From an uncultured Bacteroidaceae bacterium (GTDB lineage Bacteria > Bacteroidota > Bacteroidia > Bacteroidales > Bacteroidaceae), in contig CAJORF010000130.1 of the NCBI GenBank assembly GCA_905236985.1, forward strand, positions 1 to 64,000: DNA of 64,000 nucleotides. Reading direction: 5' to 3'. The notes beneath the pieces are model-generated. The model was not told where the DNA came from and did not search any database. It saw nothing but the letters and a program-made list of their open reading frames with translations. The number at the start of each line of letters is the position of its first letter. The stretch's first letter is position 1. Positions 1 through 64,000 of the stretch are shown here, one piece after another. The position numbers and the translations under genes are program-made.

Positions 1-2
1 AT

Positions 3-84
3 GCGCTTGTGGTGGAATTGGTAGACACGCCAGACTTAGGATCTGGTGCCGCGAGGCGTGTAGGTTCGAGTCCTATCAGGCGTA
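3..84 (+). tRNA. tRNA-Leu (anticodon UAG)
   Basis: The sequence folds as a cloverleaf with a long variable arm, as expected for a class II tRNA. The acceptor stem pairs GCGCTTG with CAGGCGT, with one terminal G-T pair and one internal T-G pair. The anticodon stem CCAGA/TCTGG encloses the loop CTTAGGA, giving anticodon TAG (reads CUA and related Leu codons). The T loop reads GGTTCGAGTCC. No CCA is encoded after the discriminator A, so CCA must be added enzymatically. Confidence 0.95.
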
Positions 85-120
85 CAAGCCCAAAGCGTTT
101 GAGACGAGACATTTAAACAG

Positions 121-194
121 GTCGGCATAGCTCAGCTGGTTAGAGTATCACCTTGACATGGTGGGGGTCCTTGGTTCGAGTCCAAGTGTCGACA
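121..194 (+). tRNA. tRNA-Val (anticodon GAC)
   Basis: The acceptor arms GTCGGCA and TGTCGAC pair. The anticodon stem TCACC/GGTGG encloses the loop TTGACAT, which gives anticodon GAC (Val). The T loop reads GGTTCGAGTCC. It lies about 36 nt after the tRNA-Leu on the same strand, so the two are probably cotranscribed. CCA is not encoded. Confidence 0.95.
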
Positions 195-203
195 CTGAAG
201 AAG

Positions 204-227
204 ATGGTTGCCCAAATGGGCAACCAT
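204..227. terminator. Bidirectional hairpin between tRNA-Val and the S41 peptidase gene
   Basis: A perfect 10-bp stem (ATGGTTGCCC / GGGCAACCAT) with loop AAAT sits directly after the tRNA-Val. It abuts the stop codon of the convergent S41 peptidase gene. The following T-run is weak (TATT). It is probably the shared end of both transcription units. Confidence 0.65.
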
Positions 228-1255
228 TATTCGTTGATGAGGCGGCGGGCGGTTTCGATGAGGGTATCTATGCCGCGCGCCTTGTCTGCGTCGATGAGAC
301 TAACAAGCGTATCGGGAGTGATGCCGAACTCTATTTGTTTCATGTCGGCATCATACATGGGACACGCAGAGAAACGGACAGACCAGCCATTGGGCAGTTC
401 GGTGGTGAAAGGCAGTCCGCTGCCTCCACCCGTCTGGTCGCCAAGAACGGTGACAATAGGACATGACTTGACATCGCGGATGAAGGTGTTGGTGGCACTA
501 TAGCAACGACGATTGGTGAGGATGACGGCTCGCTTCTGCCAACGCACACCATCAGCAGGGTCGAGATACTGCTCAACGGGTTTGGAGAAATCGTTGTGCC
601 CACGTCCTGTCTTATGGCTGATGTAACCCACCAAACGACGCTCGTTGGTGAAACGGCTGGCCAGACTCTCGGCGTAGGTCAGGTTGCCGCCGCTGTTGTC
701 GCGCACGTCGAGGATGAGGCCGTTGCAGGTGCGGAGGCTATAAAAGACTTCGTCGAGGTTGCCTGCGCCGAAGCCCGACGAGAAGGAAGAGCAAACGACA
801 TAGCCAATATTATCCTCGAGGATGCGATAACGGATAGTGGAGGCGATCTTGTAATCGGTGCCGAGGTAAGCGTCTTGCAGCTCTTGCGAGAAATTAGAGG
901 GATAATCCTCATACCACGACCAGTTGCGACCAACATCATGAGCAGCATAGAGGTTGACATGGCCGTCGCGCAGCTCAGCGAGCATCTCCGAGAGGACCTC
1001 AAAGAGTTGGACGGTCTTCATATCATCCTTCAGACGGGAACGATAACGGACGTGAATATCATCCCAGTCCAGACCAATCGCAGTACGCTTATAGTCGAGG
1101 AAGCAATAATGCTCGTCGATAATGGTCCAGAGCGCTTCGAAATTGCCTCTCGGCGTGTCGTCATACTGTTCCTCGCGGACACAGGAAAGCAGCAACAGGC
1201 AAGCTGTTGCCATATAAAATGTACAATGTAATATGTAGAATGAATATTTCCTCAT
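227..1255 (-). CDS. S41-family (C-terminal processing type) peptidase, lipoprotein
   Basis: The 342-residue protein has a lipoprotein signal: a hydrophobic stretch followed by LLLLSC near residue 25, so it is probably anchored in the cell envelope. An N-terminal helical region (about residues 35-100) is followed by the S41 protease fold. It carries the ILTN..CYSAT segment, whose Ser is the expected nucleophile of the family, and a downstream DQTGGGSGLP stretch. S41 enzymes cleave near C-termini of envelope or unfolded proteins; the substrate here is unknown. The first 14 residues are encoded by a TACATT-type repeat, so the Met at residue 15 (MATACLLLLSC) is an equally likely start. It is the last gene of a parC-DUF3316-S41 run with gaps of 18-25 nt. 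Confidence 0.82.
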   Translation of the reverse strand: MRKYSFYILHCTFYMATACLLLLSCVREEQYDDTPRGNFEALWTIIDEHYCFLDYKRTAIGLDWDDIHVRYRSRLKDDMKTVQLFEVLSEMLAELRDGHVNLYAAHDVGRNWSWYEDYPSNFSQELQDAYLGTDYKIASTIRYRILEDNIGYVVCSSFSSGFGAGNLDEVFYSLRTCNGLILDVRDNSGGNLTYAESLASRFTNERRLVGYISHKTGRGHNDFSKPVEQYLDPADGVRWQKRAVILTNRRCYSATNTFIRDVKSCPIVTVLGDQTGGGSGLPFTTELPNGWSVRFSACPMYDADMKQIEFGITPDTLVSLIDADKARGIDTLIETARRLINE

Positions 1256-1293
1256 TTTTCACTTTTCACTCTTTCATTTTTCACTTTTCACTC
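1254..1293. repeat. Short direct repeat of ATTTTTCACTTTTCACTC type
   Basis: The unit CATTTTTCACTTTTCACTC occurs twice with a period of about 21 bp, between the S41 gene start and the end of the DUF3316 gene. It overlaps the last codons of the DUF3316 gene (ending ..RSEK). The same GAAAAGTGA word recurs near 13730, 49250 and 63010. Confidence 0.6.
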
Positions 1294-2168
1294 CTATGAG
1301 CAGGTCGATGTATGGTGAGGTGACGAACGACACCGATGACAAAGGCGTGGGAGTAGCTGTGATACTTGAGTTCGTTGACATGACTCTGACGAAGGTCGCA
1401 GAGATAGCCTACGCGCAATGTGGTACGGCGCAAAGGTACGTCGAGTGTCAGCAGGTGGCGCGTGCTGAAAGCGTTGAAGGGATGCGTCGCGCAGATGTTA
1501 TGGTCGTAATGCCCCAATGAAAAGATCTCGTAGTAGCTCTGGCCGTAGTTGGGGCTGAACTTCATGCCAATGAGAGGGAGATCAAGCTGGTAGCGAGCGA
1601 CGAAGGGCTGTCGCCAGAGGTGGAAACCGTAGATTGCGGATGCGGATGCGGAGAGGCGCACGCAGGCGAGTGCCTGAGCTGGGTTGTTGCCATTACGTGT
1701 GCTGTAGAGGAAACCTCCGTTCGCTCCAATCTGTGGGCCTAACAGTAACTGGAATCCGTTGGAGTTGGTCGTTTTCTCGCGCCGCGTATCGACAAGCGAG
1801 TAGTGCCATGCAGCGTCGAAACTGATGTCTCCTCCGATGAAATGGGCATTGGCTGCGCTGTTGTCCGTATATGATACGTTTCCCTGCCAAAGCGTCTGCA
1901 CACTGATGCGTCCATCAGCATGATGTGTACGGCGAAACGTCTCGTGTAGGAAATGCAGCTGCGGTCCGCGGTAGTTCTGTGGCGAAAGATAGGTATCAAG
2001 TTGTCGAACGCCACCGATACCCACGAGCGTGGAGTGGACGGTGGGACGGCCTTGCTGTTGCGTATGGCTCTCCTGAGCAACCACACTGGATGGGTGGGAC
2101 ATCAGCGCGGCTGTTGCAATAGCTATGTATAATCGAAGAAACTTCAAAGCTGAAAAATGAGAATTCAA
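1281..2168 (-). CDS. DUF3316 domain-containing outer-envelope protein
   Basis: A 295-residue protein with a Sec signal peptide (hydrophobic core IAIATAAL, probable cleavage after VVAQ). The body is rich in alternating aromatic/polar strands. It contains the phrase LDTYLSPQNYRGPQL near residue 58, which I associate with the Bacteroidota DUF3316 family. The function of that family is not established. A beta-barrel or beta-sandwich in the outer membrane or periplasm is plausible, but this is inference. It lies 18 nt downstream of parC and 25 nt upstream of the S41 peptidase, so the three are probably cotranscribed. Confidence 0.65.
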   Translation of the reverse strand: MNSHFSALKFLRLYIAIATAALMSHPSSVVAQESHTQQQGRPTVHSTLVGIGGVRQLDTYLSPQNYRGPQLHFLHETFRRTHHADGRISVQTLWQGNVSYTDNSAANAHFIGGDISFDAAWHYSLVDTRREKTTNSNGFQLLLGPQIGANGGFLYSTRNGNNPAQALACVRLSASASAIYGFHLWRQPFVARYQLDLPLIGMKFSPNYGQSYYEIFSLGHYDHNICATHPFNAFSTRHLLTLDVPLRRTTLRVGYLCDLRQSHVNELKYHSYSHAFVIGVVRHLTIHRPAHRSEK

Positions 2169-2186
2169 GAGCTATAGGGGTGACTT

Positions 2187-4928
2187 TTAGTCGAATAAGG
2201 TAAACTGGCCAGTGATGGGATCGACAGAACCGGGACGGGAAGGCTCGGGGGTGGGCTCGGACGGTTCTTCTATCCTCTGAGGATCCGACGATTCTGCTTC
2301 TTCTGAGGAGTCAGGAGACTCCGACATTTCGAGCATTTCCACCTCTTCTGTCATCTCCTCTCCCCTACCCTCTGGATTCTCGTCATCATCCAGAGAAGGA
2401 TCGGAGGTGGGGTTGAGCTCCTCGATCTTCTCCACGTTGAGCGTGGTCATGCGCTTGCCCTTAGCCTTGAAGCTCTTCTGACCAATGAACTTCTCGGCAT
2501 CGATTTCCAACGGCTCGCGGAAGTCATCGGGAGCGGCGTATGTGACGAGGAGCTGAGGTTGGAGCGTATCGGTAAGCAGCAGCAGACGACTGGCGGGATT
2601 CTCGCCGAGGAAATTCTGGTGGCGAGCAATGGCTTCGAGCGTGAAACGTTTGAGATATGGATAGCCTTGGTCGGCATCGAAGAGCGCTGACGTCCAGACC
2701 TTCTGTGCATCGTATTTCTCGATTCGCAGGAGGTTGGCCTCGTAGTGGTTGTTGAGATCGAAGTTGGTGGCATAGAACTCGCCGTTGTCGAGGATGACGA
2801 GGATCTGTTCGTCGGAGTGGAACTCACCAAGGAACTGTCCGTGCTCGTCGTAGTTGAGGCGCTTGATGTCGTGGTCGAACCACACCTTGCGCCCGCCGAG
2901 CGTCGAGATTCCGTGGCTCTTGAGTCCAATGCGCTCCACGTCGAGTTTCGTGAGCAGGTTGCCCATCGAGGCACGTCCCTTGATCATAATCTCACTGAAG
3001 TCCTTGTCGAAGAAAACTCGCTTGAGCTTGGGATTGGGTTTGAGGCTCACCTTGATGATCTCCGCCTCGCCGTTTGGGTTGACGGTGAAATAAGCGACTC
3101 GGCTGCCGGGCTTACCCTGTGTGAGATCGTATTCACGGTCGCGGGTGATGCTGGTGACGTTGAAGCGTTTGATGAAGTAAGCCCCATCACGTCCATCCCG
3201 ATAAACCACATTATAAATCGTGCGCGTATCGTTCTTCTTAAAAATAGCTACATGCATTATCTGGCACTTACGCTTCTCAGCCTTCGAACGTTCCGTCTCG
3301 CCCACAAACACCTTTTCTCCGATGCGAATCACCTTATAAGTACCATCTTTATAGAAAATAATCACGTCGTCGAGGTCAGAGCAGTTGCAGACAAACTCGT
3401 CCTTCTTCAAGCCCGTTCCGATAAAGCCTTCCTCACGGTTGATGTAGAGCTTCTGGTTGGCTTCCACTACCTTGGATGCCTCAATGCTATCGAAGTTTCG
3501 GATTTCAGTGAGGCGCGGATGATCCTTGCCGTATTTATCTTGGATGAAGCGGAACCAATTGGCCGTCACCTCAATCATATTAGCCAGGTCGCGGTCAATC
3601 TCCGCGACTTCGTTCTTCATGCGCGCTATGGCCTCGTCAGCCTTGTCCTTGTTGAACTTGGCGATGCGCTGCATCTTGATTTCGAGGAGTTTCAGGATAT
3701 CTTCCTTCGTCACCTCGCGCACAAATTGCGGATAAAAAGGCGTCAAACGCTCGTCAATGTATTCGCAGAGTTCATCGGTGCTGTTGGCATTCTCGAAGGG
3801 TTTTCCTTTATAAATCCTTTCTTCGATGAAGATACGCTCCAAAGAGGCAAAGTGAAGGGCTTCCATCAGTTCGCCACGACGAATCAGCAGCTCTTTACGC
3901 AACAATTCCTTCGTATGATCGACAGAGCGTCGCAGCACCTCAGAAACCGTGAGGAAGCAGGGTTTGTTGTTGTCGATGACACAACAGTTGGGCGAGATGG
4001 ATACCTCACAGTCGGTGCAGGCATAGAGGGCATCTATGGTCTTGTCCGACGAAGCGCCTGGCTGGAGATGGATGAGGATCTCCACGCCAGCTGCAGTCAT
4101 ATCCTCGACCTTCCGCACTTTGATCTTACCCTTCTCGGCAGCTTTCAGGATGGAGTCGATGAACTGACTGGGTTTCTGGGGTGAACCCGTGGTCTTGCCG
4201 AAAGGCAACTCCGTGATGGCAAGCGTCTTCTGATCGCGTTTCTCGATTTTGGCGCGCACACGCACCACACCGCCACGCTGGCCGTCGTTGTACTTCGAGA
4301 CATCGATACTGCCACCTGTGGGGAAGTCGGGATAGAGCTGGAAAGGTTCGTCGTGGAGATAGGCGATGGCCGCCTCACACAGCTCGTTGAGGTTGTGTGG
4401 CAAAATCTTGGACGAGAGACCAACGGCAATACCCTCAGCACCTTGCGCTAACAACAATGGGAACTTCACAGGCAGTGTGATGGGTTCCTTATTACGACCG
4501 TCATACGACAATTTCCACTCCGTTGTCTTGGGGTTGAAGACCACGTCGAGGGCGAACTTAGAGAGACGCGCCTCAATATAACGTCCTGCTGCGGCATCGT
4601 CGCCCGTGAGGATGTTGCCCCAGTTCCCCTGACAGTCGATGAGCAGATCCTTCTGACCCAACTGCACGAGGGCATCCTTGATGGAGGCATCGCCGTGCGG
4701 ATGGAACTGCATCGTATGTCCCACGATATTTGCAACCTTGTTGAAACGACCATCATCCATCCGCTTCATAGAATGAAGGATACGGCGTTGCACAGGCTTG
4801 AAGCCGTCACCGATATGAGGCACGGCACGTTCGAGGATAACGTATGAGGCATAGTCCAGGAACCAATCCTGGTACATACGATTCAGGTGGTGTGTGATGC
4901 CGTCCTGCATCACTGTTTTCTCGTCCAT
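2187..4928 (-). CDS. parC: DNA topoisomerase IV subunit A
   Basis: This 913-residue type IIA topoisomerase A subunit decatenates daughter chromosomes together with ParE. The winged-helix/breakage domain is at residues 25-480, with the active-site Tyr117 in AAGRYIEAR. A beta-pinwheel C-terminal domain follows to about residue 840. The last ~70 residues form an acidic, Ser/Pro-rich tail. The position matching the classical quinolone-contact Ser (after HPHGD) is Ala81, with Asp85 at the second hotspot. ParC is preferred over GyrA because of the MDGRFNKVANIVGHTMQFHPHGD-like core (typical of Bacteroidota ParC) and because a GyrA-box QRRGG(K/R)G is not seen. parE is not in the window. A TAnnTTTG promoter box lies about 30 nt upstream of the start. 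Confidence 0.9.
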   Translation of the reverse strand: MDEKTVMQDGITHHLNRMYQDWFLDYASYVILERAVPHIGDGFKPVQRRILHSMKRMDDGRFNKVANIVGHTMQFHPHGDASIKDALVQLGQKDLLIDCQGNWGNILTGDDAAAGRYIEARLSKFALDVVFNPKTTEWKLSYDGRNKEPITLPVKFPLLLAQGAEGIAVGLSSKILPHNLNELCEAAIAYLHDEPFQLYPDFPTGGSIDVSKYNDGQRGGVVRVRAKIEKRDQKTLAITELPFGKTTGSPQKPSQFIDSILKAAEKGKIKVRKVEDMTAAGVEILIHLQPGASSDKTIDALYACTDCEVSISPNCCVIDNNKPCFLTVSEVLRRSVDHTKELLRKELLIRRGELMEALHFASLERIFIEERIYKGKPFENANSTDELCEYIDERLTPFYPQFVREVTKEDILKLLEIKMQRIAKFNKDKADEAIARMKNEVAEIDRDLANMIEVTANWFRFIQDKYGKDHPRLTEIRNFDSIEASKVVEANQKLYINREEGFIGTGLKKDEFVCNCSDLDDVIIFYKDGTYKVIRIGEKVFVGETERSKAEKRKCQIMHVAIFKKNDTRTIYNVVYRDGRDGAYFIKRFNVTSITRDREYDLTQGKPGSRVAYFTVNPNGEAEIIKVSLKPNPKLKRVFFDKDFSEIMIKGRASMGNLLTKLDVERIGLKSHGISTLGGRKVWFDHDIKRLNYDEHGQFLGEFHSDEQILVILDNGEFYATNFDLNNHYEANLLRIEKYDAQKVWTSALFDADQGYPYLKRFTLEAIARHQNFLGENPASRLLLLTDTLQPQLLVTYAAPDDFREPLEIDAEKFIGQKSFKAKGKRMTTLNVEKIEELNPTSDPSLDDDENPEGRGEEMTEEVEMLEMSESPDSSEEAESSDPQRIEEPSEPTPEPSRPGSVDPITGQFTLFD

Positions 4929-4954
4929 AAGGCTGATTTCGTCGTAATTACGCG

Positions 4955-4962
4955 CAAAAGTA
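4955..4962 (-). promoter_or_regulatory. Promoter -7 box for parC
   Basis: On the minus strand the sequence reads TACTTTTG, an exact match to the Bacteroidota -7 consensus TAnnTTTG, about 27 nt before the parC ATG. No well-spaced TTTG -33 element is seen. Confidence 0.65.
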
Positions 4963-5040
4963 CAAAAAAATCTTCAACCGCCGCCTTTTTTGGAGCAGTT
5001 TTTTCACAAAAGTTATGTTTCGAGCCCACTTCTATGAGTT

Positions 5041-5244
5041 TCACGAGCAGCAGCATTTCTCATGCTGACAAGTGGTGTGATTGTGGCGGTGGTTGCAGGT
5101 CTCAGCCAAAGGACACCCAGCGCAGTGCACATCATCGCTGCGCTTCAACGTGAAGCGCTTCCAGAGGCGGCGGGCAGTGTAGGCGACGCAGGCCATGAGG
5201 ATGAGGGCGACGAGGAGAGACTGGAACATGAGTGATTCGTTCAT
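5041..5244 (-). CDS. FeoB-associated Cys-rich membrane protein
   Basis: A 67-residue protein with one N-terminal transmembrane helix (about residues 8-22) and a basic stop-transfer RRLWKR. The cytosolic tail is rich in Cys and His (CAGCPLAETC..HRHNH..CQHEKCCC). This architecture matches the small FeoB-associated Cys-rich proteins, which accompany the FeoB ferrous-iron transporter and may bind metal or FeoB. It begins 7 nt after the feoAB stop and is certainly in the same operon. Confidence 0.85.
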   Translation of the reverse strand: MNESLMFQSLLVALILMACVAYTARRLWKRFTLKRSDDVHCAGCPLAETCNHRHNHTTCQHEKCCCS

Positions 5245-5251
5245 TACTCAT

Positions 5252-7711
5252 TTAAAAGAGGTTCCCGATTTGTACGACAGCGGCAGAGACAAGCCAGGCG
5301 ATAAAGGTGGTGTAGAGTGCAGCAGTGATGGCCCAGCGCCAGGAGCTAGTCTCGTTCTTGATGGCTACGATGGTGGCGAGACAGGGGAAATAGAGGAGGA
5401 TGTAGAGGAGGTAGGCGTAGGCCGTGAGCGGCGTGACACCGTCGGCTGCCATCTGCTGACGCAGACGAGTATATTTGCCTGTGTCCTCACAAAATGCGTC
5501 ATCGTCGCCAAATGAGTCATCACCCGAATAGAGTACGCCCATTGTGGAAGCCACAATCTCCTTGGCACCGACACCGGCGATGAGGCTGACGTCAAGCTTC
5601 CAGTTGAAATGCTGGGGAGCAAAGAGGGGTTCGATGGCTTTGCCGGCACGGCCGAGGTAGCTTTGTTCCATGTCCTCAGCCGTCGCAACGGCTGAAGACA
5701 TGGAGGGGCCGAAGTAACTTAATGCCCATACGATGATGCTGGCGACAAGGATAATGCCGCCCATCTTCTTGAGGTACTCCTTGCCTTTCTCCCATGTGTG
5801 ACGACCGATAGCCTTGGCCGTCGGCCAGCGGTAGGGCGGCAACTCCATGACGAAGGGGGTGTCCTCGCCTTTAATGATGAAGCGGGAGAAGAGACGTGAG
5901 ACGATGGCCGCAACGAGGATGCCCACGGCATAGAGCGAGACGAGCACCGTACTGCGCCACTGGGCTGCGAAGAAGGTGCCAATGATCATGATATAGATGG
6001 GCAGGCGCGCCGAGCACGACATGAAGGGTAGGATCATCATGGTGATGAGACGCGAACGTCGGCTCTCAATGGTGCGCGTAGCCATGACGGCGGGGACATT
6101 GCAACCGAAGCCCATCACCAAGGGGATGAACGACTTACCATGCAGCCCCATGCGATGCATCAGCTTGTCCATGATGAAGGCGGCACGCGCCATATAACCA
6201 GAGTCCTCCATGAAGGAGATGAAGCAGTAGAGGATGAGGATCTGCGGCAGGAAGACGATGACCGAGCCCACGCCTCCGATGACGCCATCGACGAGCATGG
6301 AGCGCAGCGGGCCTTCACTCATCGATGCACCGACCCATCGTCCGAGCCATTCCACACCCGCCTCGATCCAGTCCATCGGGTACTGTCCGAGGGTGAAGGT
6401 TGTCTGGAACATGACGTAGAGGATGAGGAAGAAGATAGGGAAGCCCAGGTACTTATTCGACAGGAGGTTATCGATGCGATGTGTGGTGCGATAGGTGTCC
6501 TCCTTCGTGCCCGGCTGATACTCAGCCTCGGCCAGCGCGCCGTGGATGAAGCCGTACTTGGCATCCATGATAGCCGTCTCGCTATCTACACCTGTCTCCT
6601 CCTTGACACGGGCGACGGCATAGTCGCGTGCCTCCAGCATCCGCTGATGATCTTCGGGGCGGTGTTCATCGAGAACGTGCTGCTCCACGAAGTCTGTGAC
6701 CTGCTGATCGTGCTCCAAGAGCTTGATGGCGAGGTAACGGGTGGAGAAATGCGTAGTCAGGTGCTCGTCAGCCTTCAGGAACTGCTGGATATGCGTGATA
6801 CCATCCTCTATCTCATGACCATAGTTGATGTGGATATGACGCATCTGCGGATGACGGCCCTCGAAGACCTCGATAACCGTGTGAAACAGCTCTTTAACGC
6901 CCGCTCCGTTCTTGAAGGAGGTCGGCACGAAAGGTACACCGAAGAGGGTCGATAGGGTGTCCAGTTGGATCGTATCGCCACGACGCTCGAACTCGTCGTA
7001 CATATTCAAGGCACAAACAACGCGCAGGTTCATATCCACAAGTTGCGTGGTCAAGTACAGGTTGCGCTCGAGATTGGAGGCATCTATGACGTTGATAATG
7101 ATGTCTGGGTTCTCGTCGGTCAGATGCTGACGCACGTAGAGTTCCTCAGGCGAATAGCACGAAAGGGAATAGGTGCCGGGCAGGTCAGTGAGGAAAAAGG
7201 TGTAGCCCTCCTGCTCAGCCGTGGCCGTAGTGGCATCAACAGTAACGCCGGAGTAGTTGCCCACACGGGCATGAGCTCCGCTGGCATAGTTGAAAAGGGA
7301 GGTCTTGCCGCAGTTGGGGTTGCCGATGAGAGCGATGGAAATAGACTCTCCCCCCGCCCTCCCTATAAGGGAGGGAGCAGAATGATTTGAATGCAGCGAA
7401 CCATTATTTGCAGAGGTAACTGCTCCCTCCCTTTTAGGGAGGGCGGGGGGAGAGTCTGTAGTATCTGTAGGGGGTTGGTCTATAGTGTCTGGTCTTTCTA
7501 CTTCAATCAACCTCGCCTCATCATGCCGCAGGCTCACCTCATAGCCCATCAGCTTATATTTCACGGGATCCTGCAAGGGTGCATTGAGGAGAACTTCTAT
7601 GGTTTGTCCCTTGATGAAGCCCATCTCAATGATGCGCTTGCGGAAGCCTCCGTGACCGCTCACCTTAACGATGACGGCCTTCTCGCCTGTGCGTAGTTCT
7701 GATAATTTCAT
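5252..7711 (-). CDS. feoB: Ferrous iron transporter, FeoA-FeoB fusion with a repeat-encoded linker
   Basis: An 819-residue inner-membrane Fe(II) transporter. Residues 1-72 are a FeoA/SH3-like domain. Residues about 126-300 are the G-protein domain (G1 GNPNCGKT at 130-137, G3 DLPG). The C-terminal half holds the Gate/Nucleoside-recognition membrane helices with the CSARLPIY and GVGAKEI motifs. FeoA-FeoB fusions are common in Bacteroidota. Residues about 86-123 of the linker (DSPPALPKREGAV ... APSLIGRAGGES) are encoded by a 115-bp palindromic element that also occurs 400 bp upstream outside any gene. This is an in-frame insertion of mobile DNA. The promoter box overlaps a 10-2-10 dyad 10 nt before the ATG, suggesting metal-responsive repression. 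The small Cys-rich partner follows. Confidence 0.93.
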   Translation of the reverse strand: MKLSELRTGEKAVIVKVSGHGGFRKRIIEMGFIKGQTIEVLLNAPLQDPVKYKLMGYEVSLRHDEARLIEVERPDTIDQPPTDTTDSPPALPKREGAVTSANNGSLHSNHSAPSLIGRAGGESISIALIGNPNCGKTSLFNYASGAHARVGNYSGVTVDATTATAEQEGYTFFLTDLPGTYSLSCYSPEELYVRQHLTDENPDIIINVIDASNLERNLYLTTQLVDMNLRVVCALNMYDEFERRGDTIQLDTLSTLFGVPFVPTSFKNGAGVKELFHTVIEVFEGRHPQMRHIHINYGHEIEDGITHIQQFLKADEHLTTHFSTRYLAIKLLEHDQQVTDFVEQHVLDEHRPEDHQRMLEARDYAVARVKEETGVDSETAIMDAKYGFIHGALAEAEYQPGTKEDTYRTTHRIDNLLSNKYLGFPIFFLILYVMFQTTFTLGQYPMDWIEAGVEWLGRWVGASMSEGPLRSMLVDGVIGGVGSVIVFLPQILILYCFISFMEDSGYMARAAFIMDKLMHRMGLHGKSFIPLVMGFGCNVPAVMATRTIESRRSRLITMMILPFMSCSARLPIYIMIIGTFFAAQWRSTVLVSLYAVGILVAAIVSRLFSRFIIKGEDTPFVMELPPYRWPTAKAIGRHTWEKGKEYLKKMGGIILVASIIVWALSYFGPSMSSAVATAEDMEQSYLGRAGKAIEPLFAPQHFNWKLDVSLIAGVGAKEIVASTMGVLYSGDDSFGDDDAFCEDTGKYTRLRQQMAADGVTPLTAYAYLLYILLYFPCLATIVAIKNETSSWRWAITAALYTTFIAWLVSAAVVQIGNLF
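7343..7457. mobile_element. 115-bp palindromic MITE-like element, copy A (inside feoB linker)
   Basis: The 37-bp terminal arms (AGACTCTCCCCCCGCCCTCC...) are inverted copies of each other with one mismatch. Each arm also contains an inner palindrome (CCCTCCCT-ATA-AGGGAGGG). The core carries AATGATTTGA and GTAACTG, shared with copy B at 7848-7962. No transposase is encoded. The element lies in the feoAB reading frame without stop or frameshift. 115 bp plus a 2-bp duplication would be 39 codons, consistent with a frame-neutral insertion, although a clean duplication is not visible here. Confidence 0.85.
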
Positions 7712-7720
7712 TGTCCGTCG

Positions 7721-7742
7721 TTATTTTTGCTTGCAAAAATAA
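7721..7742 (-). promoter_or_regulatory. feoAB promoter box within a 10-2-10 inverted repeat (candidate operator)
   Basis: The minus-strand TATTTTTG (7734-7741) matches TAnnTTTG. It is embedded in the perfect dyad TTATTTTTGC-TT-GCAAAAATAA. The dyad covers the -7 region and the expected start site, about 10 nt upstream of the feoAB ATG. The position is that of a repressor operator. The regulator (Fur- or DtxR-like) is not in the window, so the link to iron is inference. Confidence 0.6.
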
Positions 7743-7847
7743 TCATTCTATGCGAGATGAACAAGTCTGTCAGCAATATGGCATACAAAAATACCTACTT
7801 CTGAGAACAATATCATCAGAAGTAGGTAATGGAAATAGGCTCCCTGA

Positions 7848-7962
7848 AGATTCTCCCCCCGCCCTTCCTATAAGGGAGGGAGCGGAATGATTTGATGGCA
7901 GTAAACTTTTATCTTCAAAAGTAACTGCTCCCTCCCTTATAGGGAGGGCGGGGGGAGAGTCT
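7848..7962. mobile_element. 115-bp palindromic MITE-like element, copy B (ackA-feoAB intergenic)
   Basis: Same length and core as copy A; the arms match with two mismatches. Flanking dinucleotides GA (7846-7847 and 7963-7964) could be a 2-bp target duplication. It lies 19 nt after the ackA stop. The strong nested hairpins it would form in the ackA transcript may act as a terminator or 3' stabiliser. It encodes a peptide very similar to the FeoAB linker (SPPALPIREGAV) but is outside any gene. Confidence 0.85.
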
Positions 7963-7981
7963 GAGATAGAGCCTTGGGGTA

Positions 7982-9199
7982 TCAGGAGACGAGGGCGAGG
8001 GTATCCAAAGCAATCATCAGTTCCTCGTCGGTGGGGATAACACAAACCTTAACCTTGGAGGAATCCTTGGAGATGATGGCCTCGGTGGCGCGACAGGCGC
8101 GGTTCTTGGCATCGTCGAGCTCCACGCCGAGGAACTCCAGGCCTCGGGTAGCCCCTTCGCGCACCTCATACTGGTTCTCGCCGGCACCAGCGGTGAAGAG
8201 AATCACATCAACGCCTCCCATAGCTGCGGCGTAAGAGCCGATGTACTTCTTGATGCGATAGGTGTACATCTCCTTAGCCAGACGGGCGAGATCGTTACCC
8301 TCGGCAATGCCTGCGAGGATGTCGCGGAAGTCGCTACGTCCTTCACTCACACCAAGCAGGCCGCTCTGCTTATTCAGGAGGTTGGAGATACCCTTGGTAT
8401 CGAGGCCAAGTTTGTCCATGAGGAAGGTGACAGCACCGGCATCGATATCGCCAGAGCGAGTTCCCATCATCAGACCTTCGAGGGGCGTGAGACCCATAGA
8501 GGTATCAACGACCTTGCCATCTTTGACAGCCGCGATGGAAGCACCGCCACCGATGTGACAGGTGATGACCTTGGAGCCTTCTACGGGCAATCCGAGGAAC
8601 TCCAGGACGCGCTGCGAGACATAGCGATGACTGGTGCCGTGGAAGCCGTAGCGACGCACGCCGTGCTTCTTATAGAGTTCGTAGGGCAGAGCGTACATAT
8701 AGGCATAATCGGGCATGGTCTGATGGAAGGCGGTATCGAAGACACCTACCTGCGGCAGGTCTGGCAGCAGGGCCTTGACGGCATTGACACCCTTGATATT
8801 GGCGGGATTATGCAGCGGTGCAAGGTCGTTGCAGGCGGCGAACTGTTCCATCACCTCTGGTGTGAGCAGTACGCTCTTCGAGAACTTCTCGCCGCCGTGC
8901 ACCATACGATGACCGACAGCGTCAATCTCATGGAGATCCTTCAATACGGCGTGCTCGCCCTCGGTCAGCACCTTGAAGATGAGCTGCACGCCAGTGGTGT
9001 GCTCGGGGACGGGAGATTCGAATTGGAACTTCTGTGGGCCTTCGGGAGAACCCGAAGGAACAGTAACCTTGTATTTGATAAAGGAATCGGGCAGACCGAT
9101 TTTCTCAATACCACCACTGGTGATGACCGAGCGGTCATCCATGTTGTATAAAGCGTATTTTATACTGCTGCTTCCGCAGTTGAGAACAAGAATTTTCAT
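7982..9199 (-). CDS. ackA: Acetate kinase
   Basis: A 405-residue ASKHA-fold kinase that interconverts acetyl phosphate + ADP and acetate + ATP, giving ATP during fermentation. The N-terminal MKILVLNCGSSSIKY phosphate-binding motif sets the start. An upstream in-frame ATG would add 18 residues encoded by a TATAATG-type repeat and is rejected. Also visible are GHRMVHGG, the substrate loop YGFHGTSHR and the adenosine-binding HIGGGAS. It lies about 108 nt downstream of pta, its metabolic partner. Copy B of the palindromic element follows its stop. Confidence 0.97.
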   Translation of the reverse strand: MKILVLNCGSSSIKYALYNMDDRSVITSGGIEKIGLPDSFIKYKVTVPSGSPEGPQKFQFESPVPEHTTGVQLIFKVLTEGEHAVLKDLHEIDAVGHRMVHGGEKFSKSVLLTPEVMEQFAACNDLAPLHNPANIKGVNAVKALLPDLPQVGVFDTAFHQTMPDYAYMYALPYELYKKHGVRRYGFHGTSHRYVSQRVLEFLGLPVEGSKVITCHIGGGASIAAVKDGKVVDTSMGLTPLEGLMMGTRSGDIDAGAVTFLMDKLGLDTKGISNLLNKQSGLLGVSEGRSDFRDILAGIAEGNDLARLAKEMYTYRIKKYIGSYAAAMGGVDVILFTAGAGENQYEVREGATRGLEFLGVELDDAKNRACRATEAIISKDSSKVKVCVIPTDEELMIALDTLALVS

Positions 9200-9203
9200 T
9201 TTA

Positions 9204-9306
9204 TTGAATTGACAATGTATAATGTATAATGTATAATTAACATACTGTTCCAATATTGGGGATATGACAGCGCAGCCAATTATCCATTATACATTATCAA
9301 TTATAC
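9204..9306. repeat. TATAATG tandem/inverted repeat in the pta-ackA gap
   Basis: The left arm holds about three units of ATGTATA(ATG) (9204-9240). The right arm ATTATCCATTATACATTATCAATTATAC (9277-9306) is its reverse complement in slightly degenerate form, so the gap would fold into one long hairpin in the pta-ackA RNA. It may tune the ratio or stability of the two cistrons (inference). Confidence 0.7.
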
Positions 9307-9307
9307 T

Positions 9308-10315
9308 TTATTTTGCGTCCATTGCCTGACAAGCGGTGATGGCAATCAGATAATAGATATCATCTACGGAGCAGCCGCGGCTGAGGTCGTTGACGGGACG
9401 GGCAATGCCTTGGAGGATGGGGCCGATGGCGATGGCACCGGCGAGACGCTGTACGAGCTTGTAGCTGATGTTGCCTACCTCAAGGTTCGGATAGACGAGG
9501 ACGTTGGCGTGACCGGCGATGGCACTGCCGGGGGCTTTCTTCTCCCCCACAGAAGGCACGAGGGCGGCATCAGCCTGCAGCTCGCCATCGACCTTGAGCT
9601 CGGGACAGCGTTCCTTGGCCAGACGAGTGGCCTCGATGACCTTATCCACCACTTCATGCTTGGCAGAACCCTTAGTGGAGAAGCTCAGCATGGCCACGCG
9701 AGGATCGTCGAAACCTGCGACGCTCTTGGCGGTCTGAGCTGTACAAACGGCAATCTGTGCGAGCTGGTCGGCATCGGGCATCGGCGTGACTGCCACATCG
9801 CCCACGACGAGCACACCGTCCTCGCCATACTCGGGTTTGTCCGTGATAAGAAGCATAGCACCGCTGACGCAGGTGATGCCCGGTGAGCATTTGATGATCT
9901 GCAAGGCAGGACGCAATGTCTCACCCGTGGTGGAGAGGGCACCGCTGATCTGTCCGTCAGCACCTTCGGTCTTGATGATCATACAACCCAGATAGAGGGG
10001 ATCCTTCACCAACTTGCGGGCCTGTTCGATGGTCATGCCCTTGCTCTTACGGAGCTCACAGAGCAACTGCGCCAGTTCCTCGCTGCGCTCGTAGTTCTCG
10101 GGGTCGATGAGCGTTGCCTCGCCGATGTGTGTCAAGCCGTGCTTGGCTGCGAGAGCGTGAACCTCGGCGGGATTACCAATCAGGATGATGTCGGCCAACT
10201 TGTCGGCCAAAGCCTTGTCAGCCGCGATGAGCGTGCGCTCCTCAGTGGCTTCAGGCAGCACGATGCGCTGAGGATTAGCCTGCGCGCGTGCAATGATTTT
10301 CTCGATTAATGACAT
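9308..10315 (-). CDS. pta: Phosphate acetyltransferase
   Basis: A 335-residue short-form (class I) Pta that converts acetyl-CoA + Pi to acetyl phosphate + CoA. It has the typical SLIEKIIARA N-terminus, the LPEATEERT loop, the GALSTTGETLRPALQIIK region and the C-terminal VNDLSRGCS with DDIYYLIAITACQA. It has no DRTGG/CobQ-like N-terminal regulatory domain. It lies upstream of ackA in the same orientation, forming the standard acetate-producing pair. The gap to the upstream GH2 gene is 42 nt and has no clear promoter box. Confidence 0.96.
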   Translation of the reverse strand: MSLIEKIIARAQANPQRIVLPEATEERTLIAADKALADKLADIILIGNPAEVHALAAKHGLTHIGEATLIDPENYERSEELAQLLCELRKSKGMTIEQARKLVKDPLYLGCMIIKTEGADGQISGALSTTGETLRPALQIIKCSPGITCVSGAMLLITDKPEYGEDGVLVVGDVAVTPMPDADQLAQIAVCTAQTAKSVAGFDDPRVAMLSFSTKGSAKHEVVDKVIEATRLAKERCPELKVDGELQADAALVPSVGEKKAPGSAIAGHANVLVYPNLEVGNISYKLVQRLAGAIAIGPILQGIARPVNDLSRGCSVDDIYYLIAITACQAMDAK

Positions 10316-10357
10316 AAAAGAAATTTACTATTTGACAATTTACAATCTGACGATTAA

Positions 10358-13300
10358 CTATTTGACCATCTTCTTTCCATTGACAATATAAACACCCTTG
10401 GGCTGTGTGTCAGAAACCCGTTGGCCTTTTAGGTTAAACACATAGGGATGTAGGACAAAACCCATAGGCGTGATGGCGTGTACGCCTGTGTGTTTTTCAT
10501 CAAGCGCATGGATAAGGCTTGAGAGCTCCTCACGCGTGATGACCAGAACCTTTCCGCCGTCGGCATCAGCAGGCACATTGCAACTGCCATTCTCGTAAAG
10601 CCGCCAGATGATGTTGGAAGCCGTAGCCGTGGCTGCGCAATATACGCTTTTGATGCCGCCCTCTGTGCCCAAGAGAAACCATCCATTGCCGTCGAAGGCA
10701 GGAAAGACGGTCGATGACATGAGCTTACGGGACTGTGAAAAAACCTTCTTGAAGTTCTGAAAGCGGGAACGGGCAGGATAGATGCTATTGCTGGTGGCGG
10801 TGCAGAGCCCCTGATCATCCGGATCAGTGAAGAGCGCCACGTATGTATTGCCGACCTTGAAGGTGTGAAGGTCGCGCGCAGAGTAGCCCGGTGAGAAATA
10901 TGTCGAAGGACGCGCAAAGGTAGTGAAATCCTTGGTGCGGGAAAACTTGAGGGCATACTGGCCATCTGATTCCACCGACCAATAGTAGATATAGAAAGTG
11001 GAGGAGGCATCGTAATCCATCTCGGGCGTGAGCACATCTGTATCGATGATCAAGCCATCAGTGCCGTTAACGGGTTGCCAGTTGACCAGATCATCGGACA
11101 TCCAATGGAACAGGCCAGAGGCACTTTCGCTTCCATGGATGAGGTGGAAGGTACTCTTGCCACTTGCGTCCTCCAGCCTACGGATAAAAGGGCTCTTCAA
11201 TGCTGGTTGACCATCGGTGACGCCAAAGATGCTGTTGCCGTCGTTCAAGGTCTGCCACTCCTGACCATCGTAGCTGTAGGCATAGAACAATTGGGGCGCA
11301 CCAGCTTTGGCATAACAGAAGAGATAAGCTTTCTCAGGATCTTCAGTGAATGTGGGAAGCTGAACCTCTGCCAATGGCTCCACGCTCAGCTCCGAATTGT
11401 CCGTATAGGAACGGATGCTGAAGCCCGCATCGATGTATTGTCCACCACCGGTTTGCCGTGTGTGGATGGCGATGATATTATTGCCGTCCAAACTAATGGC
11501 ATTACGAGCCGCATCGCTGATATCGAAGAGCTGGTAGGTGGTGTTATAGCCCGTGATGCTGAAAGCCAGCACGCCATTGATGTAGATCTCCGTGTCTTCG
11601 TCGTAGAACACACGCAGACACAGGTTCTGGAGATCGTCTGCCGTCAGGCCACTGAACTTGAACGTGCGACGGAGCCATATCTCGGGCGTACTCCACTTTG
11701 TGCGAACGCGGGCTGCCGACTGGCTGATGTCGCCGAAACCAGCATTGCCACGTTTCCATTCACTATCATCGAAATCGGGCTGTTCCCAACCAGAGGAGGG
11801 TTCTTCGGTGGTGAAACGCCACGATATGTTGGAGGCATTGTCGCCAGCCTTCACGACGCTGACAGCATCGGACATACGTGAATGAATGGTCTTCTCGATG
11901 TTGCGACGGATGGACGCCAGCTGTTCCTCGTTGACTTTCCAGACTTTGCGGTCGTAGGTCAGGAAGCCGTTGTTTTCCTTCTCCACATCCGTGACCTGCG
12001 TATAGACTCCAGCCCAAAGACCTTTTGTCATCTGCAGGTTCTGCAAGGCCGAGGTATATTGGTTGAAGCGGGTGGTATAGACCTCGCCGTTTTCTACAGA
12101 GGTATAGACCTGATCGTTGCCGCCCCAGAGATGCCCCTCAATCAGATAGGAGATACCGCCGAACTCACCGCAGACATTCACACGGTCGTTGCGGGTATTG
12201 GGCATACCGTTGGGTGTGGGGTAGCTGTGGGCATCTGTGATGTCACCAATCTCAAAGTCCGTCCAACCCGAGGCAGCGTTCATCAGACGTCCCATGTCAG
12301 CATCAGCATTACGCACGACGAGATAGCCGCGCATCGTGTGGCCTGAGCCTGCGCCTGCGTCCTGCCCCCAGCCTTCGTTATATGGAATCCACACACAGAT
12401 GGAGGGATGCTGCTTCAAGGCATGGACGATACGCTCACTCTCCTCGTAGAAGATGTGTTGCAACTCCTCCTTGCTGCCAAGGCTTCCTCCCTCGCTGCCA
12501 TTGGGCATATCCTGCCAAACGATGAGGCCATTGCGGTCGCACCACTCATACCACAGGTCTGGCTCTACCTTGATGTGCTTGCGCACCATATTCATGCCCA
12601 TCGCCTTGATGGCTTTCAGATCATAGATCATGGCCTCGTAGGAGGGCGGTGTCAGCAGACCGTCTGGCCACCATCCCTGATCCAGCGGGCCGTACATGAA
12701 GAGTGGCTTGCCATTGAGCAGAAAGGCAGGATGGCCGTTGATCATCCCTTTGGAGAGGGTACGCAGGCCGAAGTAGCCGCGCGCCTTGTCGCAGTCCTGA
12801 CAGTTCTCCATCGTGAGATAGATATCCAAGTTATAGAGGAAGGGGGAGTCGGGCGACCAAAGCTTGGCATTGGGGATGGTCATGGTGACTTCCTCGCCCA
12901 CGGCGGTTTTGTCGGTTGTGGCAACGATCTCCTCACCATCGCGGGCAATGAGGTAGAACTTGCAAGTGGGATCATTGGCGAAGACTTTCACTTTCACTGT
13001 ACCACTCTCCGCATCTGGAACGACTTCATAGCGTTCCACATAACACTGGTTGACGGGCTCCAACCAGACAGTCTGCCAGATACCGCTGCAACTGGTGTAC
13101 CAGATGCTGCCAGGATTGGTGGTCTGCTTGCCACGTGGCTGTCCGCCGTCACTGCTGGGGTCATAGACAGCCACCTGCAACTCCTGCTCACCACTCTCGG
13201 TGAGGTATTCGGTGATGTCGAAAGTGAAGGGATCATTGCCGCCGTCGTGCTCTCCCACTTTCTGCTTGTTCACATAGACAGCACAACGCCAGTCAACAGC

Positions 13301-13708
13301 CCCGAAGTGGAGGAGCGTACGCTTACCCTTGAAAACATCGGTCAGCTCGAAGATGCGACGATACATCAACGAAGATTTTGCCGTCGTACCTAAATCGGTA
13401 TGCATAATACCCGAGAGCGCGGATTCTACGCCGAAGGGAACGAGGATTCGCTGACGGAAGCTGCCAATGGAACGCTGATAGCTGAGATTGATTGTATTAG
13501 TGCGGCGGAAATACTGCCACACCCCATTGAGGTTCATCCAATCGGGACGAACAAGCTGCGGACGCGGGTATTCCTGCCACACATGGTCAGGGTCGATCTG
13601 TTCGCCCCAAGGTGTCATGATAGGAGCAGACAGACGCTGCCATTCCTGGGCGTGGGCTACGGTGCTCATCAGCATCGCGGCAACAGCCATGATGAATAAC
13701 CGTTTCAT
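10358..13708 (-). CDS. GH2-family glycoside hydrolase with jelly-roll and GH43-like C-terminal modules and a sorting-like tail
   Basis: An 1116-residue secreted protein (signal cut after AHAQ). Residues about 40-340 are the sugar-binding and Ig-like domains of family 2. The TIM barrel follows, with the expected acid/base Glu445 in YNEGWGQ and nucleophile Glu515 in CGEFGG. Residues about 640-800 form a second jelly roll (GWEQPDFDDSEW, VFYDEDTEIYINGV). Residues about 800-1070 resemble a five-bladed GH43-type propeller (SPFIRRLEDASGKSTFHLIHGS, MSDDLVNWQPV). The last ~27 residues (VFNLKGQRV...KGVYIVNGKKMVK) are the short Prevotella-type C-terminal tail, possibly a type IX secretion sorting signal. 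It probably removes beta-linked sugars from plant or host glycans; the exact specificity is not evident. It follows the OPT transporter by 21 nt. Confidence 0.85.
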   Translation of the reverse strand: MKRLFIMAVAAMLMSTVAHAQEWQRLSAPIMTPWGEQIDPDHVWQEYPRPQLVRPDWMNLNGVWQYFRRTNTINLSYQRSIGSFRQRILVPFGVESALSGIMHTDLGTTAKSSLMYRRIFELTDVFKGKRTLLHFGAVDWRCAVYVNKQKVGEHDGGNDPFTFDITEYLTESGEQELQVAVYDPSSDGGQPRGKQTTNPGSIWYTSCSGIWQTVWLEPVNQCYVERYEVVPDAESGTVKVKVFANDPTCKFYLIARDGEEIVATTDKTAVGEEVTMTIPNAKLWSPDSPFLYNLDIYLTMENCQDCDKARGYFGLRTLSKGMINGHPAFLLNGKPLFMYGPLDQGWWPDGLLTPPSYEAMIYDLKAIKAMGMNMVRKHIKVEPDLWYEWCDRNGLIVWQDMPNGSEGGSLGSKEELQHIFYEESERIVHALKQHPSICVWIPYNEGWGQDAGAGSGHTMRGYLVVRNADADMGRLMNAASGWTDFEIGDITDAHSYPTPNGMPNTRNDRVNVCGEFGGISYLIEGHLWGGNDQVYTSVENGEVYTTRFNQYTSALQNLQMTKGLWAGVYTQVTDVEKENNGFLTYDRKVWKVNEEQLASIRRNIEKTIHSRMSDAVSVVKAGDNASNISWRFTTEEPSSGWEQPDFDDSEWKRGNAGFGDISQSAARVRTKWSTPEIWLRRTFKFSGLTADDLQNLCLRVFYDEDTEIYINGVLAFSITGYNTTYQLFDISDAARNAISLDGNNIIAIHTRQTGGGQYIDAGFSIRSYTDNSELSVEPLAEVQLPTFTEDPEKAYLFCYAKAGAPQLFYAYSYDGQEWQTLNDGNSIFGVTDGQPALKSPFIRRLEDASGKSTFHLIHGSESASGLFHWMSDDLVNWQPVNGTDGLIIDTDVLTPEMDYDASSTFYIYYWSVESDGQYALKFSRTKDFTTFARPSTYFSPGYSARDLHTFKVGNTYVALFTDPDDQGLCTATSNSIYPARSRFQNFKKVFSQSRKLMSSTVFPAFDGNGWFLLGTEGGIKSVYCAATATASNIIWRLYENGSCNVPADADGGKVLVITREELSSLIHALDEKHTGVHAITPMGFVLHPYVFNLKGQRVSDTQPKGVYIVNGKKMVK

Positions 13709-13729
13709 ATTTTTAAAGGTGCCAATTAT

Positions 13730-15694
13730 TCACTTTTCACTCTTAACCATGCTCGCCCTGACCATATAGATGATCAGTAGCGCGTAAGCGACGATAGAAC
13801 AGATCTCGGACATCGGTTGAGCAAGCCATTCGGGATTCATGAGGTTGAGGCCGAAGAAGCGAAGCAGGGCGGCAACGACACCCATCAGCGCACCACCGGC
13901 AATGAAGCCGCTGGCAAGCAAGGTGCCGCGTTCGCCACGGGCAGTATTCAAGGCTGCATCATCGGAGCGATGGGTCACAAACCAGTTGACAGCACCGCCA
14001 ACCACGAGGGGTACGTTCAGTTCCAATGGGATGAACATACCGAGAGCGAAGGCCAGAACGGGGACGTCAAGCACATTCAACAGCAAGGCCAGCACAGCAC
14101 CTACACCGTAAAGCGTCCAGGGTGCCCCCTGCCCCATCATCAGAGGCTCAATGACTGCAGCCATCGCATTAGCCTGAGGAGCTACGAGTGCGTGTTCACC
14201 GGTGAAACCGTATGTTTTGTTCAAGACGATGATGACTCCGCCGACTGTGGCAGCTGAAACGAGTGTGCCAAGGAACTTCCATGTCTCCTGCTTGGCGGGC
14301 GTAGTTCCAAGCCAATAACCTATCTTCAGGTCGGTGACGAAACCACCGGCCATGGATAAAGCAGTGCAGACGACACCGCCGATAATCATGCTGGCCACAA
14401 TGCCCTCCGTACCGTGAAGACCGACAGCCACCAAGACGATGGAAGCGATGATGAGGGTCATCAGCGTCATACCCGAGACGGGATTGGTTCCAACAATGGC
14501 AATGGCATTGGCTGCAACGGTAGTGAAGAGGAAGGAGATGATGGTCACGACGAGCCATGCAACGATGGCTTGACCCAAGTGGTGAATGACGCCGAAATAG
14601 AAGAAGACAAAGACGATGAGCAGTGCCGACAAGACGGCAATAGCGACGAAACGCATATTGAGGTCGCGGTCGGTACGAAGCGTTGCAGAAGCCACAGCCT
14701 TGCCCTTGCCCTTCAACTCACGACCAGCCAATCCGACAGCACCACGGATGACACCCCAACTCTTGACGATGCCTATGACACCAGCCATAGCGATGGCACC
14801 AATACCAATATAGCGGGCATAGTTGGTAAAGATGTACTGGGGATCCATCTCAGAAAGCATAACGCTGTCAACGGTGGTCATACCCAGCAGCGGGATGAGG
14901 AACCACCAAACAAAGAGACTACCGGCACAGATGATAGCAGCATACTTCAAGCCAACGATATAACCGAGACCGAGAACTGCAGCACCTGTGTTGATGGAGA
15001 AAGTGAGCTTTGCCTTTTGAGCAACAGCTTCGCCCCAAGCGGTCATGCGCGTAGATAGCGTCTCATGCCACCAGCCAAAGGTGGAAACAATGAAGTCGTA
15101 CAAACCTCCGATAGCTGCGGCCCAAATGAGCGGACGCGCCTGATTGCCGCCCTGCTGGCCGCTCACAAGTACTTGAGTCGTGGCTGTCGCCTCGGGGAAA
15201 GGATATTTGCCGTGCATGTCCTTCACGAAATAGCGGCGGAAGGGGATGAGGAAGAGAATGCCTAAACATCCGCCAAGCAGCGAAGCCAGAAAGACCTGGA
15301 AGAAATTGACGGAGATGTCGGGGTACTTGGCCTGCAAGATATACAAGGCAGGCAGGGTGAAGATGGCACCAGCAACGATGACGCCCGATGATGCACCAAT
15401 ACTTTGGATGATGACATTCTCACCCAAAGCACTTTTACGACGAGCCGCCGTACTCAAGCCAACGGCAATAATGGCTATAGGGATGGCTGCTTCAAAAACC
15501 TGACCAACCTTCAAGCCGAGATAGGCCGCGGCGGCTGAGAAGACAACAGCCATGATAATGCCCCATGCCACACTCCATGCGTTGACTTCGGGATAGGCAC
15601 GGTCAGAGCGCATTAATGGTTCATATACTTCATTCTCGTGCAGCTCGCGAAACGCATTCTCCGGCAGCTGCATCTGCTCCTGCTTTTCTTCCAT
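13730..15694 (-). CDS. OPT-family oligopeptide transporter
   Basis: About 654 residues with some 14-16 hydrophobic helices. Family motifs are visible: VKDMHGKYPFPEATATTQVLVSG and GTNPVSGMTLMTLI. Members of this branch import small peptides or metal chelates with protons. The start is taken at MEEKQEQMQLPE because the promoter box TATCTTTG lies just upstream. A start 14 codons earlier would sit before the expected transcription start. The last codons (..VKSEK) come from a TTCACTTTTCACTC repeat. It is probably cotranscribed with the GH2 gene. Confidence 0.9.
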   Translation of the reverse strand: MEEKQEQMQLPENAFRELHENEVYEPLMRSDRAYPEVNAWSVAWGIIMAVVFSAAAAYLGLKVGQVFEAAIPIAIIAVGLSTAARRKSALGENVIIQSIGASSGVIVAGAIFTLPALYILQAKYPDISVNFFQVFLASLLGGCLGILFLIPFRRYFVKDMHGKYPFPEATATTQVLVSGQQGGNQARPLIWAAAIGGLYDFIVSTFGWWHETLSTRMTAWGEAVAQKAKLTFSINTGAAVLGLGYIVGLKYAAIICAGSLFVWWFLIPLLGMTTVDSVMLSEMDPQYIFTNYARYIGIGAIAMAGVIGIVKSWGVIRGAVGLAGRELKGKGKAVASATLRTDRDLNMRFVAIAVLSALLIVFVFFYFGVIHHLGQAIVAWLVVTIISFLFTTVAANAIAIVGTNPVSGMTLMTLIIASIVLVAVGLHGTEGIVASMIIGGVVCTALSMAGGFVTDLKIGYWLGTTPAKQETWKFLGTLVSAATVGGVIIVLNKTYGFTGEHALVAPQANAMAAVIEPLMMGQGAPWTLYGVGAVLALLLNVLDVPVLAFALGMFIPLELNVPLVVGGAVNWFVTHRSDDAALNTARGERGTLLASGFIAGGALMGVVAALLRFFGLNLMNPEWLAQPMSEICSIVAYALLIIYMVRASMVKSEK

Positions 15695-15733
15695 AATCAC
15701 AGTCCAATTATGATTTTTTACGTTTATGCGCGG

Positions 15734-15741
15734 CAAAGATA
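15734..15741 (-). promoter_or_regulatory. Promoter -7 box for the OPT transporter gene
   Basis: The minus strand reads TATCTTTG, an exact TAnnTTTG match, about 40 nt before the chosen ATG at 15694. It excludes the longer reading frame beginning at 15736. Confidence 0.65.
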
Positions 15742-15753
15742 CATAATTAAATG

Positions 15754-15784
15754 AAAAAAGCCGCCATTATCGGCGGCTTTTTTT
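15754..15784. terminator. GCCGCC hairpin terminator after the left ompA-like gene
   Basis: Stem GCCGCC/GGCGGC with a 6-nt loop, preceded by an A-run and followed by a T-run, so it works in both orientations. An almost identical hairpin follows the paralogous ompA-like gene at 40819-40848. Confidence 0.85.
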
Positions 15785-15799
15785 ATTTTCAATATTCAC

Positions 15800-16906
15800 T
15801 TACTTAGCGATAGCGATAGAAACGCGGTTCTTGTCGTTCTCGCTGAAGGGCTGAACGGTGTCACCGAAGCTCTCAACGCTGATGCGAGCCTCATCAATGC
15901 CAGCCTCTACGAGAGCCTTCTTGACGTTCTCAGCACGCTTCTGAGCGTACATCTGGTTGATCTTCGGGTTACCTGTGCCAGCGTCAGCATAGCTCTTCAC
16001 GTTGACATTGGTCTCGGGGTTCTGCTTCAGGAAGGAGATGAGGTTCTCCAGCTTAGCAGCCTCGCTGCCGGTAGCAACCACCTCGCGGATGGGATAGAAG
16101 ATCTCTGTGCGGAGCTCGGGCTTCTTGACGATGGGCTTCACGGGCTTGGGCTCGGGCTTGGGCTCGGGTTTCGGAGCGGGCTCGATGATGACAGGATCCG
16201 GCTCGATGATGGTGGTCTTCACTGTGGGACCGAGGGCGATCTTCACGCCGAGTAGGGCGTTGAAGTACCAGTCAGGATTGCCGGCCTTCTTGGAGTTGTA
16301 GTGGTCGTCGAGGATGTTGGCATTACCTTCGAGGTTGATGCTTACGCGGTCGGAGCAGCGGAAGTCGAAGTCAAGGCCGAAGCGGCCAACGGGGCGAACC
16401 TTCGTGCCATCCCATAGGTACTCAAGCTCATAGCCCTCATAAACGGGGATGTTCTGAGCCTCGTCGTTCTTGAAACCGATGTTAGCAGCACCGCCGACGA
16501 TCAGGTTCATGCCGAACACGCGCTTGGGCTTCCAGCCACCGAAGAGATTGACGAGGTTGATCTTCAAGTCAAGACCTGCACTGACATAGTTCCACTTGTA
16601 GGTGTAGGAGCCGTCTTCTCCAGCGGCAGCCTTGCCAGGCCATGACACCCAACCACCTTTGCTCTCCCAGCCGCTACCCTGCAGGCGCAGACCGAGAACG
16701 GGATTGAACTGGTAGCCAACAGCAAGCTGAGCTGTCGGGCTGATCAGATCCATGAACTTAGCCTCTCCCAGCGTGTGGGAAGCACCGCCCTGCAACTGCA
16801 GGAACCAGTGAGGCTGGAACTCTTTGATCTCAATGGGTTCCTCCTGTGCGGAGGCCGTTGTGAAGGCAGCAAACATCATAGCTGCCAAAAACATCAACTT
16901 TTTCAT
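15800..16906 (-). CDS. OmpA-family outer membrane protein, left paralogue
   Basis: A 368-residue protein with a signal peptide (cut after TASAQ). It has an eight-strand type N-terminal beta-barrel (about residues 25-225), a Pro/Lys-rich hinge (EPAPKPEPKPEPKP) and a C-terminal OmpA peptidoglycan-binding domain (VKSYADAGTGNPKINQMYAQKRAENVKKAL, then NDKNRVSIAI). It is expected to link the outer membrane to peptidoglycan. Large stretches are identical to the protein at 39700-40800, which lies on the opposite strand at the other end of the surface-protein block. It is the last gene of the left operon, 87 nt after the preceding stop. Confidence 0.93.
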   Translation of the reverse strand: MKKLMFLAAMMFAAFTTASAQEEPIEIKEFQPHWFLQLQGGASHTLGEAKFMDLISPTAQLAVGYQFNPVLGLRLQGSGWESKGGWVSWPGKAAAGEDGSYTYKWNYVSAGLDLKINLVNLFGGWKPKRVFGMNLIVGGAANIGFKNDEAQNIPVYEGYELEYLWDGTKVRPVGRFGLDFDFRCSDRVSINLEGNANILDDHYNSKKAGNPDWYFNALLGVKIALGPTVKTTIIEPDPVIIEPAPKPEPKPEPKPVKPIVKKPELRTEIFYPIREVVATGSEAAKLENLISFLKQNPETNVNVKSYADAGTGNPKINQMYAQKRAENVKKALVEAGIDEARISVESFGDTVQPFSENDKNRVSIAIAK

Positions 16907-16993
16907 ACTTTTTTAGTTTTTGAAAAGGTGTTAAACAATTAAACTATATTGATTTTCTATTATTTATATTTTATATTTCGTATTTCTCCCTCA

Positions 16994-19900
16994 TCACTTC
17001 ACCACGACCTTTCGTCCGTTGACGATATAGATGCCGGGCTTGGAAGAATTGGTTACGCGACGGCCAGAAAGGTCGAAGATGACACCCGTCTGAGGTGCTG
17101 CCTCAACTCCTTCAATGGCATCAGCACCGCCCTTGGCATAGTAGAAGAGCTCCATCTCCCTCTCAGCAGGGAAGAAATACTCACCAGCCTTGAAGAAATT
17201 GAGCGGAATCGGAATCATATAACCGCCATTATTCGTATCCGCTGTCAATGTCTCGTCGGATGCAAAGGTGAACTGATTGTTCTTTCCTTCAACACGGACA
17301 ACCGAAGTGGAAATGGTGCGGCCAGTGTAACGCTCCAAGACATCTATATTGTTCTCTTCAGTGATATCTACCACATTGAAATGGGGGAAGGTGATGGTGA
17401 TGTCTGAAAGCTTGGTGATATGCGAAGTGATCGGTTGAGGATCAAAGGTCATATTACCTCTATCATTATCGACGCTGATCATTGGAGTCAGGTATGCATT
17501 GACATGACAATCACCCTTACGCTTATTCTGCGGATCCTTCAACCACTCTGCGAAATTGGAGTCACCGAAAGTGCCGGCATAAATGTTATAGCAATACGTC
17601 TGCGCGGGTAGTGTACCATATTTGATAGGTTCGTCCATGACCAGTACCATGTGCGTCATCTTAGTGCCATATTGATCTACAAAGTTATTATCAAACTCCA
17701 AATGACCACGAGCATATTCATCTATCCCCCCCATAGTAGTTATCGTTACAGCCTTGTTCGTATCCAAACCATAAATACCTTGATCATAGATCACCATAGA
17801 GAAGTTGTTTAAGTCAACATCACGAACGAAAGTATCAATGTTAGGATAGTTGTGGTAGTACGTACTGTGCAAGTACAAGAAATCTTCTACGAAAACGGCA
17901 CTATTATTGACACGATAAGTAACTGAGATCGCCTTGACAGCAACAGTCTTTTCATTATAAGTATAAGTGAACGCGCCCTTAGGAATAGTCAACGTGTATG
18001 TACCGGCTGCCACATCATCAAAGAAGAAAACGAACTGACGACCAGTGTTCGTGATCTTGGTAGGCGTATATTGACGAGTGGAAGTGCCTTTCAGGACGAT
18101 TCCCTCACTGCTGACCAACTTGATACCATTCACATCATCCCCGAAGGTGAGCGTAATGTAATAGAGCGACTCCATTTCTGAGCCAGCGGCAGGTGTAAAG
18201 GTATAAGCGGCATCAGGCACAGGAGCGTCGGTCTCAGTCAAGCGGAAGGCATTAGTCTGTGTAGCGCTGAAGTAGCGCAAAGACTTATCGCGATTCGTTT
18301 CAAACAAAAGGCTTTCAAGATTAACAAGAGTATATGCAGTGATATCTTGCTCCTCATCATTTGTTCCGATAATGCCATTGATACTCCACAGGCCAAATAA
18401 TTGCTTCGGTGTATAGATATCATTGCCATGTTCGTCCTGAAGTACCAAACGACTAAAGGTCAGATTGTTCATCTTGTCCTTGGCATCAGAAACGTTGGCA
18501 CCAGTTGGCATCATCTGCTTTAGGAACTTGTGATCTGGTGTTTCAAACACGAGCGTACCATCTTCGTTAACAGTAGCCAACAGATGAGCCGCTTCCTCAG
18601 GATCACTCGTCAGGCTCACCTTGCCATTCTCGTAGCCGACATAGACTTCCTTGCCATCAGAGCCGACAGCTGAAAGGAGGTAATACCCAGACTTGGGCAT
18701 TTCAAGAACCGTTTCAGCATAAAAAGCGTCCATAGCAGCTTCAAAAAGCTCATCTGCTCCGACACCCTCATCAACGAGACTCTGGAGGGCCAAACGTGAA
18801 GGGCTATCTGCAGCAGGATAACCAGCACCTGTGAAGGCCAACAAATCTTGAGCGGCTTGGAAGACTTCATCGGAAGGATAAACTACGCCATTGACATTAT
18901 ATTCAAGCACCAACTCTGGGTTGAAGCGAGCACCGGCAGAAATGCCCTCATCTTCAGCTGTAGGATCATACCTACCATTCCAAATAAATTTTTCGGGGAT
19001 GGTAATATGATAAATACCTGACGTCTTAATTGCCGCTGTCTTAGAACCAGAGAAAACAAACTGAACATACTTATAGATGTCTCGATCGGCTTTGAAGAAG
19101 GGACGGTCAGCAGTATATTCGCTCTCAACGAGCCACTTAGCCTGCATGGTTCTGACAATGTTTCCCTCACGATCCGTAAGTTTCAGGTCATCCACCTCAA
19201 ATTTGCCGACCTCTCCGGGGAAGCCAAGAACAATGGTATCAATCTTTTCTACATTATCTGACATATCAGGCCAAAGAATATCGTTAACAAACTTATAATA
19301 AGCTTCTACAACATTAAAATAATAGGTTGTCTTCTTATTATAGAACTCATCGTCATCGGTAGTGATGATGGATTTCTCAGCAACAGTTAAGGTGTATGTT
19401 CCACGACTTGCTTCATTCGATTCGTCAATAGTCACGTCCTCAGGAAGTGAAAGAACGACCTTATTGCCGACAACCTTTGCCGACATCCTAACGGGATTGA
19501 ATCCACGTGGGCCATTCAAGACGAAACTTGCAGCTTCTCCGAGGTGAACAGGCTTAGCAAAATCAAAAGTGATTTCGTCAAGATGATGGATGTCTGACTT
19601 GTCAAGAGGAATGGTGTTTCTTGGTTCAAGCACATCCTGTGGTATCAAATAAGAAACTGTTACCTCTCGAATTTTAGGATTTTGGCCATTACAACTATAG
19701 TTTAAAGTAGTAACACCTAGGGCTCCTTCACTATACCAACTAAAGGTAGCAGCGTCCATTCTACCTACTCCAGTAGGAGAAATAAGCTGCAAATTCCCAG
19801 GGAAACTACTTTTTTCGAATACGAATGATTCAAGATCAGCGCCATTACTGGAAATAATGAAGCGAGAGCCACGAGAAAGAAATAAAAAATGTTCGAATGA

Positions 19901-20167
19901 ACCATCCTCTTGAGGCCACCCCGTAGTAAAGAAGCCACCCATGCCATCGGGGTAACGTCCTTCAAAACTAATAGAGACTTTGTCATCGGGGCTTCGAAAA
20001 GTCCAATCAGTTACATTTATTTCATGGCCATTATACTCTTCCTCAGGCAATTCAATTGCAGGTATAAGTCCAGACGCGTTAGAAAAATCAAAAGTATATG
20101 ATTTCTGTTTCTGCGCAAAGCCAAAGAAAGGGAGAAGTATCGTAATAACGATAAGAACTCGTTTCAT
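16994..20167 (-). CDS. Large secreted protein with short C-terminal sorting-like tail
   Basis: A protein of about 1057 residues, signal peptide MKRVLIVITILLPFFGFAQ. This start is preferred over one three codons upstream because it yields a canonical signal sequence. The body appears to be several beta-sandwich repeats. Phrases such as ITFDFAKPVHLGEAASFVL and TYTLTVAEKSIIT recur in later modules (YTLTIPKGAFTYTYNEK). The C-terminus (IFDLSGRRVTNSSKPGIYIVNGRKVVVK) is the short Prevotella tail seen also in the GH2 enzyme. No catalytic motif is recognised; an adhesin or surface-matrix component is possible. It lies in the left operon between the small lipoprotein and OmpA. Confidence 0.7.
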   Translation of the reverse strand: MKRVLIVITILLPFFGFAQKQKSYTFDFSNASGLIPAIELPEEEYNGHEINVTDWTFRSPDDKVSISFEGRYPDGMGGFFTTGWPQEDGSFEHFLFLSRGSRFIISSNGADLESFVFEKSSFPGNLQLISPTGVGRMDAATFSWYSEGALGVTTLNYSCNGQNPKIREVTVSYLIPQDVLEPRNTIPLDKSDIHHLDEITFDFAKPVHLGEAASFVLNGPRGFNPVRMSAKVVGNKVVLSLPEDVTIDESNEASRGTYTLTVAEKSIITTDDDEFYNKKTTYYFNVVEAYYKFVNDILWPDMSDNVEKIDTIVLGFPGEVGKFEVDDLKLTDREGNIVRTMQAKWLVESEYTADRPFFKADRDIYKYVQFVFSGSKTAAIKTSGIYHITIPEKFIWNGRYDPTAEDEGISAGARFNPELVLEYNVNGVVYPSDEVFQAAQDLLAFTGAGYPAADSPSRLALQSLVDEGVGADELFEAAMDAFYAETVLEMPKSGYYLLSAVGSDGKEVYVGYENGKVSLTSDPEEAAHLLATVNEDGTLVFETPDHKFLKQMMPTGANVSDAKDKMNNLTFSRLVLQDEHGNDIYTPKQLFGLWSINGIIGTNDEEQDITAYTLVNLESLLFETNRDKSLRYFSATQTNAFRLTETDAPVPDAAYTFTPAAGSEMESLYYITLTFGDDVNGIKLVSSEGIVLKGTSTRQYTPTKITNTGRQFVFFFDDVAAGTYTLTIPKGAFTYTYNEKTVAVKAISVTYRVNNSAVFVEDFLYLHSTYYHNYPNIDTFVRDVDLNNFSMVIYDQGIYGLDTNKAVTITTMGGIDEYARGHLEFDNNFVDQYGTKMTHMVLVMDEPIKYGTLPAQTYCYNIYAGTFGDSNFAEWLKDPQNKRKGDCHVNAYLTPMISVDNDRGNMTFDPQPITSHITKLSDITITFPHFNVVDITEENNIDVLERYTGRTISTSVVRVEGKNNQFTFASDETLTADTNNGGYMIPIPLNFFKAGEYFFPAEREMELFYYAKGGADAIEGVEAAPQTGVIFDLSGRRVTNSSKPGIYIVNGRKVVVK

Positions 20168-20200
20168 GGAGAACAAATATAAAAGTTATAGAGATAGGTA

Positions 20201-20680
20201 TTATCGTCTCATTTCATCAATACCCTGAGTACCTGTCTTGACACAGAGATACCACTGACCATCAACCTTTACAGGATTGAACATATAGGATGTTTTGGGA
20301 GCGCCAGCCTCATCAGGGCCAAACTGCACTTCATATTTAGCATCGTTGAGACCAGATTCCATGAATGAGACATATTTCAGCTCATATTTCAGCACGGGGA
20401 ACAACGTGAATTTTCTCTTATAGGAGGCACGTGTCTCATCGGTGAGTGGAGACACCTGCTGAAGGCTGTCGTCGTATAAGACGAGCATATCAAGGGCACC
20501 TTCAATATTACCCTCTGAAAGGAGTTGCATGCAACTGTCGCATTTCTGCAACATAATCGTGCTATCCTGAGATGTCAGACCATCTTGATACGCTTGACTG
20601 GCAGATTTCTTTTCAGTGCCAGTACATGCAATGAAGAAAATCATTGCTAAAATCGTGATAGGAAGTAAAACTTTCTTCAT
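20201..20680 (-). CDS. Small lipoprotein, left operon
   Basis: A 159-residue lipoprotein (lipobox FFIACT, Cys near residue 20). The middle has the phrase LLSEGNIEGALDMLVLYDDS and the C-terminus SYMFNPVKVDGQWYLCV. The protein at 31837-32328 has the matching segments YFKEGDYEGAIHLLNIV and CINFFLNPVEKDGRWFLTL in the same operon position, so the two are paralogues. The fold resembles DUF4878/SnoaL-like lipoproteins, but that is a guess. It probably partners the large lipoprotein encoded immediately upstream. Confidence 0.75.
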   Translation of the reverse strand: MKKVLLPITILAMIFFIACTGTEKKSASQAYQDGLTSQDSTIMLQKCDSCMQLLSEGNIEGALDMLVLYDDSLQQVSPLTDETRASYKRKFTLFPVLKYELKYVSFMESGLNDAKYEVQFGPDEAGAPKTSYMFNPVKVDGQWYLCVKTGTQGIDEMRR

Positions 20681-20711
20681 CTTGAATAAACATCAAATTT
20701 GTTGGTAAAAA

Positions 20712-20747
20712 AGAGAGTGCGCCTAACTCTCTTTAGACGCACTCTCT
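20712..20747 (-). terminator. Hairpin between large and small lipoprotein genes (left operon)
   Basis: A 14-bp stem (AGAGAGTGCGCCTA / TAGACGCACTCTCT, one G-T pair) with an 8-nt loop sits in the 103-nt gap. No strong U-run follows on the minus strand, so it may be a partial attenuator or processing site. A 13-bp hairpin occupies the mirror position at 31792-31819. Confidence 0.6.
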
Positions 20748-20783
20748 ATTAAGAGCATTATTGATTAATTCTTTAAGGAATTA

Positions 20784-23700
20784 TCAGGGCTGAGGAGTTG
20801 TTGTGTTTCCACGGGTGAAATGAACGTTGATAACGATCGGCTGGTCGAGGATCACACCCCAGTCATATGTAACTGTGACAGGAACCTTAATCTTGAAGTC
20901 TTGGACGTTCAATTCGTTATTCTCGTAGAAGATATAACCGAACTTAGCCTTATCATTGTCAAGACCTTCCTGACGTGCATTGTCAAGACCCATGTAGGAG
21001 ATGAGGTCTGCATTCATCGTATGCATAGCATAGTCGATCGGGTTACGGAGATCGAAGCTAACCACATTACGATTCTTACCGCCAGGAGTACCGTTACCAG
21101 TGAGGCGAACCATGTTAGAGATAGAACTCATGGGAACAAATGTAGCAGGATTCGTCTGTGAAAGGTTAGTCTGAACAGCGCTGGTGCGCAGATCCATCGT
21201 AATCTCCTTCACTCCGTAATAAGCCCACAGCCACTGGTTCGGACGCCAGTTCTGAACAGTCCAATGAGCAGGAATACCAGTGTCACCCCACATATAACCA
21301 GTGTCGGTGATAGCACCTTGTCTTACTGGAACATTGCTTGCACCACGCCAGTCGAACAGCTTCAGAAGGTCAACCATATAGATATAGTCTCCGTTGTTAA
21401 TAGCGTCAACCATGAAGTCAGCCTCTTCGAGGATATTGATAGGACGCTCCCATGAAGCCTGGAAGACTGTGAAGTTCTTCGGCTCTTCCTTATCGTTCAT
21501 ACGGTTAGCGATGTTGCACTTCTGAGTAGCAATTACGCCAATGTATGCGCGGAGCTGCTTGCCAATCGGGTTACCATGATCCTCAAATTCACCAGTCAGG
21601 AGTTCGAGGTCACCATCGAAGGTCTGCTTACCAATCTTAGTGAGTTCATAACCGACAGCATTCAGACATGCCTCAGCAATTTCGTTCTCTTCACCTACAT
21701 GGTTATCGCTGTAGCAATCCTGGCTATTGAGCCATTTGTTCTCAACATACTCATGGAGAAGAGTGATCTGACCGCCATTCTCAGGATCAGTGTTGACAAT
21801 GATAGCAATAGGCTCATACTCGCGGCTGGAAGCCTGAACGTGATGCTGGTTCGAGTTGAAGCGCTTGGTATCAGGACCAGAAACTACGTAAGCATAGAGG
21901 GTATCGTTAGAGAACACACCGTCGGTCTTAGGCCAAGCACTTGCATTAGCAACAGTAGTTACGTTCATGCCATAAGCCATCTGGATACCAGCTGCATCGG
22001 GCTCATAGCGGATAGCACAAGAATTCAGGATTTCATTGTTCTTAAGCAATTCAGCAGAGTTGAACGGATTAGTCTGATCGAGCTTATATGCATGAGTATT
22101 GTTATTCCAGTACTTGCAGATGAACTTGTCAAAGACATTATCACCACTACCACGCTTCGGAGTTACCATGTAAACAGTTCCATCAAGAGCGGTAATCTTA
22201 TACTCGAACGGAGCGATATACAGCTTAGACTTAGTCTTGTTGCTGACTGCAATCTTGTTCTGATCCCAAGCAGCACGAAGCTCGTATGTCCAAGGAATTG
22301 TCGGACGAACAGCGGGATCGTTAACATCCTTCGGATAAGGAGTATTGATAGCTACAGACTGCAAGCCTTCAGCTGATTTAAGATCGAACCAGCCGTTCCA
22401 TGAACCATCAGCCTTGTACCAATAGTTCTCATCCTTCTTGCTTGTCTCAGAAGTGCCAATATCATCGCGATTGATAGTGAGAGTAAGCTTGATGAAGATG
22501 TCATCGTACTTAGCACCGGCACTGTGCTCACGTGTGCTGCTATAGAAGTGACCTGTGTAGTGGATCCAGCGAGTAACTGTGACAGGCGTGCTACCAGCAT
22601 CGGGCGAACCAGCGTGATGAGTCATAGCCTCGAGTTCCTCAGCAGAAATAGTCCACCAATAAGTGTGGTTAGAAACACCGTCAACATTCTCCTCAGTGTA
22701 GATGTGACCAACCTGACAAGCAGACCAGTTAGAAGCATTGAAAGCAACACCAGTTACATTCTTGTAGTAGTAGTACTCATTGGGACTCTCAGCGATGGGT
22801 GAACCAGACTGGATGTACTGAGCTACCTCTACATCACGGTTCTCACCAGTGGGGTTCTGAGGACCAGCAGCAGCGAGCTCTACAGCATACTGAGCATCGA
22901 ACTGCTCTTTCTCCATCTCGTTCAGAGCATTCTTCAAGACGCGAGCATTGAACATTGCATAATCCCAGTAGTTGGTGCGGCCATACTTGGTAGTGGAAGC
23001 ATCGTTGCAGAGATCGAATTTAATAGATTCTGTGGGATACTCAATCTCAAGCTTCTCAGGACGTGTGATATGCAGACGGATGTAACCATCGAGCACGCAC
23101 TTTGCGTTGAGAGCATTGAAAGCGTCGATATCCTTCTTAGGCTCGCTGGAAGTGTTGAGGCTCTGCCACTTCTCCATGTTGCTGATGTCGCTGAAGTGAT
23201 AGAAACGAACACGTACCAGAGGCTCACGACCTACAGATGTGTGAGTAGTGGATTCATAGGTAGCACCAACCTCTGTGATATCAGCAGAAACCAAAGCACC
23301 AGTTCTGTGATCAGTAAATCTCATGTAGCGGCTGTCATGGGTCTTGTTGGTATCAACATAGTAGTCAACGGTATCAAATACCCAAACGAAACCGTAGCGA
23401 CGGAGCTCTTCGGAGTCGAACTTCCAAGTCTGGATGTTCTTGTGGTCAGCAACATTCTTGGTGATAGGCTCGTTCTGTTCGAAGTACCAGTGGATACCGA
23501 GGTACTTGGAGAGAACAACTTCCTGATCAATGTAGAGTTCGATGTCAGCGGGGTGCAAGAGAGCCTCTTCAGGAGTATCCCAAACGTGTACCCACTTACC
23601 GCAACGAGGACCTTCTTCGTCACGACCGTTGGCAGCTGTGCCATCACCAGTACGATACTTATAAGGAACACCACCGTCGAGAGCTGCGCAGCTAGCATAG

Positions 23701-25367
23701 TTGCCGTCGCCATAACCCTTCTTGTTCTCCCAGAAGTCCTTGATGCGCTCGTTCTGGCTCTTCCAGTAACCAGGATTGGTGTTCCAGATCATACCCTCGA
23801 TCTTCACCTTCTCGGGAAGAATCTGAGCATAGTCAGAAGTGATGATGGTGTCCTTACCTGCAGCTGCATAGTCAGCAGCTGACTTGCTGGAACGTGCCTG
23901 CAGAGCAGCCATAACGTTGTAAACGCTTTCGGGGCTCCTGCCATCGTTAGTGTCTTCCTTCAGATCGCTGGGGAAGTGGTTGGAACCAGCAGCGACACCA
24001 GGATTGTCGATCTTCTCAACGTTTGTAATCTGGAGACCAAGCGTCATGATACCATTCTTCTTCTCCCAGATGTTGTCGTTCTTGTACTGGTTATCCCAGT
24101 TGTTGCGAGGAGTGAAGCCGTATGTGCTGGCTGTGTTATTCTTGGTGTCATAGAAAGCACGAGTCAGAACTTCGCCTTCATAGACATACCAACCCATAAC
24201 GCTTGCAAACTCGGTGCTTGCGTTGCCGGGGTTCATGTGGTACTGAACAGGCCATACGGGACCGTAAGCGACAGAGTCGGGAGCAGCGAGCTTGCGATAG
24301 TCTTCGAGGTCGCGGAGGTTGACAACAACGTCGTCATCCTTCTCCTTACGAGTCTGAGCAAGGTTCTTCTGGTTAACCAGACGCTCATACTTCAGATACG
24401 GATACTCGATAGTCTCGATACCGTTAACATAGAGCTTCGGCATATAGACAAGGCCGCGGAGGTCGTCAACGAGGATCTTGAACATCTGATCGAGAGTGCC
24501 AAGGGATGCTGCTGTTGCCTCAGCCTGAGCCTTCACACCAGCGATGTTGGTGTTGATCGTAGTGATTTCATTGGTAACCTGAGTAGCAAATGCGGAATAC
24601 TCGCCCTTCAGACCTTGAAGGTCCGTATTGACACCATCAATCTTGTCGTTGATAGTCTTGACAGCAGCGTCAATCTTGTCGTTCACCTGCTTGTCGAGAT
24701 CAGCAATGCTCTTCTCGAGAGCAGCAATCTTGTTACCAGCTGCGTCAATCTTGTTCTTCAGCTCGGTGTCATTGTAGCCATCGGAATCAGAGCCCTTGAC
24801 AATCTGGTCGGCGAGAGCCTTCAGGGCGGCATCCTGAGCCTTCACAGCGTCCTCAAGGTTGGTGACGCGCTTGGTGAGATCACCGAAAGCAGTGGTGAGT
24901 GTACCGTACTTAGCCTCGAAATCGGAGAGCTTGTCGGAGAGGGCCTTGAGGTCCTTGCCCACCTGCTGGATGTTACCATCCTGGTCAGACAGCAGTTTCA
25001 CAATGTCGTCGATGCGCTGATTGGCCTTAGCGATAGCCTGATCAAGAGCTGCATCTTTCTCCTGAAGGGACTTGACATCCTTGTCATGAGCAGCCTTCAG
25101 GTCAGCTTTCGCTGCCTCAATTAATTCCTTAGCTGCAGCGAGGGTCTGCTTGTCGCCCTCCTTGTAAGCAGCATCGATAGCGGTCACCTGAGTGTTCAAC
25201 GTTGTCAACGTAGTGTTGATCGTTGCAATCTTAGTGTTGACCACCTCGTCAAGTTGTCTCTGCAAGTCATTGATGTCATCATCATAATCCTTACAAGACA
25301 CGAACGTACTTGTCGAAGCGATGGTAAGCACTCCGAACAAGATCGCGCTAAAAATTTTTTTGTACAT
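20784..25367 (-). CDS. Giant coiled-coil surface lipoprotein (left operon, S-layer-like)
   Basis: A 1527-residue protein. The signal peptide MYKKIFSAILFGVLTIAST ends in a lipobox-like FVSCKDYDDDI (Cys about residue 26). Residues about 28-300 are a long predicted coiled coil with heptads of L/I/A and no Pro (LQRQLDEVV, ITTINTNIAGVKAQ). The rest is beta-rich, with many aromatic residues and no catalytic motif. The end (FKIKVPVTVTYDWGVILDQPIVINV) matches the end of the right-operon protein (FKLKIPVQIEYYWGIIYDDVTITI). The N-terminal pattern is like the SCKDYDDDI lipoproteins annotated with PL29-N/DUF4988 domains. It probably forms an abundant surface layer. No consensus promoter is seen upstream in the present orientation. 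Confidence 0.8.
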   Translation of the reverse strand: MYKKIFSAILFGVLTIASTSTFVSCKDYDDDINDLQRQLDEVVNTKIATINTTLTTLNTQVTAIDAAYKEGDKQTLAAAKELIEAAKADLKAAHDKDVKSLQEKDAALDQAIAKANQRIDDIVKLLSDQDGNIQQVGKDLKALSDKLSDFEAKYGTLTTAFGDLTKRVTNLEDAVKAQDAALKALADQIVKGSDSDGYNDTELKNKIDAAGNKIAALEKSIADLDKQVNDKIDAAVKTINDKIDGVNTDLQGLKGEYSAFATQVTNEITTINTNIAGVKAQAEATAASLGTLDQMFKILVDDLRGLVYMPKLYVNGIETIEYPYLKYERLVNQKNLAQTRKEKDDDVVVNLRDLEDYRKLAAPDSVAYGPVWPVQYHMNPGNASTEFASVMGWYVYEGEVLTRAFYDTKNNTASTYGFTPRNNWDNQYKNDNIWEKKNGIMTLGLQITNVEKIDNPGVAAGSNHFPSDLKEDTNDGRSPESVYNVMAALQARSSKSAADYAAAGKDTIITSDYAQILPEKVKIEGMIWNTNPGYWKSQNERIKDFWENKKGYGDGNYASCAALDGGVPYKYRTGDGTAANGRDEEGPRCGKWVHVWDTPEEALLHPADIELYIDQEVVLSKYLGIHWYFEQNEPITKNVADHKNIQTWKFDSEELRRYGFVWVFDTVDYYVDTNKTHDSRYMRFTDHRTGALVSADITEVGATYESTTHTSVGREPLVRVRFYHFSDISNMEKWQSLNTSSEPKKDIDAFNALNAKCVLDGYIRLHITRPEKLEIEYPTESIKFDLCNDASTTKYGRTNYWDYAMFNARVLKNALNEMEKEQFDAQYAVELAAAGPQNPTGENRDVEVAQYIQSGSPIAESPNEYYYYKNVTGVAFNASNWSACQVGHIYTEENVDGVSNHTYWWTISAEELEAMTHHAGSPDAGSTPVTVTRWIHYTGHFYSSTREHSAGAKYDDIFIKLTLTINRDDIGTSETSKKDENYWYKADGSWNGWFDLKSAEGLQSVAINTPYPKDVNDPAVRPTIPWTYELRAAWDQNKIAVSNKTKSKLYIAPFEYKITALDGTVYMVTPKRGSGDNVFDKFICKYWNNNTHAYKLDQTNPFNSAELLKNNEILNSCAIRYEPDAAGIQMAYGMNVTTVANASAWPKTDGVFSNDTLYAYVVSGPDTKRFNSNQHHVQASSREYEPIAIIVNTDPENGGQITLLHEYVENKWLNSQDCYSDNHVGEENEIAEACLNAVGYELTKIGKQTFDGDLELLTGEFEDHGNPIGKQLRAYIGVIATQKCNIANRMNDKEEPKNFTVFQASWERPINILEEADFMVDAINNGDYIYMVDLLKLFDWRGASNVPVRQGAITDTGYMWGDTGIPAHWTVQNWRPNQWLWAYYGVKEITMDLRTSAVQTNLSQTNPATFVPMSSISNMVRLTGNGTPGGKNRNVVSFDLRNPIDYAMHTMNADLISYMGLDNARQEGLDNDKAKFGYIFYENNELNVQDFKIKVPVTVTYDWGVILDQPIVINVHFTRGNTTTPQP

Positions 25368-25570
25368 AAAGATAAAAATTTTTAAAAAGGGTTATTGAAT
25401 GGTTGATAATTGTTTGTTTTCTCTTTCATTTTTGCTTGGCGGCAGCTGGTTTGACCGCTGCACGTCATTTTTAGGGCGTTTCTCTCTTTTTCTGTTTCGT
25501 ACTTTAGCGTTGACGGGTCTCCTTAAACCCGGTTTTTCACGTTAATATGCCACCTCTTCGGGAGAGATGG
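25271..25570. repeat. Left copy of ~300-bp inverted repeat (5' leader plus signal-peptide codons)
   Basis: Read on the minus strand, this segment matches 27741-28041 on the plus strand with about 14 differences by eye (about 95% identity). It covers the 5' leader and the first ~30 codons of the large lipoprotein gene. Identity is highest in the untranslated part. The similarity stops abruptly at 25570 on the recombinase side. Confidence 0.92.
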
Positions 25571-25733
25571 ACACGAAACACCTGACTTATATTTTAAAGT
25601 ATAAAACTTGTTTTGTAAAAATACTGTACATTTTTACATTTGGTATACCAGGTTGCCAAAGACTGGCTGATGAACCTCACCAATGAACAATCAGGAGAAT
25701 ATTTAGTTCGTGCGCGAAAAACAGCCATTCGCG

Positions 25734-26062
25734 AAAAAGGTTTCAGCTTTCAGCTTTACTCGTATCACACTCACAATCACACTCTTTTAGGCTGAGCCTT
25801 TATCGGCGAAGTTTCAGCAGGCTTCAGCAAGCTTCAGCCAATACCCACTCTTCGCTATCTTAAACTCAAAACGTCCAATGTGGCGTGTAGTTACGCGCCC
25901 CCATCATCCGTCATTATCGCACAGCGTGACTCCTGTTTTGCACAACATGACCGTTTTCTGAACCTTCCTGAAGCTTGCTGAAACTTCAAGCGTAAGGGTT
26001 CAGAATGTATGAATTTGAACGACAGTAGGTTAAATCCACAACCTGAAAGCTGAAACCTTTTT
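25734..26062. repeat. Nested inverted repeats in the gap upstream of the recombinase
   Basis: The outer arms AAAAAGGTTTCAGCTTTCAG (25734-25753) and its exact complement (26043-26062) enclose a second pair, GAAGTTTCAGCAGGCTTCAG (25808-25827) and its complement with one mismatch (25968-25987). The TTCAGC word is also tandemly repeated on the left. The 894-bp gap 25571-26464 has no credible gene. This structure and the tandem repeat below are what it holds. Confidence 0.8.
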
Positions 26063-26177
26063 TGTAAATGGCTTGATTTTCCCGAATCACTTCACGCGTC
26101 CAGTCGTACATCGCCATACGTCTAAACGTGTGAGGCAAAACGTACAGTCGTTCACGCTTGAAAGTCTATATGTCCAC

Positions 26178-26260
26178 ACCCTTAGGAGACTTCGCGAGAA
26201 CCCTTAGGAGTCTACGCGAGAACCCTTAGGAGACTTCATGAGAACCCTTAGGAGTCATGA
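26178..26260. repeat. 22-bp tandem repeat (about 3.7 units)
   Basis: The unit ACCCTTAGGAGACTTCGCGAGA starts at 26178, 26200, 26222 and 26244 (partial). Units alternate AGACTTC and AGTCTAC/AGTCATG in the middle. It sits about 200 bp before the recombinase start and may be an iteron-like binding array or a remnant of variable DNA. Confidence 0.8.
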
Positions 26261-26464
26261 TCCTTGTATCCGTAGCGCAAAAAATCACATACTCCTGTTC
26301 ATTGAGGTTGTAGAAGCGGTCTATCAAGAGTGAAATGAGGAAGATATTGGCAGAAACGACGTTTGAACATAGGAAAAATACGCTGAACATGAAAAAAGGA
26401 TGGAAAAATGTTCCCATTGTGAGGGTTTTTACCCATTTTTGCGGCTCGTTTAAAATATGATACT

Positions 26465-27358
26465 ATGAACTATTTACAACTTATCTACGACCTTGCAGAG
26501 CAAAAAGAGCTGACAGGTCATACCAGAACGGCAGCTAACTACCGTTCGGCAGCGAGGGCATTCACTCGTTTCCTCCATACTAGAGACATGAACGAACTGC
26601 ACATCGAACGCCTTACGCCTGTGTTGGCGATGCAGTTTGAAAACTACTTACTACATACTCAGGGCGTATGTCGTAACACCAGCAGTTTCTACATCCGTCA
26701 GTTGCGCGCTGCCTATAACACGGCTGTCCGTGATGGATGCTGCACAGACCTTCAGCCATTCCGTGATGTCTACAAGAGTGTGGCGGCTACACGCAAACGT
26801 GCAGCCGAGGCAGAAGATCTACAGCGCCTTTTTCATCTCGACCTCACAGATAACCCCGAACTCATGTTCTCGCGAGATCTCTTCTATTTCTGTTTCCTTG
26901 GCAGAGGTATCCCCTTCATAGACCTCGTTAAGTTGCAGAAACGACATATCGAAGGTGCGCACCTCATCTATCAGCGCAGTAAGACAGGGCAGCTGGTTGT
27001 TGTGGAGCTTGCGCCTGCCATGAAAAGCATCATTGAACGGTGGCATCAGGCAACATCCCGATGCCTTTTTCCCATCCTCCCCGCTGGTTTTACGCAGCGC
27101 AGCTACGACTCTGCACTGCGCCGCTATAACCGTCATCTGAAGCTTCTCTCGCATCTTTGTGGCCTGGAGTGCCATCTTTCATCCTATATCGCGCGCCACA
27201 GTTGGGCATCCGAAGCATACCGTTTAGGTGTGCCGATACAGACAATCAGCACTTGCATGGGGCATACTACAGAAGAAACGACCCACATCTACCTTCGCTC
27301 ACTCTCGACCACGCATATCGACCAATCGGCTCGAACCGTCCTCAAGGTCTATGGATGA
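26465..27358 (+). CDS. Tyrosine recombinase (candidate DNA invertase)
   Basis: A 297-residue protein with an N-terminal SAM-like core-binding domain (residues about 1-105) and a C-terminal catalytic domain. Visible catalytic residues are an Arg at 147 (GRGIPFIDLVKL), Lys173 (RSKTG), Arg244 in SYIARHSWAS, His267 in MGHTTEETT and the nucleophile Tyr276 (HIYL). The SY.ARH.WA form of box II is typical of Bacteroidota recombinases that flip promoters. It lies inside the segment bounded by the ~300-bp inverted repeats, between two divergent surface operons. No excisionase, phage or conjugation gene is nearby, which argues for a resident invertase over an integrative element. Confidence 0.9.
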   Translation: MNYLQLIYDLAEQKELTGHTRTAANYRSAARAFTRFLHTRDMNELHIERLTPVLAMQFENYLLHTQGVCRNTSSFYIRQLRAAYNTAVRDGCCTDLQPFRDVYKSVAATRKRAAEAEDLQRLFHLDLTDNPELMFSRDLFYFCFLGRGIPFIDLVKLQKRHIEGAHLIYQRSKTGQLVVVELAPAMKSIIERWHQATSRCLFPILPAGFTQRSYDSALRRYNRHLKLLSHLCGLECHLSSYIARHSWASEAYRLGVPIQTISTCMGHTTEETTHIYLRSLSTTHIDQSARTVLKVYG

Positions 27359-27648
27359 CCCAAGCAGAAAACTCGTTTCTGAAACATTTCAGTAAAATAG
27401 TCCCTACACCTTATTATAATATACGCGCGCGAACCTTTTATTATTTTTGCACTCCTCATTCCCGTCGAAAATGTGCCAGATGATGACTAAAATGATGGCA
27501 GAAATTACCCTGCGAAAGGCCTCGTTTGATGTTAACTTCAGAACAGGTTGCAGAGGGGCCCTTGACGACAGATTTTTATGCCTTCACCAAACGTTAAAAA
27601 CACAAAAAAGTATGCTTTTGTACCCGCTTTTTGTCCGAAAACACCCCT

Positions 27649-27683
27649 CAGACCGCTTTTTTTGCGGTTTTAGAGCATTTTTT
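27649..27683 (+). terminator. Possible weak terminator between recombinase and right-operon promoter
   Basis: The short stem ACCGC/GCGGT (27652-27668) with a T7 loop is followed by TTTAGAGCATTTTTTTAA. It would shield the right-operon promoter from read-through. The rest of the 27359-27690 gap shows a TATTTTTG box at 27442-27449 and a doubtful small frame from 27471, but no supported gene. Confidence 0.35.
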
Positions 27684-27694
27684 TAATAACTTTT

Positions 27695-27725
27695 TTTGGT
27701 GAGAATGAAATTATGCGTACATTTG
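27695..27725 (+). promoter_or_regulatory. Consensus promoter of the right surface operon
   Basis: TTTG (27695-27698), a 19-bp spacer and TACATTTG (27718-27725) match the full Bacteroidota -33/-7 consensus. The expected start is about 27731, giving a ~210-nt leader before the ATG at 27946. It lies just inside the putative invertible segment (the inverted repeat begins at 27741). No comparable promoter is visible at the left end. Confidence 0.8.
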
Positions 27726-27740
27726 CACCGAAATAGACAT

Positions 27741-28041
27741 CCATCTCTCCCGAAGAGGTGGTCATATTAACGTGAAAAACCGGGTTTAAGGAGACCCGTC
27801 AACGCTAAAGTACGAAACAGAAAAAGAGAGAAACGCCCTAAAAACGACGTGCAGCGGTCAAACCAGCTGCCGCCAAGCAAAAATGAAAGAATAAACAAAC
27901 AAAGTTCAACTTTTCAATAACCCTTTTTTAAAAATTTTTATCTCTATGTACAAAAAAATTTTTAGCGCGATCTTGTTCGGAGTGATTACCATCGCTTCGA
28001 CAAGTACGTTCGTTTCTTGTAAGGATTATGGTGATGACATC
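27741..28041. repeat. Right copy of ~300-bp inverted repeat (5' leader plus signal-peptide codons)
   Basis: Inverted partner of 25271-25570. The transcribed leader contains two hairpins: CGGGT-TTAAGGAG-ACCCG (about 27781-27798) and GCAGCGGT-CAA-ACC(A)GCTGC (27851-27870). The first ~150 nt differ from the left copy at only about two positions, stronger conservation than the coding sequence that follows. This suggests a functional RNA leader, recombination-driven homogenisation, or both. Confidence 0.92.
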
Positions 28042-31000
28042 GCAGACTTACAGAAACAGATTGCGTCCAATGAGCAGGCTTTGGCAGCATTAAACAACCA
28101 ATGGGCTCAGGGCGTTGTAATTACCGATGTCAAGCAAGATGGTAGTGGTGTTGTGCTTACTACCAGTGATGGCAACTCCTATCGTATTGCCAATGGTACT
28201 AACGGTACTAACGGCACTAATGGCGCAGACGCTGATGTGTGGAACATCGGTGAAGATGGCTATTGGTACAAGAACGGCGTCAAGACACCCTACATCGCAC
28301 TTGGTGCCCCTGGAACTTCGGGCGAAGACGGCAAGGATGGCGTCAATGGTAAGGACGGCAAGGATGGCGTCAATGGTAAGGACGGTAAGGACGGTAAGGA
28401 CGGCAAGGATGGCAAGGACGGCAAAGATGGCGTCAATGGCCAGAATGGCGACTATTATGTTCCTAATGTTGACGGCTATTTCCACAAGTTTACGTGGAAC
28501 ACTACCACCCAGCAGTATGATGAGATTACTACGGATATCCAGTGGGCGCAAAATGGCGGTATCTCTGCTGCCATGAACAAGAGAGGCATTGTCATCACTG
28601 GCGTAGATGGCTATGAAGAAGGTATTTACCTTCCCATCGCTTGTGATCTCACAGGTTTGGTATTCCGCCCCGATACTTATTATTGGGGTATTGAGGCCAC
28701 CAAGATTACCCGCCTGACTCCGAAGTACTATCTGGAAGAAGGTTCAGGCTGGATTTGGAAGCCCTTAACTTCCTATATCGACGATCCCGCTGTACGTGAG
28801 GAGGTTGTAGGAACTCAGGATTGGGTATCCGCTGTGAAAGAGCCGCAGATTGCCAACTATTTTATTGCAGGTGCATTGACTGATCACGATCGTTACTCAC
28901 AAAGCAGTGGCACCATTACTGTTATGCTGAATGCTGTGGCCAACTACCACATCAATCCTTCGAACGCATATTTTGACAATGCAACAAGCGTAAGCATCAT
29001 TAGCGATAACAAGAGCTACACCCGATCACGCGGTAATGCAGAGGTTGACGTGCTCGGTGCCAAAACTGGTTCAGAACACAGCTGGAGTGTTGCCGATGGC
29101 GTTCTCAGCGTGCCTTTGAAGGTGACTGGTAATATCAGTTCCGTTGTGAACACCTCCGTTGACAACTCCAACAGCTATGCTACCGTGTTTGCTACTCAGG
29201 TTCACTATAGTGACACTGTTGTTACCTCCGACTATGCTGCTATCGTTGAAGAGAAGGTCTCTGATCTCCGCTTGTCTCATGTGAAGAATGTTCCTACTCG
29301 TAACACGGACTACACACACTTCATTGCGACCAAGATGTTCAATGATCACTGCGGTGCTTGTGACCTTTACAAGCTCTCTGGCAAGTCGATGGGTATGCAC
29401 CTTTTCGCCACCGTTGATGAAGCTCGCTATGCTGTCAGCAATGCTAATGCCACCTATGGCGTTGCAGCAGGTGATGGTCAGGATCGCGTTAACTTCCAGG
29501 AAGATATTGATTTAACGGCTCTTGTCGAAACGCACTATACTAATGCCGCTGGCAATCACGCTAAATTTGAGGGCGAGAACTTCGACCGCAATTTTGAATA
29601 TAAGTTCGAATTGACAGACTTCCGTTTTGGTAACAACGCTACTAACGAGTCTGCCCACGCTGCAATATATGTTGCAGACGGTTCCAACGGTACTGTTAAA
29701 GGTCACTATTATCTCCATCCTCAGGATCCTGAAGCTGCTTCTAATGGTTTGAAGGGTCGTGCTTACAACGCAGCTAAGGCTACCGAAGTCGTTATCGACC
29801 GTGTTCCCCTCGTCCGTGTTTCTTTGATTTATAAGGGTGAGACTCCTAATCGTATCATTGACTATGGCTATTTGCCCATCAAGATTGTTCGTAAGGATGA
29901 GGCTCCCGTCGAGACATTTATTACTTATGCATATGATTCTAAGACTCCTGTTCCTACGGTTACTCGCTACAACGACTGCTACACTGTAGGTGGTGGTACA
30001 ATCGAGGCTATCAGAACTAATTGGCGTGAAACTGAGGAAGACCTCATGAGTCATAAGGATCTTCCCAAGGTATTCACTCGTGAAGAGTTTGAGTCCAACT
30101 ATGGTCTGCTCGGTGGCACGATTACAACTGGTGGTGCCCAGTATGCAATTTCTGGTTCCGTTAGTGACCTCGACCAGTATTATATTACAAACTATGCAGC
30201 TTGGAATGCTAACAAGACCGGTGTTGAGCCGAAGTTCGCAGCAACTAATGCTTCCAACCCAGCTTATGGTCAGATTGGTTACGAGGAAGATAACCAGAGT
30301 GGCTTCAATATGGCAACCTCTGTCCTCACTTGGAATATCAGTGATTACGAGATTCGCGACCTCGTCTCGAATGGTACCACTCAGCTGACTCGCGCTATTC
30401 TCCTCAAGTCCAGAAATGTCTCATATCCTGACATCTATGTAATCTTTACAACTGGAAAGATGACTCTTGATAAGAAGACTGTCACAGCAAATATAAATGT
30501 TACTGCTAAACGTATCAATGAATATTGGTATAAGTTTGGTAACGCAACTGCTAGTGGCTTTGCAATTGGTGCAGATGAAATTCATACCAACGTCACAACA
30601 CCTGAAGAAAATCTTGGTGCGAAGGGTGCTCCTTATCTTACATGGAAGCCTATCGAATTCAAGAATACTCTTCTCTATGATTTCCAGGGTAACTTCCTAC
30701 AGGGCGACTTCTTGACTTGGACTACACTTACAGGTGCTCCTGCTAATGGCCCATTCGTTAAGAGCAACTTGAAGTATGGTATTGTCTTTGATGATAGTGG
30801 TAATGGCACATACAAAGGCTATTTGGATTCAGGTTCAGCCAAGAGCTTCACAGTGAGCAACACTACAGTTGGTGATCTTTCTATGAAGAATCTCTATGCT
30901 ACCTACAATGGTACAACTCAGCGTATTGCCCACATTGAAGAGAATACAGGCAACTCATGGGATGGCTCCAATGTTAGTGATTTGAGAGGAACTTGCATTA

Positions 31001-31761
31001 AGCTCGATGAAACATTGTATGCTAAGGCATTGTTGAATTATGTTAGCCATGAGTATATTGGTAGCAATGACGTCTTAAAGGCAAGGATTGCAGTTCTGCC
31101 TCTCTCACAGAATGCCACGACAGGCAAGCCTGTTACATTGACCAATGTTAATAATGGCAAGGCTACTGTAAAGGCTGCAATTAAGTATATGTCCAATGGT
31201 GCTCCTGTTTACTGTGATCTCCAGATTGAAGATTATCTCTTCGATGTTCGCTTCTTGCGCCCGATTTCATTGAACAAGGTAGACGATACAGTCATTGAAG
31301 ATGCTACAAGTGAATATGATCAGCCTCAGATCATCAAACTTTCTTCACTTATCCATGGCTTCACAGACTTCCGCGGCAACGAGCTTGCTACTCCTCCTGT
31401 GATGAACTGGAAGACAAGTGCAGCTATCGACTATGAAGAGTACTATTCTCCCTCTGGAACTAATGTATTCACTATTAACATTCCGTCTGTTCCCGTAGGT
31501 TCTTACATCAGTAATAACGTGAATGTGAAGACTAACTTGAATCAGGCTAATCCTAATACGTTTGTTTCTTTGAAGTCTGTTGCTCCTGATCTACATTTCA
31601 AGCGTATTTCTGCTGATGAGCTTGAATACTACAACGTCAATTCGACAGTCGCAGAATTCAAGTTGAAGATTCCTGTTCAGATTGAGTATTACTGGGGTAT
31701 CATCTATGATGATGTTACTATAACCATCAAGAAGACCCAGAATAATGTCAAGGCTCAGTAA
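27946..31761 (+). CDS. Large collagen-like surface lipoprotein (right operon)
   Basis: A 1271-residue protein. Signal peptide and lipobox (MYKKIFSAILFGVITIAST, FVSCKDYGDDI) are nearly identical to the left protein. After a short coiled coil comes a DUF4988/PL29-N-like segment (ITDVKQDGSGVVLTTSDGN, then NGTNGTNG, then DVWNIGEDGYWYKNG). It is followed by a Gly-X-Y tract of about 13 triplets (GKDG/GVNG) at residues ~126-165. The remaining ~1000 residues are beta-rich and end in a segment shared with the left protein. It is a probable surface-layer or matrix protein. It is first in the right operon, behind a consensus promoter and a 210-nt leader. Confidence 0.8.
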   Translation: MYKKIFSAILFGVITIASTSTFVSCKDYGDDIADLQKQIASNEQALAALNNQWAQGVVITDVKQDGSGVVLTTSDGNSYRIANGTNGTNGTNGADADVWNIGEDGYWYKNGVKTPYIALGAPGTSGEDGKDGVNGKDGKDGVNGKDGKDGKDGKDGKDGKDGVNGQNGDYYVPNVDGYFHKFTWNTTTQQYDEITTDIQWAQNGGISAAMNKRGIVITGVDGYEEGIYLPIACDLTGLVFRPDTYYWGIEATKITRLTPKYYLEEGSGWIWKPLTSYIDDPAVREEVVGTQDWVSAVKEPQIANYFIAGALTDHDRYSQSSGTITVMLNAVANYHINPSNAYFDNATSVSIISDNKSYTRSRGNAEVDVLGAKTGSEHSWSVADGVLSVPLKVTGNISSVVNTSVDNSNSYATVFATQVHYSDTVVTSDYAAIVEEKVSDLRLSHVKNVPTRNTDYTHFIATKMFNDHCGACDLYKLSGKSMGMHLFATVDEARYAVSNANATYGVAAGDGQDRVNFQEDIDLTALVETHYTNAAGNHAKFEGENFDRNFEYKFELTDFRFGNNATNESAHAAIYVADGSNGTVKGHYYLHPQDPEAASNGLKGRAYNAAKATEVVIDRVPLVRVSLIYKGETPNRIIDYGYLPIKIVRKDEAPVETFITYAYDSKTPVPTVTRYNDCYTVGGGTIEAIRTNWRETEEDLMSHKDLPKVFTREEFESNYGLLGGTITTGGAQYAISGSVSDLDQYYITNYAAWNANKTGVEPKFAATNASNPAYGQIGYEEDNQSGFNMATSVLTWNISDYEIRDLVSNGTTQLTRAILLKSRNVSYPDIYVIFTTGKMTLDKKTVTANINVTAKRINEYWYKFGNATASGFAIGADEIHTNVTTPEENLGAKGAPYLTWKPIEFKNTLLYDFQGNFLQGDFLTWTTLTGAPANGPFVKSNLKYGIVFDDSGNGTYKGYLDSGSAKSFTVSNTTVGDLSMKNLYATYNGTTQRIAHIEENTGNSWDGSNVSDLRGTCIKLDETLYAKALLNYVSHEYIGSNDVLKARIAVLPLSQNATTGKPVTLTNVNNGKATVKAAIKYMSNGAPVYCDLQIEDYLFDVRFLRPISLNKVDDTVIEDATSEYDQPQIIKLSSLIHGFTDFRGNELATPPVMNWKTSAAIDYEEYYSPSGTNVFTINIPSVPVGSYISNNVNVKTNLNQANPNTFVSLKSVAPDLHFKRISADELEYYNVNSTVAEFKLKIPVQIEYYWGIIYDDVTITIKKTQNNVKAQ
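28321..28440 (+). repeat. Collagen-like GKDG/GVNG codon repeat
   Basis: The 9-nt unit GGCAAGGAC (GlyLysAsp) and the variant GGCGTCAAT (GlyValAsn) alternate over 40 codons. Near-identical units make the tract prone to in-frame length change. A separate AATGGTACT (AsnGlyThr) triplication lies at about 28192-28220. Confidence 0.85.
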
Positions 31762-31791
31762 ACTAATCGCTTATTAGTGATAACATCCAAG

Positions 31792-31819
31792 AAGGGGGAG
31801 GGAAGATTCCCTCCCCCTT
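31792..31819 (+). terminator. 13-bp hairpin between large and small lipoprotein genes (right operon)
   Basis: AAGGGGGAGGGAA and TTCCCTCCCCCTT form a perfect stem with a 2-nt loop, followed by ATTAATTAAA. It lies in the 75-nt gap and mirrors the hairpin at 20712-20747. With no long U-run it is more likely an attenuator or RNA-processing barrier that makes the first gene the most abundant product. Confidence 0.65.
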
Positions 31820-31836
31820 ATTAATTAAAATATCTA

Positions 31837-32328
31837 ATGAGACATTCTTACTCTTATTTTCTACTCTTAATCACCCTTTTCCTTTTGGCTTCTTGTCACG
31901 AAAAGAAGGTTGCAGAAGCTCCAGATTTAAGTCTTCCGGTCTTTGAGTTTTCTAATGAAGACTCTTTAGCCATCAGCAATCTGGCCGATCAGTATATGGC
32001 ATATTTTAAGGAAGGTGACTACGAAGGAGCTATACACTTATTGAACATCGTTCGTAACGACTCCATTCTTCCTTTACCAGCAGAGCAAGCTGAGGGCTTT
32101 AAGAAAGCCATGTCCCTGCTTCCAATCGTTGACTGCTCGCTGAAAGATCTTGTACTTTATAGCAATCGTGATAATGAACTGCGCATTGCCCTTCAGATCT
32201 CAGAAGACGGTGATATGCAAACGGGCAAAGGCTGCATAAACTTCTTCCTCAATCCCGTTGAAAAAGATGGACGCTGGTTCCTCACTCTTCGCGACGAATA
32301 TGCTGAGGGAGTCGGCCTGTATCATTAA
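31837..32328 (+). CDS. Small lipoprotein, right operon
   Basis: A 163-residue lipoprotein (LLASCHE, Cys near residue 20). It is related to the protein at 20201-20680: DYEGAIHLLNIV, an ~LLPIVDCSLKDL middle and NPVEKDGRWFLTL near the end. Both follow the large lipoprotein after a hairpin. The function is not known; a chaperone or anchor for the large surface protein would fit the conserved pairing, but this is inference. Confidence 0.75.
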   Translation: MRHSYSYFLLLITLFLLASCHEKKVAEAPDLSLPVFEFSNEDSLAISNLADQYMAYFKEGDYEGAIHLLNIVRNDSILPLPAEQAEGFKKAMSLLPIVDCSLKDLVLYSNRDNELRIALQISEDGDMQTGKGCINFFLNPVEKDGRWFLTLRDEYAEGVGLYH

Positions 32329-32346
32329 TATATCCTTCTAACGCAC

Positions 32347-32781
32347 ATGAATTGCCGCGATATCCTTATAATCCTTGTCTGTTGTTTGTTGTGTTTCGGA
32401 TGTAAACGCAAATCTACCCCACAATTGATGCCCATCACCCCATCTGATGGTGTCCCATCAGTCCCCTATGCAGAACTATATATAGCATCCGAAGTAGATA
32501 TGGGCACTTTCGAAGGTGATACAGTAAAGAAGTCTGTTGATATTACAATGATTAATACAGGCACAGATACTCTCTTCGTCCGAAATGCTCTTCCCGAGTG
32601 CTCTTGTACAGAACTATTCATTCGAGACTCCATTCTTCTGCCTGGTGATAGTGGTATCATAACGGCTACGCTGGACGTCAACGGCTATCCCTCAGACTCA
32701 GTTCGTCGAGAATTTGGAATTCTTAGCAATGACCGACGTGAGCGTGTGAAGCGAGTTGCTCTCATAGGTGTAAGAAAATAA
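32347..32781 (+). CDS. DUF1573 domain lipoprotein
   Basis: A 144-residue lipoprotein (LLCFGCKRK). It contains one DUF1573 Ig-like domain: YIASEVDMGTFEGDTVKKSVDITMINTGTD, ECSCTEL and the end ILSNDRRERVKRVALIG. The conserved pair of Cys in CSCT and the NTG motif are typical. DUF1573 proteins are periplasmic or surface Ig-fold proteins of unknown function. It starts 18 nt after the small lipoprotein stop and has no counterpart in the left operon. Confidence 0.82.
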   Translation: MNCRDILIILVCCLLCFGCKRKSTPQLMPITPSDGVPSVPYAELYIASEVDMGTFEGDTVKKSVDITMINTGTDTLFVRNALPECSCTELFIRDSILLPGDSGIITATLDVNGYPSDSVRREFGILSNDRRERVKRVALIGVRK

Positions 32782-32800
32782 CAAATGTATAAATAATCCA

Positions 32801-33313
32801 ATGAAATACGACTATAAAAAATACTCAGTAGCTGCAATGTTGTGCCTTGCAACATTGAATCCTATGAAAGCTGCAGAGGAGGTGTTGGTCTACGTTCATG
32901 GCCAACATGCTCCGCTTTTTAATTGTTGGCTTACTGACAAGCCCATTATTACATTCAATGAAAATGGGCTTCTTATTAAATCATCAACTCTTGAAACGAC
33001 ATTGGCCGTACGATATTCAGAGATATCTAATATAGAGTTCAAAAGTAGTGATTCCGACATTCTTACAGACATCGAAGATGCAGAGAATCAAGCTACCGCA
33101 TCCATGCGTTTCCGTTATGTAGATGGCAAGATAGTTGTCGTAGAGGGGCTTGGAAATGATGCGCCAGTTCACTTGTATTCATTGGATGGAAAGAATGCCG
33201 TTTTGAACGTTACGAAGACAGCGGATCGCATTACAGTTCATCTTGAGCACCTCTCCAAAGGCATCTATTTACTTCATATAGACAATCAAACTTTTAAAAT
33301 ATACAAAAAATAA
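32801..33313 (+). CDS. Small secreted protein with type A sorting-like C-terminal domain
   Basis: A 170-residue protein with a probable signal peptide (VAAMLCLATLNPMKAAEE). The last ~70 residues look like a T9SS type A tail: ASMRFRYVDGKIVVVEG, HLYSLDGKNAVL and LSKGIYLLHIDNQTFKIYKK. The N-terminal part (VYVHGQHAPLFNCWLTDKPIITF) is short, so the protein is essentially a small cargo plus a sorting domain. It suggests the right operon delivers material through the type IX system. The stop is followed at once by an IS-like remnant. Confidence 0.6.
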   Translation: MKYDYKKYSVAAMLCLATLNPMKAAEEVLVYVHGQHAPLFNCWLTDKPIITFNENGLLIKSSTLETTLAVRYSEISNIEFKSSDSDILTDIEDAENQATASMRFRYVDGKIVVVEGLGNDAPVHLYSLDGKNAVLNVTKTADRITVHLEHLSKGIYLLHIDNQTFKIYKK

Positions 33314-33317
33314 TAGC

Positions 33318-33737
33318 TGTCCAATAAAAATTGATTAATCGACCTTTGAAATAATTGAAATTTAGTCTAATAAGCGGGGTTCTTGAGATGAAACAAGCTC
33401 GATTTTGTTTCTTTGCTGCCAAATCATAGAAAGACAAAACCCATTTGCGAGACCTGTTTGATAAGACTAATTTCAATAATGGGATGTCTTAAAATTTAAT
33501 TTACTAATAATATGACAAACCAGACGATATTTCAATATATTCTTGTACGTTTGCATTACAGAAAAACGTAATTAAGAAGAATGCGACGATATATAGGAAG
33601 CCGATGGATGAGCATCTCTTTGAAGGGGAGCTCACCATAGCAACCCTAATACCAGCCCTAATGTCAAAGAATTCGATTATCCCCTTTTTATAGAACTATT
33701 TGATTAATTGTTTAACTCGTCTAATTTTTATTGGACA
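33318..33737. mobile_element. 420-bp IS remnant or MITE within the right operon
   Basis: The perfect 15-bp terminal inverted repeats TGTCCAATAAAAATT (33318-33332) and its complement (33723-33737) enclose 390 bp with no complete transposase. No clear target duplication is seen. An internal TACGTTTG box (33546-33553) reads toward the FISUMP gene and might provide a secondary promoter for the distal half of the operon. It accounts for nearly all of the 437-bp gap. Confidence 0.7.
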
Positions 33738-33750
33738 CTAATGACAAATA

Positions 33751-36219
33751 ATGATGAAGAAACTTATACTTATTTTACTTTGCATGCTGAATTTTGTTGA
33801 AGCGTCAGCACAAAATCTTCTCATGAAAGTTGAGATTGCCGATGATGGAGTGGAGGCCATAGCTGAGGATGGAACTACTATTCCTCTGAAAGGTATTATA
33901 ACTTTACCCCGTACAGCATTCAAGTCCATATTTTTTGAATATGAACCCTTGCCTGCTGCATTAGAACCTGTAGATCTTGGTCTTGAATCGGGCATTCTTT
34001 GGGCTTCCATCAATTATGGTGCCAAACAGCCTGAAGAAATTGGAGATCTGGTACCATGGAGTTCGACAGACATTGTCATTAAGAATTGGAAGGAACCGTA
34101 TGAAGGATCCAACTGGCGTATGCCGACACTGGAGGAGATCAATGAATTATGTAAATGTGACTGGAATTTTGAGACCTTGAATGGTGTTGAGGGTTTTAGA
34201 GTCACTGGAAAAGACCCCACGAAATCAATTTTCCTTCCCATGACAGGATATGTCAACACAGAAACTGGAAATAAACACAGTTTGAATCAGGGATTCTATT
34301 GGTCTTCAACGTCTTATGATAATCAAGAAGCAAGGTTTATGAAATTGGATCAAAATGAGCCAGCTGGTATGCCTACTCATGAAAAGAAGACATTCCTACT
34401 TGCTATTCGTCCAGTATGGGGAGACCCTGCCATAGCTTGGAGCCTTAAAATCAACAATGTAACAGATATTACTCCGAATAGTGCATATATTGATTTGACT
34501 ATGACAATTGACCAATCAAATATGTTAGGTGAGTATGGTGTGCAATATAGCACAGACGGTGAGATATGGCATACAGTTAAAGCTGCAGGTACCGATGTTT
34601 ATATAGCGGGGCTTTCTGCCGGTACTACATATTATTATCGTGGCTACGCCGTAGTCGGTGGCAAGACTTTTTATAAACCTGATTCTAATTATGACACATT
34701 TACAACTCCCGAATATACATTAGCATTAAATGATGTCAGCGCTGAAGCAGCATCAAAATCAGCAAAGATTACATTAACCCTTGCAAGCAATGCGATGTCG
34801 GAGGTGAAATATGGAGTGAAATATGCATTGAAAGAAGAATGGAATGACGCTGCCAATTGGAAGAATGCCATGGGTATGGCTCAACTATACGGCGAAAGTC
34901 AGACAACGTACATTACCTTAGACGGACTGATGCCAGACACAACATATAATTATTTCGTTTATGCACAGGTTGGTGAATTAGAAATAAAATCTGACGTGGG
35001 ATCTTTCGATACTTCGAGCGCGTCGAAATTTAAAGTCCCCACCGATCCAGTCGATCTCGGATTGAGTGTTAAATGGGCACCTTTTAATGTCGGAGCTGAG
35101 AAGGAAACCGACTATGGAGGCTATTTTGGATGGGGTGATCCTACGGGTGAGTTGACCGAGTTCAACGCGGGAATATACGGACCTGCAGCTTGGAACCAAC
35201 ACGTCGGAGGCAATCCAGAGTTTGATATTGCCGCTGCTCAGTGGAAAGGATATTGGAGACTTCCTACTCCGGAAGAAGTAATGGAACTGCAGGCCTGTAA
35301 TCCCACTTTCACTGTCGTGAATGGTGTAAAGGGTTATCGGTTCACTGGAAAAAACAACAACACGATCTTCTTCCCCCTTGCAGGTATTCGCGAAGGAGAC
35401 CAATATAAGAGTATAGATTCATTCGCCTTTATATGGACAGACTCTGTGACAAGGCAAAGAGAGGGCGTGTGTTTCCAATTGTTACCTTCCAGTAAGAAAC
35501 TTACTCCATCGACCAGCCACAAGGCACATGGCATGAGTATTCGTCCAGTTTGGGATGATGGAACACGTCCTGAACCTGAACCTGAGCCTGAACCAGAACC
35601 GGATCTGTCCAACGAGATCGTTCCGGGTTCTGAAAATGACACTCGTACTGGTATTATCCCGCAAGACGGTGTAGATATGGGTACAGGTGTGAAATGGGCA
35701 AGGTGGAATGTTGGTGCTACAAGGAAAACTGGCGACGTAGGTGGTTACTATGCATGGGGTGACACCATACAACGAGCTAACTACTCCTATGATGACTATC
35801 TTTCACCGTATAAGGATCAAGTATTCACCGGAGCTTTTACTATCAGCAGCGAACAGGATGTTGCAACCAGATTGTGGGGTGCTGATTGGCGTATGCCCAC
35901 GGAGAACGATTTCTACAAATTAATAAATAATTGCGAAATCGAATGGCAGTCAAAGGACGGCCTGAATGGCTATGTGTTCACCAGCCGAATTACAGGAGAG
36001 AATATCTTTTTCCCAGCCTGCGGTTACAAGATAGGTTCGGATGTCTCAACAAAAGGCCAGGAAGGTAGTTACTGGACTAGTTCATATTGGATGTCTGCGG
36101 ATCCCGATAAGAAAAAGAGCTGGGCCACTATTTTCTATTTCTATACAAGGACGATCACACCTCAATTAAACGGGTTAGAGCGTCATTGGGGACTTCCAGT
36201 ACGTGCGGTTAAACCATAA
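33751..36219 (+). CDS. Secreted protein with three FISUMP-type repeats and Fn3-like spacers
   Basis: An 822-residue protein with signal peptide (KLILILLCMLNFVEASAQ). Three copies of a domain with VDLGL..W...N.GA..(GD/GGY), W.(R/L)PT.EE..EL, GFR.TG and IF.P..G occupy residues about 70-230, 430-605 and 635-822, as in FISUMP (Fibrobacter succinogenes major paralogous) domains. Two Fn3-like beta-sandwiches (AYIDLTMTIDQSN..., SAKITLTLASN...) lie between the first and second. A (Pro-Glu)n linker of about residues 608-620 precedes the third. FISUMP function is unknown; here it is probably a surface structural or adhesive protein. ATG codons at 33751 and 33754 are both possible starts. Confidence 0.78.
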   Translation: MMKKLILILLCMLNFVEASAQNLLMKVEIADDGVEAIAEDGTTIPLKGIITLPRTAFKSIFFEYEPLPAALEPVDLGLESGILWASINYGAKQPEEIGDLVPWSSTDIVIKNWKEPYEGSNWRMPTLEEINELCKCDWNFETLNGVEGFRVTGKDPTKSIFLPMTGYVNTETGNKHSLNQGFYWSSTSYDNQEARFMKLDQNEPAGMPTHEKKTFLLAIRPVWGDPAIAWSLKINNVTDITPNSAYIDLTMTIDQSNMLGEYGVQYSTDGEIWHTVKAAGTDVYIAGLSAGTTYYYRGYAVVGGKTFYKPDSNYDTFTTPEYTLALNDVSAEAASKSAKITLTLASNAMSEVKYGVKYALKEEWNDAANWKNAMGMAQLYGESQTTYITLDGLMPDTTYNYFVYAQVGELEIKSDVGSFDTSSASKFKVPTDPVDLGLSVKWAPFNVGAEKETDYGGYFGWGDPTGELTEFNAGIYGPAAWNQHVGGNPEFDIAAAQWKGYWRLPTPEEVMELQACNPTFTVVNGVKGYRFTGKNNNTIFFPLAGIREGDQYKSIDSFAFIWTDSVTRQREGVCFQLLPSSKKLTPSTSHKAHGMSIRPVWDDGTRPEPEPEPEPEPDLSNEIVPGSENDTRTGIIPQDGVDMGTGVKWARWNVGATRKTGDVGGYYAWGDTIQRANYSYDDYLSPYKDQVFTGAFTISSEQDVATRLWGADWRMPTENDFYKLINNCEIEWQSKDGLNGYVFTSRITGENIFFPACGYKIGSDVSTKGQEGSYWTSSYWMSADPDKKKSWATIFYFYTRTITPQLNGLERHWGLPVRAVKP

Positions 36220-36261
36220 AAATGCAGCTTTTCCCAATTAAATTTCAATATATTACTTATT

Positions 36262-37752
36262 ATGAAACAAAAGCTTTTTTTAACTATTTTATGCACGCTA
36301 ATGTTAGCTGCTAGCTGTGGAGGTGGTGGTACAGATGTAATAGAGCCCACCCCACAACCAGAACCTACTACTCCTGAACCGACACCGACCGTTGTTGTAT
36401 CATTTGTCCCTTATTTAGATGCACCGACGCGTGCCACTGATACTTCATTTGACATAAATGATCGCGTCGGCGTGTTCGCTGTTGAGTCGTCAGGCTCGGA
36501 CAACCGCGCCATCATTGCAGACCATGGCAACTATGCGGATAATGTTCAGTATCAGTACGATGGAAGTCGTTTCAACCGGGTTAATACTGGCATTGAGATT
36601 CCACAGGATGGAAAACTATATTACACTGCCATCTATCCTTATGTTAGTAATGCTTCCAATTCCTTCACTTTTGGTGTTAATGGCGACCAACGAACGCCGG
36701 AAGCTTACACGAGTAGTGACCTATGTACGGCTAGTACTAATGCCACCTCTGAAAAGCTCGTAGATTTGCGCTTCAGTCATCGCTTGAGCAAGATTGTCAT
36801 CAATCTAACGGGTGATGGATGGAACAGCAGTGACATTCAGGTGAAGGTGAAAAACGTGCATACGAGTGCCAATGTCAACCTGAACAACCTGACCTTTACA
36901 GCGATTGGCTCGACCAAAGACGTCATTTGTGCGTCCAATGGAACCTTAAGCTACAAGGTCATTCTGCCTCCACAATCTGTCTCACAGAACGAAAAACTGT
37001 TCGTGATTACTATGAACGGAGCTGATTATACGGTGGAAACACAGGGTAATCTTGAGTTCCATTCCGGCAAGGCATACGAATATACAATCAATATGGATGC
37101 CAACCACGAAATCGTGGAGTTTACGGGTGACATCAATCCTTGGAATGTTGACGAGCGCATTAACGATGTCGTTCCGGAAGATATCCAGGAGAAAATCTCA
37201 CCTTACATCCCCATCTATCGTGGAAATACACCTCCCAACATAGAGGGTACCATATTTGTGGATCCATTCCAGGCTGTTTACTGCGAAGACTATGGCAATG
37301 GTGGATATGCTCCAGGTGCAATTGTCAACAGCACATATATTCGCTTCAGCAACCAAAATAGCATCTACAATACGTTGGATATCGACCAGACGAACGCTTC
37401 AGGTACCGATACAAGCACAGGTACAGGAGCGTTTATCAGCGGTTCTGGGAATAATTTCAGCGCGTTTTTCAATACTATTGGTCAGACGAACGGTATCAGT
37501 ACGAAGACTGCGCTCGTCATTTCGGGTACCAAAGCCTCTGGTGGTATTGTCAATCTGAAATATGCCTTCATCATGGTGGAGAAGGGTAGCGACCCCAATA
37601 AAACTTTGATGGAAGAAGGTATCTTCCGCGTGTTTGAAGATCAGGACGGTATGTCTGAATATACCTCATGGCCCCGTTCAAATGCTCCTGCGCGGCAGAA
37701 TTCGACCAGCAGTCAATTTACCAAAGGGTCTGTATTTAGTATTGTTAAGTGA
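36262..37752 (+). CDS. Fimbrillin-family lipoprotein
   Basis: A 496-residue lipoprotein (MLAASCGGGG, Cys about residue 20) with a Pro/Glu/Thr-rich stalk. The fimbrillin (Mfa-like) N-terminal domain is recognised by PTRATDTSFDINDRVGVFA, the YYTAIYPYV core and LRFSHRLSKIVINLT. The C-terminal ~200 residues (IPIYRGNTPPNIEGTIF... onward) are beta-rich and unassigned. Such proteins are exported as lipoproteins and assembled into type V pili after Arg-specific trimming. It is followed immediately by a second fimbrillin, so it may be a shaft or anchor subunit. Confidence 0.85.
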   Translation: MKQKLFLTILCTLMLAASCGGGGTDVIEPTPQPEPTTPEPTPTVVVSFVPYLDAPTRATDTSFDINDRVGVFAVESSGSDNRAIIADHGNYADNVQYQYDGSRFNRVNTGIEIPQDGKLYYTAIYPYVSNASNSFTFGVNGDQRTPEAYTSSDLCTASTNATSEKLVDLRFSHRLSKIVINLTGDGWNSSDIQVKVKNVHTSANVNLNNLTFTAIGSTKDVICASNGTLSYKVILPPQSVSQNEKLFVITMNGADYTVETQGNLEFHSGKAYEYTINMDANHEIVEFTGDINPWNVDERINDVVPEDIQEKISPYIPIYRGNTPPNIEGTIFVDPFQAVYCEDYGNGGYAPGAIVNSTYIRFSNQNSIYNTLDIDQTNASGTDTSTGTGAFISGSGNNFSAFFNTIGQTNGISTKTALVISGTKASGGIVNLKYAFIMVEKGSDPNKTLMEEGIFRVFEDQDGMSEYTSWPRSNAPARQNSTSSQFTKGSVFSIVK

Positions 37753-37754
37753 TT

Positions 37755-39659
37755 ATGAGAAAGTATCAGACAGCTCTTGCTACAGTGATGGTACTTCTCA
37801 TGATCACTGTAGCATGTACAAGCGAAGAACAGGAACCCGGTACAGGCAATGACGGGGTTGTGGCCTTTACGGTCAAATCCTCTAATCCGACCCGTGCCAG
37901 CGATACTCAATTTGACACAGGCGATGCCATTGGCGTGTTTGCTTCCATGGAGGAGAATGGCCGGCTAGCGTCCAGGGGCAACTATGCTGACAACGTGAAG
38001 TATGTCTACAGCTCGAATCGTTTTATCAATGCAGGAGCTGGAATACCGCTTGCTACGGATATCGGACATGAAGTGAGCTACTATGCTGTTTATCCGTTCA
38101 TGTCCTCTGCATCATCTTCTTTCACCTTCACGGTCAATGAGGACCAAAGCACGTATGACAAGTATACGAAGAGCGATCTGTGCATGGCAACTACTACGAC
38201 CTCTCCGTCTGAAGCCATTGTGCCCTTGAAGTTCGACCATATGCTCAGTCGAGTCATGATTGATGCAAGTTTGGCCGGATTGGTTGCCGGAAATTACAGA
38301 ATAGAACTGTTGGCGTATGACAATAGTGTGACTGTGAATATGCAGGAACAGTCTGTTACAACCCAAACTGGTACTACGGCTACGCACATTAAAATGTGCG
38401 AAGATGGCACGAACCATTTCAAGGCTATCTTGCCACCGCAGTACCTTCGTGTTTCGAATGTCGTGGCCATCCTCTACATCGGTCTTAATCCTGCTATTTC
38501 CGTTATGGTGAAGCAGGATATCGAGTTGGTTTCGGGTACATCCGTAGAGCTACGCCTATTGCGCAATAGCAGCGGTAACTACTATCTCGACTATGGCGGC
38601 ACAGGCGACTCCAGTATTCCCAAGGATCCTGAAGTTGACGATACTCCGGATGTGGTTAATCCTAATATCAATATACCCAATGTGCAGTATATCTGCGAAA
38701 TCTCGGGCAATGATGTAATCTGCCGTCTTGACATGACTGGCATTCAGCATCCCGAGACACTTGAATGGCTGCGTCTTTATGGCACAAATAACCCAGAACA
38801 GAACATCTGGATTTCCTTAGATGGTAAGCCCAAAGGCTTCTCTATCTATAATAATGCAGACGAGAACGGAGGCAACGACATCAAGACCGATATCGTTTTT
38901 ATTGTAGACAACTCCGGTAGTATGTCAGAAGAGGCCAATGCGGTGGCGCGTGATATCATCTCATGGTCACAACAGCTGGTATCATCTGGACTTAATGTAC
39001 GTTTTGCATGTGTGGGCTATTCTGTGAGCGGTACAATCAATGGAGCCACTGACTTTACTGATGCCAGTGGTCTGAGCACATACCTCAATCGTTCCGTCGG
39101 AACCTCCAGAACAGTCGGTTTCTATGGTAGCAATGCTTCTGCGTTGTCTTCTGCTGCTTCGTCCTATCGTGTCAGCGATGAGTGTGGTGCAATGGCTATT
39201 CGTTATGCAGATGCCAATCTCACGTTCAGAAGCGGGGCTAATAGGATTTATGTGAATTTCACCGACGAGCCTAATCAACCAGCAGGAAAGCAAGGATTCT
39301 CGGTTGAGTTTTTCAAGAGCCAAAGTAACTGGGGCACAACTCAAGGGACTGTACATACTGTCTATAGTGATACCTATACCACTTTCGCAGAATCATTGTA
39401 TTACAAGGAGTTTCCTTGGAAGATATCAGACTATACTGGTGGTACGAAGTTCTTTACAAACAGCAGTTTTTCAGGTGTCAATCTGTCAAGTCTTCCTGTG
39501 ACTGGGGCGATGCAGCACTCCTATGTTATTCGATTCAAGAATATTGCCTATATGGTAGGAGACGGTCAGCAGCATCTTTTAACCATCGTCGTCTATTCCC
39601 GTGATGGAAAAGTCAGGGGTACACGTACATATTATGTCACCTTCGTATTAGGATCATAA
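37755..39659 (+). CDS. Fimbrillin-family lipoprotein with VWA domain (candidate pilus tip adhesin)
   Basis: About 634 residues; lipoprotein signal MRKYQTALATVMVLLMITVACT. The ATG at 37755 is preferred to a GTG two codons earlier that overlaps the previous stop. The N-terminal fimbrillin domain has TRASDTQFDTGDAIGVFA, YYAVYPFMS and LKFDHMLSRVMID. A von Willebrand factor A domain starts near residue 375, with the MIDAS motif DIVFIVDNSGSMS and downstream Thr/Asp positions (VNFTDEPNQP). A fimbrillin-VWA architecture is known for the minor adhesin Mfa5 of Porphyromonas, which sits on the pilus. The same role is inferred here. It is separated by 2 nt from the preceding fimbrillin. Confidence 0.82.
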   Translation: MRKYQTALATVMVLLMITVACTSEEQEPGTGNDGVVAFTVKSSNPTRASDTQFDTGDAIGVFASMEENGRLASRGNYADNVKYVYSSNRFINAGAGIPLATDIGHEVSYYAVYPFMSSASSSFTFTVNEDQSTYDKYTKSDLCMATTTTSPSEAIVPLKFDHMLSRVMIDASLAGLVAGNYRIELLAYDNSVTVNMQEQSVTTQTGTTATHIKMCEDGTNHFKAILPPQYLRVSNVVAILYIGLNPAISVMVKQDIELVSGTSVELRLLRNSSGNYYLDYGGTGDSSIPKDPEVDDTPDVVNPNINIPNVQYICEISGNDVICRLDMTGIQHPETLEWLRLYGTNNPEQNIWISLDGKPKGFSIYNNADENGGNDIKTDIVFIVDNSGSMSEEANAVARDIISWSQQLVSSGLNVRFACVGYSVSGTINGATDFTDASGLSTYLNRSVGTSRTVGFYGSNASALSSAASSYRVSDECGAMAIRYADANLTFRSGANRIYVNFTDEPNQPAGKQGFSVEFFKSQSNWGTTQGTVHTVYSDTYTTFAESLYYKEFPWKISDYTGGTKFFTNSSFSGVNLSSLPVTGAMQHSYVIRFKNIAYMVGDGQQHLLTIVVYSRDGKVRGTRTYYVTFVLGS

Positions 39660-39699
39660 TGAATTAAATACTTTATCTTCATTTCAAAACAAAAAAAGT

Positions 39700-40800
39700 A
39701 TGAAAAAAATGTTTTTTCTGGCAGCCATGATGTTTGCTGCCTTCACAACGGCTTCCGCACAGGAGCAGGAGCCCGAAGTTATCGCAGAGTTTCAGCCTCA
39801 CTGGTTCCTGCAGCTGCAGGGCGGTGCTGCTCACACCTTAGGTGAGGCCAAGTTCATGGATCTGATCAGCCCGACGGCTCAGCTGGCTGTAGGCTATCAG
39901 TTCAACCCGGTCCTCGGCTTGCGCCTGCAGGGTAGCGGCTGGGAGTCCAAGGGCGGTTGGGTTAACTACGATAATTACAAGTGGAACTACGTCAGCGCCG
40001 GCCTCGATCTGAAGATCAACTTGATTAATCTTTTCGGCGGCTGGAAACCCAAGCGCGTATTCGGCATGAACCTGATTGTCGGCGGTGCTGCCAACATCGG
40101 CTGGAACAACGGTGAAGCCAATGCTATCAATGCTGACATCTTGAAGAACCACCCGAATGGTGATTTCAAGATGGAATACCTGTGGGACGGCACCAAGGTG
40201 CGCCCCGTCGGCCGCTTCGGTCTTGACTTCGATTTCCGCTGCTCCGACCGCGTGAGCATCAACCTCGAGGGCAACGCCAACATCCTCACTGACAAGTACA
40301 ACTCCAAGAAGGCTGAGAACCCCGACTGGTACTTCAATGCCCTGCTGGGTGTGAAGATCGCCCTCGGCCCCACGGTGAAGTACACGGTTATTGAGCCGGA
40401 TCCCGTCATCATCGAGCCCGCTCCGAAACCTGAACCCAAGCCCCAACCGAAACCCGAGCCCAAGCCCATCGTCAAGAAGCCTGAGATGAAGACCGAGATC
40501 TTCTATCCCATCCGCGAGGTGGTCGCAACGGGTAGCGAGGCTGCCAAGCTGCAGAACCTCATCTCCTTCCTGAAGGAGAATCCCGACACAAAGGTTGACG
40601 TGAAGAGCTACGCCGACGCTGGCACTGGTAATCCGAAGATCAACCAGATGTACGCTCAGAAGCGTGCCGACAATGTCAAGAAGGCCCTCATTGAGGCTGG
40701 CATTGCTGAGTCCCGTATCACCGCTCAGAGCTTCGGTGACACCGTACAGCCCTACAGCGAGAATGACAAGAACCGCGTCAGCATTGCTATCGCGAAGTAA
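39700..40800 (+). CDS. OmpA-family outer membrane protein, right paralogue
   Basis: A 366-residue protein with the same plan as the left copy: signal (TTASAQ), beta-barrel, EPAPKPEPKPQPKPEPKP hinge and OmpA domain (VKSYADAGTGNPKINQMYAQKRADNVKKAL). Most of the barrel (FQPHWFLQLQGGA, GWKPKRVFGMNLIVGGAANIG) is identical. Differences cluster at the surface-loop positions around residues 85-95 and 140-160. It ends the right operon and is followed by the same GCCGCC terminator. It may be the outer-membrane anchor for the products of its operon. Confidence 0.93.
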   Translation: MKKMFFLAAMMFAAFTTASAQEQEPEVIAEFQPHWFLQLQGGAAHTLGEAKFMDLISPTAQLAVGYQFNPVLGLRLQGSGWESKGGWVNYDNYKWNYVSAGLDLKINLINLFGGWKPKRVFGMNLIVGGAANIGWNNGEANAINADILKNHPNGDFKMEYLWDGTKVRPVGRFGLDFDFRCSDRVSINLEGNANILTDKYNSKKAENPDWYFNALLGVKIALGPTVKYTVIEPDPVIIEPAPKPEPKPQPKPEPKPIVKKPEMKTEIFYPIREVVATGSEAAKLQNLISFLKENPDTKVDVKSYADAGTGNPKINQMYAQKRADNVKKALIEAGIAESRITAQSFGDTVQPYSENDKNRVSIAIAK

Positions 40801-40818
40801 TTGAAAAATGAAAAAATG

Positions 40819-40848
40819 AAAAAAGCCGCCGATTCTGGCGGCTTTTTT
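40819..40848. terminator. GCCGCC hairpin terminator after the right ompA-like gene
   Basis: Stem GCCGCC/GGCGGC with loop GATTCT, an A-run before and T6 after. It serves the ompA-like gene and, on the other strand, the convergent cdaA gene. It mirrors 15754-15784. Confidence 0.85.
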
Positions 40849-40850
40849 CA

Positions 40851-41618
40851 TTAGAAGGAGTCTTCGGTGAGGATGCGTTCGAGATCTTCGGCGGTGATGC
40901 GGAGCTGGAGGTTGCCGCGGAAGGCGACGGTGATGTTGCCGGTCTCTTCGCTGACGACGATGGCGAGGGCATCAGTCTCCTGGCTTATGCCCATGGCTGC
41001 GCGGTGGCGCAGGCCGAGCTCCTTGGGCATATTGAGGTCATGAGCCACGGGAAGAATGCAGCCAGCGGCGGTGATGCGCTTATGAGAGATAATCATACCG
41101 CCGTCGTGGAGGGGTGAGTTCTTGAAAAAGATATTCTCGATGAGGCGCTGCGAGATCTTGGCATCGATGAGCTCGCCAGAACGGATGAAGTCGTTGAGGG
41201 GCAGGGAGCGCTGCATGACGATGAGGGCACCGACGCGCTGCTTGGACAGCGACAGGCAGGCCATGACGATGGGTATGATGTCCTCGCGAGTGTGGGACTG
41301 CTTCTCCTCGCCGCTGAAGAAACGGATGGCATCGCGTACCCGTTTGTGTGTACCAAAGCCATAGAAGAACTTACGAATCTCATCCTGAAATAGGATGAGC
41401 AGGGCGATGGCTCCGACGCTGACGATGCGGTTGAGGAGGGTGCCCAGCAACCGCATCTCCAGAAATTGCGAAACGAAGATCCAGAAGACGGTGAACACCA
41501 AGACACCGAAGAAGATGTTCAGCGAGCGCGATTCCTTCATCAGCCGGTAGGCGTAATAGAGGAGGAACGCTACCAGAAGGATGTCCAGGAAATCTTTGAT
41601 GCTAAAGGAGAAGAACAT
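40851..41618 (-). CDS. cdaA: Diadenylate cyclase, CdaA type
   Basis: A 255-residue protein with three N-terminal transmembrane helices (about residues 8-26, 33-52, 62-78) and a DAC domain that makes c-di-AMP from two ATP. The nucleotide-binding RHRAAMG is at 204-210. The catalytic DGA motif appears as Asp172-Gly-Gly (LHDGGMII); the aspartate is intact but the third residue is Gly, not the usual Ala. In Bacteroidota cdaA commonly neighbours folP, as here (20 nt gap). c-di-AMP controls envelope and osmotic homeostasis. Confidence 0.93.
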   Translation of the reverse strand: MFFSFSIKDFLDILLVAFLLYYAYRLMKESRSLNIFFGVLVFTVFWIFVSQFLEMRLLGTLLNRIVSVGAIALLILFQDEIRKFFYGFGTHKRVRDAIRFFSGEEKQSHTREDIIPIVMACLSLSKQRVGALIVMQRSLPLNDFIRSGELIDAKISQRLIENIFFKNSPLHDGGMIISHKRITAAGCILPVAHDLNMPKELGLRHRAAMGISQETDALAIVVSEETGNITVAFRGNLQLRITAEDLERILTEDSF

Positions 41619-41628
41619 GAAATAGTAT

Positions 41629-41657
41629 CGTTTAACGTTTAATGTTTAACGTTTAAA
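41629..41657. repeat. GTTTAACG tandem repeat at the folP 3' end
   Basis: CGTTTAACGTTTAATGTTTAACGTTTAAA spans the cdaA-folP gap and supplies the last codons and the stop of folP (..LNVKH). A related palindromic AAAGTTTAAACTTT stretch lies at about 42587-42620, upstream of folP, so the gene is bracketed by similar repeats. Confidence 0.65.
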
Positions 41658-42547
41658 GTGTATTGCACCAAGCGGATGGATTCGACGGCGGGCAGGACAT
41701 CGTGGACGCGGAGGATATGGGCACCGGCTTGCAAGGCAAGGGTATGGAGGACCGTGGTACCGTTGAGGGCCTCGTCGGGCGTGATGCCCAGGAGACGGTA
41801 GATCATCGACTTACGGGAGAGAGCGATGAGGAAGGGGTTGTCTGGGAACAGGCAGATGAGGTCATTAAGATGATGAAGCAGTGCGTAGTTCTCCTCCAGC
41901 GTCTTGCCAAAGCCGAAGCCTGGGTCGAGGATGACATCTGCCACGCCGAGGGCATAGAGCTGAGCGAGGCGTTCGGCGAAGAAGCGTGCCACGGAGGGGA
42001 GGAAAGAGGAAGACTCGGTGGAGGAGGCGGGCAAGAACGCAGAGGAGGACGGGGAGGCGGGATCAGGAGAGGGGTTATGCATGAGGATGTAGGGCGTGCT
42101 GAGCTCGGCGACGGTGGCGAACATCGTGTCGTCAAGCTGACCGGCAGAGATATCGTTGATGATATGGATGCCGTGGTCGCGCACGCAGCGACGGGCGACG
42201 TCAGCGCGGAACGTGTCAATACTGATGAGGACGTCGGGATGGCTGGCACGAAGCGGCGCAAGTGCCGTCAAAGCGGCATCAAGGCGGCGCCATTCCTCGT
42301 CAGCCGAGACGGGTGCAGAACCGGGGCGGGTGCTGCAAGCTCCAATATCAAGGATGGCAGCTCCCTGTGCTACCATCTCCTCGGCGCGCCGGAGGAGGGA
42401 GGAGGCTCCAGCGGAAGACTCACCCGAGGCGCCAGACGCTATCGGCGTGCGGCTGCCAGCGTAGAAGGAGTCGGGCGTCACGTTGATGATGCCCATGACT
42501 TGCGGCGAGGAGAAATCTATCAGTTTACCTGCAATGTTGAGGGTCAT
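41639..42547 (-). CDS. folP: Dihydropteroate synthase with two low-complexity insertions
   Basis: About 302 residues; condenses pABA with dihydropterin pyrophosphate for folate synthesis. Core motifs are MGIINVTPDSFYAGS, DIGACSTRPG, ISIDTFRADVA, INDISAG and LDPGFGFGKT. Two Ser/Ala/Pro-rich insertions are unusual: residues 33-50 in the first pterin/pABA loop, and residues 158-184 directly after MH, where the family normally has the R-G-T-P loop. The start is taken at MTLNIAGKL because a promoter box lies 28 nt upstream; a start 13 codons earlier would precede it. It is cotranscribed with cdaA. Confidence 0.9.
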   Translation of the reverse strand: MTLNIAGKLIDFSSPQVMGIINVTPDSFYAGSRTPIASGASGESSAGASSLLRRAEEMVAQGAAILDIGACSTRPGSAPVSADEEWRRLDAALTALAPLRASHPDVLISIDTFRADVARRCVRDHGIHIINDISAGQLDDTMFATVAELSTPYILMHNPSPDPASPSSSAFLPASSTESSSFLPSVARFFAERLAQLYALGVADVILDPGFGFGKTLEENYALLHHLNDLICLFPDNPFLIALSRKSMIYRLLGITPDEALNGTTVLHTLALQAGAHILRVHDVLPAVESIRLVQYTLNVKH

Positions 42548-42574
42548 GATGAGATTAATGATGTTTTTGCGCGG

Positions 42575-42582
42575 CAAAATTA
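42575..42582 (-). promoter_or_regulatory. Promoter -7 box for folP-cdaA
   Basis: The minus strand reads TAATTTTG, an exact TAnnTTTG match, 27 nt before the folP ATG. It is divergent from the murF promoter 44 bp away. Confidence 0.65.
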
Positions 42583-42625
42583 GCAAAAAGTTTAAACTTT
42601 GAGGTTCAAACTCTAAACTTTATTG

Positions 42626-42633
42626 TAACTTTG
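42626..42633 (+). promoter_or_regulatory. Promoter -7 box for murF
   Basis: TAACTTTG matches TAnnTTTG, 20 nt before the murF ATG. The nearest TTTG upstream (42598-42601) is 24 bp away, longer than usual. Confidence 0.65.
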
Positions 42634-42653
42634 CGGCAAAATTAAGCAAAAAC

Positions 42654-44015
42654 ATGGAAGAGAAGCTTACAGAAAGGCTCTATGAGCTGTTTATTCAGCA
42701 CCCGGAAGTGACTACAGACAGCCGTCGCTGTCCAGCGGGGAGTATGTTCTTCGCTTTGAAGGGAGAGTCATTCGACGGTAACTATTTTGCCGCGAAAGCC
42801 TTGGAGACAGGTTCTGCAGTGGCTGTGGTTGATGACTCCGCAGTTGTACCAGCAGGCGACGAGCGGTATGTCCTCGTGCCAGATGTGCTGCAGGCGCTAC
42901 AAGCATTAGCCGCACATCACCGCCGGCAGTTCAAGGGACCTGTGCTGCAGGTGACCGGCACCAACGGCAAGACAACAACAAAGGAGCTTTTGGCGGCGGT
43001 GCTGAGCCGACGGTATCGTGTGCTGTACACCCAAGGCAACCTGAACAACCATATCGGCGTGCCGTTGACGCTGCTGCGGTTGCGCCCCGAACATGAGCTG
43101 GCCATCATTGAGACGGGCGCCAACCATCCCGGCGAGATCGCATTCCTGACGGATATCGTGCAGCCAGACTATGGGCTGATCACGAATGTCGGTCGTGCTC
43201 ACCTCGAGGGCTTCGGCTCCTTCGAGGGTGTGAAGCGCACCAAAGGCGAGCTGTATGACTTCTTAGGGCAAAAGCCTACGGCACAGCTCTTTGTCAATGC
43301 CAGCAGCAAGGACATACTCGGTATGCTGGCAGAGCGGGACATCGACATCAACACGGGAAAATGTATTGTCTACGCGCACGAGGGTGAAAAGACGGATGCC
43401 CTTTGCTACGGCGCCGTGATGCGCTGTGACCCCATGCTCCATATTCGTTGGACGGGCAGGGACGGTGTCTCATACGAGGCCGCCACGCAGCTCATCGGCG
43501 ACTACAACCTGGACAATGTGCTGGCAGCCGTGGCGGCAGGTCTACACTTCGGCATCAGCGCCAAAGACATCGCTGCGGCGCTGGAAGGCTACCATCCAAG
43601 CCTGGGACGGTCGGAATACCGAAAGACCGTGCACAACGAGCTGATTATCGACGCCTACAACGCCAACTTGACCTCGATGATGGCGGCGCTGGCGAACTTC
43701 AGGAACATCGAGCAGCCGAAAAAGATGGTGATATTAGGCGACATGAGGGAGCTGGGCACAGCAAGCGAAGCGGCACACAAGACTGTGGTCGAGGCGGTAT
43801 TCGATGGCGGGCGGATCGAACGGGCTTGGTTTGTCGGGGAGAATTTCGAGGAAGCATTGAAAGGAGTCTGTAAGCCCGACGGGATCGAAATAACATGTTT
43901 CAAGGATGTAGAGGCCGTGAAGCAGGAGATCGAGAAGACGCAACCTGATGGCTGGCTCATCCTCATCAAGGGATCGAACAGCACCAAGTTGCACCAATTG
44001 CCGGACATTCTTTAA
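42654..44015 (+). CDS. murF: UDP-N-acetylmuramoyl-tripeptide--D-alanyl-D-alanine ligase
   Basis: A 453-residue Mur ligase that adds D-Ala-D-Ala to the UDP-MurNAc-tripeptide in the cytosol. The N-terminal UDP-binding domain has TDSRRCPAGSMFFALKGE. The central ATPase domain has the P-loop TGTNGKTTTKEL and then ETGANHPGEI, TNVGRAHLEGFG. The C-terminal ligase domain has IIDAYNANLTSM, ILGDMRELG and LIKGSNSTKLH. The length is normal. It lies 52 nt upstream of pdxB on the same strand. Confidence 0.96.
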   Translation: MEEKLTERLYELFIQHPEVTTDSRRCPAGSMFFALKGESFDGNYFAAKALETGSAVAVVDDSAVVPAGDERYVLVPDVLQALQALAAHHRRQFKGPVLQVTGTNGKTTTKELLAAVLSRRYRVLYTQGNLNNHIGVPLTLLRLRPEHELAIIETGANHPGEIAFLTDIVQPDYGLITNVGRAHLEGFGSFEGVKRTKGELYDFLGQKPTAQLFVNASSKDILGMLAERDIDINTGKCIVYAHEGEKTDALCYGAVMRCDPMLHIRWTGRDGVSYEAATQLIGDYNLDNVLAAVAAGLHFGISAKDIAAALEGYHPSLGRSEYRKTVHNELIIDAYNANLTSMMAALANFRNIEQPKKMVILGDMRELGTASEAAHKTVVEAVFDGGRIERAWFVGENFEEALKGVCKPDGIEITCFKDVEAVKQEIEKTQPDGWLILIKGSNSTKLHQLPDIL

Positions 44016-44066
44016 CCACGATACAAATGATGTATATCCCTCATATTCTTCTGATTCTATGAAAAG

Positions 44067-45104
44067 ATGAAGGTTGTTGTAGACGATAAGATTCCATACA
44101 TCCAAGAAGCGCTGCAAGAGATAGCAGACGAGGTGGTGGTGAAGGCGGGCAGCAAAATCGGTGCTGCCGACGTCCGTGATGCTGACATCCTTGTGGTGAG
44201 AACACGCACGCGATGCGACCGCCACCTCTTGGAGGGCAGCCGCGTGCAGCTTGTGGTGACAGCCACCATTGGCTACGACCACATTGACACAGCATACTTA
44301 GCGTCGGCAGACATCAGCTGGACGAACTGTCCGGGCTGCAATGCAACGAGCGTGGCACAATATGTTGCCAACAGCCTCCTGCTCCTGCAACGCGACCGCG
44401 GCTTAGACCTCCAAACGTCGACTTTGGGCATCGTGGGCGTGGGCCATGTGGGGACAGCGGTCATGGAGGCCGCACGGCGATTAGGAATCGCACGCATCCT
44501 GGCCAATGACCCACCCCGCGAAGCGGCTGGCGAACAACTGCCCGACGGTATGCCCTGGACAGACCTCACCACGCTGGTGCGCGAGGCAGACATCATCACC
44601 CTGCACACGCCACTCACGGCAGAGGCTCCTTATGCCACTTATCACCTCATTGATGCACAATTCATTGGGCAGATGAGGCGCCGTCCCGTCATCATCAATG
44701 CTGGACGGGGAGGGCTCATTGACGAACAGGCTTTGGAAGCCGCCATCGATGCGGGCACGGTTCGCGACGTGGTACTCGACACTTGGGAGCATGAGCCAAA
44801 TATCAGCCACACCTTATTAAATAAAGTATATATAGGCACCCCACATATCGCAGGCTACAGCGCCGACGGTAAGGCCAACGCCACACGTATGACCCTCACA
44901 GCCATCTGCCGCCATCTCGGCCGTCCGATGACTTTCGACATCCAACCGCCAGCGCTACCTGCCGACTTCGTCCCCGCAGCTTCGCCTGAGGAGCTGGCGC
45001 TACAGCTCTACAACCCGCTCACCGACAGCAAGCGTCTGAAGGCTTGTCCCGAAGCTTTCGAGCAGTTGCGCGGGAGCTATCCCTTGCGTCGCGAGCACTT
45101 GTAA
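44067..45104 (+). CDS. pdxB: Erythronate-4-phosphate dehydrogenase
   Basis: A 345-residue D-2-hydroxyacid dehydrogenase of the PdxB subfamily, which oxidises 4-phosphoerythronate in DXP-independent PLP synthesis. It starts [12 protein letters not shown] and has [16 protein letters not shown]. The Rossmann motif is [12 protein letters not shown]. The catalytic Arg is in [10 protein letters not shown], then WEHEPNIS with Glu, and His in [13 protein letters not shown]. The C-terminal dimerisation segment is shorter than in E. coli but recognisable. Confidence 0.93.
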
Positions 45105-45159
45105 AAAATGTAGCCAAAAGACACAGAACGCTTTCATCTTGCACACGGAGGGGGCGTTT

Positions 45160-45181
45160 GTGCATAAATGTGCACTTTTTT
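45160..45181 (+). terminator. Terminator-like hairpin after pdxB
   Basis: GTGCA-TAAATG-TGCAC is followed by T6, 56 nt after the pdxB stop and just ahead of the acpP promoter. The stem is short (5 bp). Confidence 0.45.
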
Positions 45182-45190
45182 GCCACTTTT

Positions 45191-45222
45191 TTTGGACATG
45201 TGAAGATTTTGTACGACCTTTG
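45191..45222 (+). promoter_or_regulatory. Promoter of acpP-fabF-rnc
   Basis: TTTG (45191-45194), a 20-bp spacer and GACCTTTG (45215-45222) match the Bacteroidota consensus except for G in place of the first T of the -7 box. The predicted leader is about 50 nt. Confidence 0.65.
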
Positions 45223-45276
45223 CACCCCGAAAAATGGAAGGTATATTCTAAACATAACATTTTAAACACAACAATT

Positions 45277-45510
45277 ATGTCTGAAATTGAAAGCAAAGTA
45301 AAGGATATCATCGTCGACAAGCTTGGCGTTGATGCTAATGAAGTGAGTGCAGAAAAGAGTTTCACCGGTGACCTCGGTGCAGATTCTCTGGATACCGTAG
45401 AACTAATCATGGAGTTCGAGAAAGAGTTCGGTGTCTCCATTCCCGATGACGAGGCTGAGAAGATCTCCACCGTCGGCGACGCTATCGCTTACATTGAAGC
45501 ACATCAGTAA
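45277..45510 (+). CDS. acpP: Acyl carrier protein
   Basis: A 77-residue acidic ACP. Ser37 in [10 protein letters not shown] is the 4'-phosphopantetheine attachment site. The start at [10 protein letters not shown] gives the standard length; a longer frame would extend upstream through the promoter. It carries growing acyl chains for FabF and FabH, both encoded in this window. A repeat-rich 110-nt gap separates it from fabF. Confidence 0.97.
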
Positions 45511-45524
45511 TCCCCTTTTCGACT

Positions 45525-45606
45525 GAGCTGACGAGTTAACGAGTTAACAAGTTGACAAGTATTTCTTTAACAAGCTTGCCACTCGATAACTCGTCAGCTC
45601 GTCAAC
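45525..45606. repeat. GAGTTAAC tandem/inverted repeat in the acpP-fabF gap
   Basis: GAGCTGACGAGTTAACGAG (45525-45543) is complementary to CTCGATAACTCGTCAGCTC (45582-45600) with one mismatch. In between are further 8-9-bp units (GAGTTAAC, AAGTTGAC). The gap would form one long hairpin in the acpP-fabF RNA. Confidence 0.75.
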
Positions 45607-45621
45607 CATTTTATATCATTT

Positions 45622-46890
45622 ATGGAATTAAAAAGAGTTGTGGTAACCGGTCTCGGTGCCGTCACACCATTAGGCAACAGCGTCGAAGAGACGTGGAAGA
45701 ACCTGGTGGCGGGAGTGAGCGGCGCTGCACCCATTACCCATTTTGACACCTCAAAATTCAAGTCGCAGTTTGCCTGCGAAGTGAAGAACTTCAATCCCGA
45801 AAACTTCGGCATAGACCGCAAGGAGGCCCGCAAGATGGACCTCTACTGTCAGTATGCCGTCGCTGCAGCCAAGATGGCCGTTGAGGACTGCGCTGTAGAT
45901 CTGGAAGCTGTCGACAAGAACCGCGTAGGCGTCGTCTTCGGCGTCGGTATCGGCGGCATCAACACCTTCGAGGATGAAATTGGGGCTTACGGCCGTACGG
46001 GTGCCGAGATAGGTCCTAAGTTCGGTCCGTTCTTCATCCCCAAGATGATCTCCGACATCGCTTCCGGACATATCAGCATCATCTATGGCTTCCATGGCCC
46101 CAACTATACGACGACATCTGCCTGTGCCTCCAGCACGCACGCCCTGGCCGATGCCTTCAATCTCATCCGTTTGGGCAAGGCCGAAATCATCGTAGCCGGA
46201 GGTGCCGAGGCCGCCATCTGCGAGAGCGGCGTGGGCGGCTTCAACGCCATGAAGGCCATCTCCACCCGCAACGATGATCCTCAGCGCGCCAGCCGTCCTT
46301 TCAGCGCCAGCCGCGACGGTTTCGTCATGGGCGAAGGTGCCGGCTGCCTCGTTCTCGAGGAGTTAGAGCACGCCAAAGCCCGTGGTGCAAAGATCTATGC
46401 CGAAATGGTGGGTGAAGGCATGAGTGCCGACGCCTATCACATCACGGCCTCCCATCCCGAAGGTTTGGGCGCTAAGTTGGTGATGCAGAACGCCCTGGAA
46501 GATGCTGGCATGAAGCCCGAGGACATCGATTATATTAATGTTCACGGCACATCGACGCACGTCGGCGACATCTCCGAGGCTAAGGCCATCAAGGAACTCT
46601 TCGGCGAGCACGCCTACAAGCTCAACATCTCATCCACCAAGTCGATGACGGGTCACCTCCTTGGTGCTGCCGGTGCCGTCGAGGCCATGGCCAGCGTCCT
46701 GGCCGTGCAGAACGACATCGTGCCGCCCACCATCAACCACGAGGAGGACGACAAGGACGAAGAGATCGACTACAACCTGAACTTCACGTTCAACGTTGCT
46801 CAGCAACGTACAATCCGCGCCGCACTAAGCAACACGTTCGGCTTCGGAGGACATAACGCCTGCGTGATCTTCAGGAAATATGAAGGATAA
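45622..46890 (+). CDS. fabF: Beta-ketoacyl-ACP synthase II
   Basis: A 422-residue thiolase-fold condensing enzyme for chain elongation with malonyl-ACP. The nucleophile is Cys168 in TTTSACASS. The two catalytic His are in INVHGTSTHVGD and SMTGHLLGAAG. GFGGHNA stands near the C-terminus. The order acpP-fabF-rnc is a conserved Bacteroidota arrangement. Compared with the family there is a short acidic insert near the C-terminus (EEDDKDEEID). Confidence 0.97.
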   Translation: MELKRVVVTGLGAVTPLGNSVEETWKNLVAGVSGAAPITHFDTSKFKSQFACEVKNFNPENFGIDRKEARKMDLYCQYAVAAAKMAVEDCAVDLEAVDKNRVGVVFGVGIGGINTFEDEIGAYGRTGAEIGPKFGPFFIPKMISDIASGHISIIYGFHGPNYTTTSACASSTHALADAFNLIRLGKAEIIVAGGAEAAICESGVGGFNAMKAISTRNDDPQRASRPFSASRDGFVMGEGAGCLVLEELEHAKARGAKIYAEMVGEGMSADAYHITASHPEGLGAKLVMQNALEDAGMKPEDIDYINVHGTSTHVGDISEAKAIKELFGEHAYKLNISSTKSMTGHLLGAAGAVEAMASVLAVQNDIVPPTINHEEDDKDEEIDYNLNFTFNVAQQRTIRAALSNTFGFGGHNACVIFRKYEG

Positions 46891-46896
46891 GTTCCC

Positions 46897-47724
46897 GTGT
46901 TCGTACGCAACAACTTAATAGACCGTATCAAGCTCCCCTTCCGCAAGGACAGGGAGCTTTGCGCGTCTATCTATTACATCCTGGGCTTTTATCCCCACCA
47001 CACTGGCTACTACAAGCTGGCCCTACAACACAAGTCCACTGCCAAGCACGGCAAGCGGAGTGCTGGCGAGCACAACGAGAGGCTTGAATATCTGGGAGAT
47101 GCCGTATTGGAGTCCATCGTCAGCGACATCGTATACCACCATTTCTCCGACCGTCACGAAGGCTTCCTGACCAACACGCGCAGCAAGATCGTGCAGCGCG
47201 ACACGCTCAACCGTCTGGCTCGCGACATCGGATTGGAACAGCTCATACATAGCAACAGTCACTCCAATTCGCACAACAGCTATATGGGCGGCAACGCTTT
47301 CGAGGCGCTGATGGGTGCCATCTACCTCGACCGCGGTTATGATGCCTGCATGTTCTTCATCCGCAACCGCATCATCGGACGGTTTGTGAACCTCGACTCG
47401 TTGGCTGCCAAGGAGGTGAATTTCAAGTCGAAAATCATTGAATGGGCACAGAAGAACCGCGTACACGTGGAGTTCCGGTTGATCGACGAGAAACGAGACC
47501 AGTACGCGTCACCAGTTTTTGTGACACGCATACTCCTCGAAGGACTGGATGGAGAGACTGGACAAGGCTATTCCAAAAAGGAAAGCCACCAGATGGCTGC
47601 CAAAGCCACACTGAAAGTGCTGAAAACAGACAAACAGCTCGTGCAATCCATCTTTGATGCGAAGTCACGCCGCACAGCGCAGGAAGAAGCCCCGACAGCC
47701 ATCGTACCCGAAACCGAGGAATAA
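46897..47724 (+). CDS. rnc: Ribonuclease III
   Basis: A 275-residue double-strand-specific endoribonuclease that processes rRNA and structured mRNA. The signature is HNERLEYLGDAVLESIVSD at about residues 58-76, with a second acidic cluster in NAFEALMGAIYLD. A dsRNA-binding domain is at about residues 170-245 (YSKKESHQMAAKATLKVL). A GTG start 6 nt after the fabF stop gives the N-terminus FVRNNLIDRIKLPFRKDREL, usual for Bacteroidota Rnc. An acidic ~25-residue tail follows. Confidence 0.95.
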   Translation: MFVRNNLIDRIKLPFRKDRELCASIYYILGFYPHHTGYYKLALQHKSTAKHGKRSAGEHNERLEYLGDAVLESIVSDIVYHHFSDRHEGFLTNTRSKIVQRDTLNRLARDIGLEQLIHSNSHSNSHNSYMGGNAFEALMGAIYLDRGYDACMFFIRNRIIGRFVNLDSLAAKEVNFKSKIIEWAQKNRVHVEFRLIDEKRDQYASPVFVTRILLEGLDGETGQGYSKKESHQMAAKATLKVLKTDKQLVQSIFDAKSRRTAQEEAPTAIVPETEE

Positions 47725-47736
47725 AGATTGAACACC

Positions 47737-49245
47737 ATGAGCATCACATCGCTGTCACGTCCATTCATTTTGCGCCGCTGCCGTAGCATAGATACCTACG
47801 CACAAGAGGCAGAAACTCTTCAGAGAAAGGTGCTGCGTCACCTGCTACTTGCAGCTCAAGGCACCGAGTGGGGACAAAAACACCATTACCCAGACATCAA
47901 GACATACGAACAATTTGCCGAAACGTGTCCCGTGACCTCCTACGATGATTTGAAGGCCGACATCGATCGTATGCGCCAAGGAGCCAAGGATATCCTTTGG
48001 CCAGGACGCGTGAGATGGTATGCCAAATCCAGCGGCACGACCAGCGACAAGAGCAAGTTCATCCCCGTCTCGCCACAAGAACTGAAAGACACACACTATG
48101 CCGGAGGCTTCGACAGCGTAGCTCTCTATCTGCAGAGCCATCCTGAAAGTCGCATCCTTGACGGTCGAGCACTCATCTTAGGCGGTTCCCATGCACCGAA
48201 CTACAACCTGAAACATTCACTTGTAGGCGACCTGAGTGCCATTCTCATCGAAAATATCCATCCGCTCATCAACCTTGCACGGATACCAAGCAAGAAGACT
48301 GCCCTACTTCAAGACTTCGAGCAAAAACGCGACCGCATAGCACGTGAGGCACTGCATCGTAACGTGACCAATATCAGCGGCGTGCCTTCTTGGATGTTGT
48401 CTGTACTTACCAGAGTCATAGAGCTATCTGGCAAGGAGCACCTCACCGATGTGTGGCCGAACTTGGAAGTCTTTTTCCACGGCGGTGTAGCCTTCACTCC
48501 CTACTGCGAGCAATACCGTCGGCTCATTCCCAGCGATAAGATGTCATATATGGAGACATACAACGCCAGCGAGGGTTTCTTCGGCATTCAGAATGATCCT
48601 ACTGACCCTGCGCTTCTCCTGATGATTGACTATGGCATCTTTTTCGAGTTTATCCCTATGGATGAGATCAATAGCCCAAAGCCACACGCCATACCACTGT
48701 GGGAAGTGAAGAAAGGCAAGAACTATGCCATGGTTATCACCACATCCAGCGGACTTTGGCGTTATCTCATCGGCGATACAATCCGTTTCACCAAGACAGA
48801 GCCCTATAAATTCGTCATCACCGGACGCACAAAGTTCTTCATTAACGCTTTCGGTGAAGAGCTGATTGTGGATAATGCAGAGAAAGGACTGAAGCGGGCG
48901 TGTGCCGCAACGGGTGCTGAGGTATTGGAATATACAGCCGCGCCTGTCTTCATGGACGAAGAAGGGAAATGCCGACATCAGTGGCTCATCGAGTTCTCAA
49001 AGTCACCCGCTGACATCGAACTATTTGCAGAAACGCTCGATAAGGCACTACAGGAGATCAATTCCGACTATGAAGCCAAGCGCTTTAAGGATATCACGTT
49101 ACAACGTTTGGAGCTCATCGAAGCTCGTCCAGGACTTTTCCACGATTGGCTCAAGCGGAAAGGGAAGTTGGGCGGACAGCACAAGGTGCCTCGGCTAAGC
49201 AACAACCGACAGCATATCGAAGAAATGCTGAAACTGAATAAATGA
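47737..49245 (+). CDS. GH3-family (auxin-responsive promoter type) adenylating enzyme
   Basis: About 502 residues of the GH3 acyl-acid-amido synthetase superfamily. It shows WYAKSSGTTSDKSKFIPVS (ATP-binding loop), EVFFHGGVAFTPY, YMETYNASEGFFGIQ and YRYLIGDTIRF-like motifs (here WRYLIGDTIRF). Plant members conjugate amino acids to hormones. The bacterial Bacteroidota homologues are widespread, but their substrate is unknown. The ATG at 47737 is chosen over a TTG three codons earlier. It follows rnc by 12 nt, so is probably cotranscribed. Confidence 0.9.
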   Translation: MSITSLSRPFILRRCRSIDTYAQEAETLQRKVLRHLLLAAQGTEWGQKHHYPDIKTYEQFAETCPVTSYDDLKADIDRMRQGAKDILWPGRVRWYAKSSGTTSDKSKFIPVSPQELKDTHYAGGFDSVALYLQSHPESRILDGRALILGGSHAPNYNLKHSLVGDLSAILIENIHPLINLARIPSKKTALLQDFEQKRDRIAREALHRNVTNISGVPSWMLSVLTRVIELSGKEHLTDVWPNLEVFFHGGVAFTPYCEQYRRLIPSDKMSYMETYNASEGFFGIQNDPTDPALLLMIDYGIFFEFIPMDEINSPKPHAIPLWEVKKGKNYAMVITTSSGLWRYLIGDTIRFTKTEPYKFVITGRTKFFINAFGEELIVDNAEKGLKRACAATGAEVLEYTAAPVFMDEEGKCRHQWLIEFSKSPADIELFAETLDKALQEINSDYEAKRFKDITLQRLELIEARPGLFHDWLKRKGKLGGQHKVPRLSNNRQHIEEMLKLNK

Positions 49246-49385
49246 AAAATGAAAGAGTGAAAAGTGAATAATAAAAATTACTATCAATATGTCAAAGAAC
49301 TCTGGGACGTGATCTCAGGGAGAAGAGTGTTGTCATTTCGCAACTCATCTATTTACTTTTCACTTTCCATTCTTTCTTTTTACCT
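49241..49385. repeat. GAAAAGTGA inverted repeat spanning the start of the Ig-like lipoprotein gene
   Basis: TGAAAAATGAAAGAGTGAAAAGTGAA (49243-49268) is roughly complementary to TTACTTTTCACTTTCCATTCTTTC (49353-49376). The right arm encodes the hydrophobic signal-peptide core (SLSILSF) of the next protein. Confidence 0.6.
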
Positions 49386-51318
49386 CTTCGTATCTGCCTG
49401 TGCCAATATTGGTTCCCCCGACGGAGGGCCTTACGATGAGACCCCCCCACGTGTCGTGACCAGCAATCCCCTCAATCAAGCCACCAACTCAGATAAACGT
49501 AAGATCTCCATTCTCTTCAATGAATACGTGAAGATTGAAAACGCCAGCGAGAAGGTCATCGTATCGCCACCACAGACAGAAGCTCCCAACATACGCGCAG
49601 TTGGAAAGAGCGTGCGTATCGATCTCTTCGACACCCTGCAGGCTAACACTACATATACGGTCGATTTCTCTGATGCTATCGTTGATAACAATGAGGGGAA
49701 TCCAATGGGCAACTACACTTTCTCCTTTTCAACAGGAGACCATATCGACACAATGGAAGTGTCTGGATATGTGCTCAATGCTGAAGACCTAGAACCAGTA
49801 AAAGGTATTCTCGTTGGTCTCTACGAGGAGAATGAGGAGGGCATCGTTCCCGACAGTCTTTTCCGCACGCATCACTTCGATCGTGTCAGTCGCACAAACG
49901 GCAGCGGGCGTTTCGTCATCAAAGGTGTAGCACGCGACAAGCGTTATCGAGCATTTGCCCTGAAGGATATGGACGGCGACTTCATGTTTAGCCAAAAGGG
50001 GGAGATCATTGCCTTCGACACAACACTATTCACATCAAGTTGTGGTCCCGACATACGGCTGGACACCATCTGGCGTGACTCCACACACTACGACAGCATC
50101 CAACCCGTTCACTACACCCATTTCTATCCTGATGACATCGTGCTACGTTCCTTCCTCGAAGAAGGTCAGGATCGTCATTTGTTGAAGATACAACGCGATT
50201 TGCCCGAATCATTCACAGTCTTCTTCACCGCACCCTCCGATACTTTACCACACATTCAAGGCCTCAGCTTTGAAGGCGATGGAGGATTTATCGTTGAGCC
50301 ATCCCTCAAAGGCGACACCGTGACCTACTGGATCCCGGACACGACGTTGGCATACGCAGACACGCTGGCCCTGGTGCTCTCCTACTTAGACACCGACACG
50401 CTCCACCAGCTTGTATGGAAGGCCGACACACAGTATATTGTGCCTAAAACGAGCCATGCCAAGCAGTTGAAAGAGCTGGAGAAGAAGAATGAGGAATGGG
50501 AAAAGGAGCAAAAGAAGAAAGCGAAACAGAACAAGAACTATGAGCCCGAGCCCAACCCCAACCTCGTCACCTATCTCTCATTAGAGTGCAAGCCCAGCGG
50601 CACAATCGACCCCAACCAATATCCCATTTTCACGTTCTCCGAACCCGTGACGGCACCCGATTCCTCGGCTATTCACTTCAAGATCAAAGTCGATTCACTT
50701 TGGGAAGATGCTCCATTTCGCTTTGAGTCCATTGAAAACAATCCACGTAAGTTCCAACTCTTTGCAGAATGGGAATTGGAGAATCAATATACCTTGGAAA
50801 TTGATAGCGGAGCTGTCATAGGAGCCTTAGGACATACGAACAAGCCCATCAAACAAGACTTCCGAACGCGTAAGGAAGATGACTATGGCGAACTGTTCGT
50901 GAAGATTATTGGCGAAGATAAAAACGTCATCGTGCAACTGCTCAACTCGTCCGACAAGCCCGTGCGTACAGAATACGTCAAGGACAACGGCTTTGCAGAG
51001 TTCTACTACCTCAAACCTGGTGACTACTATATGCGGTGCTTCGTGGATCGCAACGGTGACGGCGTATGGACTACTGGCGATTACGACAGCGGAACGGCAC
51101 CCGAAGAAGTGTTCTATTTCAAAGAAGCCTTCCCCATCAAGGCCAAGAGGGAATTCAAACAGGACTGGAACATTCGGAGCGTACCCGGCATGAAACAGAA
51201 GCCTGCAAAAATCACCAAGCAGAAGCCAGATAAAACCAAAGATATCAAGGCACGTAACAAGGAACGAGACGCTGCCATGGAACGCGAGTCACGCAAACGA
51301 GGTGCAAGTGGAAGATAG
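49264..51318 (+). CDS. Ig-like domain (SbsA/Big_5 type) surface lipoprotein
   Basis: Up to 684 residues. The lipobox is FVSACANIGSPDGGP (Cys about residue 46 from the GTG at 49264). A GTG at 49327 would give a more normal signal peptide, so the start is uncertain. An N-terminal Big_5 Ig-like domain has PPRVVTSNPLNQATN, ISILFNEYVKI and NYTFSFSTGD. Carboxypeptidase-like and further Ig-like modules follow. A charged coiled stretch (KELEKKNEEWEKEQKKK) stands near residues 398-420, and the C-terminus is very basic. It is typical of Bacteroidota outer-surface lipoproteins of unknown function. Confidence 0.8.
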   Translation: MNNKNYYQYVKELWDVISGRRVLSFRNSSIYFSLSILSFYLFVSACANIGSPDGGPYDETPPRVVTSNPLNQATNSDKRKISILFNEYVKIENASEKVIVSPPQTEAPNIRAVGKSVRIDLFDTLQANTTYTVDFSDAIVDNNEGNPMGNYTFSFSTGDHIDTMEVSGYVLNAEDLEPVKGILVGLYEENEEGIVPDSLFRTHHFDRVSRTNGSGRFVIKGVARDKRYRAFALKDMDGDFMFSQKGEIIAFDTTLFTSSCGPDIRLDTIWRDSTHYDSIQPVHYTHFYPDDIVLRSFLEEGQDRHLLKIQRDLPESFTVFFTAPSDTLPHIQGLSFEGDGGFIVEPSLKGDTVTYWIPDTTLAYADTLALVLSYLDTDTLHQLVWKADTQYIVPKTSHAKQLKELEKKNEEWEKEQKKKAKQNKNYEPEPNPNLVTYLSLECKPSGTIDPNQYPIFTFSEPVTAPDSSAIHFKIKVDSLWEDAPFRFESIENNPRKFQLFAEWELENQYTLEIDSGAVIGALGHTNKPIKQDFRTRKEDDYGELFVKIIGEDKNVIVQLLNSSDKPVRTEYVKDNGFAEFYYLKPGDYYMRCFVDRNGDGVWTTGDYDSGTAPEEVFYFKEAFPIKAKREFKQDWNIRSVPGMKQKPAKITKQKPDKTKDIKARNKERDAAMERESRKRGASGR

Positions 51319-51379
51319 GAAAAGTATTAAACCTTCCACATCCAGTGCTGTCCTAATGAAGACAAAACACTGATATGAA

Positions 51380-52201
51380 ATGAAGAAACTTCTAATGCTT
51401 GTGACTTGTCTGTCGGTGATTCCCTCATTGGGGATAATGGCACAATGTCCGTTGGAGAACAAAGCCTTCAATGCTGGTGAGAGGCTCGACTATCAGCTCT
51501 ATTTCAACTGGCAATTTATTTGGATCAAGGCAGGCACAGCGTGCTTGGATATCCAAGATGCGACCTACGAGGGCAAACGCGTCTATCGCGCCTCACTCAT
51601 CACCCGTGGCAGCAAGCGTACAGACAAATTCTTCATGATGCGCGACACGCTCAGCGGTTACTTCACCCACGACCTCATGCCTTTGTACTACCGCAAAGGC
51701 GCCCTCGAGGGCAAACGCTACTACATCGACGAAGCACGCTACAGCTATCCTGGTGGTGGAAAAACTCACGTGCGCCAGCGCTTCATCACCCACGAAGGCG
51801 AACTCCTCACCAACGAATGGGAAGGTAACAGCTGCGCCTTCGACATGGTCAGTATGATGATGCGTGCCCGTTCCTTCGATCCTTCTCAGTATCGCGATGG
51901 CCAACGCATCCTCTTCCCTATGGCGGACGGTTGCAAAGTGCGCGAAGCAACCCTCATTTTCCGTGGTCGCAAGAAATTCAAGATGGAATCTACAGGTATC
52001 ACATACAACTGCCTGGTTTTCTCTTTCGTCGAGTTCAAAGGAAAGAAAGAGAGAGAAGTAGTGACCTTCTACATCACCGATGATGACAACCACATGCCAG
52101 TGCGTTTAGACCTCTACTTACGCTTCGGTACGGCAAAAGCTTTCCTCAGCAACCAAAAAGGACTGAGAAACCCACAGACATCGATCATCAAACGGAACTA
52201 A
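51380..52201 (+). CDS. DUF3108 domain-containing exported protein
   Basis: A 273-residue protein with signal peptide (LLMLVTCLSVIPSLGIMAQ). The DUF3108 signature is F.AGE.L.Y.L.FNW.FI..G.A.., then YRGSLITR-like YRASLITRGSKR, FDMVSMMMRARS and a C-terminal ITDDDNHMPVRLDLYLRFGTAKAFL. Members are periplasmic or envelope proteins of uncertain function. It follows the Ig-like lipoprotein by 61 nt and ends at a strong hairpin. Confidence 0.85.
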   Translation: MKKLLMLVTCLSVIPSLGIMAQCPLENKAFNAGERLDYQLYFNWQFIWIKAGTACLDIQDATYEGKRVYRASLITRGSKRTDKFFMMRDTLSGYFTHDLMPLYYRKGALEGKRYYIDEARYSYPGGGKTHVRQRFITHEGELLTNEWEGNSCAFDMVSMMMRARSFDPSQYRDGQRILFPMADGCKVREATLIFRGRKKFKMESTGITYNCLVFSFVEFKGKKEREVVTFYITDDDNHMPVRLDLYLRFGTAKAFLSNQKGLRNPQTSIIKRN

Positions 52202-52202
52202 C

Positions 52203-52240
52203 ACGTAAGCAGGGGAGGTAGCAACCTCCCCTGCTTACGT
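52203..52240. terminator. 17-bp hairpin between the convergent DUF3108 and C1 peptidase genes
   Basis: ACGTAAGCAGGGGAGGT and its exact complement enclose the loop AGCA; TTTATGG follows. It probably stops transcription from both sides. Confidence 0.8.
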
Positions 52241-52265
52241 TTATGGAATCTAAAACGATGGCGAG

Positions 52266-53474
52266 TTAGATACCCAGTTTCTTGCGGATATCAGTAGGAA
52301 TGGCATTCTTATTAATAAGAAAGCCCATCGTGCGAGCAGCAATGAAAGCCTTGGTCATATACCAAACGCCCTTATACTCACCAGTCTGACCCCAAGAATT
52401 CTTAACCAGATAGTACTCTCGACCGTTCTGATCCTTTGCCAGACCATAGATATGCATACCATGGTCATCGGTCAGCGTCCAGTTGTCAAAATCCTCTTGA
52501 CGCTGCTCCTGGGAGGGTTTAGCCTCAGGAGCATTGACACCAAGTTCTTCGGCTAAGCTCTTACGCTCTGCGGGCTTCAGTTGCAACCACTTGGCCTGAT
52601 CACTACCCGTGAGGCTCTCACCGCCAGCCTTGAGGTCATAAAGAATACCGAGGCCCTGACGCGTGAAACCATCATCGCTGACATCGCCGCCCCAAGCTAT
52701 CGTGTATCCCTTGTCGAGAGCGTTGTCTATGATACGCATCATCTCATCCATAGGTACATTGTAGCTATGATCCCAACGCCAGTTGTCCTGAACCTCGACA
52801 GCAAAGCTGGTGTAGAAGGGATGATGTGTATAGGAAGTGATGCTGACATAGTCGTTCCAGTCCAAGCCGAGGCTGGCGGCAAAGGTCTTCGGAGTGTATT
52901 CCTTGCCTTCATAGGTGAACTTTTCGGGCACCTTACCAATGTAGGCATCAATGATGCCCTGAAGACCAGCTTTCCACTGATTGGAGATGGTCTTGGACTT
53001 GCTCTTGGCAACAGCATCCACATAAGGTTCCATGACGCTGAAGAACTCGTTGAAGTTGGCCAGAGTGTCGCCAATCATTGTGCCGGGCTTAGCCATAGCA
53101 TCCTCAGGGCAGATTCCGTGGTTCTTGATGGTCAGCAGGACATCACCTGCGCTACCGCCCTGGGCAAACTGGCTGTCGCCATGCATACGTACCGTGAGTT
53201 CCGCACGTTCCATATAGTCGTGGTTGCAGATGAACATCTCCGCGAGGTCATAGGTTTTGCCCGTTTTCTTTAAGATCTCACTCTCAAAGAAGCTTAGGGT
53301 GCTGTAAGCCCAGCATGTACCCGAGCGGTTCTGGTTCTTGATGCTGGTAATAGGCAACTCCTTCACAACGGTGAACACGGGTTTGTTGCTCTTCTCCTCC
53401 TTTTCTTCGTCATTAACGGCGAAAGTGGGTACAGCCATAAAGGCTGCCAATGCGATAAAAAGAATTTTTTTCAT
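52266..53474 (-). CDS. C1-family (bleomycin hydrolase-like) cysteine peptidase, exported
   Basis: A 402-residue protein with signal peptide (ILFIALAAFMAVPTFA). Papain-fold motifs are the nucleophile Cys54 in NQNRSGTCWAYS, the catalytic His in LTDDHGMHIYGLA and Asn in LVKNSWGQTGEYKG. The aminopeptidase C/bleomycin hydrolase branch is indicated by the overall order and the C-terminus (TDIRKKLGI). In this phylum such exported enzymes act on dietary or host peptides. It is the last of four collinear genes, 29 nt after the M24 peptidase. Confidence 0.92.
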   Translation of the reverse strand: MKKILFIALAAFMAVPTFAVNDEEKEEKSNKPVFTVVKELPITSIKNQNRSGTCWAYSTLSFFESEILKKTGKTYDLAEMFICNHDYMERAELTVRMHGDSQFAQGGSAGDVLLTIKNHGICPEDAMAKPGTMIGDTLANFNEFFSVMEPYVDAVAKSKSKTISNQWKAGLQGIIDAYIGKVPEKFTYEGKEYTPKTFAASLGLDWNDYVSITSYTHHPFYTSFAVEVQDNWRWDHSYNVPMDEMMRIIDNALDKGYTIAWGGDVSDDGFTRQGLGILYDLKAGGESLTGSDQAKWLQLKPAERKSLAEELGVNAPEAKPSQEQRQEDFDNWTLTDDHGMHIYGLAKDQNGREYYLVKNSWGQTGEYKGVWYMTKAFIAARTMGFLINKNAIPTDIRKKLGI

Positions 53475-53503
53475 TGTTTCTGTGATTTTGGGTGAATAGT
53501 CTT

Positions 53504-54907
53504 TTATCTGTTTTCAAGGAAATTCTCCAATTCATCAACATGATAAGGTATGCGCTTCTCACCGAGATAGCGGGCACCATCTGCAGTAATGAGAAGATCG
53601 TCCTCGATACGGATTCCGCCGAAATCCTTGTAAGTCTCGATGGCATCAAAGTTGAGGAACTCCTTGCAGTGGCCAGTGGCTCGCCACTCATCGATGAGGG
53701 CTGGGATAAAGTAGATGCCAGGCTCGTCGGTCATCACATAGCCTTCCTGCAAGCGTCGTCCGAAGCGCAAGCAATTGGTACCGAACTGGTCAAGGCGAGG
53801 ACGCACTTCATCGTCAAAGCCTACATAGATCTGCCCAAGCCCTTCCATATCGTGAACATCCATTCCCATAGCGTGACCGAGGCCGTGGGGGAAGAACATC
53901 GCATGTGCGCCAGCAGCGAGAGCATCGTCGGTGTCGCCTTTCATCAGACCTAATGCCTTCAAGCCATCGGTGATGACACGGGCTGCCTCGAAGTGAACGT
54001 CCCACCACTTCATGCCTGGCCGTGCAATTTCAAATGCACGGTCGTGAGCATCGACAACGATTTGATAGATGTCGCGCTGTCGAGAGGTAAAACGTCCACT
54101 GATGGGCGTTGTGCGTGTATGGTCAGAGCAGTAGTTCTCGTTGGTCTCGGCACCACAGTCGCAGAGCATCAGACGTCCAGCCTCCAAAGGTTGTGGTGAA
54201 GGATAGCCGTGCATGATCTCACCGTGCATGGAAAGAATAGAGGGGAAACTGACAATACAGCCTCGCGATGAAGCTATACCACTGATGCGACCCGCTATTT
54301 CCTGCTCAGTGACCCCAGGATGGCACATACGCATCGCAGTCGTATGCATCTCATAGCCAATCGCACAAGCTCGTTCTATTTCAGCGATTTCATCGGCACT
54401 TTTGACGATGCGTTGATCTACAACAGCCTGAATGAGCGTCAAGCTGGCTGCCGAACGCTGGTCACGGGGATGAATACCTGTGAGATCCATCAGCTGGATC
54501 ATGTTGTCGTGGCGATAGGGCGGAAGGAAATGCAAAGTACGCCCTCGATCCTGTGCATCGCGCACGAGACTTTCGAGACGTGACATAGGAGCGCTCTTTG
54601 GCACGCCCGTCTTAGAAGCCATATCTGCAACACTATCCACAGATCCGAACCAGACAATATCCTCGATATCTATGTCATCGCCGATGAGCCATTCATCGCC
54701 AGAATCGGCATCAATAACACCAACGAGGCCGTCACGATGAAGTCCGAAATAGTAGAGGAATGAGCTATCTTGGCGGAACTTGTAGCCATTGGACGGATAG
54801 TTCACGGGCGATTCATTGTTGCCGAAAAGAATGATCAGTCCACTCCCCACATGCTGTCGGAGGATGGCGCGGCGTTCAATATAGGTTTGTTTGTCAAATA
54901 AAGCCAT
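53504..54907 (-). CDS. Aminopeptidase P family (M24) metallopeptidase
   Basis: A 467-residue creatinase-fold enzyme removing N-terminal residues before proline. An N-terminal AMP_N domain (MALFDKQTYIERRAIL, IILFGNNESPVNYPSNGYKFRQDS) is followed by the pita-bread catalytic domain. Metal ligands appear in LCDCGAETNENYCSDHTRT, HGLGHAMGMDVHD, DEPGIYFI and GIRIEDDLLIT. No signal peptide, so cytosolic. The start MALFD is taken in place of one three codons upstream. It probably completes degradation of peptides released by the neighbouring exported peptidases. Confidence 0.94.
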   Translation of the reverse strand: MALFDKQTYIERRAILRQHVGSGLIILFGNNESPVNYPSNGYKFRQDSSFLYYFGLHRDGLVGVIDADSGDEWLIGDDIDIEDIVWFGSVDSVADMASKTGVPKSAPMSRLESLVRDAQDRGRTLHFLPPYRHDNMIQLMDLTGIHPRDQRSAASLTLIQAVVDQRIVKSADEIAEIERACAIGYEMHTTAMRMCHPGVTEQEIAGRISGIASSRGCIVSFPSILSMHGEIMHGYPSPQPLEAGRLMLCDCGAETNENYCSDHTRTTPISGRFTSRQRDIYQIVVDAHDRAFEIARPGMKWWDVHFEAARVITDGLKALGLMKGDTDDALAAGAHAMFFPHGLGHAMGMDVHDMEGLGQIYVGFDDEVRPRLDQFGTNCLRFGRRLQEGYVMTDEPGIYFIPALIDEWRATGHCKEFLNFDAIETYKDFGGIRIEDDLLITADGARYLGEKRIPYHVDELENFLENR

Positions 54908-54931
54908 AGCGGTCATATAGTTAAGGTTTGA

Positions 54932-55219
54932 TTATGTGTTAACGGCGGAATCATCAGCCACAGCTCCTTCTTCAATCAGATGCTGGCGGATGAGCAGCAG
55001 GAGTGAAAACTCGCCATTGAAAGTATGCCCTTCGTTCATGCGCTTACGCAACACATTGATCATGCGTCGAACCGTAGCCGGAAGATTCGTAACACGAATG
55101 GAACGAATAGATTTCATGGTCTGCGGCAATTCATCGAAATGCCGTTCAAACCATGCGAAACACTCCTCGCGTTCCTGTTTGGTGAAAGAACTCTTATATT
55201 GTGTATTGACAATTGACAT
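54932..55219 (-). CDS. Small DUF6965-like protein
   Basis: A 95-residue soluble protein with the motif CFAWFERHFDELPQTMKS, then LPATVRRMINVLRKRM and a Leu-rich helix (FSLLLLIRQHL). The W(F)..(R/H).(D)ELP.T pattern resembles small Bacteroidota DUF6965 proteins. The function is unknown and the assignment is by pattern only. It lies 3 nt after the C11 peptidase gene and 24 nt before the M24 gene, so it is translated from the same transcript. Confidence 0.55.
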   Translation of the reverse strand: MSIVNTQYKSSFTKQEREECFAWFERHFDELPQTMKSIRSIRVTNLPATVRRMINVLRKRMNEGHTFNGEFSLLLLIRQHLIEEGAVADDSAVNT

Positions 55220-55222
55220 AGG

Positions 55223-56455
55223 CTACCAACCAGTTGAATTCATACCCACAGCCTCGTACCATTTCAGTTGATGATAATCCTTCATCCAACCCAACTCGTC
55301 GTAGAACGCCGACGGCACAAACATAGAGACGGCACTCATATATTCCGGTTCATAAACGTGCATAGGACGTGACATATAGGAAGTCGTCCACTCTGTCGAA
55401 ACGAAGCGGTGAGGCACGGCACGCTCCATCACAGCCCACCACTCCTGAAATTCCTCGTCAGAGACGTGCATACGAATGACGTCAGCCATATCGTAGAATT
55501 CTGTGAAATACTCCGATTCCACCAACGGGCAGTAGCGTTGCACCCAAGAACAGTCCAACTGACTACGATTGGCAAGCAGACGTTGCACCAAGGGGCGTGT
55601 AGCATGAGCCAATTGAGGCAACTCGGAGGTCTTTACCGCTGAAAGGATAGCACCTCTGTATTCGAGTGCACCTAAACCACTAATGTAATAATCATAGTAC
55701 GGTTTCAGGAGCTTGTCTGGTTGCAACTCGTCCTCACCCATTGCGGGCATAATCAGGTTGTATGGAGCCCCATGCCCAGGTATCTCCGCCGACGATCCCA
55801 ACACCCAGTCCGTCACTTCACGCAGTTCGTAGGCGACCTCGATACACTGCATAAAACAAGCATCGCTGAAGATGAAGTTGAGATGAGGATGATGGGAGAG
55901 GATATTGGATAAGGTCGTCACATTCATCTGCCGTCCCGCATTGGAGGAGGTGCGATTACCATTGTCGATTCCGAAGGTGCGACGTGGAGGATTGATCGAG
56001 CTCTGTCTGCCCTGGGTAAAGATCCATCCCGTAGCATGACTCCATAGCACGAGTCCATAACTCTTGGCCGGATAGCGTTTGAAAATCTCATAGAGTACCA
56101 TCTCCATATCTGTGCTATCCGTGGAGCAGACGTTGCGGTTATACGTCTTCACGGTCTCTAAGGGATGATCGCGCATTCCGACACAGAGACGACTGGATTT
56201 CGTGTCATCAATATATACGACCACACGGCAATGCTCAGGCAGGGATTTCAAGCCATTGACAATTTCAATAGAATCCTCGCTGACAAAAGTTGACAAAGAG
56301 TTCTCACCGGCAATATATACAATCAAAGTGCGATCAAGTTCCTTTTTGGGATGATCCCACGTATCAGCCTCCTCTTTGCAACCTCCAACGGAAAGCGTCA
56401 AGACCGCCCCAATAAGGGCATATATATAAATAAGGTGTGGAAAAAATCGTTTCAT
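55223..56455 (-). CDS. Clostripain-related (C11) cysteine peptidase, lipoprotein
   Basis: A 410-residue lipoprotein (LTLSVGGCKEE, Cys about residue 26). Caspase-like fold: the catalytic His is in GLVLWSHATGW and Cys in IFSDACFMQCIEVAYEL, with flanking LIVYIAGENSLS. C11 enzymes cleave after Arg/Lys and are exported in Bacteroidota. The promoter box TACTTTTG ends only 5 nt before the ATG, so the mRNA may be leaderless. It is first in the four-gene peptidase run. Confidence 0.9.
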   Translation of the reverse strand: MKRFFPHLIYIYALIGAVLTLSVGGCKEEADTWDHPKKELDRTLIVYIAGENSLSTFVSEDSIEIVNGLKSLPEHCRVVVYIDDTKSSRLCVGMRDHPLETVKTYNRNVCSTDSTDMEMVLYEIFKRYPAKSYGLVLWSHATGWIFTQGRQSSINPPRRTFGIDNGNRTSSNAGRQMNVTTLSNILSHHPHLNFIFSDACFMQCIEVAYELREVTDWVLGSSAEIPGHGAPYNLIMPAMGEDELQPDKLLKPYYDYYISGLGALEYRGAILSAVKTSELPQLAHATRPLVQRLLANRSQLDCSWVQRYCPLVESEYFTEFYDMADVIRMHVSDEEFQEWWAVMERAVPHRFVSTEWTTSYMSRPMHVYEPEYMSAVSMFVPSAFYDELGWMKDYHQLKWYEAVGMNSTGW

Positions 56456-56460
56456 CGGCG

Positions 56461-56468
56461 CAAAAGTA
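56461..56468 (-). promoter_or_regulatory. Promoter -7 box of the peptidase operon
   Basis: The minus strand reads TACTTTTG, an exact TAnnTTTG. Only CGCCG separates it from the ATG of the C11 peptidase gene, implying a leaderless or nearly leaderless transcript. Confidence 0.65.
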
Positions 56469-56537
56469 CAATTTTTTCTTCAATCCGCATACTAAAATGG
56501 CACTCTATTTCGTTTCTTTAAGAAAAAAGACCTTTTT

Positions 56538-57695
56538 ATGCCTTGGACAGACAGAATGAAGCAGGTGAAAATCCTGCTGATGTGCGCAGCCATCGTGATA
56601 TGCGCGCTTTCACTCATTTGGTCACATTTCCTCGTCAACGATCTCGCACAGGAAGAGCAACGTAAGATGGAAGTGTGGGCAGAGGCGATGAGATCTTTTG
56701 AGCAGGCCGATGAGCAAACTGATTTAGCCTTGGTGCTTAAGGTCATCAACGGCAATCACACGATTCCCGTCATCGTAATCAATGCCGACGGCAGCGTGCA
56801 GACATATCGCAATCTGGAGGTGCGCGCTAAATCTCCCGAGGAGGTCGAGAATATTGTCAAGGGTATGGCTTCGAAGATGAAGGAACAGGGGAATCTCATC
56901 CGCATCAGCCTCGATGATGACGAATTCATGGAGATTTGCTATGACGAGAGTATCATGCTCAAGCGCTTGGCCCGATATCCCTACATTCAGCTCGGTATCG
57001 TGCTCATCTTCGTTGTCGTAGCCGTCTTCGCCCTGCTGAGTAGTAAAAGAGCCGAGCAGAATAAAGTCTGGGTTGGACTCTCTAAGGAAACTGCCCACCA
57101 GCTCGGCACTCCTATCTCATCTCTGATGGCTTGGACACAAGTTCTTCGTGAGACCTACCCCGACGATGAATTATTGCCCGAGATGGACAAAGACGTGAAG
57201 CGTCTCCAACTGATAGCCGAACGCTTCTCGAAGATAGGCTCTATGCCAGAGCCTAAACCCGAAAACCTCAACGAGATCGTAGAACATGTCGTGGAGTACA
57301 TCAGCCGCCGCACCAGCGACCACGTCACCATCACCACTCACCTACCAGAGCAACCGCTGTATGTCAACCTGTCTTCGCAGCTCTTCGAGTGGGTTGTGGA
57401 GAACCTGTGCAAGAATGCCGTCGATGCCATGGACGGACATGGCAGCATTGACATCTATGCCTTCGAGGAGCCACAGCGCGTCGTCGTCGAAGTAGCTGAT
57501 ACGGGAAAAGGCATTCAGAAAGGGCATTTCAAGAATGTCTTCCAACCAGGCTACACCACCAAGCAGCGAGGATGGGGGCTGGGGCTTTCGTTGGCCAAAC
57601 GCATCGTTGAAGAATATCACACTGGACGCATCTTCGTGAAAGCGTCAGAGATAGGGAAAGGAACCACTTTCCGTATCGAATTGAAGAAGAACTGA
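56538..57695 (+). CDS. Membrane sensor histidine kinase (orphan)
   Basis: A 385-residue protein with two transmembrane helices (about residues 10-30 and 148-168) framing a ~115-residue periplasmic sensor. The H-box ETAHQLGTPISSLMAW (His187) is next. The HATPase domain has NLCKNAVDAM (N box), VADTGKGI (G1) and GWGLGLSLAKRIVEEYH (G2). No response regulator gene adjoins, so the partner is elsewhere. The neighbours (peptidase operon, opposite strand; yceD operon downstream with its own promoter) do not reveal a stimulus. The Met at residue 7 is an alternative start. Confidence 0.9.
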   Translation: MPWTDRMKQVKILLMCAAIVICALSLIWSHFLVNDLAQEEQRKMEVWAEAMRSFEQADEQTDLALVLKVINGNHTIPVIVINADGSVQTYRNLEVRAKSPEEVENIVKGMASKMKEQGNLIRISLDDDEFMEICYDESIMLKRLARYPYIQLGIVLIFVVVAVFALLSSKRAEQNKVWVGLSKETAHQLGTPISSLMAWTQVLRETYPDDELLPEMDKDVKRLQLIAERFSKIGSMPEPKPENLNEIVEHVVEYISRRTSDHVTITTHLPEQPLYVNLSSQLFEWVVENLCKNAVDAMDGHGSIDIYAFEEPQRVVVEVADTGKGIQKGHFKNVFQPGYTTKQRGWGLGLSLAKRIVEEYHTGRIFVKASEIGKGTTFRIELKKN

Positions 57696-57767
57696 CGCAT
57701 TTAACCCTCGGAATGTGCAAAAATCTATCAGTTTAAACGCTAAAATTTAAAGTTTTTCGCCGTTTCC

Positions 57768-57798
57768 TTTGTCACTCAAAAAAAAAGACCTACCTTTG
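57768..57798 (+). promoter_or_regulatory. Consensus promoter of the yceD-rpmF-fabH-era-der run
   Basis: TTTG (57768-57771), a 19-bp spacer and TACCTTTG (57791-57798) match the full Bacteroidota consensus. The ATG of the first gene begins 9 nt after the box, so the transcript is expected to be leaderless or nearly so. Confidence 0.8.
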
Positions 57799-57806
57799 CA
57801 GCCCGT

Positions 57807-58319
57807 ATGGACACATTGAGCCGCTACAAGATTCAACTCACCGATCTGCCCGACGATGGAGCTACCTTCGACTGGCATCTTGATGATACATTCTTCAGCG
57901 CGCTCGATGAACAGGATATCACACATGGAAGCCTCGATGCTACGCTGCGGGTGAACAGAAAGTCGGGCGCTTACCAATTGTACCTTCGTGTCAAGGGAGA
58001 GGTCAGCATACCTTGCGACCGTTGTCTCGAAGCGATGACACAACCCATTGATGCCGAGGACACCATCAACGTCAGACTGGGCGACAGCTACGACGATGAT
58101 GGCGAGACCATCACGGTAGCTGAGGCAGAAGCCGAGGTCAATGTGGCGTGGAATATCTATGAGACTATCGCTTTGGCGATTCCCATCTACCACGTACATC
58201 CCGACGGTCAGTGTCCCGAAGAGATCAATAGTTTCTTCGCCGAGGACAACACCGAAAGCCCCAAGCCCACAGACGAACGATGGGAAGCGTTGCGTAGCCT
58301 GCTCAGCAAGCCCAATTAA
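57807..58319 (+). CDS. yceD: YceD/DUF177 family protein
   Basis: A 170-residue acidic protein with the DUF177 core: LRVKGEVSIPCDRCLEAMTQPI (Cys pair), later NVAWNIYETIALAIPIYHVHP, and a final DERWEALRSLL. YceD homologues precede rpmF across bacteria and are linked to rRNA/ribosome maturation or its coordination with lipid synthesis. It lies 37 nt upstream of rpmF, and its start sits almost at the predicted transcription start. Confidence 0.9.
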   Translation: MDTLSRYKIQLTDLPDDGATFDWHLDDTFFSALDEQDITHGSLDATLRVNRKSGAYQLYLRVKGEVSIPCDRCLEAMTQPIDAEDTINVRLGDSYDDDGETITVAEAEAEVNVAWNIYETIALAIPIYHVHPDGQCPEEINSFFAEDNTESPKPTDERWEALRSLLSKPN

Positions 58320-58356
58320 ATCGCAAATAGTAAAAATCTCTAAATAGTAAATCAAA

Positions 58357-58539
58357 ATGGCACATCCTAAAAGAAGACAATCCAAAACACGCACTCTGAA
58401 GCGCAGAACTCACGACAAGGCAGTAGCACCCGCTTTGGCAGTTTGCCCCAACTGTGGCGAGTTCCATATCTATCACACGGTTTGCCCCGCTTGCGGCTAC
58501 TATCGTGGAAAAGTTGCTATCGAGAAAGAAGAAGCGTAA
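58357..58539 (+). CDS. rpmF: 50S ribosomal protein L32
   Basis: A 60-residue basic protein starting MAHPKRRQSKTRTLKRR. It has a zinc-ribbon of two CxxC pairs (CPNCG and CPACG), the Cys-containing form of L32. Standard place between yceD and fabH. Confidence 0.97.
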   Translation: MAHPKRRQSKTRTLKRRTHDKAVAPALAVCPNCGEFHIYHTVCPACGYYRGKVAIEKEEA

Positions 58540-58553
58540 GCCATCTCTGAATA

Positions 58554-58644
58554 GCTGATTAACAGATTAACAAATTAACAGATTAACAGGCAGCCTTGAG
58601 GTCATCTGCTAATTTTGTTAATCTGTTAATCTGTTAATATGTTA
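58554..58644. repeat. GATTAACA tandem/inverted repeat in the rpmF-fabH gap
   Basis: Four to five units of (A)GATTAACA (58554-58590) face units of TGTTAATCT (58606-58644). The 116-nt gap would fold into a long hairpin between rpmF and fabH RNA and could reduce coupling of the ribosomal and lipid cistrons (inference). Confidence 0.75.
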
Positions 58645-58655
58645 AATTGAATCGT

Positions 58656-59654
58656 ATGGAAAAAATTCATGCTATCATCACTGGCGTTGGTGGTTACGTA
58701 CCTGAATATATCCTGACCAACGAGGAACTCAGCCGTATGGTTGATACCTCCGACGAGTGGATCATGACCCGCATCGGTGTCAAAGAACGCCGCGTGCTCA
58801 ATGAGGAAGGCCTCGGCACGAGCTATATGGCTCGCAAAGCTGTCAAGCAACTTCTGGAGAAGACAGGAACCGATCCCCTCAGTATAGATGCCGTCATCTG
58901 TGCCACCTCCACACCAGACTATCACTTCCCCTCCACAGCCAGCATCGTACTCGGCAAGTGCGGCATGACGAATGCTTACGCCTTCGAGCTCTCCGCCGCC
59001 TGCTCGGGTTGGCTCTACGCCATGGATCAGGCAGCAAGCATGATTGAGAGCGGACGCTATAAGAAGGTTGTCGTCATCGGCGCGGACAAGATGTCCAGCG
59101 TCCTCGATTACACCGACCGTCAGACGTGCGCCATCTTCGGCGACGGAGCGGCAGCTACACTCGTGGAAGGTACCACCGAAGACCTCGGATGGCAGGACAG
59201 TTACCTCCGCACCGACGGGCAGGGGCTGCCCTTTCTCGTACAGCAGGCCGGCGGTTCTGTGGCACCTCCCTCCTACTTCACGTTGGAGCACCGTATGCAC
59301 TACGTCCACCAGGAAGGTCGTACCGTATTCAAGTTCGCAGTCACCAATATGTCTGATGCCGTGGCACTAATCGCTGAACGCAATGGTCTCAACAAGGACA
59401 ACATCGCCTGGGTTATCCCCCATCAGGCCAATATCCGCATCATCGAGGCTGTGGCCAAGCGACTGGAGATGCCTATGGACAAGGTCATGGTCAACATTCA
59501 GCGGTACGGCAACACCTCCAGCGGTACACTGCCCCTCGCCCTTTGGGACTACGAGAAGCAGCTACACAAAGGTGACAACCTCATCCTCACCTCCTTCGGC
59601 GCAGGCTTCACCTGGGGTGCTGCCTACATGAAATGGGGGTACGATCCGAAATAG
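58656..59654 (+). CDS. fabH: Beta-ketoacyl-ACP synthase III
   Basis: A 332-residue initiating condensing enzyme that joins acetyl-CoA (or a branched primer) to malonyl-ACP. The nucleophile is Cys116 in ELSAACSGW, the His in [10 protein letters not shown] and Asn in [14 protein letters not shown]. The C-terminal [13 protein letters not shown] is normal. The start [17 protein letters not shown] is chosen over a TTG three codons earlier that lies in the repeat. Confidence 0.97.
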
Positions 59655-59660
59655 TCTCAA

Positions 59661-60545
59661 ATGTCGCATCGATCCGGCTTCGTCAACATCGTCGGCAATC
59701 CCAATGTCGGCAAGTCAACGCTCATGAACCTCCTTGTGGGCGAGCGTATTAGTATAGCCACCTTCAAGGCACAGACGACGCGCCACCGTATAATGGGCAT
59801 CGTCAACACGCCAGAGATGCAAATCTGCTTCTCCGACACGCCCGGCGTGCTCAAGCCCAACTATAAGCTTCAGGAGCAGATGTTGCAGTTCTCGGAAGGA
59901 GCATTGCAGGATGCCGATATTCTCCTCTATGTCACAGACATGGTGGAAACGCCCGACAAGAATGCCGACTTTCTTCAGAAGGTGCAACACCTGAATGTCC
60001 CTATCCTCGTACTCATCAACAAGATAGACCTTTCCAACCAACAAGAGCTCACCGAAAAAGCCGATGCCTGGCACGAGGTGTTGCCCAAGGCCGAGATTTT
60101 CCCCATCTCTGCCCTTCATAAGTTCGGCGTGGATCAGGTGCTGAACCGCATCAAGGAGCTGTTGCCCGAGTCCCCCGCCTACTTCGACAAGGACACCTGG
60201 ACAGACAAACCCGCACGTTTCTTCGTCACTGAGATTATCCGCGAAAAGATTCTCCTTTACTACGACAAGGAGATTCCCTACTCTGTCGAGCCCGTTGTCG
60301 AAAGCTTTAAGGAAAGCGATGACCTCATCCGCATCAGTGCCGTCATTTATGTCGAGCGCGAGTCGCAGAAAGGCATCATCATCGGCCACCAAGGTGTCGC
60401 ACTCAAACGTGTCAGCACCGAAGCCCGACGTGAACTGGAACGTTTCTTCGGAAAGCGCATCTACCTACAATGCTTCGTCAAGGTCGATAAAGACTGGCGC
60501 AGCTCAGATCGGGCCATGAAGCAATACGGATATAACCTGGAATAA
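59661..60545 (+). CDS. era: GTPase Era
   Basis: A 294-residue essential GTPase for 16S rRNA maturation. It has G1 GNPNVGKS, the switch with TTRHRI, G3 DTPG and G4 NKIDL. A KH RNA-binding domain is at about residues 200-290 ([23 protein letters not shown]). It starts 6 nt after fabH and ends 1 nt before der, so translation is probably coupled. Confidence 0.97.
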
Positions 60546-60546
60546 T

Positions 60547-61854
60547 ATGTTAGTAGCCATCGTCGGACGCCCCAATGTGGGCAAGTCCACTCTCTTCAAC
60601 CGCCTGACCAAGACCCGCCACGCCATCGTTTCCGAAGAGGCAGGCACCACACGTGACCGCCAATATGGCAAATGTGAGTGGGTTGGCCGTGAGTTCTCCG
60701 TCGTGGACACCGGCGGTTGGGTTGTCAACTCTGATGACATCTTCGAAGAGGAAATCCGCAAGCAGGTCACCCTTGCTACCGAGGAAGCTGATGTCATCCT
60801 CTTTTTGGTGGATGTCAACACAGGTGTCACCGACCTCGACGAGGCCGTAGCCGCCATCTTGCGCCGCACGGACAAGCCCGTCATCCTTGTTGCCAACAAG
60901 ACCGACAACAACGACCAGCAGTGGCAGGCCGCCGAGTTCTATGCCCTCGGCCTCGGTGATCCGTTCTGCATCAGCTCCGCCACAGGCAGCGGAACAGGCG
61001 ATCTTCTCGACCTCATCCTTGAGAAGCTGCCCACGGTTGATGACATTCAAGATGCCATTGATCTACCGCGCATTGCCGTTGTCGGACGTCCTAACGTAGG
61101 CAAATCAAGTCTCACCAACGCCTTCATCGGCGAGGAGCGCCACATCGTCACTGACATTGCCGGTACAACACGCGACAGCATCTACACTCACTACCAGAAA
61201 TTTGGATTCGACTTCCTTCTCGTTGATACTGCAGGTATTCGCCGTAAGTCCAAGGTCAACGAAGACCTTGAGTTCTATAGCGTCATGCGCAGCATACGCG
61301 CCATCGAAAACTCCGATGTCTGCATCCTCATGCTTGATGCCACACGCGGCATCGAGGCACAGGACCTGAACATCTTCTCACTCATCCAACGCAACCAGAA
61401 AGGACTTGTCGTTGTCGTCAACAAATGGGATCTTGTGGAGGATAAATCGACAACTGCCATTAAATACTTCGAAGACACTATCCGCGAACGTATGGCACCC
61501 TTCACTGACTTTGACATCATCTTTGCTTCAGCACTCACCAAGCAGCGCATCTTCAAAGTCCTTGAAACGGCCGCTGAAGTCGATAAGCATCGTCGCGCAC
61601 GCGTAGGAACGACTAAATTGAATCAGGAAATGCTGCCTCTCATCGAAGCTTATCCACCGCCATCCATGAAGGGAAAGTACATCAAGATCAAGTATTGCTC
61701 GCAACTCCCCGACACGCGCATCCCCTCCTTCGTCTTCTACGCAAACCTGCCACAGTACATCAAGGAGCCATACCGTCGTTTCCTTGAGAACAAGATTCGC
61801 GAACGCTGGAACTTTTCCGGCACGCCGATTAACATCTTCATTCGACAGAAGTAG
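60547..61854 (+). CDS. der: GTPase Der (EngA)
   Basis: A 435-residue protein with two tandem G domains: first GRPNVGKST (about residues 7-15), second GRPNVGKSS (about 182-190). Each has a DT(G/A)G motif and NK.D, followed by a KH-like C-terminal domain ([19 protein letters not shown]). It is needed for 50S assembly. It lies directly behind era. Confidence 0.97.
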
Positions 61855-61881
61855 AAAGAATTTACTAAGAATGTAAAAGCT

Positions 61882-62574
61882 ATGAAACCGCGTACTGCAT
61901 TTATCGTGTTTTTTGTGATACTGGCATCCTCGGTGGTTGCAGGTATTGAAAATATGCTACGAACAGATCGCCGTGTACAGGCTGAGATGGACTACGCATT
62001 AACCGAGACTATGCGACGGTGTGAGCCTGATCGCATCGATGCTGACACAATCCGCGTGTTTCGTAGTTTGATCTCAGAAGCAGCCGTTCGTGACTCTGCT
62101 TACCTGTCTTTGGCAATGACGGCCAATCACCGCGAACCTATTTTAACGGCACAATCAGGGTTAACCCTCTTAGACCTTTGGAAGCTTTCAGACCAGCGTG
62201 CATCAGGTTGGCTATCAGTACTATCTGGCTTATGGCTGATGCTGAGCTGTTGGTTGTGGAATCGCGAGCGACACCGCAATGCCGGATTAATCGTAATAGG
62301 ACAGATGAGCTATGATGCAGTATGCGGTAAGTTTGCTGTGGGCCAAAGCGATATTCGTTTCACACCTATGCAACGCCAACTGATGGAGTTGTTTTTCCGT
62401 ACTCCCGATCATGAGTTAACACAACGTGAAATTTGCGATCACCTTTGGCCCAAGAAACCTGATGCCACAGCTACGCTCTACACGCTCATTCGACGTTTAA
62501 AGCCGCTGGTGGATGATGCAGGCCTTAAGATTACCTGCAACAGGGGAGACTCTTATCAATTGACTATCAAATAG
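61882..62574 (+). CDS. Membrane-bound winged-helix regulator (ToxR-like topology)
   Basis: A 230-residue protein: transmembrane helix 1 at about residues 5-22, a ~85-residue periplasmic part, and helix 2 at about 110-128 (GWLSVLSGLWLMLSCWL). A C-terminal OmpR/PhoB-type winged helix follows from residue ~150 (FTPMQRQLMELFFRTPDHELTQREICDHLWPKKPDA...LYTLIRRLKPLV). The DNA-binding domain is C-terminal, the reverse of classical ToxR, but the membrane tethering is similar. Such proteins are frequent in Bacteroidota; the target genes are unknown. It follows der by 27 nt and may share its transcript. Confidence 0.8.
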   Translation: MKPRTAFIVFFVILASSVVAGIENMLRTDRRVQAEMDYALTETMRRCEPDRIDADTIRVFRSLISEAAVRDSAYLSLAMTANHREPILTAQSGLTLLDLWKLSDQRASGWLSVLSGLWLMLSCWLWNRERHRNAGLIVIGQMSYDAVCGKFAVGQSDIRFTPMQRQLMELFFRTPDHELTQREICDHLWPKKPDATATLYTLIRRLKPLVDDAGLKITCNRGDSYQLTIK

Positions 62575-62643
62575 GTAATTTATTGTCAGGGAATTGTCAG
62601 ACAAATGTCAGTCAGTTCCCTTCCTTTTTCTCGTCTTTCTTCA

Positions 62644-62651
62644 TACCTTTG
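62644..62651 (+). promoter_or_regulatory. Promoter -7 box for the DUF3098 gene
   Basis: TACCTTTG matches TAnnTTTG, 50 nt before the chosen ATG at 62702. It rules out a start at 62594. No clear TTTG -33. Confidence 0.6.
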
Positions 62652-62701
62652 CGGTCGAATTGCTGCGACACAGACAACGCAGCGTACAACCTCAACCTAA
62701 A

Positions 62702-63034
62702 ATGAGAAAGAACATGAAAAAGAAAACAGATCAACAAAAGAGGGTAAAACACCGAGAATGTTGTGCCTTCGCATGGCAAAACTTCACTCTGACGGGCATA
62801 GCCGTTGCCTTCATTGTAGCAGGGTGCTTGCTGATGTTACCCGAGACAGATGTCCGCAACACAGTGGGCGGTCGCTATGCGCCAGCACCCAGTCCGGGGA
62901 CATTCGACGCACGACGCATCAAAGTGGCACCGATTCCGTGTTTCATTGGCTTCGTCCTGATGATTCCGACAATCATGTATGTGCCAAAGAATGTGAAAAG
63001 AGAAGAGATGAAAAGTGAAAACCACACAAAGTGA
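62702..63034 (+). CDS. DUF3098 small membrane protein
   Basis: A 110-residue protein with a Lys/Arg-rich N-terminus and two transmembrane helices (about residues 32-46 and 80-95). The DUF3098 pattern is F...NF.L.GIAVAFIVAGCLLM, a short polar loop, then FDARRIKVAPIPCFIGFVLM.P. It is often found near cell-division or lipid genes in Bacteroidota; the function is unknown. The last residues (MKSENHTK) come from a GAAAAGTGAAAA repeat. The start could also be four codons later. Confidence 0.8.
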   Translation: MRKNMKKKTDQQKRVKHRECCAFAWQNFTLTGIAVAFIVAGCLLMLPETDVRNTVGGRYAPAPSPGTFDARRIKVAPIPCFIGFVLMIPTIMYVPKNVKREEMKSENHTK

Positions 63035-63076
63035 AAGTTTCTTCGTCTTTTATTCGTCTATTCCGTCATTTTTGAG

Positions 63077-63084
63077 TACTTTTG
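63077..63084 (+). promoter_or_regulatory. Promoter -7 box for the DUF2723 gene
   Basis: TACTTTTG matches TAnnTTTG, 73 nt before the ATG at 63158. A poor -33 (TTCG) lies about 20 bp upstream. Confidence 0.6.
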
Positions 63085-63157
63085 CGGCGCAAAAGACCAA
63101 AACATTTAAATTTCGACATCTATTCATTCATAATTCGGTCAAGACCGTGCTTCATTT

Positions 63158-64000
63158 ATGAAACATTTTCGATTAGTAGATAATTTGTTAGGCTGGCTGG
63201 CTTTCGCCATCGCCGCCTTCACCTATTGTGCTACGGTAGAGCCCACAGCATCGTTCTGGGACTGTCCCGAGTTCATCACGACAGCTTACAAGCTGGAGGT
63301 GGGTCACCCGCCAGGAGCACCATTCTTCATGTTGACAGGCAACCTGTTTACGCAGTTGACTTCTGACCCAGGTAAGGTGGCACTAATGGTGAACATCATG
63401 AATGCTTTGCTGAGTGCACTGACCATTATGTTCCTCTACTGGACTATTTCGCACTTAGCACGTAAGCTCATCTGCAAGGATGGTTGGGTGAGCACGATAC
63501 CGCAACTCATCGCCGTCGAAGCAGCTGCTATGACGGGCGCGCTGGCTTACTGCTGGAGCGACACGTTCTGGTATTCAGCTGTCGAGGGTGAGGTATATGC
63601 CTACTCCAGCCTCTTCACCGCAGCCGTGTTCTGGCTCATGCTCAAATGGGAGGATAATGCCGACAAGCCCCACTCTGACCGTTGGCTGGTGTTGATTGCC
63701 TATCTGACTGGTCTATCCATTGGCGTTCACCTCTTGAACCTCCTGTGTCTGCCTGCGCTCGTTCTTATTTATTATTACAAGCGTTCAAATAATGCCACAC
63801 TTAAAGGATCCATCTATGCACTGATCGGCTCCTTTGTGCTGGTGGCCGCCGTGCTCTACGGCATTGTTCCCGGCATCGTGAAGGTCGGCGGTTGGTTTGA
63901 GCTCCTATTTGTAAACACTCTGAGCCTGCCCTTCAACAGCGGCCTCATCGTCTATCTCATTGTTCTTGTCGTCGTCGTGCTTTGGGCAATCTGGGAAACG
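63158..64000 (+). CDS. DUF2723 glycosyltransferase-like membrane protein (truncated by window end)
   Basis: 281 residues are visible and the frame runs off the window. It starts MKHFRLVDNLLGWLAFAIAAFTY and has the family hallmark TASFWDCPEFITTAYKLEVGHPPGAP near residues 29-54, followed by many hydrophobic helices. DUF2723 proteins are GT-C-fold (protein O-mannosyltransferase-like) enzymes, and the acidic DCPE motif in the first loop is the probable catalytic region. Role in glycosylation of surface proteins is plausible given the phylum's general O-glycosylation, but not shown here. Confidence 0.88.
   Translation, partial: MKHFRLVDNLLGWLAFAIAAFTYCATVEPTASFWDCPEFITTAYKLEVGHPPGAPFFMLTGNLFTQLTSDPGKVALMVNIMNALLSALTIMFLYWTISHLARKLICKDGWVSTIPQLIAVEAAAMTGALAYCWSDTFWYSAVEGEVYAYSSLFTAAVFWLMLKWEDNADKPHSDRWLVLIAYLTGLSIGVHLLNLLCLPALVLIYYYKRSNNATLKGSIYALIGSFVLVAAVLYGIVPGIVKVGGWFELLFVNTLSLPFNSGLIVYLIVLVVVVLWAIWET

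What the first reader, a model, noticed from the sequence alone, without database searches (positions are those of the whole stretch)
25271..28041. Candidate promoter-inversion switch: tyrosine recombinase between inverted leader repeats of two divergent surface operons
A recombinase with intact Arg/His/Tyr residues lies within a 2.17-kb segment (25571-27740). The segment is bounded by ~300-bp inverted repeats of about 95% identity. Each repeat carries the 5' leader and signal-peptide codons of a large lipoprotein gene that faces outward. Inside the segment, a full TTTG-N19-TACATTTG promoter faces the right operon; the left end has no such promoter. Crossover within the repeats would turn the promoter and recombinase toward the left operon while keeping an identical leader and signal peptide. 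Phase-variable surface proteins driven by invertible promoters and tyrosine recombinases are known in Bacteroidales. This compact either/or layout, with the recombinase riding on the flipping segment, may be new.
Basis: partly seen in the sequence, partly recalled or inferred. Interest (0 to 1): 0.93.

Follow-up and report, generated by a model that had tools for sequence, protein, structure and literature searches.

The report
Self-carrying either/or surface-protein switch
A Prevotellaceae bacterium carries a 2.2-kb DNA segment, holding a predicted promoter and a recombinase gene, that lies in opposite orientations in two related species and would thereby choose which of two predicted surface-protein operons is switched on.

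Summary
Confirmed and sharpened. Repeats (319 bp, 94%) bound a 2,168-bp segment with a tyrosine recombinase and one outward promoter match, between two divergent large predicted lipoprotein operons. In a related genome (G138, contig CAMZHV010000011.1) both flanks are collinear with the window but the segment is inverted, so its promoter faces the other operon. A third species (G006) has the same layout with a 56%-identical recombinase. The crossover is inferred to lie in a 22-bp palindrome at the inner edge of each repeat: segment-linked bases end just before it and operon-linked bases start just after it. Related recombinases have the same kind of palindrome, as short inverted pairs just downstream of their gene, at 29 of 60 loci against 16 of 1,120 control windows. 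In none of those 60 was such a pair found around the recombinase; one (G206) has a different spanning repeat. So this looks like a Bacteroidales promoter-inversion switch rebuilt as an either/or switch with the recombinase riding on the segment: Hin-like layout and Vpma-like 5'-leader logic in one compact unit. Inversion within a clone, transcription and recombinase activity are untested.

The parts
25572..27739 (.). invertible segment (2,168 bp between the palindromic sites)
   Evidence: same segment in opposite orientation relative to flanks in G138:C11
25550..25571 (+). left palindromic site CCACCTCT-TCGGG-AGAGATGG(A)
27740..27761 (+). right palindromic site (T)CCATCTCT-CCCGA-AGAGGTGG
25255..25571 (-). 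left leader repeat (5' leader, signal peptide codons of left gene, site at inner edge)
   Evidence: 94% identical to the right repeat over 319 bp
27740..28058 (+). right leader repeat
26465..27358 (+). tyrosine recombinase, 297 aa
27695..27725 (+). outward promoter match TTTG-N19-TACATTTG facing the right operon
   Evidence: the same sequence faces the left operon in G138
25612..25642 (+). inward promoter match TTTG-N19-TACATTTG, would serve the recombinase (inferred)
   Evidence: G006 has an inward match near the same end; G138 keeps the -7 but not the upstream TTTG
20784..25367 (-). left lipoprotein, 1527 aa, coiled-coil-like; not faced by the outward promoter in this assembly
20201..20680 (-). 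left operon gene, 159 aa, no Pfam family
   Evidence: same transcript inferred
16994..20176 (-). left operon gene, 1060 aa, no Pfam family
   Evidence: same transcript inferred
15800..16906 (-). OmpA-family gene at the end of the left operon
27946..31761 (+). right lipoprotein, 1271 aa, collagen-like GKDG repeats; faced by the outward promoter in this assembly
31837..33313 (+). three small right operon genes (163, 144, 170 aa; DUF1573; T9SS sorting domain)
   Evidence: same transcript inferred
33751..39659 (+). right-side surface genes (fn3/Lcl_C, two Mfa-like fimbrillins)
   Evidence: membership in the same transcript is inferred
39700..40800 (+). OmpA-family gene, inverted paralogue (80% nt) of 15800-16906

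Best explanation
The 2,168-bp segment between two 22-bp palindromes is a likely site-specific inversion switch that would connect its single predicted outward promoter to one or the other of two divergent predicted surface-lipoprotein operons, and it lies in opposite orientations in two related genomes. Shown by sequence: the anatomy, the opposite orientations with collinear flanks, and the recurrence of the same palindrome type next to related recombinases. Inferred: the recombinase in the segment cuts at the palindromes, which would lie near the start of the transcript, so the promoter and recombinase flip while each gene keeps its own leader and signal peptide; one operon is transcribed per cell; the inward promoter keeps the recombinase expressed in both states; the result is alternation of surface proteins, plausibly against phage or host immunity.
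For: Inversion: G138:C11 365-12790 = window 52191-39733 and 19189-39483 = window 25571-5039 (both reversed), but 16711-19509 = window 25266-28061 forward. The longest exact stretch shared by the arms is 82 bp in the window and 25 bp in G138, so a flip by the assembler is unlikely. Promoter logic: in G138 and G006 the gene facing the promoter end has the full promoter match, as the window's right gene has, and the three opposite genes have no TAnnTTTG within 600 nt. Breakpoint: ACA (promoter end) or GTG (other end) directly inside the palindrome travels with the segment; right-operon leaders read TCATATT in both genomes and left-operon leaders are one base shorter in both. Site: 29 of 60 homologue loci have palindromic TCTC..GAGA-type inverted pairs, all 29 starting 13-270 bp downstream of the recombinase, against 16 of 1,120 control windows. 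Conservation: G006 has recombinase (56%), sites, outward and inward promoter matches and two outward lipoproteins.
Against: No reads, RNA or protein data; no within-strain inversion seen. The inverted genome is another species with a different right operon, so a single old inversion, or import in the other orientation, is not excluded. The operon-linked mark next to the palindrome is one base; and inside the leader one stretch (GGCTAAG in both G138 leaders, GGTCAAA in both window leaders) follows the genome, not the operon, so leaders also exchange sequence within a genome. The window and G006 leaders are near-identical through the inner ~150-190 bp, which homologous exchange could explain. 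The palindrome also occurs once, unpaired, in loci without an adjacent recombinase (G011, G028, G107; a variant in G034), so it may serve as an mRNA hairpin. No such pair was found at 31 of 60 homologue loci.
Confidence: 0.85

Rival explanations
1. Inversion by general homologous recombination between the ~300-bp leader repeats, with the recombinase a bystander.
For: Repeats are 94% identical in the window, with near-identity in the inner half; G006 arms share 191 exact bases; one leader stretch follows the genome rather than the operon.
Against: In G138 the arms are 86% identical with at most 25 exact shared bases. The leader bases near the start codon stay with the left gene across the two orientations. 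The palindrome matches the sites of related recombinases.
Confidence: 0.07
2. A former switch now locked: the recombinase and sites are relics and the orientation is fixed in each species.
For: Only one orientation per assembly; single-promoter, single-site loci without an adjacent recombinase exist in G011, G028 and G107.
Against: The residues that are invariant in the family are intact. The recombinase gene differs at 2 of 894 bases between the two genomes and the promoter end at 3 of 381 aligned, far less than the background, yet the orientations differ.
Confidence: 0.1
3. The segment is a mobile element inserted between two operons, not a regulatory switch.
For: A recombinase lies between two sites; segment and right flank look recently exchanged between species.
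Against: The sites are inverted, not direct; the outward promoter is alike to the promoter of single-site loci; the lipoprotein leaders continue directly from the sites in three genomes.
Confidence: 0.03

Closest known systems
Bacteroidales invertible promoters run by tyrosine recombinases (B. fragilis Tsr19/BF2766, Tsr0667; PMC4747536 passages)
   Same: Tyrosine recombinase, TAnnTTTG promoter between inverted repeats, surface genes; homologues in this genus and family show the same palindrome type.
   Different: In the homologues with sites found here the pair is short and downstream of the recombinase gene; here the recombinase is inside and two operons would alternate.
B. thetaiotaomicron BT1927 S-layer switch (PMC12548429 passages)
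   Same: Large surface protein behind an invertible promoter.
   Different: Described as an ON/OFF promoter, not either/or. Homology of the proteins was not tested.
Salmonella Hin flagellar switch (PMC5903667 passage; layout otherwise recalled)
   Same: Recombinase and promoter both inside the inverting segment.
   Different: Serine recombinase; its other antigen is silenced through a repressor (recalled), not by a second outward operon.
Mycoplasma Vpma/Vsp switches with Xer1 (PMC2268961 passages)
   Same: One promoter, tyrosine recombinase, recombination site in the 5' untranslated region, conserved 5' UTR and signal peptide of lipoproteins.
   Different: Cluster of several genes with xer1 at the locus; here a two-way switch with the recombinase on the flipping piece, in another phylum.
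Campylobacter fetus sap S-layer inversion (recalled; PMC3887049 passages, describe one sap promoter and one transcribed homologue)
   Same: One promoter serving alternative surface-layer genes.
   Different: Different phylum; no recombinase in the segment (recalled).

Membership tests
Bacteroidales tyrosine-recombinase promoter invertons | tyrosine recombinase of the SAM-5/Phage_integrase type with intact family-invariant residues | tested here: met
Bacteroidales tyrosine-recombinase promoter invertons | Bacteroidota -7 promoter (TAnnTTTG) between inverted sites | tested here: met
Bacteroidales tyrosine-recombinase promoter invertons | site sequence like that of homologous recombinases | tested here: met
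Bacteroidales tyrosine-recombinase promoter invertons | recombinase outside a short segment (usual, not strictly defining) | tested here: not met
   inside in G000, G138 and G006
Bacteroidales tyrosine-recombinase promoter invertons | reversible inversion by the recombinase in living cells | not testable with these tools
   no reads or cultures; inverted orientation seen between species
Hin-type switch | recombinase gene within the inverting segment | tested here: met
Hin-type switch | serine recombinase | tested here: not met
Vpma/Vsp-type switch | single outward promoter, site in the 5' leader, conserved 5' UTR and signal peptide | tested here: met
   (by sequence; transcript not mapped)
Vpma/Vsp-type switch | cluster of more than two alternative genes | tested here: not met
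   two outward genes
BT1927-type S-layer lipoproteins | protein homology to BT1927 and S-layer formation | not tested
   the BT1927 sequence was not compared; no PDB match for either lipoprotein

The most novel reading that the evidence does not exclude
A self-carrying either/or antigen switch: a Bacteroidales promoter-invertase has been captured inside its own invertible segment, using the 5'-leader hairpin of a surface-lipoprotein family as its crossover site, so that one exchangeable cassette always fires exactly one of two operons and moves between species while the operons around it diversify.
Probability: 0.6. Interest if true: 0.8.

Novelty: new variant of a known kind. Interest (0 to 1): 0.74.

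Why it matters
The Bacteroidales surface switches described in the passages read turn a locus on or off. This one would ensure that one surface coat is always made and would swap it for another in a single step, with its own enzyme aboard. It gives a testable natural series in one genus for one lipoprotein family: predicted fixed promoter (G011, G028, G107), predicted ON/OFF (G063, G135) and either/or (G000, G138, G006). It also gives a compact two-state module and a defined recombinase/site pair to test.

Tried and rejected
No Rfam family in 24800-28600 at E <= 0.1. No PDB sequence relative of either lipoprotein at E <= 0.01. Leader hairpin: 8 of 8 pairs kept in 6 of 6 leaders, two pairs with a change on both sides, but 35 of 500 shuffles do as well, so RNA-level selection is suggested, not shown. 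G130 (51% recombinase) and the g29 genomes G166 and G188 show no site pair; G206 has a 48-bp repeat (not of the TCTC..GAGA type) on both sides of its recombinase in a 3.8-kb contig, unresolved. Several of the 60 homologue contigs end near the recombinase, so a missed pair is possible. The outer OmpA repeats as a second inversion: rejected, since both outer flanks are collinear in G138. First repeat test on 30 genus loci: 15 of 30 against 24 of 300 controls; two of the 15 are the window and G138 through an unrelated repeat, so one search used 13 of 27 (window, G138 and G006 left out). A stricter palindrome test gave 8 of 30, one of them G006, against 7 of 400. The motif was written after arms had been seen; the same motif was run on the controls. 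In one search two of 27 lipoprotein loci (L179, L188) were not located by the script; L188 is the window's right gene, for which searches were used. Literature: all 10 paper searches used (one search listed 25 of 140 papers and 12 of 74); none of the listed titles named this arrangement. The one subscription paper that I looked up, on a B. fragilis invertase, is not held, so novelty is provisional.
Full report
Observation. The window holds inverted repeats at 25255-25571 and 27740-28058, 94% identical over 319 bp, with no third copy in the held assembly. Between them lie 2,168 bp with one tyrosine recombinase gene (26465-27358). Outside, two large genes point away: a 1527-aa coiled-coil-like lipoprotein to the left and a 1271-aa lipoprotein with collagen-like repeats to the right. 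BLASTP aligns the two directly only over the first 60 residues, where the signal peptide is shared; both align at about 26% with the left protein of G006, so they are probably distant paralogues. Full promoter matches are at 27695-27725, outward to the right, and at 25612-25642, inward towards the recombinase; both read +.

The inverted state exists. A search of genome contigs with the recombinase found CAMZHV010000011.1, an uncultured Prevotellaceae assembly, which by length and position is contig G138:C11 of the genus set. Its recombinase differs by one residue. On both sides its order runs as in the window (reversed: 365-12790 = window 52191-39733; 19189-39483 = window 25571-5039), but the segment itself (16711-19509) runs the other way. 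So in the window the promoter faces the collagen-like operon, and in G138 it faces the coiled-coil operon. On the far side G138 has a different large lipoprotein (1171 aa), alike to the window's left protein only over the first ~290 residues (32%). The arms in G138 share at most 25 exact bases, so I judge a flip by the assembler unlikely.

Timing. In 1-kb windows of G138 the left flank is 72-87% identical to the window sequence, the right side beyond 47.5 kb 74-80%, and the left operon 64-84%. The recombinase gene is 99.8% identical, the promoter end 99.2%, the left non-coding part 95.6%, and the right flank from 39.7 to 47.5 kb 94.7-98.1% in seven of eight 1-kb windows and 87.7% in the eighth. 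The cassette and right flank therefore look recently exchanged between species, and the inversion would be at least as recent as the divergence of that segment (inference).

Where the crossover lies. Directly inside the 22-bp palindrome TCCATCTCTCCCGAAGAGGTGG the promoter end reads ACA and the other end GTG in both genomes, whichever operon they face. Directly outside, right-operon leaders read TCATATT and left-operon leaders lack one base, in both genomes. Further out, bases near the start codon also stay with the left gene. Against this simple picture, one stretch in mid-leader follows the genome and not the operon (GGCTAAG in both G138 leaders, GGTCAAA in both window leaders), which suggests exchange between the two leaders of one genome. 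The best reading confines the inversion exchange to the palindrome, with the caveat that the nearest outer mark is one base.

The palindrome is of a site type that recurs in this recombinase family. I fetched the 20 best-ranked genus homologues other than G006 and G138 (of 67 matching genomes among 139) and the 40 best-ranked loci not yet held from a 399-genome family search. Of these 60, 38 have an exact inverted pair of 15 bp or more with a 60-700 bp gap within 1.5 kb of the recombinase (controls 41 of 1,120), and 29 have palindromic TCTC..GAGA-type arms (controls 16 of 1,120); all 29 begin 13-270 bp downstream of the recombinase (the motif was written after seeing arms). Some carry the longer form seen here, for example CACCTCTACGCAAGAGGTGGA in G204. 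In the earlier look at 30 genus loci, 14 have arms of this kind, and by my count each of these has a TAnnTTTG box 9-21 bp inside an arm; here the gap between box and site is 14 bp. Around none of the 60 recombinases did the search (exact repeats of 17 bp or more, within 4 kb) find such sites on both sides; one, G206, has another spanning repeat.

A second lineage. G006 has a 56%-identical recombinase between perfect palindromes, arms of 349 bp at 92.5%, an outward and an inward promoter match, and two outward lipoproteins, the right one 62% identical to the window's. In G138 and G006 the gene facing the promoter end has the full match, as the window's right gene has, and each of the three opposite genes has no TAnnTTTG within 600 nt. 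In a tree of 82 recombinases these three fall in one 15-row set (SH-aLRT 95) whose other 12 rows are metagenome proteins without context. A search of 399 relatives, overlapping the earlier sets, gave no further genome with a recombinase above 51% identity (E <= 1e-75).

A possible evolutionary series. The same lipoprotein N-terminus is found in 21 of 139 genus genomes, 27 hits. G011, G028 and G107 have the promoter, one site and no second site in the stretch fetched, and G034 a variant site: single-operon, fixed control by inference. G063 and G135 have inverted pairs around the upstream region, as in ordinary ON/OFF control. In G063 the only -7 box that I see between the arms faces away from the gene; in G135 boxes face both ways, so its state is open. 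The window, G138 and G006 would have either/or control. The unpaired sites, each 23 nt from the start of the -7 box in G011, G028, G107 and G034, suggest that the palindrome is also a 5' hairpin of the transcript; pairing is kept in 6 of 6 leaders, but the covariation does not clearly beat shuffles (35 of 500).

Mechanism. Most likely the recombinase pairs the two palindromes and inverts the piece between them. Because the sites would lie near the transcript start, either leader can follow the promoter without damage, and each operon keeps its own leader and signal peptide. With one outward promoter, one operon would be on and the other off. Shown: anatomy, orientation difference between species, site family. 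Inferred: enzyme action, exclusivity, recombinase expression from the inward promoter, and the selective reason (phage or immunity, by analogy with BT1927, PMC12548429 passages).

Known systems. Recombinases are mostly next to the switch and occasionally inside it, as Hin is (PMC5903667 passage); in gut Bacteroidaceae they are frequently upstream of the invertible promoter (PMC13114119 passage). Vpma shows the same leader logic with a tyrosine recombinase (PMC2268961 passages). No title listed in ten searches of an open-licence library named this combination (two of the lists were cut), and most subscription papers are outside it. I file it as a new variant of a known kind.

Noticed in passing
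window 15750-16943 and 39664-40852: OmpA-family genes end both operons as inverted paralogues (80%); in G138 the two copies are 91% alike and its left copy is nearer to the window's right copy, which suggests gene conversion between operon ends.
   Followed up: partly
window 39700-47500 against G138:C11 5000-12790: Right flank 94.7-98.1% identical in seven of eight 1-kb windows, next to regions at 72-87%: a likely recent exchange tract beside the switch.
   Followed up: partly
window 26178-26256: Tandem 22-bp units (ACCCTTAGGAGACTTCGCGAGA and variants) upstream of the recombinase; role unknown.
   Followed up: no
window 25713-26084: Imperfect inverted repeat with ~127-bp arms (71%) inside the segment; possibly remnant of a small element.
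   Followed up: no
G010:C170, G010:C155, G018:C32, G063:C150 (L169, L191, L179, L192): In four of 27 hits the contig ends inside the signal peptide or within about 65 bp upstream of the lipoprotein start, as repeats or mixed orientations would cause.
   Followed up: no
L178 (G063:C147) and L182 (G135:C4): Relatives of the lipoprotein sit behind ordinary inverted-repeat segments; in G063 the -7 box faces away from the gene, in G135 boxes face both ways.
   Followed up: partly
L130 (G206:C149) 1-48 and 3624-3671: A 48-bp repeat lies on both sides of a 43%-identical recombinase on a 3.8-kb contig.
   Followed up: no
window 27647-27675: Hairpin ACCGC-T7-GCGGT between recombinase and outward promoter, not listed by the terminator scan; might insulate the two transcripts.
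   Followed up: no
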